Shown in pieces: positions 1-48,669 of a DNA stretch of 48,669 bases (its first letter is position 1; each line of letters starts with the position of its first letter). The DNA is from a virus. The stretch is from the IMG/VR virus record IMGVR_UViG_3300046714_000254, positions 1 to 48,669 of that record. One strand, 5' to 3'. The notes under the pieces were generated by a model. It did not search any database. It had not been told where the DNA came from and saw nothing but the letters and a program-made list of their open reading frames with translations. The position numbers and the translations under genes are program-made.

Positions 1-193
1 ATGATGGGCGCGAGGTGCTGATTCCGACCGTCAGCGACGACGGCCGCGTGATGTCCGACCCCGAAGCCATCGAGCAGTACCGCCGTACCGGCAAACATCT
101 CGGCATGTTCGACACGCCGCAGAACGCAACGGGTTTCGCGCAGCGACTGCATGAGGATCAGGCGCGCCGAATCTCGAAACCGTCGCCGCATAC
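1..193. repeat. Left copy of 193-bp terminal direct repeat (contig overlap)
   Basis: Bases 1-193 match 48477-48669 apart from three transitions, at 128 (A versus G), 131 (G versus A) and 155 (G versus A). All three are third codon positions and leave the protein unchanged. The overlap lies inside the giant late gene and keeps its frame. The simplest reading is a circular or circularly permuted genome whose assembly was cut here, with the two ends drawn from slightly different population variants. A true terminal repeat is less likely, because it would have to sit inside a coding domain. Confidence 0.9.
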
Positions 194-3100
194 GGTGCCG
201 GAAAGCCCGATGTCGAATGCGTTCGATCCGTATGGCGGATATTTCAGCCAAGCGGATCGCGGCCAGCCAGCGCATGCGCCAGACGACTACAGCCAGACCG
301 TTGCTGAATCGCTCGCCGATACGTTCGGCGAAGACTTCCAAGCGCCGTCCGGCGCGGACTGGTGGGGTTCGCTGCGCGGAACGCTCGCGCGACAGTTGCA
401 GGGTTACGAGCTAAGCCAGCTCGAATCGCTTGAAGACGAGATGCTAGGTCGCACATGGCCGGTGGGCCGGCACGGCATGCCGAAGTACGACAGCTCGGCG
501 ACGCCCGAATATCTGCGCGCGGTTCAGGACGACCCGAAGCTCATCGCTATCCGCGAGAAGATCGCGGAAGCGAAAGCGGCCGGGCAGGAGATCACGACCG
601 AAGCGCAAGACATCTCGGCGCGCAACCAGGGCTTTTATCCCCAAGTCATCATGGGCGCGACCAATTCCCTCGCCGCCTCAGCGCCAGCGCTCGCGACAAC
701 GATGGTCACGAAGAACCCGCTGACGAGTTTGCCGATGATGTACGGGCCGACCGCCGCCGGCTCATACGGCGAGATGCGCGAAGCGAACGTGCCACGCGGG
801 CTTGCTGATAAAGCCTCAACCGTCGAAGGCGTCATCGAAGCGATCACGGAATTCCCGGCCATGCGTCCGTTTGCCGCAGAGGCGTCGCCGTTCCTCCGCC
901 GGTTCGGTGAAACGCTCGCGGCCGATATCCCAGGCGAAACCATCGCGACGCTCGGCCAAGATGTCACGCGCGAGATCGCGACGGCAGACCCGAACGCATC
1001 GACGTTTGACTCAGTGACAGAAGGGTTGCGTCAAGGTCTCGGCGAACTACCCGTGACTTACGGCACCGTGCTCGCGACGGCCGGCGCGCACTCGGCCCTG
1101 GGCCACGGCATCGATGCGACGCGCGAAGCGCTGCGCGACAGATCGTCAGAGATCAGCGCCGAAGCGACGCGTGAACGCGCCCTCGCCTCCGCGCAAGATT
1201 TGCTGAACAGGATTCGCGGCCCACAAGGCAGGTTGCCCCTTGATGGGGCCGGAGCGCCGCCCGGAGCGCCGCCGCCGCAGGGGCCGACCGGCGGCGCTCC
1301 GCCGCCTGACCGTGTGTCGCCCACCATCGACATGAGCTTGCTGTCCAGCGTCGTGCCGCAAGACCCGTTCATTCCTGAACTGCCGATGCCTGATCGGACC
1401 ATACAGCCTGAGTTGCCGATTGCTATGATGCCGACGCCCGATACCACGGGTAGTCCGGCTCCTGAGGCCGGTGGCGGAAATCGGACAGCTCCATTACCGC
1501 CATCGACTCAGGGGACGGCATCAGCTTCGCCGGCCCCGTTCTCTTCTGCGTTCCAGCAGCAACCGGCCGCCCCGCCCGCCTCTCCTTCGCCTCAAGAACC
1601 CGCGCCGACGCCTGCGCCCCATGCAGCTCCAGCGGTTTCAACGGCGAAGGAACCCCCGGCGGGCGGGGTAGCTGACCGTGACTTTGATGACGTTGCGGCC
1701 TCGTCACTCTTCCATCTGGAGAACGACGAGAGCGCGCCCGTGCGCGTCTACAAGACCGATGAGCGCGGCGGCGCTCCATCTACTACGGATAAGCCTCCGC
1801 CGTGGCGCGACATCGGCGGAGGCTGGCAGGTACGTGAGTACAACGAGCAGATAGGCGACAAGACCTATCCGCGTCAGGAGATGCGCCAGCCCGGCGGCAA
1901 GCGCTACGTGCGCGGCTACGACCTCGAAGGCAAACCGCTCGATGTGTCCCCGGATTTGACGGAAAGATTCAACCAAGTCTTCGGCGAGCGAGAAGCGCGG
2001 CTTACCGCCGAACGCGAGGCTGCGGCGAAGCTGCCGGGCGCGAAGCAGATGCAGGACCGCCGCGACACAGAGACCAAGAAGCGAACAGATAAGTCGCGGG
2101 ACGCGGATATCGAGCGCCACAAGCAACGTATCGCCGCCGTCGCCGAAGAAGTCGGCCGACTACGCAAGGAGATTCCGGCGGACAAGCTGCCGAAGAAGGA
2201 ACTGCACGACCTCGATATGGCATGGGCGCATCTCGACATCGCAGACGGCAAAGCCGGCGAAGTAAACGCAATGGCCATGATCGCGGACAGGAGCGAGAAG
2301 GCGCTTGAAGCGCTGCGCGCCGCGAAGCCGCCAGCTCGCCCGAAACCGACCGCTGTGCCGACGCCGCCGAAACAGGCAACGATGTTCGATGAAGAAGGCA
2401 AGCCGGCGGAAGGTGCCGCCCAGGTTGTGCCGGAACCGGCGGAAGGAACGAACGACACGCCGCGCGGCGGATGGCCGAAAGAAGGGAGCTGGATCAACGC
2501 ATTCAGCGACGGCACGCTGCCCGATCAGGAACTCAACAATCAGTTAGTCAACGAATCGAATCGACTCGCGGCGATGAGTGGCGTCACTGACCCAATTCGG
2601 AAGAAGTTGGCGAAGGCGCATGCCGGAATCAAAAATCTTTACCCGCGATATTCGGAGCTGGGGAAGGAAGCCGGCGAGAAGGTAAGCAAAGACAGCAGCA
2701 CCGCAATCCGCTACCGCCTTCAAGAGATGGCCACGGAAACCGATCCGAAGGCGCTGGCCGAATACGCCGAAGGTTTACGCGGCATGTTGCAGGGCGCGAT
2801 TGAGCACCGCGAATACAACATCAAGGAAACCAAGCGCGTCGCGCGCGACACACCGAAAGCAAAGCCCGCCGCCGAGACGCCCGCGCCCGCCCAGGTGACG
2901 CCCGAACGCGAACCGACCGGCGGCGATCAAGTCACGCCGCAGCCGTATGGCTCCGGCATGTCGCGGCCGAACGATCTGCGCGCCGCAGTCGCCTCGCCCA
3001 TCGGCGCGGGCGTTGTGGCCACGGAGCTGTCCGAGAACGCGATGGAAGGTGTCGCCGACGCGGTAGCCGCCGGCAAAGAAGTCTTTGTCGATTCTGGCGC

Positions 3101-6100
3101 GTTCTCCGCGTTCAAGGCCGCGATCAAAGCCGGCAAGCCGAACGCGACGAAAGCCGACTTCGATAAAGTCTTCACGAAGTACAACAAACTCATTGAGAAG
3201 GTAAAGGCGCGCACGACATTCGCGCAGCGTGGCCTACTCACCGTCGTCGCGCCAGATGTTGTCGGCGACCAGACCGCGAGTCTCGCCCTACTCCGCAAGC
3301 ACGCGGAAGAGGTGAAGCAGTGGATGGAGGACGGCTTTGAAGTGATCGTGCCGTTCCAGCGCGGGCCGCTGCCCCAGTCGGAAGTCTACAAACAGGTAGC
3401 CGACATCCTGGGCGGAAACGATTTTGTCGTCGGCATCCCGTCGAACGCCGCTGCGATGAGCAACGAGGAGTTTGCCGAACTACTGAGCCAGCCGTACAAG
3501 CCGGATCGCATTCACATCCTTGGTGCCGTGAACTCGCCGCGCGTCGAAGAACGCATGAAGGTCATCCGCGAGCAGTACAAGGAAGAGGTGCCGGGCGTCA
3601 CGACTGACGCGAACCTGATCCGCTCGAAGACCGATGAGCTGCGCGGGCTCAAGGGTGAAGATCGCGTGCGCGCGATCAAGGACATTCTGGAGCGCTCCGC
3701 CACCGACACGCAGAAGGCGATGCCGCCCATCGAGCCGAAGCCGGCTGAGACGCCGAAGAAGTTGCAGCCCAAAGAGGTGTATCCGCAGGCATCGGAAGAC
3801 ATGCCTGTCCGCGAGATCGTTCCGGGTGGGGAAGTCGAAGGCGAGCACGGCGAAATCGTGCAGATGCCGACGACCGAGAAAAAGTTTCAGGAAGTTATCA
3901 ACGAAGTCCCGGCGCTGTTCGAGGCACCGCAAGAGCGCGTAATCGCGATCTACAGCCCGAAACACTACAAAGGCCCGTGGCTGTCGAAGTCAGACGCCGC
4001 CAAGCGCATCGAGAGCTGGCAGGAGCACGCGCGAGACCAGCTCGAAAAAGGCGACAACAGCGGTCGCGTAATCCTGTCGCTCTTCGACCTCACGGGGAAT
4101 TGGGCACAACCGTATGCCGATGCTGGCTATGACGTGCGTGTGTTCGACATCCAGAACGGCGCGGACGTAAACGACTTTTCGGCGGAGTGGTTCGCCGAAA
4201 ACCTGCCGGAAGTCTCGGACGTGTACGGCATCCTCATCGCCTGCCCCTGCACGGACTTCACTGTCTCCGGCAGCCAGCACTGGAAAAAGAAAGACCTCAA
4301 CGGGAAAACCGAAGCGAGCAAGGAACTCGTGTTTCAAGCGCTGCGCACGGTTGAATTTTGGCGGCCGAAGTTTTGGGTACTGGAAAACCCAGTCGGGCGC
4401 ATCGCGGAGCTGACGGGCTTGCCGCCCGCGCGTCTCACGTTCCAGCCGAATGCGTTCGGCGAGCCGTACACGAAGATCACGCAACTGTGGGGCAAGTTCA
4501 ACGCCGACCTTCCAGTCGCGCCCGTTAAGCCGACTGAAGGCTCGAAGATGCACAGCAAGTTCGGCGGCAGCTCGCAGCGCACGAAGAACGCTCGCAGCGA
4601 AACGCCGGAAGGGTTCGCCGCCGCGTTTTTCATGGCTAACAACTACATGGACACGCCGGTCACAGATCGCCTAACGGGAGAATTCCCGGAGGCCGCTGGT
4701 GCCATCGAGAAGGCGCTGGAATCCGGCTTTACTGAGGACCAGATTCGCGAAGTCGTCACTGATCCATACGAAAACTACGAGACCGACGAAGCGCGCAAAG
4801 CAGTCCGCAACCTCGTGAAGACGGGCGAGCCAAAAGGCGAGCCCGGCGTTGCCGGCCAGGACGAAGACGTTGGAACCGCCGCCGCAGAGCGCCCACGCAA
4901 AATCAAGATCAGCAAGACGAAGAAGGGCCGCAAGGCCGCGAGCGTCGAAGGCATGGCGGAGCCGACAGCGGAGGAGCGTGAGCAATCGATTGCCGAAACT
5001 GAGCTGCGCGAAGCCATCGAAGACGAGACGCGCGCCGCGAGCGAACCGCAAGAAGAAGGCGTAGAAGAAGCCACCGACACCGAAGGCAGCAGCCGGTTCA
5101 AGCGGCAGGACGAGCAGATCATCACGCCGTCCACCGTGCGCGAAAACCTCATGAACGAGCTGGGCATCGACCCGGCTGAGTTTCGTCGATTGGGTGGCGA
5201 AGCTCAGTGGAAGCTCGCGGTTCAGGCGATCAAACAGAAGTATGGATACGACGGAATCTTCCGGCATCCCGGCGCGCTGTTACGTAACTCCGTCGATCAT
5301 CTACTTGACGCGTTCGAGTCGTTGCAGAACATGGCGAACGCGATGGGCCAGGGCAACAAGATCGTTTCGCTGAACGGTCGCGTTTCGCTGTACATGCGCG
5401 AGAAGCCCGGCAAGACCAAGGGCTACTTCCGCCACCGTGGCGGGTTGTCAGGAGAGCCGAACAACACCATCGCAATCTACAATCAGGAAGACGTGTACTC
5501 GCACGAGCTGGGGCACGCGATTGACTACGATCTGATGGAGCGCGCTGGCGGCATGGACCCCGGCGGACTGTCGCGCATGATCCGCACGCGTGAGAACACC
5601 TCAGCGCTGCCGAACACGCTGCAAGAGGCGACCGCCGATCTGATGACGGCGCTGTACTACGACGGCGCGGCAATCGCGCAGCTCATCAAGAAGGCTGAAC
5701 ACCAGCTCGAGAAAGCCGGCACGCCGAAGCGGCGGGCGGAACTCACGAAACGGCTCAAGAATCTGCGCTCCGGCGCGTGGACGGGGCGCGGTAGCAAGAC
5801 GCAGTTTTACCTTCGCGCGAAAGACGGGCCGATGGCCGAATACTTGACGAAACCCACGGAGCTGTTCGCTCGCGCGTTCGAGGCGTACATCTCGTGGAAG
5901 ATCCAATATCAGAACGAATTGGGGCTCGTGAAGTTTTTAGGCGCCACCGACGCCGTATACCGCGACGAGGCTGACGCGTGGATCGCGCGCACGTATCCGC
6001 AGGCGCAAGACCGCCAGCAGATTTTCTCCGCCTTCGACAACTTGTTAGGCCAGCTCGCCCGCGAAAATATATACGACACGAAGGGCAACCCAGGCTGGGC

Positions 6101-8825
6101 ACAGTCGAAGCTGAATATCGGGCTCATGGACCCCGTGGCACAGGCGAAGGCCGAAGGCACCGCGCTCACGCCCGACATCGTGCGCGCACACAATCTCACC
6201 ACGGCTGCCGCAGAGACCTTCGTTGAAGACCAGATCAAGCTGAACGACACGCTTGGCAAGAACTGGGATCAGCTCATCGCCGACTTGGCAGCGGGCAAGG
6301 CTGGCGCGCCCGACAAGTTCCACGCGGCGATGAAGGCGATCACGAGCACGCCCGATGGAATCATGGCGTTTCTGGAGCGCCGCTATCCGAACCTCCCCTC
6401 GCTGCGCGCCATCCGCGATCAGCTCTCGGACGCGGCGATTCACGGCCGAAATAAACCCGTTGGCGTTTACCGCGAGATTCAGCGACAGGAAGCGTCGATC
6501 AGGAACCGTCTCGAAGACCGACTCAAGGCGGTCGGCGTCCACGCGAACATGCCGGCGAAGTGGTCGGAAAGAATGTGGGACATCCTGCACGGCTACGAGA
6601 AGCCGGCGAACGATGCGGAGAAGCGGCAGGCGGATCAGATTCGCTACGAGCTGGATTACCTGTGGAAGCTGCGCGATCAGACCGGCGAGAAAATCGGCTT
6701 CATCGACTACGAGTATCTGCCGCGTTCTTTCCTGCGCAACATCGCCGACGATCCGCGCTTCCACCGCGACCTCTTGAAGCTGCGCGCGGAAGAAAAGCAG
6801 GCGCTGATTGAAAAGCTCGAAGAGCAGCTTCAGAACGCGAAGAGCGACGAAGCGCAAAAAGCGCTCAGAAAACGGATCAAGGAAGCCGAAGCGCTGAACG
6901 TGCGCGCGATGACAGCCGAACAGGTCGGACGCATGAAGGGTATGAAGTGGGGCGAGCCTGTCTACCTTGGCGCGCTCAGTCCTGATTCCGGCAAAGAGCG
7001 CGTGTTCGGCCCGCTCGCCGACAAGATTCTCAAGGACTACTACATCAAGGACCCGTTCACCCTCCTCGCCGGCTACGGCGGCGCGGCGGCGCGCGGCATG
7101 GTGATGCGTCGCCGATTCGGCGAGACGCCCAACACCGTGTTCCAGGGCTGGCTCGATCAGGCCGCGCTCGGGCTGCCGTCCGCGTATGCGGACATCCTCC
7201 TCAACGCGATGCAAACCTCACTCGGCGTGCGTCGCGACGGTAACAGCACGCTTGCGCGCGGCGTGAGTGCGCTCGCCAACGTCGAAGTCGCCTCGATGCT
7301 CGGCCGCTCCGTGCTGCCGAACATCTCGGAGCCGCTGAACATCCTCAAGTCTAGCTTCAACTCGCTCAACACGTTCGGCTCGCTGGTCAAGGCGATGATG
7401 CCCGCGATCTTCTTGAGCAACACCACGCAGGAGCGATACGAAGCGGCTGATCGATTCGGGCGGCTGTCCGGGATTCTGGTCGATGCCGCCAGCTCCACGA
7501 CCGCGATGGCTCAGGCGATGGGCGAAGACGTGCAGGGTAACGGAATCCTCGCGCGCTTCTCGATGCGGGCTTACTACTTCAACATGCTGTCAAGCCTGAC
7601 GGCATGGCAGGAAAAGATTGTGAACCGTGTCGGCTTCGAGATGTTTTACGAAGCGGCGCGCATCGTGCGCAAGGGTGGCGAAGACGCTGGCATGTATCGG
7701 CAGTGGCTGCGCGAACACGGCATCCGCGACGCCGACGCCTTCGCCACGTTCCTGAAAGACAATCGCCAGCTCGACGGCATCAAGTTCGAGAACACCATCA
7801 AGCCGGGCAGTATGGAACTGGCGCTCTCAAACGCGCTCGATCACTTCGGCAAGACACAGATTCAGAAACCCACGCCATCGACCAAGCATATCCAGGCTCA
7901 CAACGGTTTATGGGGAATCGCGTACCGCTTGACGAGCTGGATGACGACCAACTTCATCAACTGGGCCGCGTACATGAAGGACAAGATGATGTCCGGCATC
8001 TCCGGCCGTTACGGCGCGGACGTTGTGCCGCTCGGCAATCGTCTCAGCATCAAGGGCGAATACGACGGCAAGAAGTTGACGGCGGGCGAACGCTTCCACG
8101 GGCGCGTAGGCGGCGAGCAGTTGACGATGGGCCAGCGTGTCGGCTCGATGATGCTCCCGGTCGCAGCGTCAGCGCTGGCGATGTATGCGGCACAAGCCAC
8201 CTTCCTCGTCGCGCGCATGTATCTCACGCATCACGACGAGTGGGAAGATCGCGGCGAAGACTTCTGGGAACGCTTCTCGAATCCGAAGACCCAGTTACAA
8301 ATCCTTCAATACTGGGGCGGTCTCGGCTGGCTCATGAGCACGTCAATCGACGCCACGGAAGCCACGCGGTTTAACCGCGGAGCCACCGGCACCTTGCTAG
8401 GCCCCGTTTACGGCGGCATCGCGCAGGACGCGGAGCGCATGATTAAACTTGGCATCGATCAGTACGCCGTCTCGCAGGGTGACAAACTACCCTCCGTCGC
8501 GGTCAGGAACAACGCGGCCCAGGCTGTGTACCATCAAGCCTCAGTGCTCGCGACGGTCGCGCTGCTGAGCGTGCTGCCATTGCAGAACCGATACTCACGC
8601 GCCGCCGGATTCCTCTGGTCGTTCTTCGGCACGAGCCCGCAGGCGCAACACGAGTTCGCCGACCTTGTGGCCGGCGAGAAAGACGCGGCGCTGAAACAGG
8701 CGGCGGATTCGAGCGACGTGAAAGCGCGCACCCCGGCCCGCAAAGAAATCGAGACGCGGCAACGCGAGAAAGAAAGATTCGACCGCGACAAAGAACGTAG
8801 AGATCGACAGGAGAAAAGGCAATGA
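3..8825 (+). CDS. Giant polyvalent virion/ejection protein, main part (continues from 48167)
   Basis: The frame is open from the left edge. Joined across the terminal overlap, the gene starts at ATG 48167 and encodes about 3044 residues (numbering below is for the joined protein). Visible parts: two 25-residue FDLxGARKEG repeats (3-50); an RNADGS...LIPTV segment (about 78-150) seen in many phage internal proteins; long Pro-rich and coiled linkers; a TGT/DpdA-like TIM-barrel segment (about 1089-1297) with [25 protein letters not shown] and RIHILGAV; a C5-cytosine-methyltransferase-like segment (about 1416-1650) with PC at 1519-1520 and ENP at 1565-1567; a zincin-like segment with HELGH at 1938-1942 and FARAFEAY near 2059; and a long C-terminal region with a hydrophobic stretch near 2820-2845 and a charged tail, resembling the LPD38-type region of polyvalent proteins. 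It follows the ejection-protein genes, so it is probably packaged and injected to protect the phage genome or act on the host early. The domain calls are from motifs; the biochemical roles are inferred. Confidence 0.85.
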
Positions 8826-9529
8826 GAGACATCGAACTATCACCCATCCCGTCCGCGATCCCCGATCCGGCTGTCGATGACGCCGCGTATGCCGAACCCC
8901 CACCGGGCGGCATCGCGTCAGACACCGCCGCAGTCGATCCGGCAGCTTCGGACACGAAGGCGTATTCCAAGGTCAGCCTGGGCGGCGAGTTCGGCCCGGC
9001 TCGCGCGCCGCTTCTGAGCCAGCCGGCGGACGGTGGCGTAGCCAACTTGCTCGCCGCCACAACCATCATCGTCACGCCGCCCGTCGTGCCGACCCCGCCG
9101 CACACATGGCCGGGGCGCGCGGCTAACAACACGAGCTTTCTGAATCTGTACCCGTGGCACAAGACGCCGCCGCAGGGGCTCGACCAGAACAACCCGAACC
9201 CGCCCCCGGCCGCAGACCCGCCGCCGCCACCGCTGCCGACAGGCGTCACGGTTGGCGGCAATACGCTCGTTGGCAACAACGGGAACGCCACCTTCAGCGG
9301 ACCAGCCTCGCGCGATGCCATTGTCACGCTCATGTACGCGATTGATGGCGGGCCGAGTCAGCAGCTTTTCGTTGGCATCCAGGCCGGCGACACCGGATCG
9401 CAGATTGCCGCCAAGGTGCGCAACGCCGTTGACGCGGTAGTTGGGCTCGACGCTGATGGTACGGGCGGATCAGTCCACGTCATCGGCATCGGCGGCAACC
9501 TCACTGCCTTCAACCTTTCCGTTTCGTAG
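8822..9529 (+). CDS. Proline-rich virion-associated protein, paralogue 1
   Basis: 235 residues. The ATG overlaps the stop of the giant gene (ATGA), so translation is coupled and it is probably a late structural or ejection-related product. The N-terminal two-thirds is disordered and rich in Pro, Ala and Gly (PPPPPL near residue 137), with a short SLGGEF motif. The last 90 or so residues look like a compact beta-rich domain ([12 protein letters not shown] onward). The next gene shares SLGGEF, the disordered Pro/Ala-rich layout and a similar C-terminal domain pattern, so the pair looks like an old duplication. No signal peptide or catalytic motif is visible. A decoration or accessory virion protein is possible, but no family is recognised. 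Confidence 0.75.
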
Positions 9530-9537
9530 GAGTCAAT

Positions 9538-10116
9538 ATGATCGACCAAACTACCCCACCCTTCCGCACGGGCGACACGGCATGGACGCGCGCCTCGCCC
9601 GGTGGCTACGCCTCCGCCGCTGCGGTCCCCGTCGATCCCGCTTACGGCGGCACCGACAACGCCTACCTTGTCCCATCACTCGGCGGCGAGTTCCAGCCTG
9701 GGTCCGGCATGGCCGCGCCCACCAGCTCCCCGATCACCAAAGGCGCGGACGCCGATGGTGGCGCGGCTGACATCGCTGGCGCTCCGCGCATCGACGTTCC
9801 GCCTGTGGTCGCGCCGCCCGTGATCCCGGCGCTGTCGGTCACGGTGGACGGCTTCAATCTGATCTTCTTGGGCAAGGCTGCCGCTGCGAAGGTCGTGGAT
9901 GTGCAGTACGAAGTGAACGACGACGGTATCGCGCGTCATGTCGCCGGCATCGCGATCCCGATTGGCACGAGCGCGGGCGCTGCCGCCGCCATCGTTGCCG
10001 GTCGCATCAACGGCGCGGCTCACCTGACCGCAGCCACCACGAGCAACGAAGTACGGGTTGCGGCCAAGACGCCCAACGTCATCGGCGCTGACCCGCTCCT
10101 TTGCACCATCACGTAA
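9538..10116 (+). CDS. Proline/alanine-rich virion-associated protein, paralogue 2
   Basis: 192 residues, preceded by a clear AGGAG Shine-Dalgarno. It has a disordered N-terminal half with SLGGEF, as in the gene upstream, then a Pro/Val linker and a C-terminal segment of alternating hydrophobic residues (VVDVQYEVNDDG, then AGRINGAAHLTAATT). The alternation resembles the C-terminus of its neighbour and suggests the same fold. No enzyme motif or membrane segment is visible. It ends just before the holin-like gene, so it belongs to the end of the late transcript. Function is unknown; a structural or accessory virion role is inferred from position only. Confidence 0.75.
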   Translation: MIDQTTPPFRTGDTAWTRASPGGYASAAAVPVDPAYGGTDNAYLVPSLGGEFQPGSGMAAPTSSPITKGADADGGAADIAGAPRIDVPPVVAPPVIPALSVTVDGFNLIFLGKAAAAKVVDVQYEVNDDGIARHVAGIAIPIGTSAGAAAAIVAGRINGAAHLTAATTSNEVRVAAKTPNVIGADPLLCTIT

Positions 10117-10125
10117 GGAGGTCTC

Positions 10126-10290
10126 ATGTTCTGGTTCTTATGCCTACTCGCGCTCATCGCGTTGATCCTCGCGATCCTCTCGTGGCGCGGAAAGCCCGTG
10201 CTGTGGATCGCGGTTGCGATCCTCGCGTTCATCCACCTACTGCCGTGTCTGTTCCGCGCAATCGGGCAGGGTATGGGCGTCGATCACTGA
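10126..10290 (+). CDS. Small two-helix membrane protein, holin candidate
   Basis: 54 residues from ATG 10126, with a near-perfect ribosome site (AAGGAGGT) 6 bases upstream. There are two hydrophobic helices of about 18 residues (residues 2-19, and WIAVAILAFIHLLPCLF in the second), separated by the short basic loop WRGKP, with a short polar tail. Small size, two membrane passes and last place in the late transcript fit a class II-type holin, which makes the inner membrane leaky at lysis. Holins share little sequence, so this rests on topology and position. The 3' end overlaps the convergent gene at 10237 by 54 bases. Confidence 0.65.
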   Translation: MFWFLCLLALIALILAILSWRGKPVLWIAVAILAFIHLLPCLFRAIGQGMGVDH

Positions 10291-10521
10291 TCGTTCCCTC
10301 TTTTCCCATGCCTTAACCGCTGCTCGTGCCCCCTCGCGCAGAGTCATGCCCTCCGGGTCATGCTCAAGCGAGCCGGGCACGAAGCAGCTACAACGCCCCT
10401 CGATGTGGGCGACGCAGCCCATCACCATGCGGAAGAAGCACTCGGCATGGAACGCGTGCTCGCCAACGTCGTTCGCTCCCTCGCCGGGCATGATCGGCTC
10501 TTCGCACCGCGCGCAGTTCAT
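10237..10521 (-). CDS. Small zinc-ribbon-like protein, unknown function
   Basis: 94 residues from ATG 10521, which overlaps the stop of the gene before it (ATGA). That coupling, with AAGGA upstream, decides the start over a longer reading. The N-terminus begins MNCARCEEP and has further Cys/His residues (HAEC, CVAHIEGRCSC), which look like a metal-binding ribbon. The rest is charged, with no known motif. It is the last gene of the left early operon, and its 3' end runs 54 bases into the convergent holin-like gene. Function is not recognised. Confidence 0.65.
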   Translation of the reverse strand: MNCARCEEPIMPGEGANDVGEHAFHAECFFRMVMGCVAHIEGRCSCFVPGSLEHDPEGMTLREGARAAVKAWEKRERSVIDAHTLPDCAEQTRQ

Positions 10522-10907
10522 TGCAGCGTTCCTTCTTGTGAGTGCGCCCACGGCATCGCGCGTAATCGCTCGCCGAATTCCTCAACCGTGGAGTCGCCGC
10601 GCAGCAGCTCGTAGATCACGCCGTTGCCCGGAAGCCGCTTCATCTTCATCGCGATGCCGACCACGCCGGATAACATCTCGCGCGCCGTCTCGATGGCTTT
10701 CTGCTCGTCCTTCTTCGGCGTGACCATGCGATACCAACTCTTCTTGTCGTTCTCGTCCCACGGGTCTTCCTTGGAGGCGTAGTAACGATGGCGATACACC
10801 AGCTCTATCCCTTCGGGGGACTTGCTGATTGCCAGCATGAAGTCGTCCATCTCGCCGGTCACGGCGTACCAGATGCCGACGATGTTCTCATCGATGACGA
10901 TTGACAC
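10518..10907 (-). CDS. Hypothetical early protein
   Basis: 129 residues from a GTG start at 10907 that lies within the 3' end of the preceding gene (20-base overlap). It reads as an acidic/basic soluble protein with several aromatic residues (YRHRYY, DKKSWYRMV). No motif, membrane segment or signal is visible. Its stop overlaps the start of the following zinc-ribbon gene, so all three are probably one translationally coupled set. The start is the first plausible one, and its ribosome site is weak. Function is unknown. Confidence 0.6.
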   Translation of the reverse strand: MSIVIDENIVGIWYAVTGEMDDFMLAISKSPEGIELVYRHRYYASKEDPWDENDKKSWYRMVTPKKDEQKAIETAREMLSGVVGIAMKMKRLPGNGVIYELLRGDSTVEEFGERLRAMPWAHSQEGTLQ

Positions 10908-11181
10908 CAGTGCGATGTTCCATGTGTAACTGTTTCAGCCGTGGATCACCCTGATCCCGCAGGCGCTTGTAGATGGACTTCGTGAGCGCGGGCCGGCAAC
11001 CGCACGAGTGAATCCAAGTGGCCGGGGTGCGCTTGGTCAGGTCTTTGCCAGCCTTCACGCACGCTTTGCCGCAGTCGCAGAGGCAAGACCAGTGCTGCCC
11101 AGGCTGCTCGCTCGAAGCCGGGCCAACCACCATCAGATTACCGTAACGCTGCCCGATGAGATTGGCCCGGACTCCTCGCAT
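10888..11181 (-). CDS. Small zinc-binding protein like the N-terminus of AP2/HNH proteins
   Basis: 97 residues. The start resembles the opening of many phage AP2/HNH-type DNA-binding proteins: LIGQRYGNLMVVG, then a WSCLCDCGK cysteine cluster, then a closing SCGC. Here only this Cys-rich module and a short basic tail remain; no HNH catalytic histidines or AP2 domain follow. It may be a stand-alone DNA-binding module or the remnant of a homing-type protein. It sits between the HTH gene at 11194 and two small hypotheticals in the same direction. Confidence 0.65.
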   Translation of the reverse strand: MRGVRANLIGQRYGNLMVVGPASSEQPGQHWSCLCDCGKACVKAGKDLTKRTPATWIHSCGCRPALTKSIYKRLRDQGDPRLKQLHMEHRTGVNRHR

Positions 11182-11193
11182 AAGACCCCCGCC

Positions 11194-11922
11194 CTATTCG
11201 CTCGCTTCGCCGCGCTTGAGTATGTGAAGGATCGCCATCGCGCGATCAAGCGGCAACGTCGCCTTCATCTCAAGTACAACGTGATGCTCGTGCTGCTCAG
11301 ATGAATTGATCGTGTACTCCGGCGGCGTCACGCCATCGGCAAGTTTCCACGCCCCTGCGGCGGGCTTGTTGCCGTTGACTTGCGCGTGCTTCGTGTACTT
11401 GCGCTTCCCGGTCTTTTCGAGTCGTTTCCTCTCCCTGTACGCGTTGTTGTATTCGCGTTGCTTTTCCCGATCCTTGCCGCTGAGCGTTCTCCCGCCCTTC
11501 TTCTTCGCCTTCGGCTTGTTGCCGCTCGGGAATCGCTTGCTGTCCGAACGCGGGCGGATCATTGCTGGAGTCGGATCGTACTTGCCTTCCGGTTCCATCA
11601 ATCGCGCCAGCGACACGCCCAACACTTCGGCGATGTAGCTGGCAGTCTTTTCGTTCGGGATCGGGTGTTCGGCGACAACCCAACGGCGGACGGGACTAGG
11701 GTTACGAGGCTGCTCGTTCGCCCCCATCGTCCCGTACAGCTCGCGTGCAAGATCGGTGTGTTTCCATCCCTTCGCCGGCAACAGCTCCTGCAAAGAAGCC
11801 GCCAACTTCTGAGCTACTTTGTCGTCGTGGTCTTGAGGTGGCCAAACGAATTCCTTTGGGGAAGGTTTGGGATTGGGCGGCCTCGGCTTCTTCGCGTTAA
11901 TCAACCCATCGACCACTTTCAT
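11194..11922 (-). CDS. HTH (XRE-like) regulator with basic C-terminal region
   Basis: 242 residues from ATG 11922, with AAGGAGCTGAG upstream. Residues about 35-110 look like a helix-turn-helix of the Cro/CI (XRE) class (VAQKLAASLQELL, KGWKHTDLARELYG, SYIAEVLGVSLARLM). The middle is very basic (KAKKKGGR, REKQREYNNAYRERKR) and may hold DNA or RNA. The C-terminal 60 residues are a separate small domain (HHVVLEMKATLPLDRAMAILHIL). It is probably an early regulator, and it is distinct from the two regulators at the 17.5-kb switch. A delayed-early control role is inferred from position. Confidence 0.65.
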   Translation of the reverse strand: MKVVDGLINAKKPRPPNPKPSPKEFVWPPQDHDDKVAQKLAASLQELLPAKGWKHTDLARELYGTMGANEQPRNPSPVRRWVVAEHPIPNEKTASYIAEVLGVSLARLMEPEGKYDPTPAMIRPRSDSKRFPSGNKPKAKKKGGRTLSGKDREKQREYNNAYRERKRLEKTGKRKYTKHAQVNGNKPAAGAWKLADGVTPPEYTINSSEQHEHHVVLEMKATLPLDRAMAILHILKRGEASE

Positions 11923-11943
11923 TGCTCAGCTCCTTTGGTGATT

Positions 11944-12234
11944 TTAATGCCGCACCGTTTGCGTTGCGGTCTTTGCGGTTTGCGCTTGTCGCTTCGTAGT
12001 CGCGACTGATTTTTGCGCTTCGTTGACGATCTGCGCGACGCGCGGATCGTAGTATTCAAGCCGATGGGAAAACAGGGAAAGTCTTTCGCGCCGGACGCGC
12101 ATCGCGGGGAGAGATTGCTTCTTCCAGTAGTAGGAACTGGTACGACATCCCGCGCATATCATCGGCCCTCCCTTCGATCCGCATCCTTCGGACAACTCCT
12201 CTCCGCAACCATCTACCTCGCAGATCATTTTCAT
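11944..12234 (-). CDS. Small zinc-finger protein
   Basis: 96 residues. I chose ATG 12234 because AGGAGTTGTC lies just upstream; a longer reading to 12306 has no ribosome site. The N-terminus has two Cys pairs (CEVDGC, then CAGC) with a Gly-rich linker, like a treble-clef or ribbon finger. The C-terminal half is basic and Gln/Thr-rich (KRQAQTAKTATQT). It is the first gene after a likely promoter at 12319-12348. A nucleic-acid-binding role is possible, but the family is not recognised. Confidence 0.6.
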   Translation of the reverse strand: MKMICEVDGCGEELSEGCGSKGGPMICAGCRTSSYYWKKQSLPAMRVRRERLSLFSHRLEYYDPRVAQIVNEAQKSVATTKRQAQTAKTATQTVRH

Positions 12235-12318
12235 CAGACAACTCCTGTACCTGTGATGATCGACCCTGACGCGAGGCAACATACGGCAAGACGCCCGTGT
12301 TATCAATCTATGACAACT

Positions 12319-12348
12319 ATCTTATCTAACCCGCGTTAAGTCGGACAA
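12319..12348 (-). promoter_or_regulatory. Candidate sigma70-type promoter for the 12.2-10.2 kb genes
   Basis: Read on the - strand, a TTGTCC (-35-like, 12343-12348) is followed after 18 bases by TAAGAT (-10-like, 12319-12324). The stretch is AT-rich compared with its surroundings and lies in the only real gap between the SSB-like gene and the zinc-finger gene. Both boxes match the consensus at four of six positions, so this is a moderate call from sequence alone. Confidence 0.35.
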
Positions 12349-12355
12349 TGACCAA

Positions 12356-12694
12356 TCAGAACGGAATATCCGAATCGGAATCCGCACCGTTTTGGTTCTT
12401 TGGTTGGTAGTTGGACTGTGGCGGGTAGCTTGGCCGCCCGCCCCCGGCCGGCTTCGGTTTGCAGAACTTGAGGGCTTGTTCGTCCGTCAATTCCTGCAAC
12501 GACAACGTAATAAAGAAGTCGCTGTCCCCGCCTTGGGACCAGCCCGAAATCCAGTACCAACCTACCCCCTTTATGTAGAACTTCCCGCGCCAGTGAGGGG
12601 ACCGCGCCGACGTAGGTTTCTGATTGCGGTACAGCAAGCCACCGTCCCGCTCCTCGCCCTTGTACATGTTTGGATTCAGTTTAGACGCGCTCAC
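12356..12694 (-). CDS. Single-stranded-DNA-binding-like protein with acidic DIPF tail
   Basis: 112 residues from a GTG start at 12694, overlapping the preceding stop (GTGA). The body is rich in aromatic and beta-type residues (HWRGKFYIKGVGWYWISGW). The tail is disordered and Pro/Gln/Asn-rich and ends in DSDIPF. That ending is the hallmark of bacterial SSB proteins, whose acidic tip recruits replication and repair partners. The body does not clearly match the usual SSB core, so this may be a phage-specific ssDNA binder that uses the same tail. The operon also carries RecT and nucleases, which fits a recombination role. Function is inferred. Confidence 0.65.
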   Translation of the reverse strand: MSASKLNPNMYKGEERDGGLLYRNQKPTSARSPHWRGKFYIKGVGWYWISGWSQGGDSDFFITLSLQELTDEQALKFCKPKPAGGGRPSYPPQSNYQPKNQNGADSDSDIPF

Positions 12695-12915
12695 TTAAGG
12701 GCTCCTGAGCGGGTGGCGTTGATGACTCGCAGCGCTCGCAAATATCGAATAAGCGCTTGGCGCTTGGCCGGCGTCACCGCGACCGCATGCGTCAACCCGG
12801 CATCGTAGGCCGCCGCCACGTCAAGCCATGTCGGCGCTCTGCCGGCGCGGCGCGTGTGGATAGCCGTCATGTAGTTCATGGCGTATTCGGATCGTTCGAT
12901 GTGCTCCATCTTCAT
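12691..12915 (-). CDS. Small early hypothetical protein
   Basis: 74 residues. The ATG at 12915 overlaps the stop of the ParB-like gene (ATGA), and its own stop overlaps the GTG start of the SSB-like gene (GTGA), so it sits in a tight translational chain. The C-terminal half is basic (AKRQALIRYLRALRVINATR) and probably helical. No known motif. A longer reading upstream lies over the preceding gene and has no ribosome site. Function is unknown. Confidence 0.6.
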   Translation of the reverse strand: MKMEHIERSEYAMNYMTAIHTRRAGRAPTWLDVAAAYDAGLTHAVAVTPAKRQALIRYLRALRVINATRSGALK

Positions 12916-13796
12916 AGGATTACAAGCCGCTGATCTTCGGAGGCGGAGATAGTGATGGTGCGCAAGTTGGCTTCGTCCATCCCGCGTCGCCGCCAGTTCC
13001 ACGCCTTGATCGTCATGCGCGCCTTGATGTTGAGCGGCAGTTTGGACGAGACGCGCTGCGCATCGGCCTGGAACGCGGCGCGCAAGACGTACTCGACATC
13101 GTTGCGCTCAAGGTTCTCGCCCGTGTAGACAGCCTCGAAGAACGCTTCGGCCTTCGGCTCATCCTTGCGCGCGAAGTATTCAAACAACGCCGTCCCTAAG
13201 CTGATCGACAGCGGCCGATTGTCCTTCGGGTAGTGCAGCAACGTCGTCGCCCGCTCGAACAGCGACAGATGGTCGCGGGCGTAGTGGATGACTTCGGTGT
13301 TGCTGATCTTCTTGATGCCACGCGTGAGCGCGCCGCGCTCAAGCTGGCGCATCCAGTACACGGAGCCCGATACCGCCTTCACGACGTAGTGCGGGTACTC
13401 CTGAAAGTGGAGGCACAACGCATCCGACGAGGTGCGTACCGCGCCCGTGTCGATGGTGCTGAAAGCCGCTTCGGGGATGCCGTAGACCACCATCGTCTTG
13501 ATGGGTACGCCGGCCTCGATGATGGCCAGTAGACGGTGCTGACCATCGAGTACGTTTTCGTTCTCGGCGATGATGATGGGCTGGCCGTTCACCTGCCAAT
13601 TCCCGCTCTTGATTTCGCTCGCGAGGAATTCGACGTGACGCTTGCGCACGGGGCGATTGCGGCAGTTGGCGCGTAGCCACTGCGTCGCGTCCGCTGGCGT
13701 GATCGTGGTCACTTCCGAGAACACGTTGTCGATGCCGTGCAGCTTCGCGGCGTGCTTCAACTCAACGATCTTTGCCTCACCTTTCTGTGGCGTCAT
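12912..13796 (-). CDS. ParB/DGQHR-domain protein
   Basis: 294 residues from ATG 13796, with AGGAGCTGGTC upstream and an ATGA overlap with the preceding gene. Residues 84-88 are DGQHR, in VLDGQHRLLAII, the signature of the DGQHR/ParB-like nuclease-fold group. RKRHVEFLASEIKSGNW just before it is also typical. Members bind nucleotides or DNA and are common in phages, often with unclear roles. The C-terminal part is helical. Its place between a small zinc protein, RecT and the SSB-like gene suggests a role in DNA metabolism. Activity cannot be read from the sequence. Confidence 0.75.
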   Translation of the reverse strand: MTPQKGEAKIVELKHAAKLHGIDNVFSEVTTITPADATQWLRANCRNRPVRKRHVEFLASEIKSGNWQVNGQPIIIAENENVLDGQHRLLAIIEAGVPIKTMVVYGIPEAAFSTIDTGAVRTSSDALCLHFQEYPHYVVKAVSGSVYWMRQLERGALTRGIKKISNTEVIHYARDHLSLFERATTLLHYPKDNRPLSISLGTALFEYFARKDEPKAEAFFEAVYTGENLERNDVEYVLRAAFQADAQRVSSKLPLNIKARMTIKAWNWRRRGMDEANLRTITISASEDQRLVIL

Positions 13797-14119
13797 GACC
13801 AGCTCCTATTTGTTTCTCTACGGGTTTGGATTACCTTCCGCGCCATGTCCTTTTGCACCGCACCTCCCCGTGACTCAGCTAACTGTCTATCCATTGCCGT
13901 CGCCCCTGGTTTGCTGCCCGCAACTGCTCGCCGCCGTTGAGCGGCGACTAGCGCGACGCGGTATCGCTCTGCACAAGATTGGTGACACCACTTGTGTCCT
14001 ATGGGCGGACCCCACCAGTACGGGAAGACATCCGCCCCCGCGATTCCCGGCCGCTGGCATACCTCGCACTCCGCCTGCCTGAGCGGCGCGTCTTGCGTCT
14101 GCCTACGCCTGCGGCCCAT
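13793..14119 (-). CDS. Small Cys-rich protein
   Basis: 108 residues from ATG 14119, which lies a little inside the 3' end of recT (17-base overlap). Two metal-binding-like pairs are visible (CEVCQRPG, then CHQSC) around an aromatic FPYWWG stretch, followed by a basic helical tail. The stop overlaps the start of the ParB-like gene. Small zinc proteins of this sort are frequent in phage recombination operons, but I do not recognise this one. Function unknown. Confidence 0.6.
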   Translation of the reverse strand: MGRRRRQTQDAPLRQAECEVCQRPGIAGADVFPYWWGPPIGHKWCHQSCAERYRVALVAAQRRRAVAGSKPGATAMDRQLAESRGGAVQKDMARKVIQTRRETNRSWS

Positions 14120-15038
14120 CGAAGAGGTCTCCCGGCACTACTTCCCCGGTGTCCGGGTCCACTGAGAACGTGCCGTCGTCGCCTCCTGACGCCTGTACGG
14201 GCTCTGTCGGGCGGGCGGCTGGCTCCGTGCCCCCGATCCCATCGAGCGCCGTCCTGCGGCGTCGTGCTTTCGGTTCCGGGGCCGGCGCGGGCGCGGCGCG
14301 GGGTTCGTCCTCGTCCTCGATGACGTGCCCTTCGATCACCCGGCCGCCCTTGGACATCTCCTCGTGGAGTTCCGACAGGCGGAAGGCGTTGTTCGCGGTC
14401 GTGGACAGGGGCAGCAACTTCGCGAGGCGACGCAACGCCGTCTTCTTGGCCATCTCTTCGTAGTTGTCGCTCCACGCTGGGCCGTTGGCGTTCTGCGAGC
14501 GGCCACGGATCGCATCGACCTGGGCCTTGGTCATCACGACGCGGGCGGCGATCCCGCCGTCGCGGTACTTGGCGAGTGCGTAGACCATCACCATCGGTCC
14601 CCGGTCCTGCCAGTTCACCATCGACTCGAAGTGAGAGTTATCGCCGAGTACGTATAAGGTCTTATCGTTTAAGCAGACGATTTCTGCTTCTACGAAGCCG
14701 ATGTCACCCTGTCGGGCCAACTTGATGAGGCCGCGATAGCCAGGGACCAGCGTGACCTTGCCCTTGAACGGCACGAAGTACGCCTCGCCTAACTGCGCAT
14801 CGGGCAGCAACCCCAACTGCGCGGCCGTGACGACGGAGGCGAACAGCGAGCCGCGATCCATGTTGAGCAGGTTCGGGTTCTGCTGGAGCGCGGTCATGGC
14901 CACGCGCAAAAACTTCTCGACCGTCACATGCGGCGGCAGTGCGCTCTTCAACTGATCCTGCATCGACGGCAGGTACAGTTGCGTGCGGATCAGATCAATC
15001 GGCTTTTCGGCGGGCCTTTGGGCGACGACGGTGTTCAT
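14103..15038 (-). CDS. recT: RecT-family single-strand annealing protein
   Basis: 311 residues. The sequence has the RecT hallmarks: LRVAMTALQQNPNLLN, then SLFASVVTAAQLGLLPDAQLGEAYFVPFKGK, LVPGYRGLIKLARQGDIG, and the AKKTALRRLAKLLPLS region. RecT coats single strands left by a partner exonuclease and anneals them to complementary DNA, which drives phage recombination and recombination-dependent replication. The C-terminal 70 residues are a disordered Pro/Ala-rich tail. The exonuclease partner is most likely the YqaJ-like protein at 16330. The SSB-like protein downstream may load it, as SSB tails do in other systems. The 5' end overlaps the VRR-NUC gene by 44 bases. Confidence 0.93.
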   Translation of the reverse strand: MNTVVAQRPAEKPIDLIRTQLYLPSMQDQLKSALPPHVTVEKFLRVAMTALQQNPNLLNMDRGSLFASVVTAAQLGLLPDAQLGEAYFVPFKGKVTLVPGYRGLIKLARQGDIGFVEAEIVCLNDKTLYVLGDNSHFESMVNWQDRGPMVMVYALAKYRDGGIAARVVMTKAQVDAIRGRSQNANGPAWSDNYEEMAKKTALRRLAKLLPLSTTANNAFRLSELHEEMSKGGRVIEGHVIEDEDEPRAAPAPAPEPKARRRRTALDGIGGTEPAARPTEPVQASGGDDGTFSVDPDTGEVVPGDLFDGPQA

Positions 15039-15582
15039 GTTCCAACTCCATTGGTTTTGGCGTCAGCTCCGCCAGCTCGGCGCGCGGCGGCAGACGTAGA
15101 TAGACATCGATGAGACGCAGGACGGTGTTCAGGGAATCGGACCAGCACGCCGCGTACCCTTGGGCGCGGGCCAGCTCGAGAAAATTGCACTGGCTGTCAG
15201 TGGGCCGGCGCGGCGGGACTTTCAGCTCGATCACGAGCCCGTGGTACGCGCCCCGTGGCACCAACATCACGAGATCGGCGACGCCAGCGCGAGCGCCTAA
15301 CGCGTGGAACATCCCGGCCGTATGGTTTTCGCGGCGAAGCAGTTCGAGCGGTACGTGGAAGCACAGCGAGCCGATCTGCGGATAGGCGTTGTCGATGTAC
15401 TGAACGACGGCTTTTTGAATCTGCTGCTCGCGGTAGATCAGCGGCGGCTCAGGGCCAAGTCCCAGGTTCAGATACAGCGCGTGCTGTCGCGCCAGAAGAT
15501 CCACCGCACCGCTTCCATCGACCCACTTGAGCGCGGCCTTGGGAAGAATGCGAAGCCCAGGTGAGCGGCGACGGCGCATCAT
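14995..15582 (-). CDS. VRR-NUC domain nuclease
   Basis: 195 residues; the start is one of two adjacent ATGs (15582 or 15579) overlapping the preceding stop. The middle shows a VRR-NUC/PD-(D/E)XK core: YREQQIQKAVVQYI, GVADLVMLVPR, and the ELK triad in LVIELKVPPRRPT, then SQCNFLELARAQGYAACW, which closely resembles the usual family ending. Such stand-alone nucleases can cleave branched or flap DNA. In this operon it may act as a Holliday-junction or flap nuclease beside RecT. The 44-base overlap with recT suggests coupled expression. Confidence 0.85.
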   Translation of the reverse strand: MMRRRRSPGLRILPKAALKWVDGSGAVDLLARQHALYLNLGLGPEPPLIYREQQIQKAVVQYIDNAYPQIGSLCFHVPLELLRRENHTAGMFHALGARAGVADLVMLVPRGAYHGLVIELKVPPRRPTDSQCNFLELARAQGYAACWSDSLNTVLRLIDVYLRLPPRAELAELTPKPMELEHEHRRRPKARRKAD

Positions 15583-16115
15583 GAGTAGAACCGGCCGTCA
15601 CGCTGCGCGAGCAGGTTCACGAGCTGGCCCATCGGCCGCAGCTCCGACACCGGGCGGAAGTAGTTTGGATGGCCCGGCGTGAGTTCGCTGATCGGCATCG
15701 CGGCCATGATCCCGGCCGTCTCCCAGCCCAAGAACGTCAGCACCTTTCGGTTGTACAGCGCGAGCACGAGCAGATCAGCGCAGCGCTCGATGTCGCGCTC
15801 TTTGATTAAAAGGTTTTGCGGGCTCTCGCTGGTCTTGATATCGATGGTGCGCGGTACGCCCCTGAACCAGACGGTGAAGTCGATCCCGCCGTCGCCCGCG
15901 TATTGCTCGGTCGCAGCCTCGTAGGTGTAGGGCAACCCAAACGCCCGTGCGAAGTGCATCTCACCCCACACGCCGACGAACGCCCGATGCTGTGCGACCT
16001 TTTGGTCGTCTGTCAGACCGGACGCGTCGAACAACGTGTTTGATGCCGCCCCTTCGTGCGACTTGTTGCGCGCCCAGGCGATGCGATTCGCCAGCTCTTC
16101 CTCAGCGCCGTTCAC
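15579..16115 (-). CDS. PD-(D/E)XK-like nuclease-fold protein
   Basis: 178 residues from a GTG at 16115, chosen because it overlaps the preceding stop (GTGA); longer readings run over the YqaJ-like gene. The core GDGGIDFTVWF, then RTIDIKTS, gives the D...DxK pattern of the restriction-endonuclease fold, and GVWGEMHFARAFG supplies the usual N-terminal acidic helix. The C-terminal half is beta-rich (LLVLALYNRKVLTFLGWE). It lies between a zinc protein and the VRR-NUC gene. Role unknown; it may be a second repair or defence nuclease. The catalytic call rests on motif spacing. Confidence 0.65.
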   Translation of the reverse strand: MNGAEEELANRIAWARNKSHEGAASNTLFDASGLTDDQKVAQHRAFVGVWGEMHFARAFGLPYTYEAATEQYAGDGGIDFTVWFRGVPRTIDIKTSESPQNLLIKERDIERCADLLVLALYNRKVLTFLGWETAGIMAAMPISELTPGHPNYFRPVSELRPMGQLVNLLAQRDGRFYS

Positions 16116-16333
16116 AGGTATTGCTCGAAGCCCGCGTAGCCGACCCAATCGACTTGACCGGGGGCGCGCTGGTGCTCGATGCGGTCGCGCACCACCTGTT
16201 CCGCGATCCACGCTTCGCCGTGCGCCGTGCCGTGGAGCGCGCCACCGCAACGACACTTGCAACGCTCGTTCTTGGCGTGCTCGCAGCTCCACGCGAGCGA
16301 GCGCATCGCTTCGATGGTGATGGGGCGCTTCAT
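16112..16333 (-). CDS. Small Cys/His zinc-binding protein
   Basis: 73 residues. The ATG at 16333 overlaps the stop of the YqaJ-like gene (ATGA), and its stop overlaps the next start (GTGA), so the chain is unbroken. A compact Cys/His cluster is visible in CEHAKNERCKCRCGGALHG, like a short zinc ribbon. The remainder is mainly helical and charged. Similar tiny zinc proteins sit beside recT and exonuclease genes in many phages, with no known role. Function unknown. Confidence 0.65.
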   Translation of the reverse strand: MKRPITIEAMRSLAWSCEHAKNERCKCRCGGALHGTAHGEAWIAEQVVRDRIEHQRAPGQVDWVGYAGFEQYL

Positions 16334-17247
16334 CGCGAAGTCGTGATGCGAAGTTGGATGCGCTCGGGCTGCGCGTTGCGCTCGACCGTGTGCGCGGGTT
16401 TCGCCGGGACCACCTTGCACGACACGCGCCCGCCGTTGGCGACGATGGCGGCGTACTGGTTGGCGCGGCAGTAGGCGAGCACGCGCCCGTCAATCATCGA
16501 CTCGTCGGCCTCGATGCGTTTACGCGCGTCGCGCAGCTCGCGAAGTTGCTGGAGCCAGGTTTCAACGTCGGGATCGCCGCGTAGGTCTACGTTGCCGTCC
16601 CCGGTGTGCCATACGCGCTTGGCCGCATCCAGGTCCTGCGGCATCTCGGCCGGCGGCTCCTCGTTGCGCTCGATGGAATCCCAGAAGGCGCGAACACGCC
16701 CGCGTATCTCGGCGATGGCTTGATCGTGGCGCGCGATCTCGCAGCGAACGATTCGATCCCCGCTGATGAGCGCGATCAACAAACCGGCCGCCGACTTGCA
16801 GCAAGCGAGCTGTACCTGCACCTGCAAACTGAATCGCAGCGGCGGCTCTACGAAGCCGTCGTCGTGAATGATCCAGTTATCTTTGAACGATCCCCACGAG
16901 GCGTTCTTAACTTCGGCCGGGAACTCCCCGCCCTCCCTAACCAGAAAGTAATCCGGGGTTGCACCCAGGCCGGCGCATTCATCGTCGGTGAAGTACGCGT
17001 TAGCGCGGGTTAGGGTGTAGCCGTACAGCTCGCCGGCCGCCCGCGCTATGCCCTCCTCCAGACACTTGCCTAAGACAACGCGCTCGTTGTCGTTGTAGTC
17101 CGCATGCGCCAGATCGCCGCGCTTCTCGTGCCAGAGCTGGAAGTGGGACTGATAGCCGCACCCAAAGAGCGCTGCAACTTCGCTCGCCCCGATGCAGCTA
17201 GCGCGCAAAGAATGCCAATGATCCTCATTTTCAATCGCGTGCCGCAC
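16330..17247 (-). CDS. YqaJ-like viral recombinase / alkaline exonuclease
   Basis: 305 residues from a GTG at 17247, only 2 bases after the preceding stop. The N-terminus has the family signature (HWHSLRASCIGASEVAALFG), followed by KRGDL and a conserved middle. The nuclease site is D in GATPDYFLV and ExK in FPAEVKNASWG. YqaJ proteins digest one strand of double-stranded DNA ends and hand the remaining strand to RecT. The pairing in one operon supports that role. The C-terminal third is helical, with a linker and basic end. Confidence 0.9.
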   Translation of the reverse strand: MRHAIENEDHWHSLRASCIGASEVAALFGCGYQSHFQLWHEKRGDLAHADYNDNERVVLGKCLEEGIARAAGELYGYTLTRANAYFTDDECAGLGATPDYFLVREGGEFPAEVKNASWGSFKDNWIIHDDGFVEPPLRFSLQVQVQLACCKSAAGLLIALISGDRIVRCEIARHDQAIAEIRGRVRAFWDSIERNEEPPAEMPQDLDAAKRVWHTGDGNVDLRGDPDVETWLQQLRELRDARKRIEADESMIDGRVLAYCRANQYAAIVANGGRVSCKVVPAKPAHTVERNAQPERIQLRITTSR

Positions 17248-17249
17248 GA

Positions 17250-17510
17250 CTAAGCCGCTCGCGAATTAGCGGGACGCTTGGCGTCGATGTACTTCCAAAT
17301 ATCTAGCTTCTTACCTGTCTCGATTCGGACAATGGCTAGGAGCTGAATCAGCCGCTCGACGCTCAGGCTCTCGCGTGCAAACCACGCATACGCGGCCGCC
17401 TTGCTGACATCCTCCCCATAAAGGCCCTTAAAGAGCCGGGGGATATCGGTCTTGAGAAAGCCAAGGTCTTTCTCAAGACGCTCATAGTTGAAGGTCGTTT
17501 TGTAAGACAT
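17250..17510 (-). CDS. Small regulator, Cro-like candidate
   Basis: 86 residues, first gene of the leftward operon, divergent from the repressor gene across a gap rich in inverted repeats. The sequence is helical (KAAAYAWFARESLSVERLIQLLAIV) and could hold a small helix-turn-helix near residues 29-45. It has no recognised family match by eye. Position as first gene after the switch suggests a Cro- or CII-like role. This is an inference. Confidence 0.55.
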   Translation of the reverse strand: MSYKTTFNYERLEKDLGFLKTDIPRLFKGLYGEDVSKAAAYAWFARESLSVERLIQLLAIVRIETGKKLDIWKYIDAKRPANSRAA

Positions 17511-17828
17511 CGCTGCTTCCCCTACAGGTACGTGGCCTATGGGGATACGCTCCTACGAGCTGCCAGCGTTGTCGAAAAATGATGGTGTAATTAGCTGAAT
17601 CAGTGGAAGATTAAGTTCGTCGCCGTCGATGGCAACTGTAGGCCGATCCGGCCTATATTCATTCTTGCCTACGGTGGACAGAGTTTTCTGACGCACATGT
17701 CAGAATGATTGCCAGGGATGGTCAGTGATTGCCAACGGGGGCGTTGTTAGTCAACTAACTGTGCAGTTGACGATTTGTTTTTAGATGGTTTGAAAAGCAA
17801 AAACATCGGAAGAAAGGAGCTGTGTACT
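17511..17828. promoter_or_regulatory. Divergent control region (immunity switch) with repeated operator-like motifs
   Basis: No gene fits here. The gap separates the leftward operon from the rightward repressor. It contains an inverted repeat TAGGCCG-ATC-CGGCCTA (17639-17655), CTGAC...GTCAG (17688-17692 and 17699-17703), GATTGCCA twice exactly 20 bases apart (17707-17714 and 17727-17734), and GTCAACT...AGTTGAC (17750-17756 and 17765-17771). These are good candidates for repressor operators overlapping divergent promoters. I could not fix the promoter boxes. The 3' end includes the ribosome site for the TTG start at 17829. Confidence 0.6.
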
Positions 17829-18230
17829 TTGAATAAGCGAAGCGATGACTTGATGAATATGCCGACCGATAGACGAGTGTTTAGGGACCGACTTGTCGCA
17901 AGAATGAAAGAGCAGAAGATGACTGGCGCGGAGCTAGCTAGGAAAGCGAAGCTGTCGAAGGACGCGATCAGCACCTACACGACGATGCGCAGTTTGCCAA
18001 CGCCGAAGACGCTCGGCCGTCTCGCGAACGCACTGAGCTGTAAGCCAGATGATCTATTGCCAGTGACGCCGGTCACTGAAACGCTGCTAGAGATGCGCGA
18101 GCACAGTAAGCCCGGTTACAAGGTGCTCGTGGTCAAGATGCCGCTTCCGATTCTGGACGCGATGCACCACTACAAGCTGCTCGCAAAACTTGAAGAGGAG
18201 GCGAACGCCAAGAACGGCGAAGACAAATAA
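17829..18230 (+). CDS. XRE-family repressor
   Basis: 133 residues. I chose TTG 17829 because AAAGGAG lies 9 bases upstream; ATG 17853 is the alternative. The helix-turn-helix is clear at about residues 25-75 (VARMKEQKMTGAELARKAKLSKDAISTY, then LPTPKTLGRLANALSCKPDDLLP). A short C-terminal helical part follows; there is no S24 peptidase, so it is unlikely to be inactivated by RecA-driven self-cleavage. Divergent placement and the strong terminator just downstream fit a prophage repressor. A weak TTG start would keep the level low. Confidence 0.8.
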   Translation: MNKRSDDLMNMPTDRRVFRDRLVARMKEQKMTGAELARKAKLSKDAISTYTTMRSLPTPKTLGRLANALSCKPDDLLPVTPVTETLLEMREHSKPGYKVLVVKMPLPILDAMHHYKLLAKLEEEANAKNGEDK

Positions 18231-18253
18231 CGCGAAGCGGAACAGGGAAAGAG

Positions 18254-18278
18254 AACGGGGGCCATCGGCCCCCGTTTT
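18254..18278 (+). terminator. Rho-independent terminator
   Basis: A 10-bp stem (18254-18263 with 18267-18276) with an ATC loop and a TTTT run, 23 bases after the repressor stop. The AA at the foot of the left arm also gives it some activity in the other direction, where it may help end the excisionase-like transcript. Confidence 0.85.
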
Positions 18279-18282
18279 AGTT

Positions 18283-18663
18283 TCAGCGTATGACGCCGCG
18301 ATGGACGCGGACGGGTTTCGTGGGTGGCGGTTGCGCCGCCGCTTCTTCTTTGTCCAACAGGTATCGCGCCCGCAGCCGGTCCCAATGCTTGTCCTCATCG
18401 GTCTTCGGCGGCTCGACGGGTTTGGGCCACAGCTTCGGGGTGTGGATGCGCTCCCAGGCGTGGACCTCCTCCTTCGCGTACACCTCGTTGCGACCGCTTC
18501 GCCAGTGATCGGGGAACCCGCGCTCTGTCCCCCACCGACGCAACGTGCGGCGGGAGATGTTATGGCGCTCGCACACTTCGGCAGTCGTGTACACGGGACA
18601 GTTGGGACGGCTATCAAGAGCGGGCTTCGCTCTCTTGGGCATCGGCTTTTCTTTCCTTGGCAT
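18283..18663 (-). CDS. Excisionase-like HTH protein
   Basis: 126 residues from ATG 18663, with GAGGGG upstream; an upstream extension has no ribosome site and crosses a hairpin. Residues about 22-75 resemble the winged-helix AlpA/MerR-like fold of excisionases (VYTTAEVCERHNISRRTLRRWG, then GRNEVYAKEEVHAW). It lies just downstream of the integrase in the same direction, which is typical for a recombination directionality factor. It probably binds attP arms and turns integration into excision. The basic C-terminal tail has no motif. Confidence 0.75.
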   Translation of the reverse strand: MPRKEKPMPKRAKPALDSRPNCPVYTTAEVCERHNISRRTLRRWGTERGFPDHWRSGRNEVYAKEEVHAWERIHTPKLWPKPVEPPKTDEDKHWDRLRARYLLDKEEAAAQPPPTKPVRVHRGVIR

Positions 18664-18783
18664 GGTCAGCCCCTCGCGGTATGTGTGGACAAGCAATGGC
18701 AACGGTGAAGTGGACACCCACCGCGCCATACAGTCAACGTACCGCGATCTGTCGGGGGAACCCCGGCCATGCCCCAACGAAAA

Positions 18784-18803
18784 AGGCCGCCCGGAGGCGG
18801 CCT
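18784..18803 (-). terminator. Terminator after the integrase gene
   Basis: An 8-bp stem (18784-18791 with 18796-18803, loop CGGA) read on the - strand runs into TTTTT just 27 bases beyond the integrase stop. It looks like a rho-independent terminator, so the excisionase-like gene may need its own promoter or readthrough. Confidence 0.75.
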
Positions 18804-18829
18804 CAATTCGTTCAATCGCGTATTGACAG

Positions 18830-20470
18830 CTACGCGACCACCCGCAGGGGCGTTGTCAGCTTCTCGACATCGATGAGCTTCACGTCTACCGCGTACCGAT
18901 CCCGCATGTTGGACGACTTGTCCCCGGTGCGAAGCGCCGGTTGGATGCGGCCCAGGTCCCCGCGCGTGTCGCCGGTTTCCATGTCGCGGAACAGCTTGTG
19001 CAGGCGGATATGCCACGGCCCCAACTGCACGAGCGGATCGTGCATGTCCCCGCTCACCGCGCGCATGGCGTCCGAGTGATCGTAGTGAACGGCAGTGACA
19101 TCGGCCGCGCCATCGCTCGACGGCGTATGCGTGAGCGACATCGACACGAGATGCTTGGGACACTGGAGATAGCTCAGGTACGTTGAGTGCGTCTTGCGCA
19201 ACGTGTAGCGGTTCCAGCGCGCTTTCTTTGGCGTACCCATCTGCTTCTCAATCGCCCGCTGCACCTTGCTCCGGCGGGCGCGCCACATGTTGCACGTCTT
19301 CTTCGAGAACACGCGGTTATCGTTCTCGTCCTTGCGACGCTCCCACGCCTCGCGCAAGCGCTCCAAGATGCGCAACGAATCGCCCGTCAGCAGCACGCGA
19401 CGCGGGGTGTCTTCATCGGCGCTCTTGCCGCGCCCCTTCATGCGCCCGACGCGTCGCGGGACAATCCATGTCAGGAACCGCTGCTCATGGCCATCGAAGT
19501 CTTTGAACGTCTCGAACTGTCCCCACGCGCATTCGTCCCATTCCATGCCCAGGGCGGTCTCGGCGCGCACGCCCGTTGCGCGCACGAAGAGGGGCAGCAG
19601 TCCGCCCAGGTGTGGCAGCTCGTGGAACAGCGGCGTTGCCTTCTGGATTTCCCCCGGATACAGGAACCGCGTGTTCGGCGGATAGCGCGCGGGCTTCAAG
19701 TCTTCGATCCCTTCCCCGTCGGTCAGGTACTTGACCTTCTTGAACCACGTCAGCATCGGCATGATCGTGGTGATGATTGAACGCACGCGCTTCAATTCCT
19801 GTTCGAGTGACGTGCCGTCGCGGCGGCTTTCGGCGTACTGGTTACGCGCTTCGAGCAACGTGTCGTAGTTGAGTACGTTGCAGGGGCGCGCGAGGTACTT
19901 CTCACACATGGACATGAAGCGGCCGATATGGCCGTCGCGCGTTTCCTTCTCGTAGCTGCCATCCTTTTGCAGCCCCGTATGTCCCCAGCTCGTCGGCAGT
20001 GGCGCGCCCTTCTTGGCGGTACGTGGGTCACGCTTGTCACGGCGCGCGACGATGTACTCCTCAATCGCATCGAGCAACGTGGGGATCGCACGCGCCTCGA
20101 CCTTGACGCCTTGCTGCTCGTACTTGGCGCGACGAATGATGTACTCGACGCGCGCCCGCTTGGCGCTGAACGCATCCTTCCCGATGATTTTCGGATCGTC
20201 CCACTTGCCGAATACTTCGCTGAAGCGTTCGGACTTTCCGCCCGCCACGGCTGGCAGGCGCATGCGCAGAACGAAGGAGGCGCGCTTGGCGTCCTTGTGG
20301 AAGAACACCATGTAGCCATCGAGCGATGCGTCAGTGACGGCTTCGCGCAAGACGGCGTGAGGGTTGGTGGCGAGGATCGCGCGGCGACGGGCGAGTTCAC
20401 CGCGTAGCCATTCGTCGGTGATTTCGACCTCGGGCGGTTCCCCGGTCTCGATTGCAAGTTTCGGTTTCAT
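18830..20470 (-). CDS. int: Tyrosine integrase
   Basis: 546 residues from ATG 20470, with the GGAGCTGTC leader. The C-terminal catalytic domain shows the Arg-I box (FVRATGVRAETALGMEWDE) and the RYTLRKTHSTYL region, followed by a late VHYDH that may hold the nucleophilic tyrosine. An N-terminal arm- or core-binding region has a long insert (EYIVARRDKRDPRTAKK). It catalyses site-specific insertion of the phage genome into the host chromosome. It is longer than lambda-type integrases. The neighbouring tRNA-like segments and repeats fit an attP. This gene is the main evidence that the phage is temperate. Confidence 0.9.
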   Translation of the reverse strand: MKPKLAIETGEPPEVEITDEWLRGELARRRAILATNPHAVLREAVTDASLDGYMVFFHKDAKRASFVLRMRLPAVAGGKSERFSEVFGKWDDPKIIGKDAFSAKRARVEYIIRRAKYEQQGVKVEARAIPTLLDAIEEYIVARRDKRDPRTAKKGAPLPTSWGHTGLQKDGSYEKETRDGHIGRFMSMCEKYLARPCNVLNYDTLLEARNQYAESRRDGTSLEQELKRVRSIITTIMPMLTWFKKVKYLTDGEGIEDLKPARYPPNTRFLYPGEIQKATPLFHELPHLGGLLPLFVRATGVRAETALGMEWDECAWGQFETFKDFDGHEQRFLTWIVPRRVGRMKGRGKSADEDTPRRVLLTGDSLRILERLREAWERRKDENDNRVFSKKTCNMWRARRSKVQRAIEKQMGTPKKARWNRYTLRKTHSTYLSYLQCPKHLVSMSLTHTPSSDGAADVTAVHYDHSDAMRAVSGDMHDPLVQLGPWHIRLHKLFRDMETGDTRGDLGRIQPALRTGDKSSNMRDRYAVDVKLIDVEKLTTPLRVVA

Positions 20471-20489
20471 GACAGCTCCAAATCAAAGT

Positions 20490-20508
20490 GGGTCGGTAGC
20501 TCAGTTGG
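20490..20508 (+). other. tRNA 5'-half-like segment, possible attP core
   Basis: The 19 bases GGGTCGGTAGCTCAGTTGG match the acceptor and D-arm start of typical tRNAs but are not followed by a tRNA body. They lie 20 bases from the integrase start. Integrases often use tRNA genes as attB, and the core then resembles part of the tRNA. This candidate is on the strand opposite to int. Confidence 0.45.
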
Positions 20509-20660
20509 AATCCAAAACCCCCGCCGACAAAAGAGGGTTGTGGACGCTTCGCGGGCGGATCACGGGGAATCAGCGAGTTAGGCCAACTACCCAAAATTCC
20601 GACTTTGCGAAGTTAGTCTTTTAAACTACCCGTTACCTACCAAAAAAACAACGCGCCAGG

Positions 20661-20684
20661 GCAATCCATTGCAATCTATGGCAA
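20661..20684 (+). repeat. Three short direct repeats at 10-bp spacing
   Basis: GCAATC at 20661, GCAATC at 20671 and GCAA at 20681 lie exactly one helical turn apart. GATTGC, the reverse complement, recurs in the control region at 17707 and 17727. These may be arm-type integrase or regulator sites. Confidence 0.5.
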
Positions 20685-20898
20685 CCGGGGTTTCTAAATA
20701 TACGATGATTTTCAGGGGGTTACGGGTTAACTCGTTGAGGAGTATACCCCCGGAAATGAGTTAAAAGGGTTGTGACCTTTTGGCGCATTAGCCGTGTTTT
20801 ATAGGCTTTCGAGCGTTTTGTAAATTACGGACTACCCGCCGCCATCCCGGCCGGTTGGCGCTCGTGTATCATGCGCGCCGGTTCACAGATTGTAGAAC

Positions 20899-20975
20899 GG
20901 GACAGTAGCTCAGCCGGTAGCAGCAGCGCCCTTTTAAGGCGTAGGTCGTGGGTTCGAGCCCCACCTGTCCCACCA
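20899..20975 (+). tRNA. tRNA-Lys (anticodon TTT)
   Basis: Full cloverleaf: acceptor GGGACAG/CTGTCCC, anticodon stem GCGCC/GGCGT around the loop CTTTTAA, and T-arm GTGGG TTCGAGC CCCAC. The 3' CCA is encoded. The D-stem is imperfect (GCTC against CAGC leaves three pairs), with a slightly enlarged loop, which may lower scores in automated searches. It may help the phage read AAA lysine codons, which a GC-rich host rarely uses, or reflect past integration in a tRNA gene. Confidence 0.85.
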
Positions 20976-20977
20976 AT

Positions 20978-21235
20978 ATGCCCGACATCAACATAGTCGT
21001 TTGCGCGCCGCTCGCTGAAATCGCTGGGCTCAAGTTCGACCCAGCGACCGCGCCCTATTCCGAATACACCCAGGTTGAATGCCCGCACTGTCGGCAGGGC
21101 ATGTGGATTGGTGCGCGCGGTCGCGTTGAAGTTGAATCAGGACGCTCGCAGATGATTTGTATGGTGTGCGCGGTCCTGACTGGTCTCGTTGGCGCGGACA
21201 CTCCCATGAAACCGCTCACGGATCGCGACGCATGA
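20978..21235 (+). CDS. Small zinc-ribbon protein directly after tRNA-Lys
   Basis: 85 residues from ATG 20978, which is only two bases after the encoded CCA. No Shine-Dalgarno is possible there, so processing of the tRNA would leave a nearly leaderless message. Two Cys pairs (CPHC and CMVC) suggest a ribbon. The gene overlaps the next one (ATGA). Function unknown. Reading the upstream bases as protein would mean translating the tRNA, so the earlier start is rejected. Confidence 0.55.
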   Translation: MPDINIVVCAPLAEIAGLKFDPATAPYSEYTQVECPHCRQGMWIGARGRVEVESGRSQMICMVCAVLTGLVGADTPMKPLTDRDA

Positions 21236-21465
21236 ACGCTGAGTGGTACTTCGACCCTCAATACAATCTTTGGGAGTACCGCTTGGGCGCGTCCTTCGTG
21301 ACGCTGCAAGCGCGCCCACCGTACTGTGATCGGGGGCACTGGATGGGTCAGGTGTTCGGCGTCGAAGACATCGACAGCGGGGATTCTTTCCCGCGTTATT
21401 TCATGGATGAGAAACGGGCCAAAGCCGAGTTGGCGGCGTGGCTGCACTGGCGACTCAAGAAGTAA
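21232..21465 (+). CDS. Small hypothetical protein
   Basis: 77 residues, ATG overlapping the stop of the zinc-ribbon gene. It begins MNAEWYFDPQYNLWEYRLG, with many aromatic residues, and ends in a basic helix (KRAKAELAAWLHWRLKK). No family recognised. It is the last gene of the short rightward unit that begins at the tRNA, followed by a bidirectional terminator. Possibly expressed from the prophage. Confidence 0.6.
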   Translation: MNAEWYFDPQYNLWEYRLGASFVTLQARPPYCDRGHWMGQVFGVEDIDSGDSFPRYFMDEKRAKAELAAWLHWRLKK

Positions 21466-21508
21466 TCGAAGTCTTCTCAATTCGCGAATCGCGAAGACTC
21501 CAAAAAAG

Positions 21509-21543
21509 TAAACCCCGGTCACGCTTACGCGCGCCGGGGTTTA
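21509..21543. terminator. Bidirectional terminator between convergent genes
   Basis: A 10-bp perfect stem (21509-21518 with 21534-21543) has AAA on the left and TTT on the right, in the gap where the rightward 21232 gene and the leftward 21565 gene converge. It suits both directions. Confidence 0.8.
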
Positions 21544-21564
21544 ACTCGCCGTTGTTTGTGCCGG

Positions 21565-21729
21565 TTACGGCTCCGCCCTCGCGCGGTATTCCAACCATCC
21601 GAAGAACATAGCCAGCACGACGCCCGCCAGCGCCCCCGGCCATCCGACGTAGTGCAACGCGACGTAACAGCCGCCGAACAGCGACAGCAAGGCGAGCACG
21701 CCCCAAAGGTTTGCGCCGCGCCCCTTCAC
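21565..21729 (-). CDS. Small two-helix membrane protein
   Basis: 54 residues from a GTG at 21729 that overlaps the preceding stop (GTGA). Two hydrophobic stretches (GVLALLSLFGGCYVALHYV and ALAGVVLAMFFGWL) are joined by GWPG, so it should span the membrane twice. As last gene of the rightmost early operon it could be a superinfection-exclusion or membrane-active protein. A holin role is less likely given early expression. Longer readings upstream lie over the preceding gene. Confidence 0.55.
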   Translation of the reverse strand: MKGRGANLWGVLALLSLFGGCYVALHYVGWPGALAGVVLAMFFGWLEYRARAEP

Positions 21730-22172
21730 GTCAGAATCCTCGTGACGTGATCGTGCATGTACTGCGGGACAAACTCCCAATCGAAATCTTTGTCGTACCC
21801 GTTCTTGAGCGCGTCCTGATACGCGGTTTCGAGCGCATGCGTGTGCTGCACTACCCGCTCACGTAGCGCGGCGACGCCGTATGCCTGCTGGAATTCCTTC
21901 CACGGATTCCCGTGCGTCAGGTTCCGCCGGAGCTGGTTTAGAACAAACTCCCACGCGCATGCAGCGGCTTCAAGGTGCTCGAACGTGTACGGCCGGGGTT
22001 CGGCCGCAACGCGCGCAAGTAGCTGCTCCTTTTCGCTCACCGATTCGGCCCAGGCTGTCGCGTGCTCCGCGTTGTCGAACTGTTCGGGCTGGTAATACTT
22101 GATGGTGCCCACGGCTTCATGCAGTGCGGTTTCCATCAGGTTGTACAGCGTTGCTGATTTGTCGCCGGTCAT
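21726..22172 (-). CDS. Early hypothetical protein
   Basis: 148 residues from ATG 22172, overlapping the preceding stop (ATGA), which decides the start over a longer reading. It is helical and charged, with several aromatic stretches (YDKDFDWEFVPQYM), and no recognised motif or membrane segment. It lies between two small early genes and overlaps both. Function unknown. Confidence 0.65.
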   Translation of the reverse strand: MTGDKSATLYNLMETALHEAVGTIKYYQPEQFDNAEHATAWAESVSEKEQLLARVAAEPRPYTFEHLEAAACAWEFVLNQLRRNLTHGNPWKEFQQAYGVAALRERVVQHTHALETAYQDALKNGYDKDFDWEFVPQYMHDHVTRILT

Positions 22173-22507
22173 TCGTCGTCTCCCTCGTTTGATGCGCGGA
22201 TTTTGTACCCGGCTTCGGTGATGATTTCCGCAATCGCGCTCGTGGTGTCGGAATCCCATTCCACGCCATCGAGTTGCGTGAATATCTGCCCGCAGACCGC
22301 TTTGTAATCGGTCGGAACGGTGCCACGGGGGTTACGCTCCTTGCGCTCCGCGTCGTAGTGCATGCGCGCGTTTTCCATCAGCGCGTCGAAGTCCAGCCGC
22401 TTCGCGCGGGCGTAGTGCATCAGGTTCGCCAGCAAGTCGGCGACGTTGTTTTCGTCCACGGTTTGCAACGCGATAAGCGCCGCCTGTACCCGTTGTGCGT
22501 TTGTCAT
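22169..22507 (-). CDS. Early hypothetical protein
   Basis: 112 residues from ATG 22507, chosen because GGAGCTGTC lies immediately upstream. The N-terminal half is helical (QRVQAALIALQTVDENNVADLLANLMHYARAKR) and the C-terminus acidic (ASNEGDDE). No motif is recognised. A short hairpin (22532-22545) separates it from the next gene upstream, a pattern repeated through this operon. Function unknown. Confidence 0.65.
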   Translation of the reverse strand: MTNAQRVQAALIALQTVDENNVADLLANLMHYARAKRLDFDALMENARMHYDAERKERNPRGTVPTDYKAVCGQIFTQLDGVEWDSDTTSAIAEIITEAGYKIRASNEGDDE

Positions 22508-22576
22508 AGACAGCTCCAAGTTATTAACCGGACCCCTCGCGGGGTTTCGCTGGAGTTTCACCAGCTCATCAGCGGT

Positions 22577-22684
22577 TTAAGAATTCAGCCACTCATCGAA
22601 GGTTTTGATTGGCCATCCCATCTTGCGCGCCATCTCCACGTATACCGCGTAACGCTCGGCGAGCGTGCCACCGTAAGCGCTCAC
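22577..22684 (-). CDS. Very small (35-residue) protein
   Basis: 35 residues from a GTG at 22684 that overlaps the preceding stop (GTGA). It begins MSAYGGTLAERYAVYVEM and ends TFDEWLNS. The strict overlap with the gene before it and the absence of any other product in this gap make it a likely real gene that most callers would miss. Function unknown. Confidence 0.5.
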   Translation of the reverse strand: MSAYGGTLAERYAVYVEMARKMGWPIKTFDEWLNS

Positions 22685-22887
22685 AGGTAGCACTCGTTTT
22701 CCGCTTGCGCACGGCGCTCGTACTCGCGCCACGCGCCCGCATCGCCGCTCACGTCGCGCCCGCCATCCGCGCTCATCTGTACGCGCTCGGCCGCGCTCCG
22801 CGCTTCCCAGTAATAACCGGGCATGATCCCTTCGCCGGTGTCGGCCGGGGGGAAGTAAAACAAAAAGGTTTCTTCTGCGATGTCCAC
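22681..22887 (-). CDS. Small early hypothetical protein
   Basis: 68 residues. I chose the GTG at 22887 because GGAGCTGTC sits directly upstream, as for its neighbours; a longer reading crosses a hairpin region. It begins with a hydrophobic, aromatic stretch (EETFLFYFPPADTGEG) and ends in a charged helix. No motif is recognised. Function unknown. Confidence 0.6.
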   Translation of the reverse strand: MDIAEETFLFYFPPADTGEGIMPGYYWEARSAAERVQMSADGGRDVSGDAGAWREYERRAQAENECYL

Positions 22888-22945
22888 GACAGCTCCCAGG
22901 GTTGTAAACGCAGACGGCTCACGCCGTTTCGCCCTTCCGGGCTCG

Positions 22946-23572
22946 TCAGTGCGTTGCTTGACCGGCGGCGGCTTGCTGCTCAGGCGTTCCCGGTACGACT
23001 CCCCCGGCGGACTGGTACTCATCGAGCATCGCGCGTAGTCGCGCAATCTCGCCCCGCTGTCCGTTTATGTTCCCCGTCCACTGCGGGTACTTCGTCGCGT
23101 ACTCGTCCGCGTCTTTTTGCTTCTGTTCGATGTACGCGATTAGCTGTGACGCGGACCATACGGCTTTGCGGTTTAGCGTTGCGTCACCGATCAGCCGCAA
23201 CGCCGTGAACCCTTCGATCTGCTCGTTGTTCGCGTTTACGAAGTCATGCCACGGCCCCAAGTAGATCGTGCGGAATTCCGGCACCTTGTCGGAATCCCAT
23301 CCGCTCACGCGCTTCGATACCGTCAAATTACCGTCGTCACAATTGAAGTTGTAGCGGTATTCCGTGTCCCCGTGCGACGCATGCGATTGTGTGAACTCGG
23401 CACGCTCATTCGCACGGTGGAACATGTCGGCAAAGTTGCCGTGATCGTTTGCGCAGTGGTGCGCGTTCCAGAAGTACACGGCCGCGCCAGACTCATAGCC
23501 GTCGTGGTGAATGTACAGAATGACGGACGCCATATAGCGCCCGGTGAATTGGTAAGTTGCTCGCGTTGACAT
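22946..23572 (-). CDS. Conserved-looking early hypothetical protein
   Basis: 208 residues from ATG 23572, preceded by GGAGCTAACC. The N-terminal two-thirds is rich in aromatic and His residues (IHHDGYESGAAVYFWNAHH), followed by beta-like strands (YNFNCDDGNLTVSKRV) and a C-terminal coiled coil (YIEQKQKDADEYATKY) with a Gln/Gly-rich tail. I recall similar proteins in phages and plasmids but know no function. No catalytic motif is obvious. Confidence 0.7.
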   Translation of the reverse strand: MSTRATYQFTGRYMASVILYIHHDGYESGAAVYFWNAHHCANDHGNFADMFHRANERAEFTQSHASHGDTEYRYNFNCDDGNLTVSKRVSGWDSDKVPEFRTIYLGPWHDFVNANNEQIEGFTALRLIGDATLNRKAVWSASQLIAYIEQKQKDADEYATKYPQWTGNINGQRGEIARLRAMLDEYQSAGGVVPGTPEQQAAAGQATH

Positions 23573-23614
23573 TGGTTAGCTCCAGGGTTGTTGGCCGATA
23601 CCACGGCCGGGAAT

Positions 23615-23659
23615 GAAAACAACGGAGGGGCGCGCATCGCGCGCCCCTCGATTGTTTTC
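23615..23659 (-). terminator. Nested hairpin, terminator-like
   Basis: An outer stem GAAAACAA/TTGTTTTC (23615-23622 with 23652-23659) encloses a 9-bp GC stem (23627-23635 with 23639-23647, loop ATC). It starts inside the stop codon of the 23658 gene and ends in a T-rich flank on either strand, so it is probably a terminator. Confidence 0.75.
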
Positions 23660-23900
23660 ACTCGCCTAAGTGGCGCGTTACCTCCTCGTGTATCTCGGCT
23701 GCGCAGCGCTTCCAGTGCGCGCCCGGAATGATTCCGGTTTCAAGTTTTTTCGGATCAGCCTCCGCGCACTGTTCCGCGTAGCGGCGTACCGCTTCGATTA
23801 CGAAAAGTTGCGCAATGGGTCCGGCTTTGAGTCGTTCCATGAGACGCGCAACAAATTGCGTATTGGTCTCGCGACCTTCGACCTTGGGTTTACGTGGCAT
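23658..23900 (-). CDS. Small early hypothetical protein
   Basis: 80 residues from ATG 23900, with AAGGAGCTACC upstream. It begins with a basic tract (MPRKPKVEGRETN), then a helical segment (FVARLMERLKAGPIAQLFVIEAVRRYAEQCAEAD) and an amphipathic end. It may be a small DNA-binding or partner-binding protein. No family recognised. A nested hairpin overlaps its 3' end. Confidence 0.65.
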   Translation of the reverse strand: MPRKPKVEGRETNTQFVARLMERLKAGPIAQLFVIEAVRRYAEQCAEADPKKLETGIIPGAHWKRCAAEIHEEVTRHLGE

Positions 23901-23936
23901 TGCAGGTAGCTCCTTACGTTGTGAGAGGGTTTCCGA

Positions 23937-23964
23937 TTGCCCCCAGGCTTGCGCCGGGGGGCAA
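23937..23964 (-). other. Intergenic hairpin
   Basis: TTGCCCCC (23937-23944) pairs with GGGGGCAA (23957-23964). It lies between the stop of the clamp-like gene and the start of the next gene, matching the hairpin-per-gap pattern of this operon. Confidence 0.55.
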
Positions 23965-23976
23965 CAAGAAAACCGC

Positions 23977-24591
23977 TCACGCGGCTTGCGCTACCTCCAC
24001 GCCATCGGGCTTGACCCAAACGGGGGGCGATGCGGTCTCGGCGATATGGTCGGCGCGCATCGGCATCAGGATTCCGAACGCATCAGCGCCCAGGTTCACG
24101 AGTGCCGCGCTTTCGCCGTTGTGTTGAATGGCCGGGTACTTGACGCCTAACAGCTCGGCGACGCGCCCAAAGTCACCGACATAGCCCAGGTTGAAGTGTG
24201 CGAGCTTGCCCGACGTTGTGACTGGCGTGACGCGTTGCCACGGGGGGAAGCGGCCATCGCAAAGCGTGCCCGTGATTTCGCTCTTACCCTTGATCGTGAA
24301 GCGGCCGGGATTGCCGGGGAGAATGTCGATTGTGATGGGCGCGTGTTTGCTCGCTGGCTTCGCGCCCTTCACGTCGAACAGTGGCAACGTGTACAGACCG
24401 GGGGCAATGTCACCCTCCGCCGTTGTGTTGTTCACGATCAACATACGGTGTCCGTCCGTCGAAACGAGATGCACGCGACCGGGAGTCGTGGTGTCGATGC
24501 AGACGCCACAGATATGCGGGCGCAATGCGTCAACGCTGGCGAGCAGTGCGAGCGCTTTCAAGGCGTCCGCGTTTACATGAATGGAAAACAT
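23977..24591 (-). CDS. DnaN-like sliding clamp homologue, short form
   Basis: 204 residues from ATG 24591, with GGAGCTGTC upstream. Two stretches recall the bacterial beta clamp: LVSTDGHRMLI (compare the usual TDGHRL) and DGRFPPWQRVTP (compare DGRFPDY). The alternating strands between them are also clamp-like. Bacterial DnaN has about 370 residues in three domains, so this is a shortened or two-domain form. It may replace or poison the host clamp, or tether the host polymerase to phage DNA. No phage polymerase is recognisable in this genome. The family call is by motif; the role is inferred. Confidence 0.65.
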   Translation of the reverse strand: MFSIHVNADALKALALLASVDALRPHICGVCIDTTTPGRVHLVSTDGHRMLIVNNTTAEGDIAPGLYTLPLFDVKGAKPASKHAPITIDILPGNPGRFTIKGKSEITGTLCDGRFPPWQRVTPVTTSGKLAHFNLGYVGDFGRVAELLGVKYPAIQHNGESAALVNLGADAFGILMPMRADHIAETASPPVWVKPDGVEVAQAA

Positions 24592-24625
24592 AGTGACAGC
24601 TCCGAATTGAAACGAGACGCGGGAA

Positions 24626-24667
24626 TGCGCCCCCCATCGCGCCCGCGTTAGCAGGCGCGACAGGTGG
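24626..24667 (-). repeat. Intergenic hairpin element, copy A
   Basis: TCGCGCC (24637-24643) pairs with GGCGCGA (24654-24660), inside GCGCCCCCC...AGGTGGCG flanks. The same layout recurs at 24893-24947, so this looks like a duplicated element lying between genes of the operon. Confidence 0.55.
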
Positions 24668-24672
24668 CGTAC

Positions 24673-24861
24673 TCAGTTCGCGCCCGCAATCGGCGCGAAC
24701 ACGTTCAAACCGAACTTGATCCCGTCCTTACCCGTGTTCGCGTTGCCTTTGGTGCTCGCGACCATGAGCGTTTTGCCCGTGGACGAAGGTCCGAGACGCT
24801 GCGAAAGGTCCACGGTGATTGTGAGAGTGTTGCCTTTGATTTCGGTCTTTACGTTTTGCAT
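24673..24861 (-). CDS. Small conserved phage protein
   Basis: 62 residues from ATG 24861, with GGAGCTGTCAC just upstream. It reads as a compact beta-type protein (VKTEIKGNTLTITVDLSQRLGPSSTGKT, then MVASTKGNANTGKDGIKFGLNVF). Proteins with this pattern recur in many phages and plasmids, but I know of no function. It is flanked by the two related intergenic hairpins. Confidence 0.7.
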   Translation of the reverse strand: MQNVKTEIKGNTLTITVDLSQRLGPSSTGKTLMVASTKGNANTGKDGIKFGLNVFAPIAGAN

Positions 24862-24892
24862 GTGACAGCTCCAAACAGGTTACAGGGTCGCG

Positions 24893-24947
24893 GTAGTGCG
24901 CCCCCCGATGCGCGCCCGTAGGCGACGCGCATCAGGTGGCGCACTAC
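24893..24947 (-). repeat. Intergenic hairpin element, copy B (nested stems)
   Basis: A 10-bp outer stem (24893-24902 with 24938-24947) encloses an 8-bp stem (24907-24914 with 24926-24933). The outer arm overlaps the stop codon of the 24944 gene. It resembles copy A at 24626 and may slow or end transcription after that gene. Confidence 0.65.
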
Positions 24948-25288
24948 TGAAACCGGCGACAAGCCGCAGTCATAAACCCATCCCGGAAAGACTCTGACGC
25001 CGTGTCGCGGTCGGGGATCATGGCCCCGCGCTCAAAGGCTGCCGCGCCAGCTACGTACTCCTCGCATCGAGTCATCGCCGCCGTGTACGCGTTCGGTTCC
25101 AGCTCCAGGGTCGCGACGTTCAGAAGAAAAGACAGTTGGTGCGCAATCAATTTGCACGCTGCGCAGTCGCGCTCTGACGCGTTCTCGGCGCGTACTTCAC
25201 GGATTGCATCGGTGAGCGCGTTCGACAGTGCGAGCGCGTTGCACGCGCCACCTTGGGCCGCAATGGCGTTACGGAATCGTTTGGACAT
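24944..25288 (-). CDS. Early hypothetical protein
   Basis: 114 residues from ATG 25288, chosen because GGAGCTGTCCC lies directly before it. It is strongly helical and Ala-rich, with five Cys residues including ERDCAACKL, which may bind metal. No recognised motif. A longer reading upstream crosses the hairpin at 25328 and is rejected. Function unknown. Confidence 0.65.
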   Translation of the reverse strand: MSKRFRNAIAAQGGACNALALSNALTDAIREVRAENASERDCAACKLIAHQLSFLLNVATLELEPNAYTAAMTRCEEYVAGAAAFERGAMIPDRDTASESFRDGFMTAACRRFQ

Positions 25289-25327
25289 GGGACAGCTCCT
25301 ACCTTGGTTGTGAATCGGTTCACGGAA

Positions 25328-25347
25328 GCCCCCTCGCGAGAGGGGGC
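25328..25347 (-). terminator. Intergenic hairpin
   Basis: GCCCCCTC pairs with GAGGGGGC around a GCGA loop, in the gap between the 25362 and 25288 genes. Like the others in this operon it may be a weak terminator or an RNA stabiliser; there is no clear T run. Confidence 0.5.
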
Positions 25348-25361
25348 GACCGTCAAACGAC

Positions 25362-25550
25362 TCAGATGGCCCAAACGGGAGCAAACGCCAGCGCAAACCC
25401 AGCGACAGCGACCGCGACAATGACAAGCGCTTCGATCACTTCACCGAACGTCACGCGGAAGGGATCAGCCTTGACGGGGACAGCAAGGCGCACAGAGGGG
25501 CGGCGACGGTAGTTGGACGCGGGGACATGGAACGAAAAGGGGCCGCTCAT
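25362..25550 (-). CDS. Small single-pass membrane protein
   Basis: 62 residues, with ATG overlapping the stop of the first gene (ATGA). A polar, basic N-terminus (SNYRRRPS) is followed by one C-terminal hydrophobic helix (VIEALVIVAVAVAGFALAF). It probably has a single membrane pass with a short outer end. An early membrane protein could serve exclusion or host takeover. Function unknown. Confidence 0.6.
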   Translation of the reverse strand: MSGPFSFHVPASNYRRRPSVRLAVPVKADPFRVTFGEVIEALVIVAVAVAGFALAFAPVWAI

Positions 25551-25750
25551 GCGGCACCAACGAGCAGCGCAGCGGCACGCGGATCGGCGACCGCTTCAAC
25601 GGTGAGACCGGCGGCACGCAAAACCGCAATCTGCGATGTGTTGAACGTCTTGACGTTGGCGAAGTGTGCGAGCTTGAGCGCGAACACGTTGGCCGGGTAG
25701 ATCAATTGATTGCCGTACACGGTACGGAAAAAGACTTCCACGATAGGCAT
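25547..25750 (-). CDS. First gene of the right early operon, hypothetical
   Basis: 67 residues from ATG 25750, with GGAGCTGTCCC upstream. The sequence alternates hydrophobic residues (VEVFFRTVYGNQLIYPANVFALKLAHF) and then turns helical (QIAVLRAAGLTVEAVADPRAAALL). No family recognised. It begins the leftward unit that runs to 21565, so its promoter should lie in the gap just to its right. Function unknown. Confidence 0.6.
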   Translation of the reverse strand: MPIVEVFFRTVYGNQLIYPANVFALKLAHFANVKTFNTSQIAVLRAAGLTVEAVADPRAAALLVGAA

Positions 25751-25883
25751 GGGACAGCTCCGAATGTTGTTAGAACAAACCGCGCCCCCGTTCGGATACC
25801 ACTCAAAAAGGGATGCACGGCTTGCGCCTTGTAGCATGTATGACGCTACACGTACAAGTACAGGTACAAGGGAAGTCTTGCCG
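25751..25883. promoter_or_regulatory. Divergent promoter region for the right early operon and late genes
   Basis: No gene fits. GTACAA, GTACAG and GTACAAG lie in tandem near 25853-25872. On the - strand this gives TTGTAC, then an 18-base gap, then TACAAG, a plausible sigma70-type promoter for the leftward operon. The rightward start for the terminase-like gene at 25884 follows GGGAAG. No late-promoter consensus is evident. Confidence 0.4.
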
Positions 25884-26537
25884 ATGCAGCGCACAAAGGA
25901 GCAGCATGACGCGGGAAGGGGGGAGGGTCGGACTCCAGATAGGACAAGTCCGAACAGGAAAGGTCTAATTCAAGTCCAATCTTGGAATCAGGACAGGTCT
26001 AGTCAGGATCAGTCTACGAGTACAAGTCTAAACATGAGCACTCAGCAAGACCTTACGTTGTGGCCCGATGAAGCCCCCGGCGTTGTCCAGGGTGGCGAGC
26101 CTGATACGGAACTCGCTGTCATCCTGCTCGCGGCAGGATGCTCACAGACGTTCATCAGGACTCGTTGCGGGTTCGGATCGAATCGAGCAGTGCAAGCCTT
26201 CTGCCGTGACTCGGATGTCAGGCAAGAGGCGGCAGAGCTTGCGATTGAACGAGTCAAACGGATTGGGAAGAGAGCCTCCGTATGTCTGGAACAAATTCTA
26301 AACACGCCACAGACGGACCTTCGAGCCCAGGTTCTCGCCATCAGGACAGGACTGGAGCTGTCCGGGGAGCTGAAACGCGACAGCGCAGCTCCAGTCAAGA
26401 ACGTGCGAGAGCTGACAGCAGCGGAACTGGGAGAGCTGATAGCGGCGACCAAAGCCGAACTATCAGAGCGAATTGGCAGGTATCGGGCAGACGGGGGGAC
26501 AGCACTGCCCAAACTACCAGCGCTGTCAGATACTTAG
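25884..26537 (+). CDS. Candidate terminase small subunit
   Basis: 217 residues from ATG 25884 (GGGAAG upstream); ATG 26034 (167 residues) is the alternative. The N-terminal 50 residues are low-complexity Ser/Gln/Arg, encoded by a repeated DNA segment. The middle has an HTH-like stretch (ILLAAGCSQTFIRTRCGFGSNRAVQAFCRD), then helices with a regular pattern, ending ELTAAELGELIAATKAELSERI, which resembles the ends of small terminases. It opens the late transcript, about 10 kb upstream of the large terminase. It would recognise the packaging site. Family assignment is tentative. Confidence 0.5.
   Translation: MQRTKEQHDAGRGEGRTPDRTSPNRKGLIQVQSWNQDRSSQDQSTSTSLNMSTQQDLTLWPDEAPGVVQGGEPDTELAVILLAAGCSQTFIRTRCGFGSNRAVQAFCRDSDVRQEAAELAIERVKRIGKRASVCLEQILNTPQTDLRAQVLAIRTGLELSGELKRDSAAPVKNVRELTAAELGELIAATKAELSERIGRYRADGGTALPKLPALSDT
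25945..26030 (+). repeat. Cluster of about six degenerate RGTCYA repeats
   Basis: CAAGTC (25945), AAGGTCTA (near 25960), CAAGTCCA (25971), CAGGTCTA (25994), CAGTCTA (26010) and CAAGTCTA (26023) recur within 86 bases. They lie inside or directly before the small-terminase-like gene. Packaging initiation sites are often found in such a place. Confidence 0.5.
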
Positions 26538-26599
26538 ACCGTGGTGCCACATCCCTTGCAGGCAAGTGGTACGCGTAAAAGGAACCGCGCGATCCTTTC

Positions 26600-26746
26600 A
26601 TGCCCGCGCGACCCCCGGCCGCCCCCGCGACGACCGCTGCTTTTATGATTTCCGACCCACCCATAAAATTTCAATCCGACTGGAGACGCCAAATGAGCAA
26701 GCCGAAGAAACCAAAACCGATCCGCCCTTCCCGTCCGGGATATTGA
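26600..26746 (+). CDS. Small Pro/basic protein, uncertain
   Basis: 48 residues from ATG 26600, ending in the very basic KPKKPKPIRPSRPGY. A shorter version from ATG 26693 (17 residues) has the better ribosome site (TGGAG, 8 bases upstream) and may be the real product. The first part is Pro/Ala-rich and could be chance coding in GC-rich DNA. Function unknown. The rest of the 26538-26810 gap shows nothing clear. Confidence 0.3.
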   Translation: MPARPPAAPATTAAFMISDPPIKFQSDWRRQMSKPKKPKPIRPSRPGY

Positions 26747-26810
26747 ATTCTCAATCGCAAAGCGAAAGCCAAGTCTGGCGAAGCCAGAAGTCATGCAACC
26801 AGGAGCTGTG

Positions 26811-27008
26811 ATGTTTGAAGACCTTCCCCTGCCCTCATCCGCCGAGTTACGCGATCTGATCCGCAAGGCCCGTGGCGAGCAGCCCTTCACCGGGACTGAC
26901 TACAGGTGGATCGTGAACGTGCTCGTGACGTTGGAGCACGACTCGATGTACCAGTTGAAGGAACGCATGAAGCGATACGAGGCCGAAGATCGGGCCAAGA
27001 GTAGGTAA
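26811..27008 (+). CDS. Small hypothetical protein
   Basis: 65 residues from ATG 26811, with AGGAGCTGTG directly upstream, the same leader as in the early operon. It is acidic to neutral and helical (LPSSAELRDLIRKARGE, then a charged coiled end). No motif. It starts the block of small genes between the small terminase and the tail fibre. Function unknown. Confidence 0.6.
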   Translation: MFEDLPLPSSAELRDLIRKARGEQPFTGTDYRWIVNVLVTLEHDSMYQLKERMKRYEAEDRAKSR

Positions 27009-27124
27009 AACGCAACTGTACGAGTCCTGATAGACGCCCCTACGTCCATGTACCTACTCGCCTGCATACCTATTCACGTTTAGGCTGCACACTTCCAGTT
27101 CACGTCCACTCTTCCGGGGCTGTC

Positions 27125-27334
27125 ATGTTGAAAGTCCGCGCAGGTGATCGCGCCGTGTTTGGCATTCCGCCGAAGGATGTTGAACAGTTCATGGACGGCC
27201 GGCCGATGCTCATTGAGCTGGCGGCGTTGCATCCTGACTGCAAGTCCATCCTGATTTTCTACGGCGAGAGCGATGCGAAGTTGAAGCAGGCGCTCGCCGA
27301 GTGCGGCTTGCAGATGGTGGAGAAGCCATCGTGA
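27125..27334 (+). CDS. Small hypothetical protein
   Basis: 69 residues, ATG 27125 after GGGGCTGTC. Compact alternating pattern (MLKVRAGDRAVFGIPP, SILIFYGESDAKLKQALAECGLQMV) like a small alpha/beta fold. Its stop overlaps the GTG of the next gene. The 116-base gap before it holds no clear promoter. Function unknown. Confidence 0.6.
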   Translation: MLKVRAGDRAVFGIPPKDVEQFMDGRPMLIELAALHPDCKSILIFYGESDAKLKQALAECGLQMVEKPS

Positions 27335-27522
27335 GTAGCCGGCCGATTGGCGAGTTGATTAACCGCATCTCCGACATTGCCGAAGGCATCGCGGCGGCGA
27401 TGGAAGCGCGCACGGACATCACGGATGACGAGCGGGCAAAGCTGGTGCGTTTCGCCGATGCGTTGCAGGAAGTCATGGAAGCAGCGCGGGCGTTGAACCC
27501 GCCACAGGGAAAGCCCTCGTGA
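27331..27522 (+). CDS. Small helical hypothetical protein
   Basis: 63 residues from a GTG that overlaps the preceding stop (GTGA). Acidic and amphipathic helices (GELINRISDIAEGIAAAME, then DERAKLVRFADALQEVMEAAR). Its stop again overlaps the next GTG. No motif. Function unknown. Confidence 0.55.
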   Translation: MSSRPIGELINRISDIAEGIAAAMEARTDITDDERAKLVRFADALQEVMEAARALNPPQGKPS

Positions 27523-28058
27523 TCGCAGGACTCGACACCCCGGAGCTGGTTCACGTCGCCATGCTGCGCGGAACCATCGCGCCGATATCCATGCGTATGT
27601 GCGCGCACATCCAGGGCGATGCGGCGATGGAAGCGTTCAATCGCTGGGACGAGCTGCGAGGCGATATCAAATTGACCAGCGACATTCTCGTGGACTTTGC
27701 CGGCGCGCACGTCTGGGAGCAGGCACAGAACGCCGTGGAGCACATCGCGTGGTTGAAGCGCGAGTTGCAGATCAGCCAGTACAACGAGAGCGCGGCCCAT
27801 GCGGTGCTGGAGGATGAGCGCAAGGAGTGGATGGCCACCCGCTCGATGCTGCGTTACGCGCGGGCATATCTCGCGGACGTGCCGAACGTCCCCAAGTGGT
27901 TGATGGGTAATTCACAACATGGAGGCGGTCATGACGAGCAAGCGAGGCAAACGTCCGGGCTTACGGGCACGGAGCAAAAACGCACGGAGCACGGCGCAAG
28001 TAGCCAAGTTGACGAAGGTGCAGGTCGTGCGAGCCGCACCACGAATAGACGCGACTGA
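27519..28058 (+). CDS. Hypothetical protein with long 3' overlap
   Basis: 179 residues from a GTG that overlaps the preceding stop. The first 120 residues look like real protein (helical, with HIAWLKRELQISQYNES, which may form a coiled coil). The last 45 or so are low-complexity Gly/Thr/Arg and lie over the start of the next gene in another frame. Either the overlap is genuine or the tail is an accidental extension. Function unknown. Confidence 0.5.
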   Translation: MIAGLDTPELVHVAMLRGTIAPISMRMCAHIQGDAAMEAFNRWDELRGDIKLTSDILVDFAGAHVWEQAQNAVEHIAWLKRELQISQYNESAAHAVLEDERKEWMATRSMLRYARAYLADVPNVPKWLMGNSQHGGGHDEQARQTSGLTGTEQKRTEHGASSQVDEGAGRASRTTNRRD

Positions 28059-28377
28059 GCGCGAGGAGCTGTACACGCTGCGCGATCTGGCGAAGGTTTC
28101 GATGCGCTTCGCCGACGCCGCTGCCGGCGCGCCAGAGGAAGGGGCGCATGTGCTGGTCCGCCTGCGTGACGGGGCTTTCGTGTACGGCATGGTAGTAGAT
28201 GGGCGCTTCGCCGCCTACGACCGTCACGCCGAGGAGTACGTGACGATGGCGCACGCGGATCGCATCACGCACTGGATGGAAGTGATCGACCCGGTGCCGC
28301 GCGCACCGCAGACCATCGAGCAGGCCATTGTCGAAGCGGCGCACGCGCCGGATCGGGCCGAGGACGTATACGCATGA
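27931..28377 (+). CDS. Hypothetical protein
   Basis: 148 residues from ATG 27931, chosen for the GGAGG 7 bases upstream. A basic N-terminus (TSKRGKRPGLRARSKNAR) is followed by a segment with an SH3-like or beta-barrel pattern (HVLVRLRDGAFVYGMVVDGRFAAYD). It overlaps the preceding gene by 128 bases and the next by ATGA. May bind nucleic acid; function unknown. Confidence 0.6.
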   Translation: MTSKRGKRPGLRARSKNARSTAQVAKLTKVQVVRAAPRIDATEREELYTLRDLAKVSMRFADAAAGAPEEGAHVLVRLRDGAFVYGMVVDGRFAAYDRHAEEYVTMAHADRITHWMEVIDPVPRAPQTIEQAIVEAAHAPDRAEDVYA

Positions 28378-28655
28378 ACGAGCCAGAATTAGTCTCCCCT
28401 TTCCGCATCGCCTTTCGCGAGGAAGGTCCATTCGTCAACGTCTATCTAGCCAAACAGGAGTCGATGGAAGGAGCTATGCACATCGGAAGCTGCATGAAGT
28501 CGATCTTGAACGCCGAAGCGCCGGCACAGTTTCTGCGGCTCAAGGAGATATTCGAGATCGGCATCGCGGCGGCGATCAAGGACGTGTTAGGCGTCGAGGT
28601 GAGTAAGTTCGAGACGAACCGCGCGCCAGATCATGAGAAAGCGGGCAACGCATAG
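28374..28655 (+). CDS. Hypothetical protein
   Basis: 93 residues, ATG overlapping the preceding stop. Beta-like start (RIAFREEGPFVNVYLAKQES) and helical second half (LRLKEIFEIGIAAAIKDVLG). It could be a small modified alpha/beta protein. No recognised motif. Function unknown. Confidence 0.6.
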   Translation: MNEPELVSPFRIAFREEGPFVNVYLAKQESMEGAMHIGSCMKSILNAEAPAQFLRLKEIFEIGIAAAIKDVLGVEVSKFETNRAPDHEKAGNA

Positions 28656-28663
28656 GGGGGCAC

Positions 28664-28978
28664 ATGATGATTCACCAAGACCAGCAGAACGTCGAAGCGC
28701 TCTGCGAACACGCTGATTTTATCGACTCGGGGTTTCAGTCGTTTAACGAACAGGTCAAGCACCTGACGCCGCACAAGATGGCAGAGGCTGCCTTTTTCGC
28801 AGGCGCGGGTTTGGCGTTCAAGTTGCAAGGTCACTTCGACAGCGCGAGCGCGAACTACCCGCCCGGCGCTGCCAACTATCTTCTCGGGCTCGTCTGCGAG
28901 GAGATCAACGAGTACATGGAAACGAACCGCATGCGGCTCGAATGGGAGCCGCACGTACCGGGGAGTTTGCGGCAGTGA
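28664..28978 (+). CDS. Hypothetical protein
   Basis: 104 residues with GGGGGG upstream. Helical, acidic to neutral, with Phe and Gly in the middle (AEAAFFAGAGLAFKLQGHF). No membrane helix long enough to be certain. Its stop overlaps the next GTG. Function unknown. Confidence 0.6.
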   Translation: MMIHQDQQNVEALCEHADFIDSGFQSFNEQVKHLTPHKMAEAAFFAGAGLAFKLQGHFDSASANYPPGAANYLLGLVCEEINEYMETNRMRLEWEPHVPGSLRQ

Positions 28979-29196
28979 GTGTTGAACGTCTTCGTACCCT
29001 GTCAGCGTTCATCCGCTCACAGGCGGCGCTCACCGATGAGCGCTCGCCCAGGCCGGGTCCGGGGGAGGTGCGGCTCAATCATGAAGCCGCCCTCCTCTGT
29101 GCCGATGCGCTCGATGAAGTCATAAAGCTGCGCGTGAAGGGGATCGTGTTAGACGAACTGCTCGCGCAGCTCGCCAAGCGCGGGATCGTGACTTGA
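28975..29196 (+). CDS. Small helical hypothetical protein
   Basis: 73 residues from a GTG overlapping the preceding stop (GTGA). Strongly helical and amphipathic (RLRTLSAFIRSQAALTDE, LCADALDEVIKLRVKGIVL). No motif. A longer reading upstream is hidden inside the preceding gene. Function unknown. Confidence 0.55.
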   Translation: MSVERLRTLSAFIRSQAALTDERSPRPGPGEVRLNHEAALLCADALDEVIKLRVKGIVLDELLAQLAKRGIVT

Positions 29197-29197
29197 C

Positions 29198-29401
29198 GTG
29201 GACTGCGCGTCCGGGAAGGTCTGCTATCACAGCAACGCGGCGGCGCGCCGCAAGGCGCGTGCAGTGGCGCGTTCGCGCGACGTGATCTTGAACATCTATC
29301 GTTGCAAGGAATGTTTTCAATGGCACATGACATCGAACAAAACGATGAAGAGTTACCAGACCCAGCGCTACCAGAGGATGCGTCAAGAGGAGCAGTGGTA
29401 G
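29198..29401 (+). CDS. Small zinc-ribbon protein
   Basis: 67 residues from a GTG one base after the preceding stop. One lone Cys pair-like start (CASGKVCYHS) and a second (YRCKECFQWHMTS) form the ribbon seen in many small phage proteins whose second half reads YxCxxCxxWH. The remainder is basic and Gln-rich. It overlaps the next gene. Function unknown, probably nucleic-acid binding. Confidence 0.65.
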   Translation: MDCASGKVCYHSNAAARRKARAVARSRDVILNIYRCKECFQWHMTSNKTMKSYQTQRYQRMRQEEQW

Positions 29402-29877
29402 GCTCCGCGGTCCTCGCCACCTATCTAGTCACCGCGTATCGCTGGGGCTGCACGAACGAGCACGCCTATCACGTCTTCGCCGGCATCGATCGAACCAAGG
29501 CACTCGCCCTGGCCCGTGCCGAACAGTCGGATCGCGGCGGCAAGTACGCAACCGTGGTGTGGGAGTTCGACGCGGACGGGACTGACTACCGCAGCATCGC
29601 GTACTTTCATTCATCGGCGTGCGATGAGGCCGCCGTGGTCCCGCACCACAACCATCGCATCGACTTTTACGAACGCGTCGGCATGTTTGTGAACGAGGCG
29701 ATGAGCGGTAAGGCGCTGATGAGCGATCCCACGAACCCGAAGGCGATGACCTATCAGGAGGTCACGCCACTGCCCGACTACGTGCGCGCGGAAGTCGAAC
29801 GTCAACGCGCGTTCATGAAGATTTGGGAGCGCACGGAGAACGCCGCGACCGAAGGGAAAAAAGGAGGCTCGTCCTAA
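29395..29877 (+). CDS. Hypothetical protein
   Basis: 160 residues if GTG 29395 is used; upstream starts in the same frame at 29302 and 29320 lie inside the preceding gene. Alpha/beta pattern with aromatic strands (YLVTAYRWGCTNEHAYHVF, TVVWEFDADGTDYRSIAYFHS) and a basic C-terminus. The true start is uncertain. No motif is recognised. Confidence 0.55.
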   Translation: MVGSAVLATYLVTAYRWGCTNEHAYHVFAGIDRTKALALARAEQSDRGGKYATVVWEFDADGTDYRSIAYFHSSACDEAAVVPHHNHRIDFYERVGMFVNEAMSGKALMSDPTNPKAMTYQEVTPLPDYVRAEVERQRAFMKIWERTENAATEGKKGGSS

Positions 29878-29897
29878 AAACAACTTGAGGAGGATGT

Positions 29898-30101
29898 ATG
29901 CCCCTTTTTGAAGTAGCGATTTTGCAGCGACCGACGAAGAAAGAAGCCGAAGAAGGCGCGAGCGAAAAGCTCGTGTTCGGGCCGAAGTGTGTCGTCTCGC
30001 GGGACGATCAGTCGGCGGCGATTGAGGCCGTGATGGATGGTGAGGTGCCGCGCGACATCGAGCGCAGTCGAATGGAGGTGCTGGTCCGCCCTTTTGCATG
30101 A
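29898..30101 (+). CDS. Small hypothetical protein
   Basis: 67 residues, ATG 29898 with a strong GAGGAGG site. Basic/acidic mix (QRPTKKEAEEGASEKLV) with a beta-like end (MEVLVRPF). Similar small proteins are frequent in phages; no function known. Its stop overlaps the next ATG. Confidence 0.6.
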   Translation: MPLFEVAILQRPTKKEAEEGASEKLVFGPKCVVSRDDQSAAIEAVMDGEVPRDIERSRMEVLVRPFA

Positions 30102-30307
30102 AGCTGCGCGCCAAGACGCCGGAGGAAACGGCCGTTTTGGCGCGGCAGCGCATCGAGCACGCAGGATTGCGGCAGGCGATGGAGTCGGCGCGCGATCCGA
30201 TCAAGGAGGATTGGCGCAAGGCTCAGGAGTTCGCGAGCCTCGTCAACTACGCAACGGCGCCTGTGGGTGCGAAGAAGTTCGACGCGAGCACGATTGGCAG
30301 TAGATAG
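30098..30307 (+). CDS. Small helical hypothetical protein
   Basis: 69 residues, ATG overlapping the preceding stop (ATGA). Helical and charged (EETAVLARQRIEHAGLRQAM), no motif. Function unknown. Confidence 0.55.
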   Translation: MKLRAKTPEETAVLARQRIEHAGLRQAMESARDPIKEDWRKAQEFASLVNYATAPVGAKKFDASTIGSR

Positions 30308-30316
30308 GAGGATGAT

Positions 30317-30535
30317 ATGGAGATCACAAAGCACGACATCGCGGACCTTCGCGGCGGCTTCCCCGCGCTCTGTGACTTCTGCGGCAAGCCAACACCACCC
30401 GAACAACTCGAGCCGGAGGAAGCCGGCGATTGGGTGTGTTGGCATTGCTTACTGCGCTGGGCGCGCGAGGACGACAAGATTCGCGAAGTCGTTTTTTGGG
30501 AACGCGCGATCAAGGCGGCCGAATGCAAACACTGA
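30317..30535 (+). CDS. Small zinc-finger protein
   Basis: 72 residues from ATG 30317, with AGGAGG 6 bases upstream. CDFCGK and CWHC form a four-Cys ribbon separated by a Pro/Glu loop. A late helical segment ends CKH. Likely a nucleic-acid or protein-binding module; function unknown. It overlaps the next start by 13 bases. Confidence 0.65.
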   Translation: MEITKHDIADLRGGFPALCDFCGKPTPPEQLEPEEAGDWVCWHCLLRWAREDDKIREVVFWERAIKAAECKH

Positions 30536-30774
30536 CGCAGCGGAAGTCCGACTTGCGGCGCATCAACGGTTTGTTGTCGCGCTCGAATCACTTGAGCGTT
30601 GCGTTTCTTGTGCTCTCAGGTGCGGGGCTGTATATGGCGTTCGCGCGGCGGCGCATTCTGGTTGCCTTTGCGTTCATCGTCGCCGCGAATGTGCTGCTCG
30701 TGTGGAGTTTGGATCTGATGCACAGAGCGCGGTTGTTGATAAAAAAGTACGAACGGGAGTTACGCCGTGGGTGA
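30523..30774 (+). CDS. Two-helix membrane protein
   Basis: 83 residues from ATG 30523; a longer reading upstream lies over the zinc-finger gene. Two hydrophobic helices (LSVAFLVLSGAGLYMAF and ILVAFAFIVAANVLLVW) are separated by the short basic ARRR, and a long basic C-terminal tail follows. It could be a membrane-associated lysis or exclusion protein; the basic tail also recalls some inner-membrane spanin-like proteins, but no coiled coil is clear. Overlaps the next start by 8 bases. Confidence 0.6.
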   Translation: MQTLTQRKSDLRRINGLLSRSNHLSVAFLVLSGAGLYMAFARRRILVAFAFIVAANVLLVWSLDLMHRARLLIKKYERELRRG

Positions 30775-31042
30775 AAAGTACACGCTGAAGAGCATGGCCG
30801 AGGCCGGCTACGTGATGGGGCTCGCGACCATCGGCGAAGTCGCGAATCACATGGAGTCGCACTACGACGCCTACTTCCTGATCGACAACTTCGCGAACGA
30901 GATGGAAGAGTTTGAAAAGATGATCGAGGGATGCGCAGATGATTCGATTTTCAAGTACCTCACCGAAGAAGACAAAGCGCGGCTCGATGATGAGCTGGAA
31001 AAGGCGATGAACGAATCGGCCGAAGGCGATGAGGCGCTGTGA
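30767..31042 (+). CDS. Acidic hypothetical protein
   Basis: 91 residues from a GTG overlapping the membrane-protein gene. Very acidic and helical (NEMEEFEKMIEGCADDS, DDELEKAMNESAEGDEAL). An acidic, DNA-mimic-like composition is notable but not proof of such a role. Function unknown. Confidence 0.55.
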   Translation: MGEKYTLKSMAEAGYVMGLATIGEVANHMESHYDAYFLIDNFANEMEEFEKMIEGCADDSIFKYLTEEDKARLDDELEKAMNESAEGDEAL

Positions 31043-31326
31043 TGGCCACCTGTCTGTGCAACACGGCCGGCGCACTCCTCTGCCCGGAGCACGAGCAGGA
31101 CGGCCCAGGCTTGCGCGCGGAAGCGTATGACACGCTCGCGATGATGTATCTGAACGCGCAACAGTTGCACGCCGTCGCGTACCGCGACACGGAGCGCGTC
31201 AACTTCATGCAGCGCTGTCAGGTTCAGATATCGAAGTCGCAGATGAAGGTCGCGTTCGCCTACGCGGTCGGCCAATCACTGCGCGAAGGGATCGACGCGG
31301 CCGTGGCGCGCGGCGATGAGGACTGA
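31042..31326 (+). CDS. Small Cys-rich hypothetical protein
   Basis: 94 residues from ATG 31042 (GTG 31039 is possible). An N-terminal CLCNTAGALLCPEHE cluster may bind metal. The rest is helical with Gln and aromatic residues. No family recognised. It directly follows the acidic protein. Confidence 0.55.
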   Translation: MATCLCNTAGALLCPEHEQDGPGLRAEAYDTLAMMYLNAQQLHAVAYRDTERVNFMQRCQVQISKSQMKVAFAYAVGQSLREGIDAAVARGDED

Positions 31327-31358
31327 CCCATGACATAGGTACTTCAAACGGAGGTTCT

Positions 31359-31637
31359 ATGTCTCGCTCCATTCGCCGCCATCAACAGGCGGTCGCGAAG
31401 CTGCGCCGTCTGCGCATCATTCGCTACAACTGGTTCAGCTCTCGCTACGTGCCGAATCGCCTCTGGCGACAGTTCGGCAAACTCATGATGAACGAACCCG
31501 GCTGGTGGGTTCATGAGTTCATGACCCGCCCCGCTCGCGCCCGCGACGCGCACGCGTGCCGCCTGATCGAGTGCGGTCGCAGCCCCGACGAATTCGTATG
31601 GGGCGACAACCGCAAACCCCACAAGTATTACTGGTGA
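31359..31637 (+). CDS. Basic Arg/Trp-rich hypothetical protein
   Basis: 92 residues, ATG 31359 with GGAGG upstream. Very basic at the start (SRSIRRHQQAVAKLRRLRI), with several Trp/Arg in the middle and end (NRLWRQFGKLMM, KPHKYYW). No motif. A DNA-binding or membrane-active role is conceivable; it shows no relation to lysozymes. Function unknown. Confidence 0.5.
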   Translation: MSRSIRRHQQAVAKLRRLRIIRYNWFSSRYVPNRLWRQFGKLMMNEPGWWVHEFMTRPARARDAHACRLIECGRSPDEFVWGDNRKPHKYYW

Positions 31638-31650
31638 CGTACAGGCCGTT

Positions 31651-31697
31651 GTAGACACCTGTCCCCCGGTGGCGTAGCTTTCGCGCCGGGGCACAGG
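31651..31697 (+). other. Hairpin before the tail fibre gene
   Basis: CCTGT...CCCCGG pairs imperfectly with CCGGGG...CACAGG across about 47 bases, directly upstream of the tail fibre start. It may be a terminator for the small-gene block or a leader structure. No clear T run follows. Confidence 0.4.
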
Positions 31698-31722
31698 CGA
31701 CGGTTGCGGGGTGGAGCGGTTC

Positions 31723-34700
31723 ATGGCGTATCCTCCGGCCTACGTTCGCGCGTACTCGTTCACTGACTTCGAGACGCTAAATCCCGGCGAGCCCAAGCCC
31801 GGCGACAAACTTGATACCGAATACGACGCGGTATCGAACGCGCTCACGGCGACACAAACAAACCTGGCTCTCATCCAGCGCGCGGACGGCGAACTCGCCA
31901 ATGAATCCGTTGGCGTGGATCAGCTCCAAGCCGGACTCTTCGACGCCATCGGCGATGCAGCGGTCGCGGACGCGGAGGCCGCTGCCGCTGCTGCTGCGGC
32001 CAGCGCAAGCGCTGCGGCGGGTTCGGCGAGCAGCGCCAGCTCGTCCGCAAGCGCAGCCTCCGCGTCAGCCGCGACTGCATCCGGTGCCGCCGCCCAGGCT
32101 GGCGTGTCGCAAGGCATCGCGCAGAGCGCGGCGAACGACGCGGCGCTCTCGGCGACCACAGCCGACACCTTCGCCGACGTGGCTGTACAGGCTGCGAACG
32201 ACACCGCCGGCTCCGTCGCCGCGACCGAAGCGGCTGTGCAACGCGCCTTCGAGTGGGCCGAACTACTCACGGGGCCGGTTCTCCCCGCCCCGCCCGGCTG
32301 GCCCGAAGCCGTGGACGATGGAATGTTCTCATCGAAGTGGTGGGCGATCCGTGCGCGTGACTACAACGCGACCGAAACCATCGACCTTGGCACCGCAGGC
32401 GCGGACATCGGCGAAGCGTTCGACATCTGGGACGCCATCCCCGGCAACGATTTGGGAGTCGGCCAGACATACGCGACGTGGGGCACGCCGACACAGACCT
32501 ACGTTCTGATCGACCGCAGCAATCCGAGTGATCCGGCGAGCTGGCAGAACATCACGGGCGGCCCAGGCCCGCCGGGGCCGGCGAATACGTTGACAGTCGG
32601 CACCGTCACGACTGGCGCGCCGGGCTCGGCCGCAGTGGTGACGATCACCGGCACCGCGCCGAATCAAGTCCTGAACATGACGATCCCGCGCGGCGACGTT
32701 GGGGCGACCGGCCCGGCCGGTCCCGCTGGCCCGCCGAATGCGCTCGCCATTGGCACGGTGACGACAGGCGCGCCGGGCTCGCCGGCCGCCGCGTCGATCA
32801 CTGGCACCGCGCCCTCGCAGACGCTGAATCTAACTATCCCGCAGGGGCCGCAGGGTATTCAGGGAATACAGGGCGTTCCGGGGCCGGCGGGAGCTGGTCT
32901 TCTCGCCGATCCGACCGCGCTCGTCGGTCTAACAGCTATCCCAGGCGTCAGCCTCGCGGCGATCCGCTCCGATGGCGCGCCCGCGCTCTCGCAAGCCATC
33001 GTGCCGACGTGGACGGGGGCACATACGTTCCGTGGCGCGGGTGGAGCGCCGTCAGCGACGGGCATCATTCTCAACGGCGGCGGCTCCGCGCAGGTTGTTT
33101 TTAGCAACTTCGCGCCGGCCGTTGACACCCGCAGTTGGGACTTCTTCGTTTCCGGGGGCGGCGCTTTCGTTGGGCGCGCGCTCAGTGACAGCTTCGCCAC
33201 CGCGAACAACTGGTTGCTGGTGTCTCGCACCCTGGCGTTAGTCACCGGGATTCAGTTCGGCAACGCCACCGACAACCCCACCTACACCTTTCTCGGCACC
33301 GGCACCGCGACCATCGGCGGAATTCTGGTGCTCAACGGCATCGGGGGATTCGACACCGAAGCGCTTCGCGTCGTAAGCGCTTCGCCGATGATCTATTGGC
33401 AGGACACGAACGCTGGCGCGAACACGGGCATCTGGGTAGACAAGATAAACGACACCGTGAGGCGCTTCGCCGTCTCATCTGACGGCGGCGCTTACGCGGA
33501 CTATCTATCAGTTACCAGAGCTGGCGGCGCGATCACGGCGTTGAACTTTGGCAACGCGATCAACAGCCCGACGTATGTCTTTCTCGGCACAGGGCTCGCC
33601 AACTTTGGCGGCTCCGGCACCTTCGCGGGCACTGTCACCGCGACAATTCTCTACGCAAACAACGGCGGGATTTCCACCAAACTGCAATCGTTCACGGGCG
33701 GGGGCACAGGGATCGTCGGAACGGAATCCAATCATCCGCTTGCCATCTACACGAACAACACGCAACGCGCGAGCTATGCCGCTGACGGTAGCGGTTTCTT
33801 TCTCGGCGTCCAGCTTCGTCATCAGAACGGCACGGCCGCCGCGCCTAGCTACTCATGGTCCGGCGAAGGGACGATGGGGTTCTACCGCGACGTAGCCGGA
33901 GCGGTCAGCTTCTCGTCAAGTTCCACCAAAGTTCTGATGTTCTCGTTGCAGGGCATCGAAAATACGAATGGTGCTCAAAGCGCTCCTTCGTACTCGTTCT
34001 TCAACGATACCAACTCCGGCTTCTATCTAGCCGCTGGCGACAACGTGCGAATCGCGGTTGGCGGCCAAGACGTGTTCGGGTGCGCGATAGTGGCTGGTAG
34101 CTTGGTCCCCTACTTCTGGGGGCAGATGGAAGCGGTCGTGGACGGAACCGCCGCCGCGCCAGCGTACTCATGGTTAGCGGACACCGACACCGGCATGTAT
34201 CGCGCTACCGCCGACACCATCGGCTTCACCACGGGCGGCGGACTGCGCGTACTTCTGTATGCGAGCGGCATGGAGATGCGCAACAACTGCCGCTTTTGGG
34301 CGGCAGATGGGGATGTCGGTGCGCCGGGGATTGCGTTCGCGGCGGACACCGACACCGGCATCTACCGCGCCAACGTGAATAGATTGGCCTTCGCGACCGG
34401 CGGTCAAGTTGGCGGTTGGTTCACGGCACCGGGCGCAAGCGCAGGCGGCGGGCTCGTCATTCTCGGCCAGCTCGACGCGGGCTACTTCAGTTCCATCTCT
34501 TTCGATTACCACACGCCGACTGCTACGGGACGGATTGGCGTTATCGACGGTGCCGGCGTTACCGCGCCGCTCACTTTGAACGCCAGCACCGTCACCGCGC
34601 CGGTTTTCATTACGTCTTCGTCGCGAGCGCTCAAGCGCGAGACCGGCGCTCCGCGAAAGCCCGCCAACATCCTCGCGCGACTGCGCCCGCTCCTGTATCG

Positions 34701-34857
34701 GCTGCTCGACGGCGATGACCGCGAACAGTTAGGGCTCATCGCCGAAGAAGTACACGCCGTTTGCCCGCAGCTCTCAGACGGCAAGACCGTGGCCTACGAC
34801 CGCCTTGCAATCCTCCTGCTCGCCGCGTGGCAGGACGAACACGCGGAGGCTGCGTAA
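31723..34857 (+). CDS. Tail fibre with collagen-like stalk and S74 C-terminal chaperone
   Basis: 1044 residues from ATG 31723 (GGAG just upstream). Order: virion-binding N-terminus; Ala/Ser-rich coiled region (residues about 82-170); a domain with Trp/Asp motifs; collagen-like GPPGPA tracts with two GTVTTGAPGS repeats (about 279-391); then several beta repeats of the form DTDTGxYR (about 707-893). The last 80 residues (SSRALKRETG onward) match the intramolecular chaperone/S74 peptidase found on tail fibres and tailspikes; the Ser near residue 966 is the likely cleavage point. It forms a trimer that binds the host surface. Start and length are clear. Confidence 0.9.
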   Translation: MAYPPAYVRAYSFTDFETLNPGEPKPGDKLDTEYDAVSNALTATQTNLALIQRADGELANESVGVDQLQAGLFDAIGDAAVADAEAAAAAAAASASAAAGSASSASSSASAASASAATASGAAAQAGVSQGIAQSAANDAALSATTADTFADVAVQAANDTAGSVAATEAAVQRAFEWAELLTGPVLPAPPGWPEAVDDGMFSSKWWAIRARDYNATETIDLGTAGADIGEAFDIWDAIPGNDLGVGQTYATWGTPTQTYVLIDRSNPSDPASWQNITGGPGPPGPANTLTVGTVTTGAPGSAAVVTITGTAPNQVLNMTIPRGDVGATGPAGPAGPPNALAIGTVTTGAPGSPAAASITGTAPSQTLNLTIPQGPQGIQGIQGVPGPAGAGLLADPTALVGLTAIPGVSLAAIRSDGAPALSQAIVPTWTGAHTFRGAGGAPSATGIILNGGGSAQVVFSNFAPAVDTRSWDFFVSGGGAFVGRALSDSFATANNWLLVSRTLALVTGIQFGNATDNPTYTFLGTGTATIGGILVLNGIGGFDTEALRVVSASPMIYWQDTNAGANTGIWVDKINDTVRRFAVSSDGGAYADYLSVTRAGGAITALNFGNAINSPTYVFLGTGLANFGGSGTFAGTVTATILYANNGGISTKLQSFTGGGTGIVGTESNHPLAIYTNNTQRASYAADGSGFFLGVQLRHQNGTAAAPSYSWSGEGTMGFYRDVAGAVSFSSSSTKVLMFSLQGIENTNGAQSAPSYSFFNDTNSGFYLAAGDNVRIAVGGQDVFGCAIVAGSLVPYFWGQMEAVVDGTAAAPAYSWLADTDTGMYRATADTIGFTTGGGLRVLLYASGMEMRNNCRFWAADGDVGAPGIAFAADTDTGIYRANVNRLAFATGGQVGGWFTAPGASAGGGLVILGQLDAGYFSSISFDYHTPTATGRIGVIDGAGVTAPLTLNASTVTAPVFITSSSRALKRETGAPRKPANILARLRPLLYRLLDGDDREQLGLIAEEVHAVCPQLSDGKTVAYDRLAILLLAAWQDEHAEAA

Positions 34858-35642
34858 TGGCAACCGGCTTCTTTGTCAGCGGTCGCGGTGACTTGGATGT
34901 GCTGTTTGCTCCGCGCGTGAGCGCGGCTGTCGCCAACACCGGTTTCAGGAGCAACGGCGGCGTTGACCTTGCGCAGCGTTTCGAGCCGCGCGGCGCGACA
35001 GCGGCTATCGCCAACACCAACTTCAAGGCGGGCGCGAATGACCTTGCGCAGCTCTTCAAGGCGTTTGGCGTATTCGCTCCCGTCATCCGCACCTACGACA
35101 CGCCAGTAGTCGGCGCAACCGAAACCGTGCCGGCCGGCGCAACGTCGGTGACGATCAAGGTGTGGGGCGCGGGCGGCGGCGGCGGACTGTTCACCGGCCC
35201 ACCGGGCGGCGGCGGAGGCGGCGGCGGCTACGCCGAACGAACACTCAGCGTCACGGGTGGACAGACGTTCACCTACTCCGTGGGCGCTGGCGGCATCGGC
35301 CTCCAAGGTCCAGGCAACGGCAGCGGTGCGAGCGGCGGCAACAGCAACGTCGTCTCCGTATCGCCGGCCTTCACGCAGGCGTGCAACGGTGCGGCCCCCG
35401 GCCAGCAAGCAACTGGCGGCGCTGGCGGCACCGTCTCCAACACCGGCGGATCGGTGAGCACGACGGGCGGCAACGGCGCGGCGACTGTCACCGGCGGCTC
35501 ATCGCCCAACGGCGGCGGCCAACAAACCACTAGCGGCGGAGCGGGCAACGTCCCCGGCGGCGGCGGGGCCGGCCACCTCAACTCTGGTTCCAACAAGGCC
35601 GGCAACGGCTCGAACGCCCGCGTGCAGTTCTCATACACCTAA
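34857..35642 (+). CDS. Glycine-rich adhesin-like protein
   Basis: 261 residues; the ATG overlaps the tail-fibre stop (TAATG), so expression is coupled. The first 60 residues contain three related DLxxLF/DLAQRF units. Then comes TVPAGATSVTIKVWGAGGGGG, the start of the Gly_rich_2 type, and a long tract of Gly runs (GPPGGGGGGGG and more). Such glycine-rich folds form the tips of some phage adhesins, where they can carry receptor-binding loops. It is placed right after the fibre, which supports a receptor-binding tip or an assembly partner. Inference. Confidence 0.7.
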   Translation: MATGFFVSGRGDLDVLFAPRVSAAVANTGFRSNGGVDLAQRFEPRGATAAIANTNFKAGANDLAQLFKAFGVFAPVIRTYDTPVVGATETVPAGATSVTIKVWGAGGGGGLFTGPPGGGGGGGGYAERTLSVTGGQTFTYSVGAGGIGLQGPGNGSGASGGNSNVVSVSPAFTQACNGAAPGQQATGGAGGTVSNTGGSVSTTGGNGAATVTGGSSPNGGGQQTTSGGAGNVPGGGGAGHLNSGSNKAGNGSNARVQFSYT

Positions 35643-35656
35643 CTAGCGAGGCACAC

Positions 35657-35875
35657 ATGAAAAACGGACACGATCAGCAGCAAGTTCAGATCAACCCGCA
35701 AGCCGCCGCAGCGTATGCGTTGCAGTTTCTGGAGCTGGTCCCGCACACGCGCCAGCAGCGCGAGCAGTACGACATTGCGACCGGCATGTTGCAGGCCATC
35801 GCGACAGGGCAAGTGATCCTGGCCCCGCCGCCATCTCTGCCCGCCCCGGCACCGGAGCAAGTACAGCCCTCATGA
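35657..35875 (+). CDS. Small hypothetical protein
   Basis: 72 residues, ATG 35657 after GCGAGG. Helical (QINPQAAAAYALQFLELVP) with a Pro-rich tail. Its stop overlaps the start of the lipoprotein gene (ATGA). Possibly involved in virion assembly; no motif. Confidence 0.6.
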   Translation: MKNGHDQQQVQINPQAAAAYALQFLELVPHTRQQREQYDIATGMLQAIATGQVILAPPPSLPAPAPEQVQPS

Positions 35876-36165
35876 AAACGGCGGCGCTCATCGCTCTGTC
35901 ACTACTCGCAGGCTGCGCGGTTTACCGCTCGCCTGACGGGCGGCTTGAGCGACGCACGCCGCACGTCACCCTTCTCCTGTGCATCTTCGCGAGCTGCCAC
36001 ATTCCATCGCTAAACGAGCGGTCAAGCGATCTTGCAGGAGTAAAACGAGAAACGCCGACCCCTTCGCCCAGCGTCTGCAAAGACGAAAGCACGCCGACCC
36101 CGTATGCCTCGCGGCTGGGTTTCGACATGCGGGCGGAGGGGATCGGCTCCGGTGTGCTGCGATGA
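35872..36165 (+). CDS. Putative lipoprotein, outer-membrane spanin candidate
   Basis: 97 residues. N-terminal signal with lipobox LLAGC (cleavage before Cys 15), then a short mature part with Ser, Thr and Pro runs. Small lipoproteins with Pro/Ser content are typical of Rz1-like outer-membrane spanins, but the usual inner-membrane partner nested in the same place is not evident. A superinfection-blocking lipoprotein is the alternative. It overlaps terL by ATGA. Confidence 0.55.
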   Translation: MKTAALIALSLLAGCAVYRSPDGRLERRTPHVTLLLCIFASCHIPSLNERSSDLAGVKRETPTPSPSVCKDESTPTPYASRLGFDMRAEGIGSGVLR

Positions 36166-37787
36166 CCGCGCCGCGTAAACGCAAAGCCGCCAGCGGCACC
36201 GATCTCGACAAGCAAGTTAAGGACATGCTGACGACGCACACGCGTCTTGAAGCGATGCAGCGGCTTGAGGTTTTCGCGAAGGCTCGCGATGACTTCCTCC
36301 TGTACTGCCGGCTGATGATGCCGACACCCGACGAGCCCGATGACTTGAACGCGTCGCTGTACGAAGTGGCGAAGCATCACAAGATTCTCGCCGCCGCGCT
36401 CGAACAGGTGGAGAAAGGCGTCTGGCCCAGGCTGATCGTCACGATGCCGCCGCGCCACGGCAAGACGCAGCAGATCAGCAAGTTTTTCCCGGCGTGGTTC
36501 ACGGGCAAGGACCCGTACCGCTCCACGATTATCGCCACCTACAACGACGACTACGCCGGAGATATCGGCCGCGACGTGCGCGACGTGCTGCGCCATCCGC
36601 GTCACCGCGACATCTTCCCGTTGTGCAAGCTCAAGACCGGCGCGCAAGGATCAGACCGCATCAAGACCGCGGCGAATGGCCAGCTCTCATTCGTGGGCCG
36701 TGGCAGTAGTTCGACAGGTCGCGGCGGCCATCTACTCATCGCCGACGATTTGATTAAAGACGCGGAAGAAGCCGATAGCCCAACGATCCGCGAAAAAATC
36801 TGGCAGTGGTTTGTGAAGGTGTTCCTCACGCGCCAGATGCGCGCGGGCTCGTGCGTCGTCCTCGTGATGACTCGATGGAACGAGGATGACGTTGTAGGGC
36901 GCCTAACTGATCCGCACAACCCCGCGTACAACAAGGAAGAAGCCGCGAAGTGGAAGGTGCTGAACCTGCCGGCGATTGCGGAACTGAACGACCCGATGAA
37001 CCGCAAGCCCGGCGAAGCGCTGTGGCCTGAGCGCTTCCCGATCCCGATGCTCGAAGCGCAGAAGCGCATGGACCCGTCTGGCTTCATGGCGCTGTATCAG
37101 CAGCGGCCCTCCCCCGAAGAAGGCGCGTTTTTCCGCGCGGCCTGGCTCAAGACCTACGTGGCGTCCACGCGCCCGCGAGCGGAGGAGATGCGTATCTACG
37201 CGGCGAGCGATCACGCCATCGGCACGGATCGCAAGAAGCATGACGCCTCCGTGATGGTGATCGCGGGCGTGTGCCCTAACAAGTATCTGTGGCTGCTCGA
37301 CTGCTACTGGGATCGCAGGCCGCCGGATCAGACCGTTGAAGCGATGCTCGACATGTGCGCGTTGTGGAAGCCGTCGTTCTGGTTCGCGGAGAACGAGGCG
37401 ATTCTCAAATCGATCGGCCCGTGGATTCACAAGCGAAAGATAGAGCGCGGCATTCCAGTCGTGATCGATCCGATGCCGGTCCACAAAAACAAAGAAGCCA
37501 TCGCGCAGTCGATTGCCGGGCTCATGCAAGCCGGCCGCGTTGTATTCCCGCGCGCCGCTCCGTGGTTCCCGGAAGCCAAGCATGAGCTTATGCACTTTCC
37601 CCACGGCGCGAACGATGACTTCGTGTCGGCGGTTTCGATCATGGGCCTGAAAGTCTTGCAGCTCATCGCCGGCACGCCGCAGCGCGACGTTGCATCCCCT
37701 GCCGTCAACACGTTCGGCTGGTGGAAAAAAGAGATGGAGTATCAACAGAAGCAGCGCGAAGCCCCGCAGCTCGCGGAGGTGTGGTGA
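36162..37787 (+). CDS. terL: Terminase large subunit
   Basis: 541 residues from ATG 36162, overlapping the preceding stop; a longer reading from 35979 lies inside the lipoprotein gene and is rejected. Walker A PPRHGKT is at 96-102 and Walker B LLIADD at 191-196. The C-terminal RNase H-like nuclease has acidic residues in AASDHA (D350) and NDDF (485-486). It cuts concatemeric DNA and pumps it into the prohead. It lies next to the portal gene, its docking partner. Confidence 0.93.
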   Translation: MTAPRKRKAASGTDLDKQVKDMLTTHTRLEAMQRLEVFAKARDDFLLYCRLMMPTPDEPDDLNASLYEVAKHHKILAAALEQVEKGVWPRLIVTMPPRHGKTQQISKFFPAWFTGKDPYRSTIIATYNDDYAGDIGRDVRDVLRHPRHRDIFPLCKLKTGAQGSDRIKTAANGQLSFVGRGSSSTGRGGHLLIADDLIKDAEEADSPTIREKIWQWFVKVFLTRQMRAGSCVVLVMTRWNEDDVVGRLTDPHNPAYNKEEAAKWKVLNLPAIAELNDPMNRKPGEALWPERFPIPMLEAQKRMDPSGFMALYQQRPSPEEGAFFRAAWLKTYVASTRPRAEEMRIYAASDHAIGTDRKKHDASVMVIAGVCPNKYLWLLDCYWDRRPPDQTVEAMLDMCALWKPSFWFAENEAILKSIGPWIHKRKIERGIPVVIDPMPVHKNKEAIAQSIAGLMQAGRVVFPRAAPWFPEAKHELMHFPHGANDDFVSAVSIMGLKVLQLIAGTPQRDVASPAVNTFGWWKKEMEYQQKQREAPQLAEVW

Positions 37788-39859
37788 TGATTATCAAAGG
37801 CTATGACATCGAAGTCCCGGAGGCCCGTGCGGCGCTGGTACTGGAGATGCAAGAAGAAGTACGCGCGGATAAAAAACACTTTCGCGATGCCTTCAAACAG
37901 ATGTTAGACGACATGGAAGTGGCGTGGAACGGCGCGTCGAAGTCGTGGCCGAAGGCCAACTACAAGGTCAATATCACGCAGCGCTTCGTTCGCCAGAAGG
38001 TCGCGAGCCTGTACGCCAAGAATCCTCGAGCTTTGGCCAAGTGTCGGCCGAAACTTAAGTACCGCGTGTGGGACGGCACGATGGAACAGTTGCAGGGTGC
38101 CGCGCAGGGCATGCCAGACCCCATGACCGCGATGATGATTATTCAGGACGTGCAACAGGGAAAAGCCGAAGAGGAGATGTACAAGAAGCTCGGCAAGACG
38201 CTTGAGTGCTGCTTCCACTACTACATTGACGAACAGATTCCCTCGTTCAAATCGCAGATGAAGCGTTGCGTTCGCTCCGCGATCCAGACTTCCGTGGGAT
38301 ACGTGAAGTTGGGGTTCCAGCGTGAGACCGATTTGTCGCCTGACAACAAGGCGAAGATCGCAGACAGCCAGCAACGCCTCGCGCACATTCAGCGGCTGCT
38401 CGATGAATTGAGCGAAGACGGCGACAAGACGATGTACGACGCGGAAGCCGAAGAACTGCGGCTCTCTGTCGAACAGCTCCGCAAGGAGCCGATGGTCATT
38501 ATCCGCGAAGGTCTCGTGTTCGACTTTCCGAAACCAACTTCCGTGATACCGGACAGAAAGTGTATATCGCTGGACGGCTGGATCGGGGCCGACTGGCTCA
38601 CGGAAGAGATTTTCATGACGCCCGATGAGGTGAAGGAGTTTTACCAGCTCGACCTCTCCGGCGTTTCGACGCCCGGCACCGGCCCAGGCTACGCCGCGTA
38701 TTCGACCAGCGGCACGGAATACCGGCAGAACCCGCGCACGGATTTGTCCGGCAAGCGCGACGACCTCGTGTGCGTGTGGATGATGTATCACAAGCCCACG
38801 GGCCTGAAGTTCGAGATGGCCGATGGCTACAAGGATTTTCTCAAGGAGCCAGAAGGCCCGGAAGTTGTCGTCGAACGCTACTTCCCCATCTACGCGTTGT
38901 GCTTCAACGAGCTGGAACACCCAACGAAGCTGTTTCCGCCGTCCGACGTATGCAACATGACGCCGCAGCAGATGGAACTGAACCGGCAGAAAGAAGCGTT
39001 GCGTGAACATCGCAAGGCGAACCGCCCAGGTTACGTGACACCGAAAGGCGCGCTCAGTGAAGGCGACAAGCAGGCGCTCATGGGGCAGGAAGCCAACGGC
39101 GTCGTGGAGCTGGACGGCATGATGCCCGGCAACAAGGTCACAGACTTGCTGCAAGGAATCCCGAAAGTCGGCGTCGATCCGAACCTGTACGAATCGCAGG
39201 GGATCATGGACGACGTGTACAAGACCGTGGGCATGGCGGAACCCGGTTTCGGCGGCAGCTCGGGCGACACGGCGACGGCCGTGGCCACCGCCGAACAGGC
39301 GCGCACCGCAGCGCTCGAAGCCGAAGCGGACCAGTTGAACGACTATCTGTCAGTGCTGGCGCGTGACGCATCGCAAATCATGCTCACCGAACTCGACCCG
39401 CAGACCGTGCAGCAGATTGCCGGACCCGGCGCGGTCTGGCCGCAGATGAACCGCGACCAGATTCAGGCCGAGATGCACCTTGAGATTGTCGCCGGCTCCA
39501 ACGGCCGACCGAACAAAATCCAGCGACAGCAAGCGCTGCAACAGCTCGTGCCGTTCCTGCTCCAGATTCCCGGCGTCAATCCGCAGTGGTTGGGACAGAA
39601 ACTCATTGAAGCGATTGATGATTCGATTGACCTGACCGAAGCGTTCACCGCGAACGTGCCTTCGATCCAGATGATGAACAACGCCCCTCCTCCGCAACCC
39701 GGTGGACCCGGCGCGGAAGAACCGGGCGCGCAAGGTGCGGAAGGTGGCAACAACGCGCAGCAACCGCCGACACAACCGCAAGGAGCTGGCCCGGCTTTAC
39801 CCGGTCAAGGTGGCCCAGGGCGACCGCCGATGGTCCCGCTTCCGCAGTACAACGCGTAG
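37787..39859 (+). CDS. Portal protein
   Basis: 690 residues from ATG 37787 (TGATG overlap with the terminase stop). The pattern fits podovirus portals: an N-terminal region (YKVNITQRFVRQKVASLYAKNP), long charged helices, a middle domain (PTSVIPDRKCISLDGW), then AEPGFGGSSGDTATAVATAEQ and a C-terminal tail rich in Gln/Pro/Gly that may plug or line the channel. It forms the 12-subunit ring at one vertex through which DNA enters and leaves. Position between terminase and scaffold supports the call. Confidence 0.88.
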   Translation: MIIKGYDIEVPEARAALVLEMQEEVRADKKHFRDAFKQMLDDMEVAWNGASKSWPKANYKVNITQRFVRQKVASLYAKNPRALAKCRPKLKYRVWDGTMEQLQGAAQGMPDPMTAMMIIQDVQQGKAEEEMYKKLGKTLECCFHYYIDEQIPSFKSQMKRCVRSAIQTSVGYVKLGFQRETDLSPDNKAKIADSQQRLAHIQRLLDELSEDGDKTMYDAEAEELRLSVEQLRKEPMVIIREGLVFDFPKPTSVIPDRKCISLDGWIGADWLTEEIFMTPDEVKEFYQLDLSGVSTPGTGPGYAAYSTSGTEYRQNPRTDLSGKRDDLVCVWMMYHKPTGLKFEMADGYKDFLKEPEGPEVVVERYFPIYALCFNELEHPTKLFPPSDVCNMTPQQMELNRQKEALREHRKANRPGYVTPKGALSEGDKQALMGQEANGVVELDGMMPGNKVTDLLQGIPKVGVDPNLYESQGIMDDVYKTVGMAEPGFGGSSGDTATAVATAEQARTAALEAEADQLNDYLSVLARDASQIMLTELDPQTVQQIAGPGAVWPQMNRDQIQAEMHLEIVAGSNGRPNKIQRQQALQQLVPFLLQIPGVNPQWLGQKLIEAIDDSIDLTEAFTANVPSIQMMNNAPPPQPGGPGAEEPGAQGAEGGNNAQQPPTQPQGAGPALPGQGGPGRPPMVPLPQYNA

Positions 39860-39863
39860 GTAG

Positions 39864-39891
39864 CCGACAGCGGTCTATAGACCGCTGTCGG
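39864..39891 (+). other. Perfect 28-bp palindrome (hairpin)
   Basis: A 12-bp stem (39864-39875 with 39880-39891) with the loop TATA, 5 bases after the portal stop. No T run follows, so it may be a processing site, a partial terminator or a protein-binding site that sets the portal:capsid ratio. Confidence 0.65.
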
Positions 39892-39935
39892 TTGCGTGGC
39901 GTATATTCCGCGCGTTCGCTCATACGAGACGCACC

Positions 39936-40994
39936 GTGGCAAAAGACGACGACCAATCGACTGATACCCCGGAGCCGGAACCGTCACCCGGCAGCGAACC
40001 AGCCCCCGACGTACGCGATGACAAGTCGCCCGCAGAGTCGTCACCTGCGAAGGACGAGGACAAGAAGACCCTACTGGATGCCGTGAAGTCGGCTCTCGAT
40101 GTGAAGAACATCGAAGACGAAGACGAGCCAGTGGCCATCAAGTCCAAAGCGGAACCGTCCACCGCCGAAGGCGATAAGCCGGGAAGCGAAGGCGACAAGA
40201 AGCCAGATACGAAAGATGACGTGAGCGACGTTGCGTTGCTCGCGGCGCTGGAAAAGTTTAAGGGCGATGTTCCTCTCAACAAGATCGAGCGCTTCCGCGA
40301 AGTCTTGGACGAGAACAAAACCTTGAAGGGCGCGAACGAGCGCTATCGCGAGATGGACAGTACTTTGACTGCCATCGGTCGCGACGCGCAGAAGATGGGC
40401 ATGACGCAGGACGACATGGCCCAACTGTTCGCATGGCCCCGACTACTTGCGAGTGATCCGAAGAAAGCGGTTGAACAGCTCCAAGAGTTCACCGCTACGT
40501 GGCAAGAGAAGGTTGGGTACTCGTTACCCGCCGACTTGAAAGGGAAAGTCGATGACGGCGTTCTCGATGAGGCCACGGCGAAAGAGGTAGCGCAGCTACG
40601 CGCGACGACAAACCTTGATCGCACCCGTACCCAAGTGGAAACGGCGGAACGCGAGCAGACCAGCAAAGCGCAGCGATCCCGCGAGATTCACGATTCAGTC
40701 AACGCGTATCAGGCAGAACTGAAAGCCTCTGACCCCGACTACACGCCGGAAAAGCACGACATGGTGGTCGATGCGTTGACTGCATTGGTCACGAAGCACG
40801 GCGTACCGCAGACGGTCGCAGATGCGCGGGGAATGGCGAAGACAGCCTTTGACACCGTGACGAAGCGATTGGAGCGATTGAAGCCGCAGCCTCGTGCCGT
40901 ATCCAGCCCAAGCGTCGGCCGACGTTTATCCAAGCCGGCTGAGTCACAACCCAAGTCAATGCGCGAAGCAATCGAGAACGCGCTCGGCGGGTAG
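39936..40994 (+). CDS. Scaffold protein
   Basis: 352 residues from a GTG start at 39936 (ribosome site weak). Very acidic, with a disordered N-terminus (DTPEPEPSPGSEPAP), then long charged helices and coiled regions, and a basic end. Place directly before the major capsid gene, together with this composition, is typical of podovirus scaffolds, which shape the prohead and then leave or are cleaved. No protease motif is visible. Exact start could be a few codons different. Confidence 0.8.
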   Translation: MAKDDDQSTDTPEPEPSPGSEPAPDVRDDKSPAESSPAKDEDKKTLLDAVKSALDVKNIEDEDEPVAIKSKAEPSTAEGDKPGSEGDKKPDTKDDVSDVALLAALEKFKGDVPLNKIERFREVLDENKTLKGANERYREMDSTLTAIGRDAQKMGMTQDDMAQLFAWPRLLASDPKKAVEQLQEFTATWQEKVGYSLPADLKGKVDDGVLDEATAKEVAQLRATTNLDRTRTQVETAEREQTSKAQRSREIHDSVNAYQAELKASDPDYTPEKHDMVVDALTALVTKHGVPQTVADARGMAKTAFDTVTKRLERLKPQPRAVSSPSVGRRLSKPAESQPKSMREAIENALGG

Positions 40995-41024
40995 TTCGGT
41001 CGGCCTCGTTCGGAGGCTGCACAC

Positions 41025-42083
41025 ATGGCTTTTACTGCGTCGGAGCTGGCATCCATTGCGAATGCCGCGCTCGACTTTCACTTCAAGGGGCAGCCACTGC
41101 CCCAGAGCATTCAGGACAAACCGCTCCTGGCTGCGCTCGAAGGGGCACGCAAGACCTTCCCCGGTGGCAAAGGCGATATCACGATCCCGGTCAAGGGCAA
41201 GTACAGCTTTGAAGGAGCTGCCGTCCCCCCGACTGGATCACTTCGCGGCTTCACGCATGACGACCCGGTGGCATACGGCAACATCGCCGGCATCGAGCGC
41301 GTCAAGTATCCGTGGCGCGAGGTTCACACCGGCTGGAACTGCACCTTCACGGAATTGAAGATTGACGGCATCAGCGTCACCGATTCCGCGTTCGGCGAGA
41401 ACACCAGCAAGCACAGCAAGCGTGAGGTGACGGCGATCACCAACATCATGCAGGACAAGGTTGAGACCTTCGGTGAAATCACCATGAAGTCGCTCAACAC
41501 GATGTTCTGGGGTGACGGCACCGCCGATCCGCTCGGCTTCATCGGCGCTCGCTACTTCATCACCGCGACACCGGCCGTGGGCGTGACTGGCGGTCTCGAC
41601 CGCGCCACGAATACGTGGTGGAGAAATCGTTTCGCGACGTGGCCCGTCGCGACAACGGAACTGCCGAACGTGATCCATTCGGAGATGCGCCAGCTTCGCC
41701 GCTACGGCGGCAAGCCGACGAAGGCGTTTGCAGGCTCGGGATTCCTCGATGCGCTCGTGAAGCAGCTCCGCGACAAGGGCTACTACACGGATGCGGGCTG
41801 GAGTCGTCCGGCGTCCACCGATATCGCTGTCGCGGACATCCGCTACAACGATCTGATCTTCCAGTACGACCCGTCACTGGATGACCTGGGCGGCGCGTTC
41901 GTCAATAGCTGCTACGTGATCGACCCCAAGCACCTCTACATCTACGCGATGGAACAGGAATGGGGCAAAGACCATGCGCCCGCCCGGCCGCATGACGTGT
42001 ACGCGCTGTTCAAGGCGCGCACGTACACCGCGCAGCTCTGTGCCGACCAGCTCAACTGTCACGCACTCTTCCAAGTGACGTGA
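41025..42083 (+). CDS. Major capsid protein
   Basis: 352 residues, ATG 41025 with CGGAGG upstream. Starts MAFTASELASIANAALDFH and has the alternating pattern of an HK97-fold coat (FTELKIDGISVTDSAFGEN, then TMFWGDGTADPLGF). No obvious processed N-terminal arm. It follows the scaffold gene and is followed by a strong terminator, as expected for the most abundant late product. It builds the icosahedral head. The call is from order, length and pattern. Confidence 0.88.
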   Translation: MAFTASELASIANAALDFHFKGQPLPQSIQDKPLLAALEGARKTFPGGKGDITIPVKGKYSFEGAAVPPTGSLRGFTHDDPVAYGNIAGIERVKYPWREVHTGWNCTFTELKIDGISVTDSAFGENTSKHSKREVTAITNIMQDKVETFGEITMKSLNTMFWGDGTADPLGFIGARYFITATPAVGVTGGLDRATNTWWRNRFATWPVATTELPNVIHSEMRQLRRYGGKPTKAFAGSGFLDALVKQLRDKGYYTDAGWSRPASTDIAVADIRYNDLIFQYDPSLDDLGGAFVNSCYVIDPKHLYIYAMEQEWGKDHAPARPHDVYALFKARTYTAQLCADQLNCHALFQVT

Positions 42084-42098
42084 AGCGGGGACCAATGT

Positions 42099-42125
42099 GG
42101 GGCGGCGATCTTGCCGCCCCTTTTT
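42099..42125 (+). terminator. Terminator after the capsid gene
   Basis: GGGGCGGC (42099-42106) pairs with GCCGCCCC (42113-42120) and runs into TTTTT, 15 bases after the capsid stop. It probably makes the capsid message more abundant than the downstream tail genes. Confidence 0.85.
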
Positions 42126-42141
42126 GAAAGGAGTGCGAGCG

Positions 42142-42483
42142 ATGCAGCAACTGAATGCACTGGTAGCCTTGACCGGCGACCGCAACAACATGGTTTGGAA
42201 GACGGGACTCTCCCCGGCCGAAGTCCTGCTCTTGCAGTCGCTGCACGGCGCGGACGCTGTTCTGTCCATCGAGCCCGTTGGCGAAGTGAAGCGCGAACCG
42301 TCCGAGGAGATTGCGCGACTCAAGGAGCTGTATCCGCTGCACGGCGAGCGTATCCAGAATATCTGGCGCGACTTCCCAGGCCCAGCGTTCCCGTCGCGGA
42401 TCGATGCGCTCGGGATCAACCCCGCTCTTCTGAAGCCCGCCGAGGCATCGGCAAAGTTTCAGGTGAGCGCGAAGCCGTCGTGA
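42142..42483 (+). CDS. Small head/tail-region protein
   Basis: 113 residues from ATG 42142, chosen for AAAGGAG 8 bases upstream. Helical with some charged repeats (SEEIARLKELYPLHGERIQ). Lies between the coat and the adaptor, where podoviruses often carry a small head-completion or joining protein. No motif confirms that. Function unknown. Confidence 0.65.
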   Translation: MQQLNALVALTGDRNNMVWKTGLSPAEVLLLQSLHGADAVLSIEPVGEVKREPSEEIARLKELYPLHGERIQNIWRDFPGPAFPSRIDALGINPALLKPAEASAKFQVSAKPS

Positions 42484-42487
42484 TCCG

Positions 42488-43240
42488 ATGCGCGGCCAAA
42501 CGCTCGGCGAGTTGTTGAGCGACCTGAAAGCAGAATGCGGTTATAGCCAGAACGCAGCTCACGGCATCAACAATCGGGATTCTCTCGTGCAAGTTCTCAA
42601 GCGCACGCAGCGCCGGCTGTGGAGCGATTGGGACTGGATGCACATGCGCGTCTCGCGCGACATGCAGTTGAACGCGGGCCAGCGTTACTACAACTGCCCC
42701 ACCGATCTGCCCTACGAACGCATCGACTGCGCTGAGGTGAAGTTCGGCGGTCAGTGGATTCCGCTGTGTTTCGGGATCAACGAGCGCAACTACTCGGTCT
42801 TCGACCCGCGCAACGATGAACGATCCTGGCCCATCATGAATTGGGACATCGCGGAGGACCCGGCCGACACCGCAGGCACGCCTGACAATCGCGGCATGAT
42901 CGAAGTGTGGCCGCTGCCATCTGACAGCGGCATCGTCGGCGGCACGCTCGAAGGAAACATTCGCCTAACAGGCATCCGCTTCCTTCTTCCATTCAATGCG
43001 GACGCGGATCGATGCGACCTTGACGGGGATCTGATTGTGCTCTCCGCCGCCGCCGAGATTCTGATGCGCGACCGCAAGGACGACGCGCAAGCGAAGCAGC
43101 AAGCGGCGCAGACGCTGTACATGCGCCTTCGCGGCAATCAGGAAAAGAACCGCAGCTTCAATCTCAACGGCGGACAGCAAGATGACGACAAGGTGAACGT
43201 CACCTACGCGCACCCGGTTCCGTTCTCCGTGGGGCCATAG
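42488..43240 (+). CDS. Head-tail adaptor (T7 gp11-like)
   Basis: 250 residues, ATG 42488 close after the preceding stop. The N-terminal half (LVQVLKRTQRRLWSDWDWM, then CPTDLPYERIDCAEVKFGG) and the strand pattern after it resemble T7 gp11 tail adaptors. The C-terminal part is a helical stretch (AKQQAAQTLYMRLRGN). It would sit under the portal and dock the nozzle encoded next. The call is from order and pattern. Confidence 0.75.
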   Translation: MRGQTLGELLSDLKAECGYSQNAAHGINNRDSLVQVLKRTQRRLWSDWDWMHMRVSRDMQLNAGQRYYNCPTDLPYERIDCAEVKFGGQWIPLCFGINERNYSVFDPRNDERSWPIMNWDIAEDPADTAGTPDNRGMIEVWPLPSDSGIVGGTLEGNIRLTGIRFLLPFNADADRCDLDGDLIVLSAAAEILMRDRKDDAQAKQQAAQTLYMRLRGNQEKNRSFNLNGGQQDDDKVNVTYAHPVPFSVGP

Positions 43241-45229
43241 ATGGGCTACACGCTCGTCAAATCGTTTGAGCGCGGCATCGACACCCGCAAGCTCATCGAC
43301 ACGACTGAGCCCGGCACGCTCATCGAAGGGCGCGACTGTCACATCACGTTGGGTGGCGAGATTGAGAAGCGCGCGGCGTTTGTCGTGAAGGCGACGTTGC
43401 CGGCTACGACCGTCGGGCTGTGGGTCACGGATGGGCGCGTTTATCACACATGGGGAGATTCGCTCACGGCCCCCGCTGGCCTACCTCCGGGCACTATCTA
43501 CCACGGCATTCCAGACCCCGATGGTTCTCCACTCGATCACATCATGTCGGTCGAAGAGTTCAACAGCCTGCTTTACGTGATCGCTCACTATGAGCCGTCC
43601 GTGGAATTTCCGAAGGGCCGCATCCTGCACTGGTACGGGCTCAACGTCGATGGCAGCGAAAAACTGCTCACGATTCCGATCCCCGCGCCGGTTACTGGCG
43701 GCGGGACTCCTCCCGTGACCGCGCCGGGCAACAAGCCAAAGACAACGCTCTTTTTTCAGCTCATGGCTACGGGCACTCCTCCGTCCGACGTGATTATTCG
43801 CTACATCTACCTACTCGCGCCGGGCAGCACGCACAACTTTGGCCCGACAGGAACCGTCGATGCCTGGCTGATTGTGAATCTGGATCACATGGAGGGGACT
43901 TTCCCCATCAGCAACATCATCGTCCCCGGACCCACCAACCCGCGAGAAGTCGCGGCAGCGACGATGAACGTGGTCAACAGCTTTATCCCGCCAGTCGGCG
44001 GCGCTCCCGTGATCGTCACGGCGCAGGCCAGCGAAGACACGGTGCTCTTCTGGCTTGAAAGCCCCGGCCCTACCTACAACGGCTGGAAGATCGAGATGTC
44101 ATGCGGCGGCCCCTGCCTCGTGCAGCCGAGTGGGCAAAACATCTTCAGCGGAGGAACGACCAGCAGCGGCGGCGGAACCGTTCTCTTTCGTGGAGAAGCC
44201 CCATCGCTGCACTCTGGCGCACCGGGCGACCCGGTTGAAAAGGGCACGTTCGCCCGCGCGCACAGCTACCGCATGTTTTCCACACAAGGCTCGTTGCTGA
44301 ACTACTCCGCACCCAAGGACCCCTCAGAGTGGTTGAGCGTGCCGAAACAGGCTGGCGCAATCGAACATTCGATGCTGACGAGTCGCAAGCCGATTCTCGT
44401 TTCGATGGCGGACTACGGCGGCGACCTCGCGGTTTTTGGCACACGTCACGTCTTTGTCTGGAATATCGACGTGACGCCGGGCGGCGATCAGCTCAAACAA
44501 ACGCTACACGGCACAGGCACGTTCGCGCCTCACAGCGTCGTGCCATACGGCACGAGCGATGTGATGTATCTCGACATCAGCGGGGTTCGCTCGCTACGGG
44601 CGCGCGACTCATCCGAACAGGCGTTCGCCGCCGACGTTGGCAACCTGATAGACGACCTCGTGCGCGCGAAGATCGACGTGAGCACCGACGAGGAAAAGTT
44701 CTACAACTACTGGGCCGTCGTTGAGCCACGTTCGGGGCGCCTATGGATGGCACTGCACGACAAGATTTTCATACTGTCTTACTACACGACCAGCCGCATC
44801 TCGGCGTGGACGTGGTACGACGCGACGAGCGCGCCCGTGGACTACATGGTGACGAGCGATCAAAGTATTTACTGGCGCTCCGGCAACGACATCATCATCT
44901 ACGGTGACGAGTCCGGCACGGTCTACGACGACACCGAAGCGCTTGCCCGCCTGCCATACATCGACGGTGGCAAACCCGCGACCGCGAAGAACTGGACCGG
45001 GATCGACTTGGCGATATTCGGCACCTGGAACGTGCGCGGTTCGTTCGATCCGACGGTTCCCACCGCGCTCGACTTGTTAGCCAATCTCACGAAGAGCACG
45101 TACGCACAACAGAAGATCGCGATGAACGGCGAATCGCCAGCCGTTTCGCTGGAACTACGTTCGACGTTTGTCGGACCCGCACGAGTAGGCAATGCCGCAC
45201 TCCACTACACCGACTCAACAGCGGATTGA
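43241..45229 (+). CDS. Tail nozzle protein (T7 gp12-like)
   Basis: 662 residues, starting right after the adaptor's stop. Long beta-rich protein with propeller-like motifs (VSMADYGGDLAVFGTRHVFVWN, DVMYLDISGVRSLR, RLWMALHDKIFILSYY) as in T7 gp12 nozzles, which gate the tail tip. N-terminal segment (TLVKSFERGIDTRKLIDTTEPG) matches the usual start of such nozzles. It overlaps the next gene by 38 bases. Confidence 0.8.
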   Translation: MGYTLVKSFERGIDTRKLIDTTEPGTLIEGRDCHITLGGEIEKRAAFVVKATLPATTVGLWVTDGRVYHTWGDSLTAPAGLPPGTIYHGIPDPDGSPLDHIMSVEEFNSLLYVIAHYEPSVEFPKGRILHWYGLNVDGSEKLLTIPIPAPVTGGGTPPVTAPGNKPKTTLFFQLMATGTPPSDVIIRYIYLLAPGSTHNFGPTGTVDAWLIVNLDHMEGTFPISNIIVPGPTNPREVAAATMNVVNSFIPPVGGAPVIVTAQASEDTVLFWLESPGPTYNGWKIEMSCGGPCLVQPSGQNIFSGGTTSSGGGTVLFRGEAPSLHSGAPGDPVEKGTFARAHSYRMFSTQGSLLNYSAPKDPSEWLSVPKQAGAIEHSMLTSRKPILVSMADYGGDLAVFGTRHVFVWNIDVTPGGDQLKQTLHGTGTFAPHSVVPYGTSDVMYLDISGVRSLRARDSSEQAFAADVGNLIDDLVRAKIDVSTDEEKFYNYWAVVEPRSGRLWMALHDKIFILSYYTTSRISAWTWYDATSAPVDYMVTSDQSIYWRSGNDIIIYGDESGTVYDDTEALARLPYIDGGKPATAKNWTGIDLAIFGTWNVRGSFDPTVPTALDLLANLTKSTYAQQKIAMNGESPAVSLELRSTFVGPARVGNAALHYTDSTAD

Positions 45230-45659
45230 GCGCGCCTTGGCGTGCCGCTACCGGATCGCGGATCACCGCGAGGCATGGCCGCGCATTCTCCCCGGCCTCG
45301 AGAAACTGCACCGCCAGTACGTCGATCAGGACTGGGACATCGCTGGTATCCGCTCGATGCTGGACGACGACCTGGCTCTCCTACTCACCGACGACAACGA
45401 TGACACCGCGTTCGCGATTGTTCGGTTCGATGACTACGTTTACAACCCCGACGAGAAAGAGCTGTACGTCTATCTGTTGTGGCACAAGGGCGGCGACGTG
45501 ATCGAACGCTACCAGCCGCACCTCGATTTTTTCGCGCTGCTCGGCGGCGCAAAGTATCTGCGGTTTTACTCGCGACGCCCCGCGTTTCTGCGCGTCGCCA
45601 AGCGCGCGGGCTACCAGCCTCGCGGAATCGAATACGTGAAGGAGTTATCTCATGGGTAA
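45192..45659 (+). CDS. Ejection-cluster protein (T7 gp13/GNAT-like)
   Basis: 155 residues; start inside the 3' end of the nozzle gene. The pattern (DDDLALLLTDDNDDTAFAIV, YVYLLWHKGGDVIERY, FLRVAKRAGYQPRGIEYVK) resembles the acyltransferase-like fold of T7 gp13 and relatives, which help assemble the inner core. Acetyl-CoA-binding residues are not clearly preserved. Position just after gp12-like supports it. Confidence 0.7.
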   Translation: MPHSTTPTQQRIERALACRYRIADHREAWPRILPGLEKLHRQYVDQDWDIAGIRSMLDDDLALLLTDDNDDTAFAIVRFDDYVYNPDEKELYVYLLWHKGGDVIERYQPHLDFFALLGGAKYLRFYSRRPAFLRVAKRAGYQPRGIEYVKELSHG

Positions 45660-46257
45660 GGGAAGCGCCGGCCGGGAAGCACGCAGGGCCAGACAAGAAG
45701 AGGAGGCGCGCGTAAAGCGTGTCAGCGACGGCACGCGGGCCATTCGCGGCATGTTCGATCAGAAGTTCAACCAGTCTTACTGGGACGCCGAACAGGCGAA
45801 GCAGAAGGCGTCATACATGGACGACTTCACTACGCAGTGGGAGACCGCGCGCAAGGGACTCGAAGCGGCGCTGATGCGTCAGGGCATCTACGACTCGACC
45901 GAGGGCGTCACACGAATGGCCGCCGCTCGAAAGCAGTACAAAGACAAAGACGAGATGCTCAATCAGCAGGCGCTGTCCACCATACAGGCGGCAAAAGGCA
46001 AAACGATTGCGGCGCAAGACAACGTAATCGGTCAGTTGCGCAGCTCCAGCGACTTGAACGCCGCGAACGCCGCCGCCGCACAGCAGCTCGCCTTTCAGTC
46101 GCAGCCGATTCCCTACTCGCCGCTTGGCTCCGTCTTCACCGACTTCACGGCCGGGCTCGCCGAACAGGCGCAGCAGGAACGTCAGGGTACGAATCGCTAC
46201 AACCTGGGCATCTCGACGTGGGCCAATCCGAATCGCTACACGCGGAACGTGGGGTGA
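45652..46257 (+). CDS. Internal virion (ejection) protein
   Basis: 201 residues, 8-base overlap with the preceding gene. Highly charged helical N-terminus (GREARRARQEEEARVKRV) and Ala/Gln-rich middle, like T7 gp14-type ejection proteins that form the channel across the outer membrane. It has a late YSPLGSVFTDFTAGL segment. It is followed by two more proteins and then the giant polyvalent protein, in the usual ejectosome order. Role inferred. Confidence 0.75.
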   Translation: MGKGSAGREARRARQEEEARVKRVSDGTRAIRGMFDQKFNQSYWDAEQAKQKASYMDDFTTQWETARKGLEAALMRQGIYDSTEGVTRMAAARKQYKDKDEMLNQQALSTIQAAKGKTIAAQDNVIGQLRSSSDLNAANAAAAQQLAFQSQPIPYSPLGSVFTDFTAGLAEQAQQERQGTNRYNLGISTWANPNRYTRNVG

Positions 46258-46260
46258 CAC

Positions 46261-47136
46261 ATGATCCAAGCCATACCACTTTGGGTCTACTACGCACTGA
46301 TGGCGGCCGGCACGGGCGCGCAGATGATGGGCGAGCGAAAGGTGTCGCAAGAGCGCGCGAAGGCGATGCGCGAGGAGAGCGAGCGGCGCGCGAAATTAAC
46401 GCGCGAAAATGAAGGCTCTGCCGAGAAGAGCAAGCAGCTCTTCGCCAACACGGCCGGCGACGAGGCTGCTCGGGCGAAGCAGTTGGAAACGCAGATCGCG
46501 CCCTCAGCGGCCCCAATCACTGAAGGCGCAGGTGGGCAAGCGCGATTGTTAGACCCCAACTCCCCGCCGTCTGCCACGAGCACCGTTGGACAGGCGCGTG
46601 ACATTTTCGGGGCGAGCGATGCGCGCAGCGCTGCCCGCACGAAAGCGAATGCGGCGGCTGGAGCGTTCAGCTCTGTGTTTCAGGACTACTCAAACGCCTT
46701 GGGCCGCAACGCGCAGGACATCGACCAGAATTCAGCGTCCATGCGCAACTGGAATCAGAACGTGTTGCCGTATCGGCTCCAGTACGCCAATGAGTCGGGG
46801 CGCGACTGGAGCACTACCGGCGACATTCTGAAACTCGCCGGCACGATCATGGCCCCGATGGCCCTGGGCGGCGGAGCCGGCGCGCAGACGGCAGGGCAAC
46901 AGATCAGCGCCGCACGCTTCGGCGACTTCGCGAGCAAAGGATTCGGCGGAATGGCCGGCGGCTCGATTCCGTTCGGCAGTGCCTTCGGGCAAACGGCGGC
47001 CGGTCTCGGCGGAATGGGCGCGGGCATCGTCGCCGATCAGCGATTGCAAGAGCTGCTGGCGTTGCAGCGCTTGGGCCATCGGCTCTCGCCCGACGACCTC
47101 GCATACATCGCCTCGCAAGAAAACGTGATGCATTAG
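46261..47136 (+). CDS. Internal virion protein with N-terminal membrane helix
   Basis: 291 residues. N-terminal hydrophobic segment (QAIPLWVYYALMAAGTGAQ), then a charged coiled coil, then Ala/Gly/Gln stretches with a hydrophobic Gly-rich C-terminal third (KLAGTIMAPMALGGGAGAQT and more). This layout suits a pore-forming ejection protein. It is in the expected place between two other ejection-cluster proteins. Exact counterpart in T7 or P22 is not clear. Confidence 0.7.
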   Translation: MIQAIPLWVYYALMAAGTGAQMMGERKVSQERAKAMREESERRAKLTRENEGSAEKSKQLFANTAGDEAARAKQLETQIAPSAAPITEGAGGQARLLDPNSPPSATSTVGQARDIFGASDARSAARTKANAAAGAFSSVFQDYSNALGRNAQDIDQNSASMRNWNQNVLPYRLQYANESGRDWSTTGDILKLAGTIMAPMALGGGAGAQTAGQQISAARFGDFASKGFGGMAGGSIPFGSAFGQTAAGLGGMGAGIVADQRLQELLALQRLGHRLSPDDLAYIASQENVMH

Positions 47137-47143
47137 GTGACAC

Positions 47144-48163
47144 ATGGCAACCGTTCATAACGCTTACTACCAGTCTCCGTGGATCGAGACCGCATCGCGT
47201 AACCTCGCGAGCGCCTTGGCTCCGCCTGATCCTGAGAAGCAGTTCGCGCAGCGAGCCGCTGAATGGAAGTTTGGCCGCATGCAGGAGCTGGCCGCCATCG
47301 AGGACACCGACCGCGCGACCAAACATCAGATCGAGGATTATCGCGCGGAGATGTTGCGGCCCGTGTTGAACCCGGTGACGGGCCAGATCGATCAGGAGCT
47401 GACCAACGCAAAGATTTTGAAAAACTGGGCCGACGCCATTGATCTTGGCGACGATCCCGACGTAGGCGCAAAACTGTCCGGTGAGCTGAATCCAGAAGTC
47501 GCCGTGAAGCGGGCTCTGACCGAGATCGCTGCACGGAACAAACTTGGACTCGCTGATTTCAACTGGGGTCGGCGCGGCGCGTTGCAGGACGACGCGCAGG
47601 CGGCGACCGCCGATGAAAGCTCGAAGGCCCGCCAGTTCACCGCTGAGCAGAACGCGTTGCGGTTCAAGAACTATCTCGACGGAATCAATCTGCGGAACAA
47701 GCAGTCCGGCAAGGGTGAGCCGAATGAGATTCCTGTCCCGATCATCAAAGAGATCACGTTCGGGTTGGATGACTTCATCTTCGCGACCGGCCGTGACATG
47801 TCGCTTGAGAAGTACAACCAGTTCGCGGAAAGGGTCGGGAAGCGCTGGCAGAGGAATGGCAACGTCCAGCAATCGCTCAACGAGCAGTGGGCGGAGTCGT
47901 TCCCGAATTCCAGAAGTTATGCAGGCGCGGAAGCGGAGCCCGACACGAACACATGGTACGGCGGCACGAATCGCGGGAAGCTGAATCCATACTTTTCCGA
48001 TGAGCCGTCGCAGTACAGCGATGCCTTTGTACCTGGGGCAGCTCCGCCGGCAGCCGCGCCATCGGCTGCGCCGCCAGCAGCCGAAAAGCCGAAACCAAAA
48101 CCAGCCGGAACGACCGCGCCGCCGCCGAAGAAGCGCAGACCCATCGAGTCGTTCGGTAGATAG
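47144..48163 (+). CDS. Internal virion protein with Pro-rich tail
   Basis: 339 residues, ATG 47144. Helical charged body (EKQFAQRAAEWKFGRMQELAAIED) and a C-terminal disordered tail rich in Pro/Ala/Lys (AEKPKPKPAGTTAPPPKKRR). Stop is 3 bases before the giant gene. Probably part of the ejection machinery; no enzyme motif is visible. Confidence 0.7.
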   Translation: MATVHNAYYQSPWIETASRNLASALAPPDPEKQFAQRAAEWKFGRMQELAAIEDTDRATKHQIEDYRAEMLRPVLNPVTGQIDQELTNAKILKNWADAIDLGDDPDVGAKLSGELNPEVAVKRALTEIAARNKLGLADFNWGRRGALQDDAQAATADESSKARQFTAEQNALRFKNYLDGINLRNKQSGKGEPNEIPVPIIKEITFGLDDFIFATGRDMSLEKYNQFAERVGKRWQRNGNVQQSLNEQWAESFPNSRSYAGAEAEPDTNTWYGGTNRGKLNPYFSDEPSQYSDAFVPGAAPPAAAPSAAPPAAEKPKPKPAGTTAPPPKKRRPIESFGR

Positions 48164-48166
48164 CAC

Positions 48167-48669
48167 ATGGGCTTCGACCTCCAAGGCGCACGAAAGGAAG
48201 GGATCAGCGAAAGAGAAATCGCTGAGTACCTTGCGCGCAACCGTGCCTTCGACCTCAAGGGCGCACGCAAAGAGGGCTGGTCAGATGCCGAGATCGCCGA
48301 CTATCTAAACGCTCGCGATGTCGTGTCGAACGAGCCGCCGTTGAGCGACCCAGGCCCGCGCGCCGGCAGACAGCCAGGTCTTCAAGTTCAAGGCAACATC
48401 GACACGCGCGACCGCCCTCGTGTGCGCAACGCGGACGGCAGTATCAGCACCGTGCGTTCGATGTCGTTCCAAGACGATGATGGGCGCGAGGTGCTGATTC
48501 CGACCGTCAGCGACGACGGCCGCGTGATGTCCGACCCCGAAGCCATCGAGCAGTACCGCCGTACCGGCAAACATCTCGGCATGTTCGACACGCCGCAGAA
48601 CGCGACAGGTTTCGCGCAGCGACTGCATGAAGATCAGGCGCGCCGAATCTCGAAACCGTCGCCGCATAC
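48167..48669 (+). CDS. N-terminal part of the giant polyvalent protein (continues at 3)
   Basis: ATG 48167, three bases after the previous stop, is the true start of the giant gene; from here the frame runs to the window end and resumes at base 3. Residues 3-27 and 28-50 are a 25-residue tandem repeat, FDLxGARKEGxSxxEIAxYL, which suggests a short helical module of unknown role. The start of the RNADGS...LIPTV segment, seen in many phage internal proteins, falls across the overlap. See the entry at 3 for the rest. Confidence 0.85.
   Translation, partial: MGFDLQGARKEGISEREIAEYLARNRAFDLKGARKEGWSDAEIADYLNARDVVSNEPPLSDPGPRAGRQPGLQVQGNIDTRDRPRVRNADGSISTVRSMSFQDDDGREVLIPTVSDDGRVMSDPEAIEQYRRTGKHLGMFDTPQNATGFAQRLHEDQARRISKPSPH
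48477..48669. repeat. Right copy of the 193-bp terminal direct repeat
   Basis: Matches bases 1-193 with three synonymous transitions, at window positions 128, 131 and 155 relative to the left copy. See the entry at 1. The two copies give the junction of the circular genome. Confidence 0.9.

Follow-up and report, generated by a model that had tools for sequence, protein, structure and literature searches.

A giant phage protein of the polyvalent type with DpdA-like, C5-cytosine-methyltransferase-like and metallopeptidase-like domains in one open frame

Modification of DNA with 7-deazaguanines is known as a phage trait that uses separate enzymes during replication. DpdA exchanges guanine for preQ0 in DNA and thereby protects phage DNA; His196 is conserved in DpdA and absent from DpdA2 (PMC6884629). 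Polyvalent proteins, among them DarB of phage P1 and the N4-like virion RNA polymerase proteins, are very large multidomain proteins that are encoded near virion genes and contain LPD domains, an HExxH zincin and a base-modifying enzyme (Iyer et al. 2017, PMC5512222), and the protein described here is built likewise. DarB, a polyvalent adenine methylase of the virion, gives DNA protection in cis (PMC5512222). CmoX, from a Synechococcus phage, is a C5-type enzyme shown to be a carboxymethyltransferase (PMC12783734).

The analysis covered a single virus record (48,669 bp), the whole of which is called the window here. The two contig ends have 193 bp in common with three mismatches (positions 128, 131 and 155), window positions 1–193 duplicating 48477–48669. 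This overlap has to be taken out, because plain end-to-end joining breaks the frame of the giant gene. The joined gene (48167–48669, then 194–8825) is uninterrupted by stop codons and encodes 3,044 aa, as expected from the original prediction of a single gene of about 3044 residues across the contig junction; all residue numbers refer to this joined protein. Despite inexact end repeats, the genome is either circular or terminally redundant. The three mismatches lie outside all three domains of the giant protein and suggest strain variation or an assembly error. A near-identity DNA search of the window against phages gave no match. The DpdA-like, C5-methyltransferase-like and HExxH/LPD1 domains are all found in the one open frame, which is laid out as follows:

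41025–48163, plus strand: upstream virion cluster with a major head protein, a tail tubular-like protein, a packaged-DNA-stabilisation-like protein, an acetyltransferase (by position) and three more genes
48167–48669, plus strand: 5′ part of the giant gene, residues 1–168, start ATG at 48167
Within the part for residues 1–168, plus strand: two copies of the N-terminal repeat FDLxGARKEGxSxxEIAxYL, then a domain that runs on at 194
3–8825, plus strand: main part of the giant gene (open frame; after joining, 194–8825 follow 48669)
222–1988, plus strand: N-terminal block, residues 178–766, 51% identical to the closest full-length relative (L173) and including the Pro-rich linker 490–677
2922–3710, plus strand: DpdA/TGT-like transglycosylase domain, residues 1078–1340, a predicted eight-stranded barrel
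3903–4793, plus strand: C5-cytosine-methyltransferase-like domain, residues 1405–1701
5097–6182, plus strand: zincin-like metallopeptidase and LPD1, residues 1803–2164 (AlphaFold2 pLDDT 84.8)
6183–8822, plus strand: C-terminal region, residues 2165–3044, 22–24% identical to the giants of the Microcystis phage and L173

These limits, with about 1803–2125 taken for zincin plus LPD1, are close to those claimed in the original prediction, and the motifs DSGAF (D1134), ACPCTDF, LENPVG and HELGH were found where it had placed them. Pro-rich linkers, which it had described as joining the domains, are present, but they lie at residues 490–677 and 875–930, ahead of all three domains, and do not join every domain pair. 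A chance stack of motifs was ruled out as an explanation, since each motif sits in a conserved homologous domain. For the C-terminal region (2165–3044) there was no Pfam match, and a single-sequence search of viral contigs found no relatives. The giant gene is followed by two short codirectional genes (8822–9529 and 9538–10116) whose products have an N-terminal motif in common (39% over 64 aa, E 0.004), and these are perhaps paralogous small virion proteins.

Neither Pfam nor NCBIfam has a model for the DpdA-like domain. The only lead from any library was phrog_887 (queuine tRNA-ribosyltransferase), which matched the domain at 8e-8 and also matched 27 of the 76 family members. An AlphaFold2 model of residues 1078–1340 (mean pLDDT 93.2, pTM 0.90) shows eight strands in a TIM-barrel fold. 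Searched against the complete genomes of phages 9g and nt-1, the family profile matched solely dpdA of 9g (7.9e-5) and dpdA2 of nt-1 (0.008). In hhalign comparisons the family matched 9g-type DpdA at E 1.8e-9 (96%) and DpdA2 at 7.9e-6 (84%), both of these profiles being thin (7 and 11 sequences), while the match to bacterial TGT was weak (1.8%), yet had the DSG motif in register, and class II aldolases as a control gave 0.19 (0.3%). Three positions of the family correspond to conserved DpdA residues (fractions refer to the family sequences that cover the position; D72, H196 and D215 are in the numbering of 9g DpdA):

3090–3092, plus strand: D1134, in DSGAF; aligned with D72 of 9g DpdA and with the Asp of TDSGGF in TGT; 76/76
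3513–3515, plus strand: H1275, in HILG; aligned with His196 of 9g DpdA; 76/76
3606–3608, plus strand: D1306, in TTDAN; aligned with D215 of 9g DpdA (CDSSS) and with YDSS of DpdA2, the position expected for the nucleophile; 66/66

A search of viral structures with the model gave as its best match of known function a 464-aa protein of nt-1, which has the same length as DpdA2, followed by a phage queuine tRNA-ribosyltransferase. Among the top 50 solved structures there was no TGT, the best being other TIM barrels with a TM of about 0.5, so that the class is assigned from viral DpdA structures and from profiles. Neither the block nor its profile had a credible sequence match in the PDB. Since no TGT was among the top 50 solved structures, the bacterial TGT profile reached 1.8% and the PDB searches gave no sequence match, we file the domain as DpdA-like and not as a TGT. 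A class II aldolase, as suggested by the list of solved structures, was rejected because the aldolase profile comparison fails and it is the DpdA residues that are conserved. The fold, the matches to DpdA profiles and the presence of an Asp at both catalytic positions support the view that residues 1078–1340 are a DpdA-like transglycosylase barrel, and the TGT/DpdA-like domain of the original prediction is thus upheld by the modelled fold as well as by the profiles.

A tblastn search with the DpdA-like block against phage records gave nothing credible even at E 10, and therefore the plasmid collection was needed, which yielded the first relatives at 34–42% identity. These plasmid relatives include standalone genes of about 270 aa on Pseudomonas and other plasmids, and the block is also contained in 2,206-aa LPD1 proteins of Cupriavidus plasmids that have conjugation genes nearby. 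A single-sequence search of viral contigs with the block found no relatives; the family alignment alone succeeded, viral contigs giving at least 97 relatives and bacterial genomes 25. In about half of the 80 retained viral loci the domain is part of an ORF of more than 1,000 aa (the longest has 6,491 aa). LPD38 is present in the same frame in 8 of 32 examined relatives, and the contig carries a clear terminase in 12. The DpdA-like domain is apparently a widespread and undescribed module of such injected-type proteins in phages and plasmids.

The DpdA-like domain of the window has its nearest relatives in proteins of 0.6–0.9 kaa (L014, L015, L017 and L022) in which an inorganic-pyrophosphatase-like block was recognised by eye, and one of these, L017, ends in a RadC-like HNHPSGD motif (also by eye). 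At another locus (L037) an InPase match lies in the same ORF as the DpdA-like domain. At 5 of 30 loci (L009, L011, L102, L103 and L104) a PP-loop ATPase of about 747 aa (annotated as PAPS reductase family, SGGKDSS) is located 1.3–4 kb from a standalone DpdA-like gene. It could be the partner of the standalone gene in a DNA-modification set of plasmids. A phosphoribosyltransferase was dismissed as a general neighbour of the standalone genes, since none came up in a motif scan, though one is annotated at L010.

The domain at residues 1405–1701 matched phrog_757 at 3e-41. PF00145 scored 24.4 bits for the isolated domain against a cut-off of 22, and 20.9 bits, under the cut-off, for the whole protein; it matched 10 of 11 relatives of the domain. 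A protein of Pseudomonas phage 8P that is annotated as "structural protein" contains a domain with 46.6% identity to the C5 domain of the window. The family profile had no match among solved structures, and the domain is compact with about 300 aa. Two motifs are invariant in the 15 C5 domains from giant proteins that were compared:

4248–4250, plus strand: C1520, predicted catalytic Cys, in the PCT motif of ACPCTDF; 15/15
4383–4391, plus strand: ENP, E1565–P1567 (E1565 at 4383–4385), in LENPVG; counterpart of the motif VI ENV; 15/15

These profile matches support the predicted assignment of residues 1405–1701 as a compact C5-cytosine-methyltransferase domain, which was also the original claim. 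Since this short domain shows no assignable late motifs or target-recognition part, the group transferred is probably methyl but may be a different C5 substituent.

The third domain combines an HExxH motif with LPD1:

5502–5516, plus strand: HELGH, H1938–H1942, predicted zinc-binding and catalytic motif
5838–6065, plus strand: LPD1 (PF18796), residues 2050–2125 (E 3.7e-11, 43.3 bits against a cut-off of 27)

Relatives of the HELGH region read HEWxHAxD. In an alignment of 47 zincin sequences H135, E136, H139 and E254 (alignment numbers) are invariant, E254 being part of helix 252–271 of the model. E2057, which lies within LPD1, is invariant and is a candidate for the third zinc ligand. The top matches of the zincin-LPD1 model among solved structures were Pro-Pro endopeptidases, at a non-significant E of 0.24, and the zincin profile matched metallopeptidases of the lethal-factor family weakly (E 0.04–0.08). 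Lethal-factor-type metallopeptidases were also used in the 2017 survey to place the polyvalent metallopeptidase superfamily (PMC5512222). As judged from sequence, HELGH, the later Glu and LPD1 together support a putative metallopeptidase signature of polyvalent proteins. Of the predicted zincin-like domain, the HExxH...E pattern and LPD1 thus hold, while structural support for the zincin fold is weak. As a guess, a Pro-Pro specificity would suit cleavage of the Pro-rich linkers of the giant protein itself.

The giant gene stands downstream of genes for a terminase (phrog_38, 2e-103) and a head protein (phrog_9953, 1e-25). The virion cluster is collinear with that of the podophage Mae-Yong1326-1 of Microcystis, with head protein, small protein, tail tubular protein, stabilisation protein, an acetyltransferase-sized gene, three more genes and the giant gene in this order; the tail tubular proteins are 32% identical (8e-34) and the packaged-DNA stabilisation proteins 36% (9e-60). 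The cluster of Mae-Yong1326-1 likewise ends in a giant LPD1 protein. This protein of 2,441 aa, annotated as a peptidoglycan transglycosylase, has the zincin, LPD1 and the C-terminus in common with the window protein (22–24%) but lacks both base-modifying domains. We therefore regard the backbone of the giant protein as ejection-type and the base-modifying blocks as additions. LPD1, LPD38 in relatives, the synteny, the unrelated activities and the place among virion genes support the view that the giant protein is a polyvalent protein at the end of an ejection-protein cluster, as had been proposed from the window alone. We infer that it is delivered into the cell with the DNA, a step to which the ejection-type cluster position points without being proof of presence in the virion. 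Elsewhere in the window, 18830–20470 gave a weak tyrosine-integrase match (E 0.005, below the cut-off), and 14103–17247 on the minus strand contains a recombination cluster with RecT, VRR-nuclease and YqaJ; from these the phage may be temperate.

No protein other than that of the window was found with all three domains, while the pair of DpdA-like and C5 domains recurs elsewhere. A C5 domain is present in 12 of 44 non-redundant giants with a DpdA-like domain, in both orders, and in ten pairs the two are 18–171 residues apart. Only 2 of 49 LPD1-zincin giants have a C5 domain (Fisher p 0.003), the two sets representing different phage groups that were found with different probes. In the tree of the DpdA-like domain the pairing with C5 needs at least 7 changes (gains or losses), and the domains that stand nearest to the window's there belong to proteins lacking C5. 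L173 (L173:2181–11720, 3,180 aa), the closest full-length relative, matches the window protein in the C5 block (62%) and in the C-terminal part as well as in the N-terminal block; its C5 domain is present while the DpdA-like block is absent, so that the two proteins differ by the gain or loss of a block at one joint. These changes in the tree, together with L173, indicate that the DpdA-like and C5 modules have been joined and parted repeatedly.

How could such a protein work? The reading that we favour, with somewhat better than even confidence, is an ejected polyvalent protein with two adjacent nucleobase-modifying modules that would mark phage DNA at G and C against restriction. The DpdA-like barrel would exchange guanine in DNA for a 7-deazaguanine (preQ0) of host make, and the C5 module would methylate cytosine in the same DNA. 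With G and C marked at entry (or in the virion), the phage DNA would not be cut by host restriction enzymes. The zincin would cut the polypeptide after entry and release the modules. A profile check of the contig gave no match to QueC or to PTPS/QueD, and preQ0 would therefore have to be supplied by the host. If this holds, incoming DNA would be protected immediately, with no need for phage genes to be expressed or for the phage to encode synthesis of the base. The wider proposal that phages and conjugative elements alike inject a preassembled two-base DNA marker (DpdA-like plus C5, protease-released, using host-made 7-deazaguanine) is a tentative one, which we hold to be rather less probable than its opposite.

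Several other functions were weighed against this one. The DpdA-like domain could act on host or phage tRNA in the manner of a TGT and alter early translation, the C5 domain acting independently on DNA or RNA. The annotation of the matched PHROG as queuine tRNA-ribosyltransferase fits such an activity, as do the common chemistry of TGT and DpdA and the notion that the domains of polyvalent proteins have unrelated targets (PMC5512222); however, bacterial TGT is a far more distant profile match (1.8%) than DpdA (96%) or DpdA2 (84%), the family keeps the His of DpdA position 196 without exception, and the recurring partner is a C5 methylase of the DNA type. We consider a tRNA substrate unlikely. 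Still somewhat less probable is that the modules modify replicated phage DNA inside the producing cell, ahead of packaging or while it proceeds, the giant being their carrier, a protein of the virion or of assembly. Known phage DpdA enzymes do act on replicating phage DNA during infection (PMC6884629), but the gene ends the late virion cluster, the syntenic phage has a giant protein there too, and polyvalent proteins are interpreted as effectors of the entry phase (PMC5512222).

Two further explanations appear very improbable, each to about the same degree. One is that the C5 domain transfers a non-methyl group, for example carboxymethyl, and that the pair builds a hypermodified base. It draws on CmoX, a phage C5-type enzyme as here that was shown to be a carboxymethyltransferase (PMC12783734), and on the compact and divergent C5 domain, which is barely at the PF00145 cut-off; yet CmoX candidates are defined by SPPC together with an Arg at position 350, and SPPC is absent from the window protein, which has ACPC. 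The other holds that the blocks are relics, or domains that only bind, in an ejection protein with a structural role. That the DpdA-like block is dispensable, as its absence from the closest full relative indicates, would agree with this, but catalytic positions kept in 76/76, 66/66 and 15/15 sequences are not expected of relics. Marking of phage DNA by an ejected protein remains the reading we prefer. If it is true, 7-deazaguanine modification extends to the moment of DNA entry as a direct counter to restriction. It also offers a likely function for a widespread domain that has no Pfam or NCBIfam model, including the "hypothetical" genes of about 270 aa on many Pseudomonas plasmids.

The trio of domains is not known to have been described, as the original prediction put it, and TGT and queuine go unmentioned in the 2017 polyvalent-protein survey (PMC5512222). 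A full-text literature search for the combination gave nothing relevant; "undescribed" is provisional, because this search leaves out subscription papers and preprints. The polyvalent methylases of the 2017 survey are mostly N6-adenine methylases fused to SWI2/SNF2 helicases (PMC5512222), whereas the giant of the window has a DpdA-like and a C5 domain instead. With DpdA of 9g and DpdA2 of nt-1 (PMC6884629) the DpdA-like domain shares profile similarity over its length, the barrel fold and the D72, H196 and D215 positions. The phage DpdA and DpdA2 are separate enzymes, usually accompanied by genes for preQ0/G+ synthesis, while here a shorter domain is placed inside a giant protein. The 5,145-aa "structural protein" of Pseudomonas phage 8P (8P_023) has a C5 domain in a giant of the virion cluster, together with HExxH motifs, but no DpdA-like domain. 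In this protein (L003:9004–24441) ParB-like, adenine-methylase-like and helicase-like stretches were recognised by eye besides two HExxH motifs, and it apparently contains two DNA methylases. The standalone plasmid genes encode the same DpdA-like domain without C5. The 2,206-aa Cupriavidus plasmid protein resembles the giant of the window in its DpdA-like domain, LPD1 and a zincin (HEWWH), but it is without C5 and is found in the context of a conjugative element.
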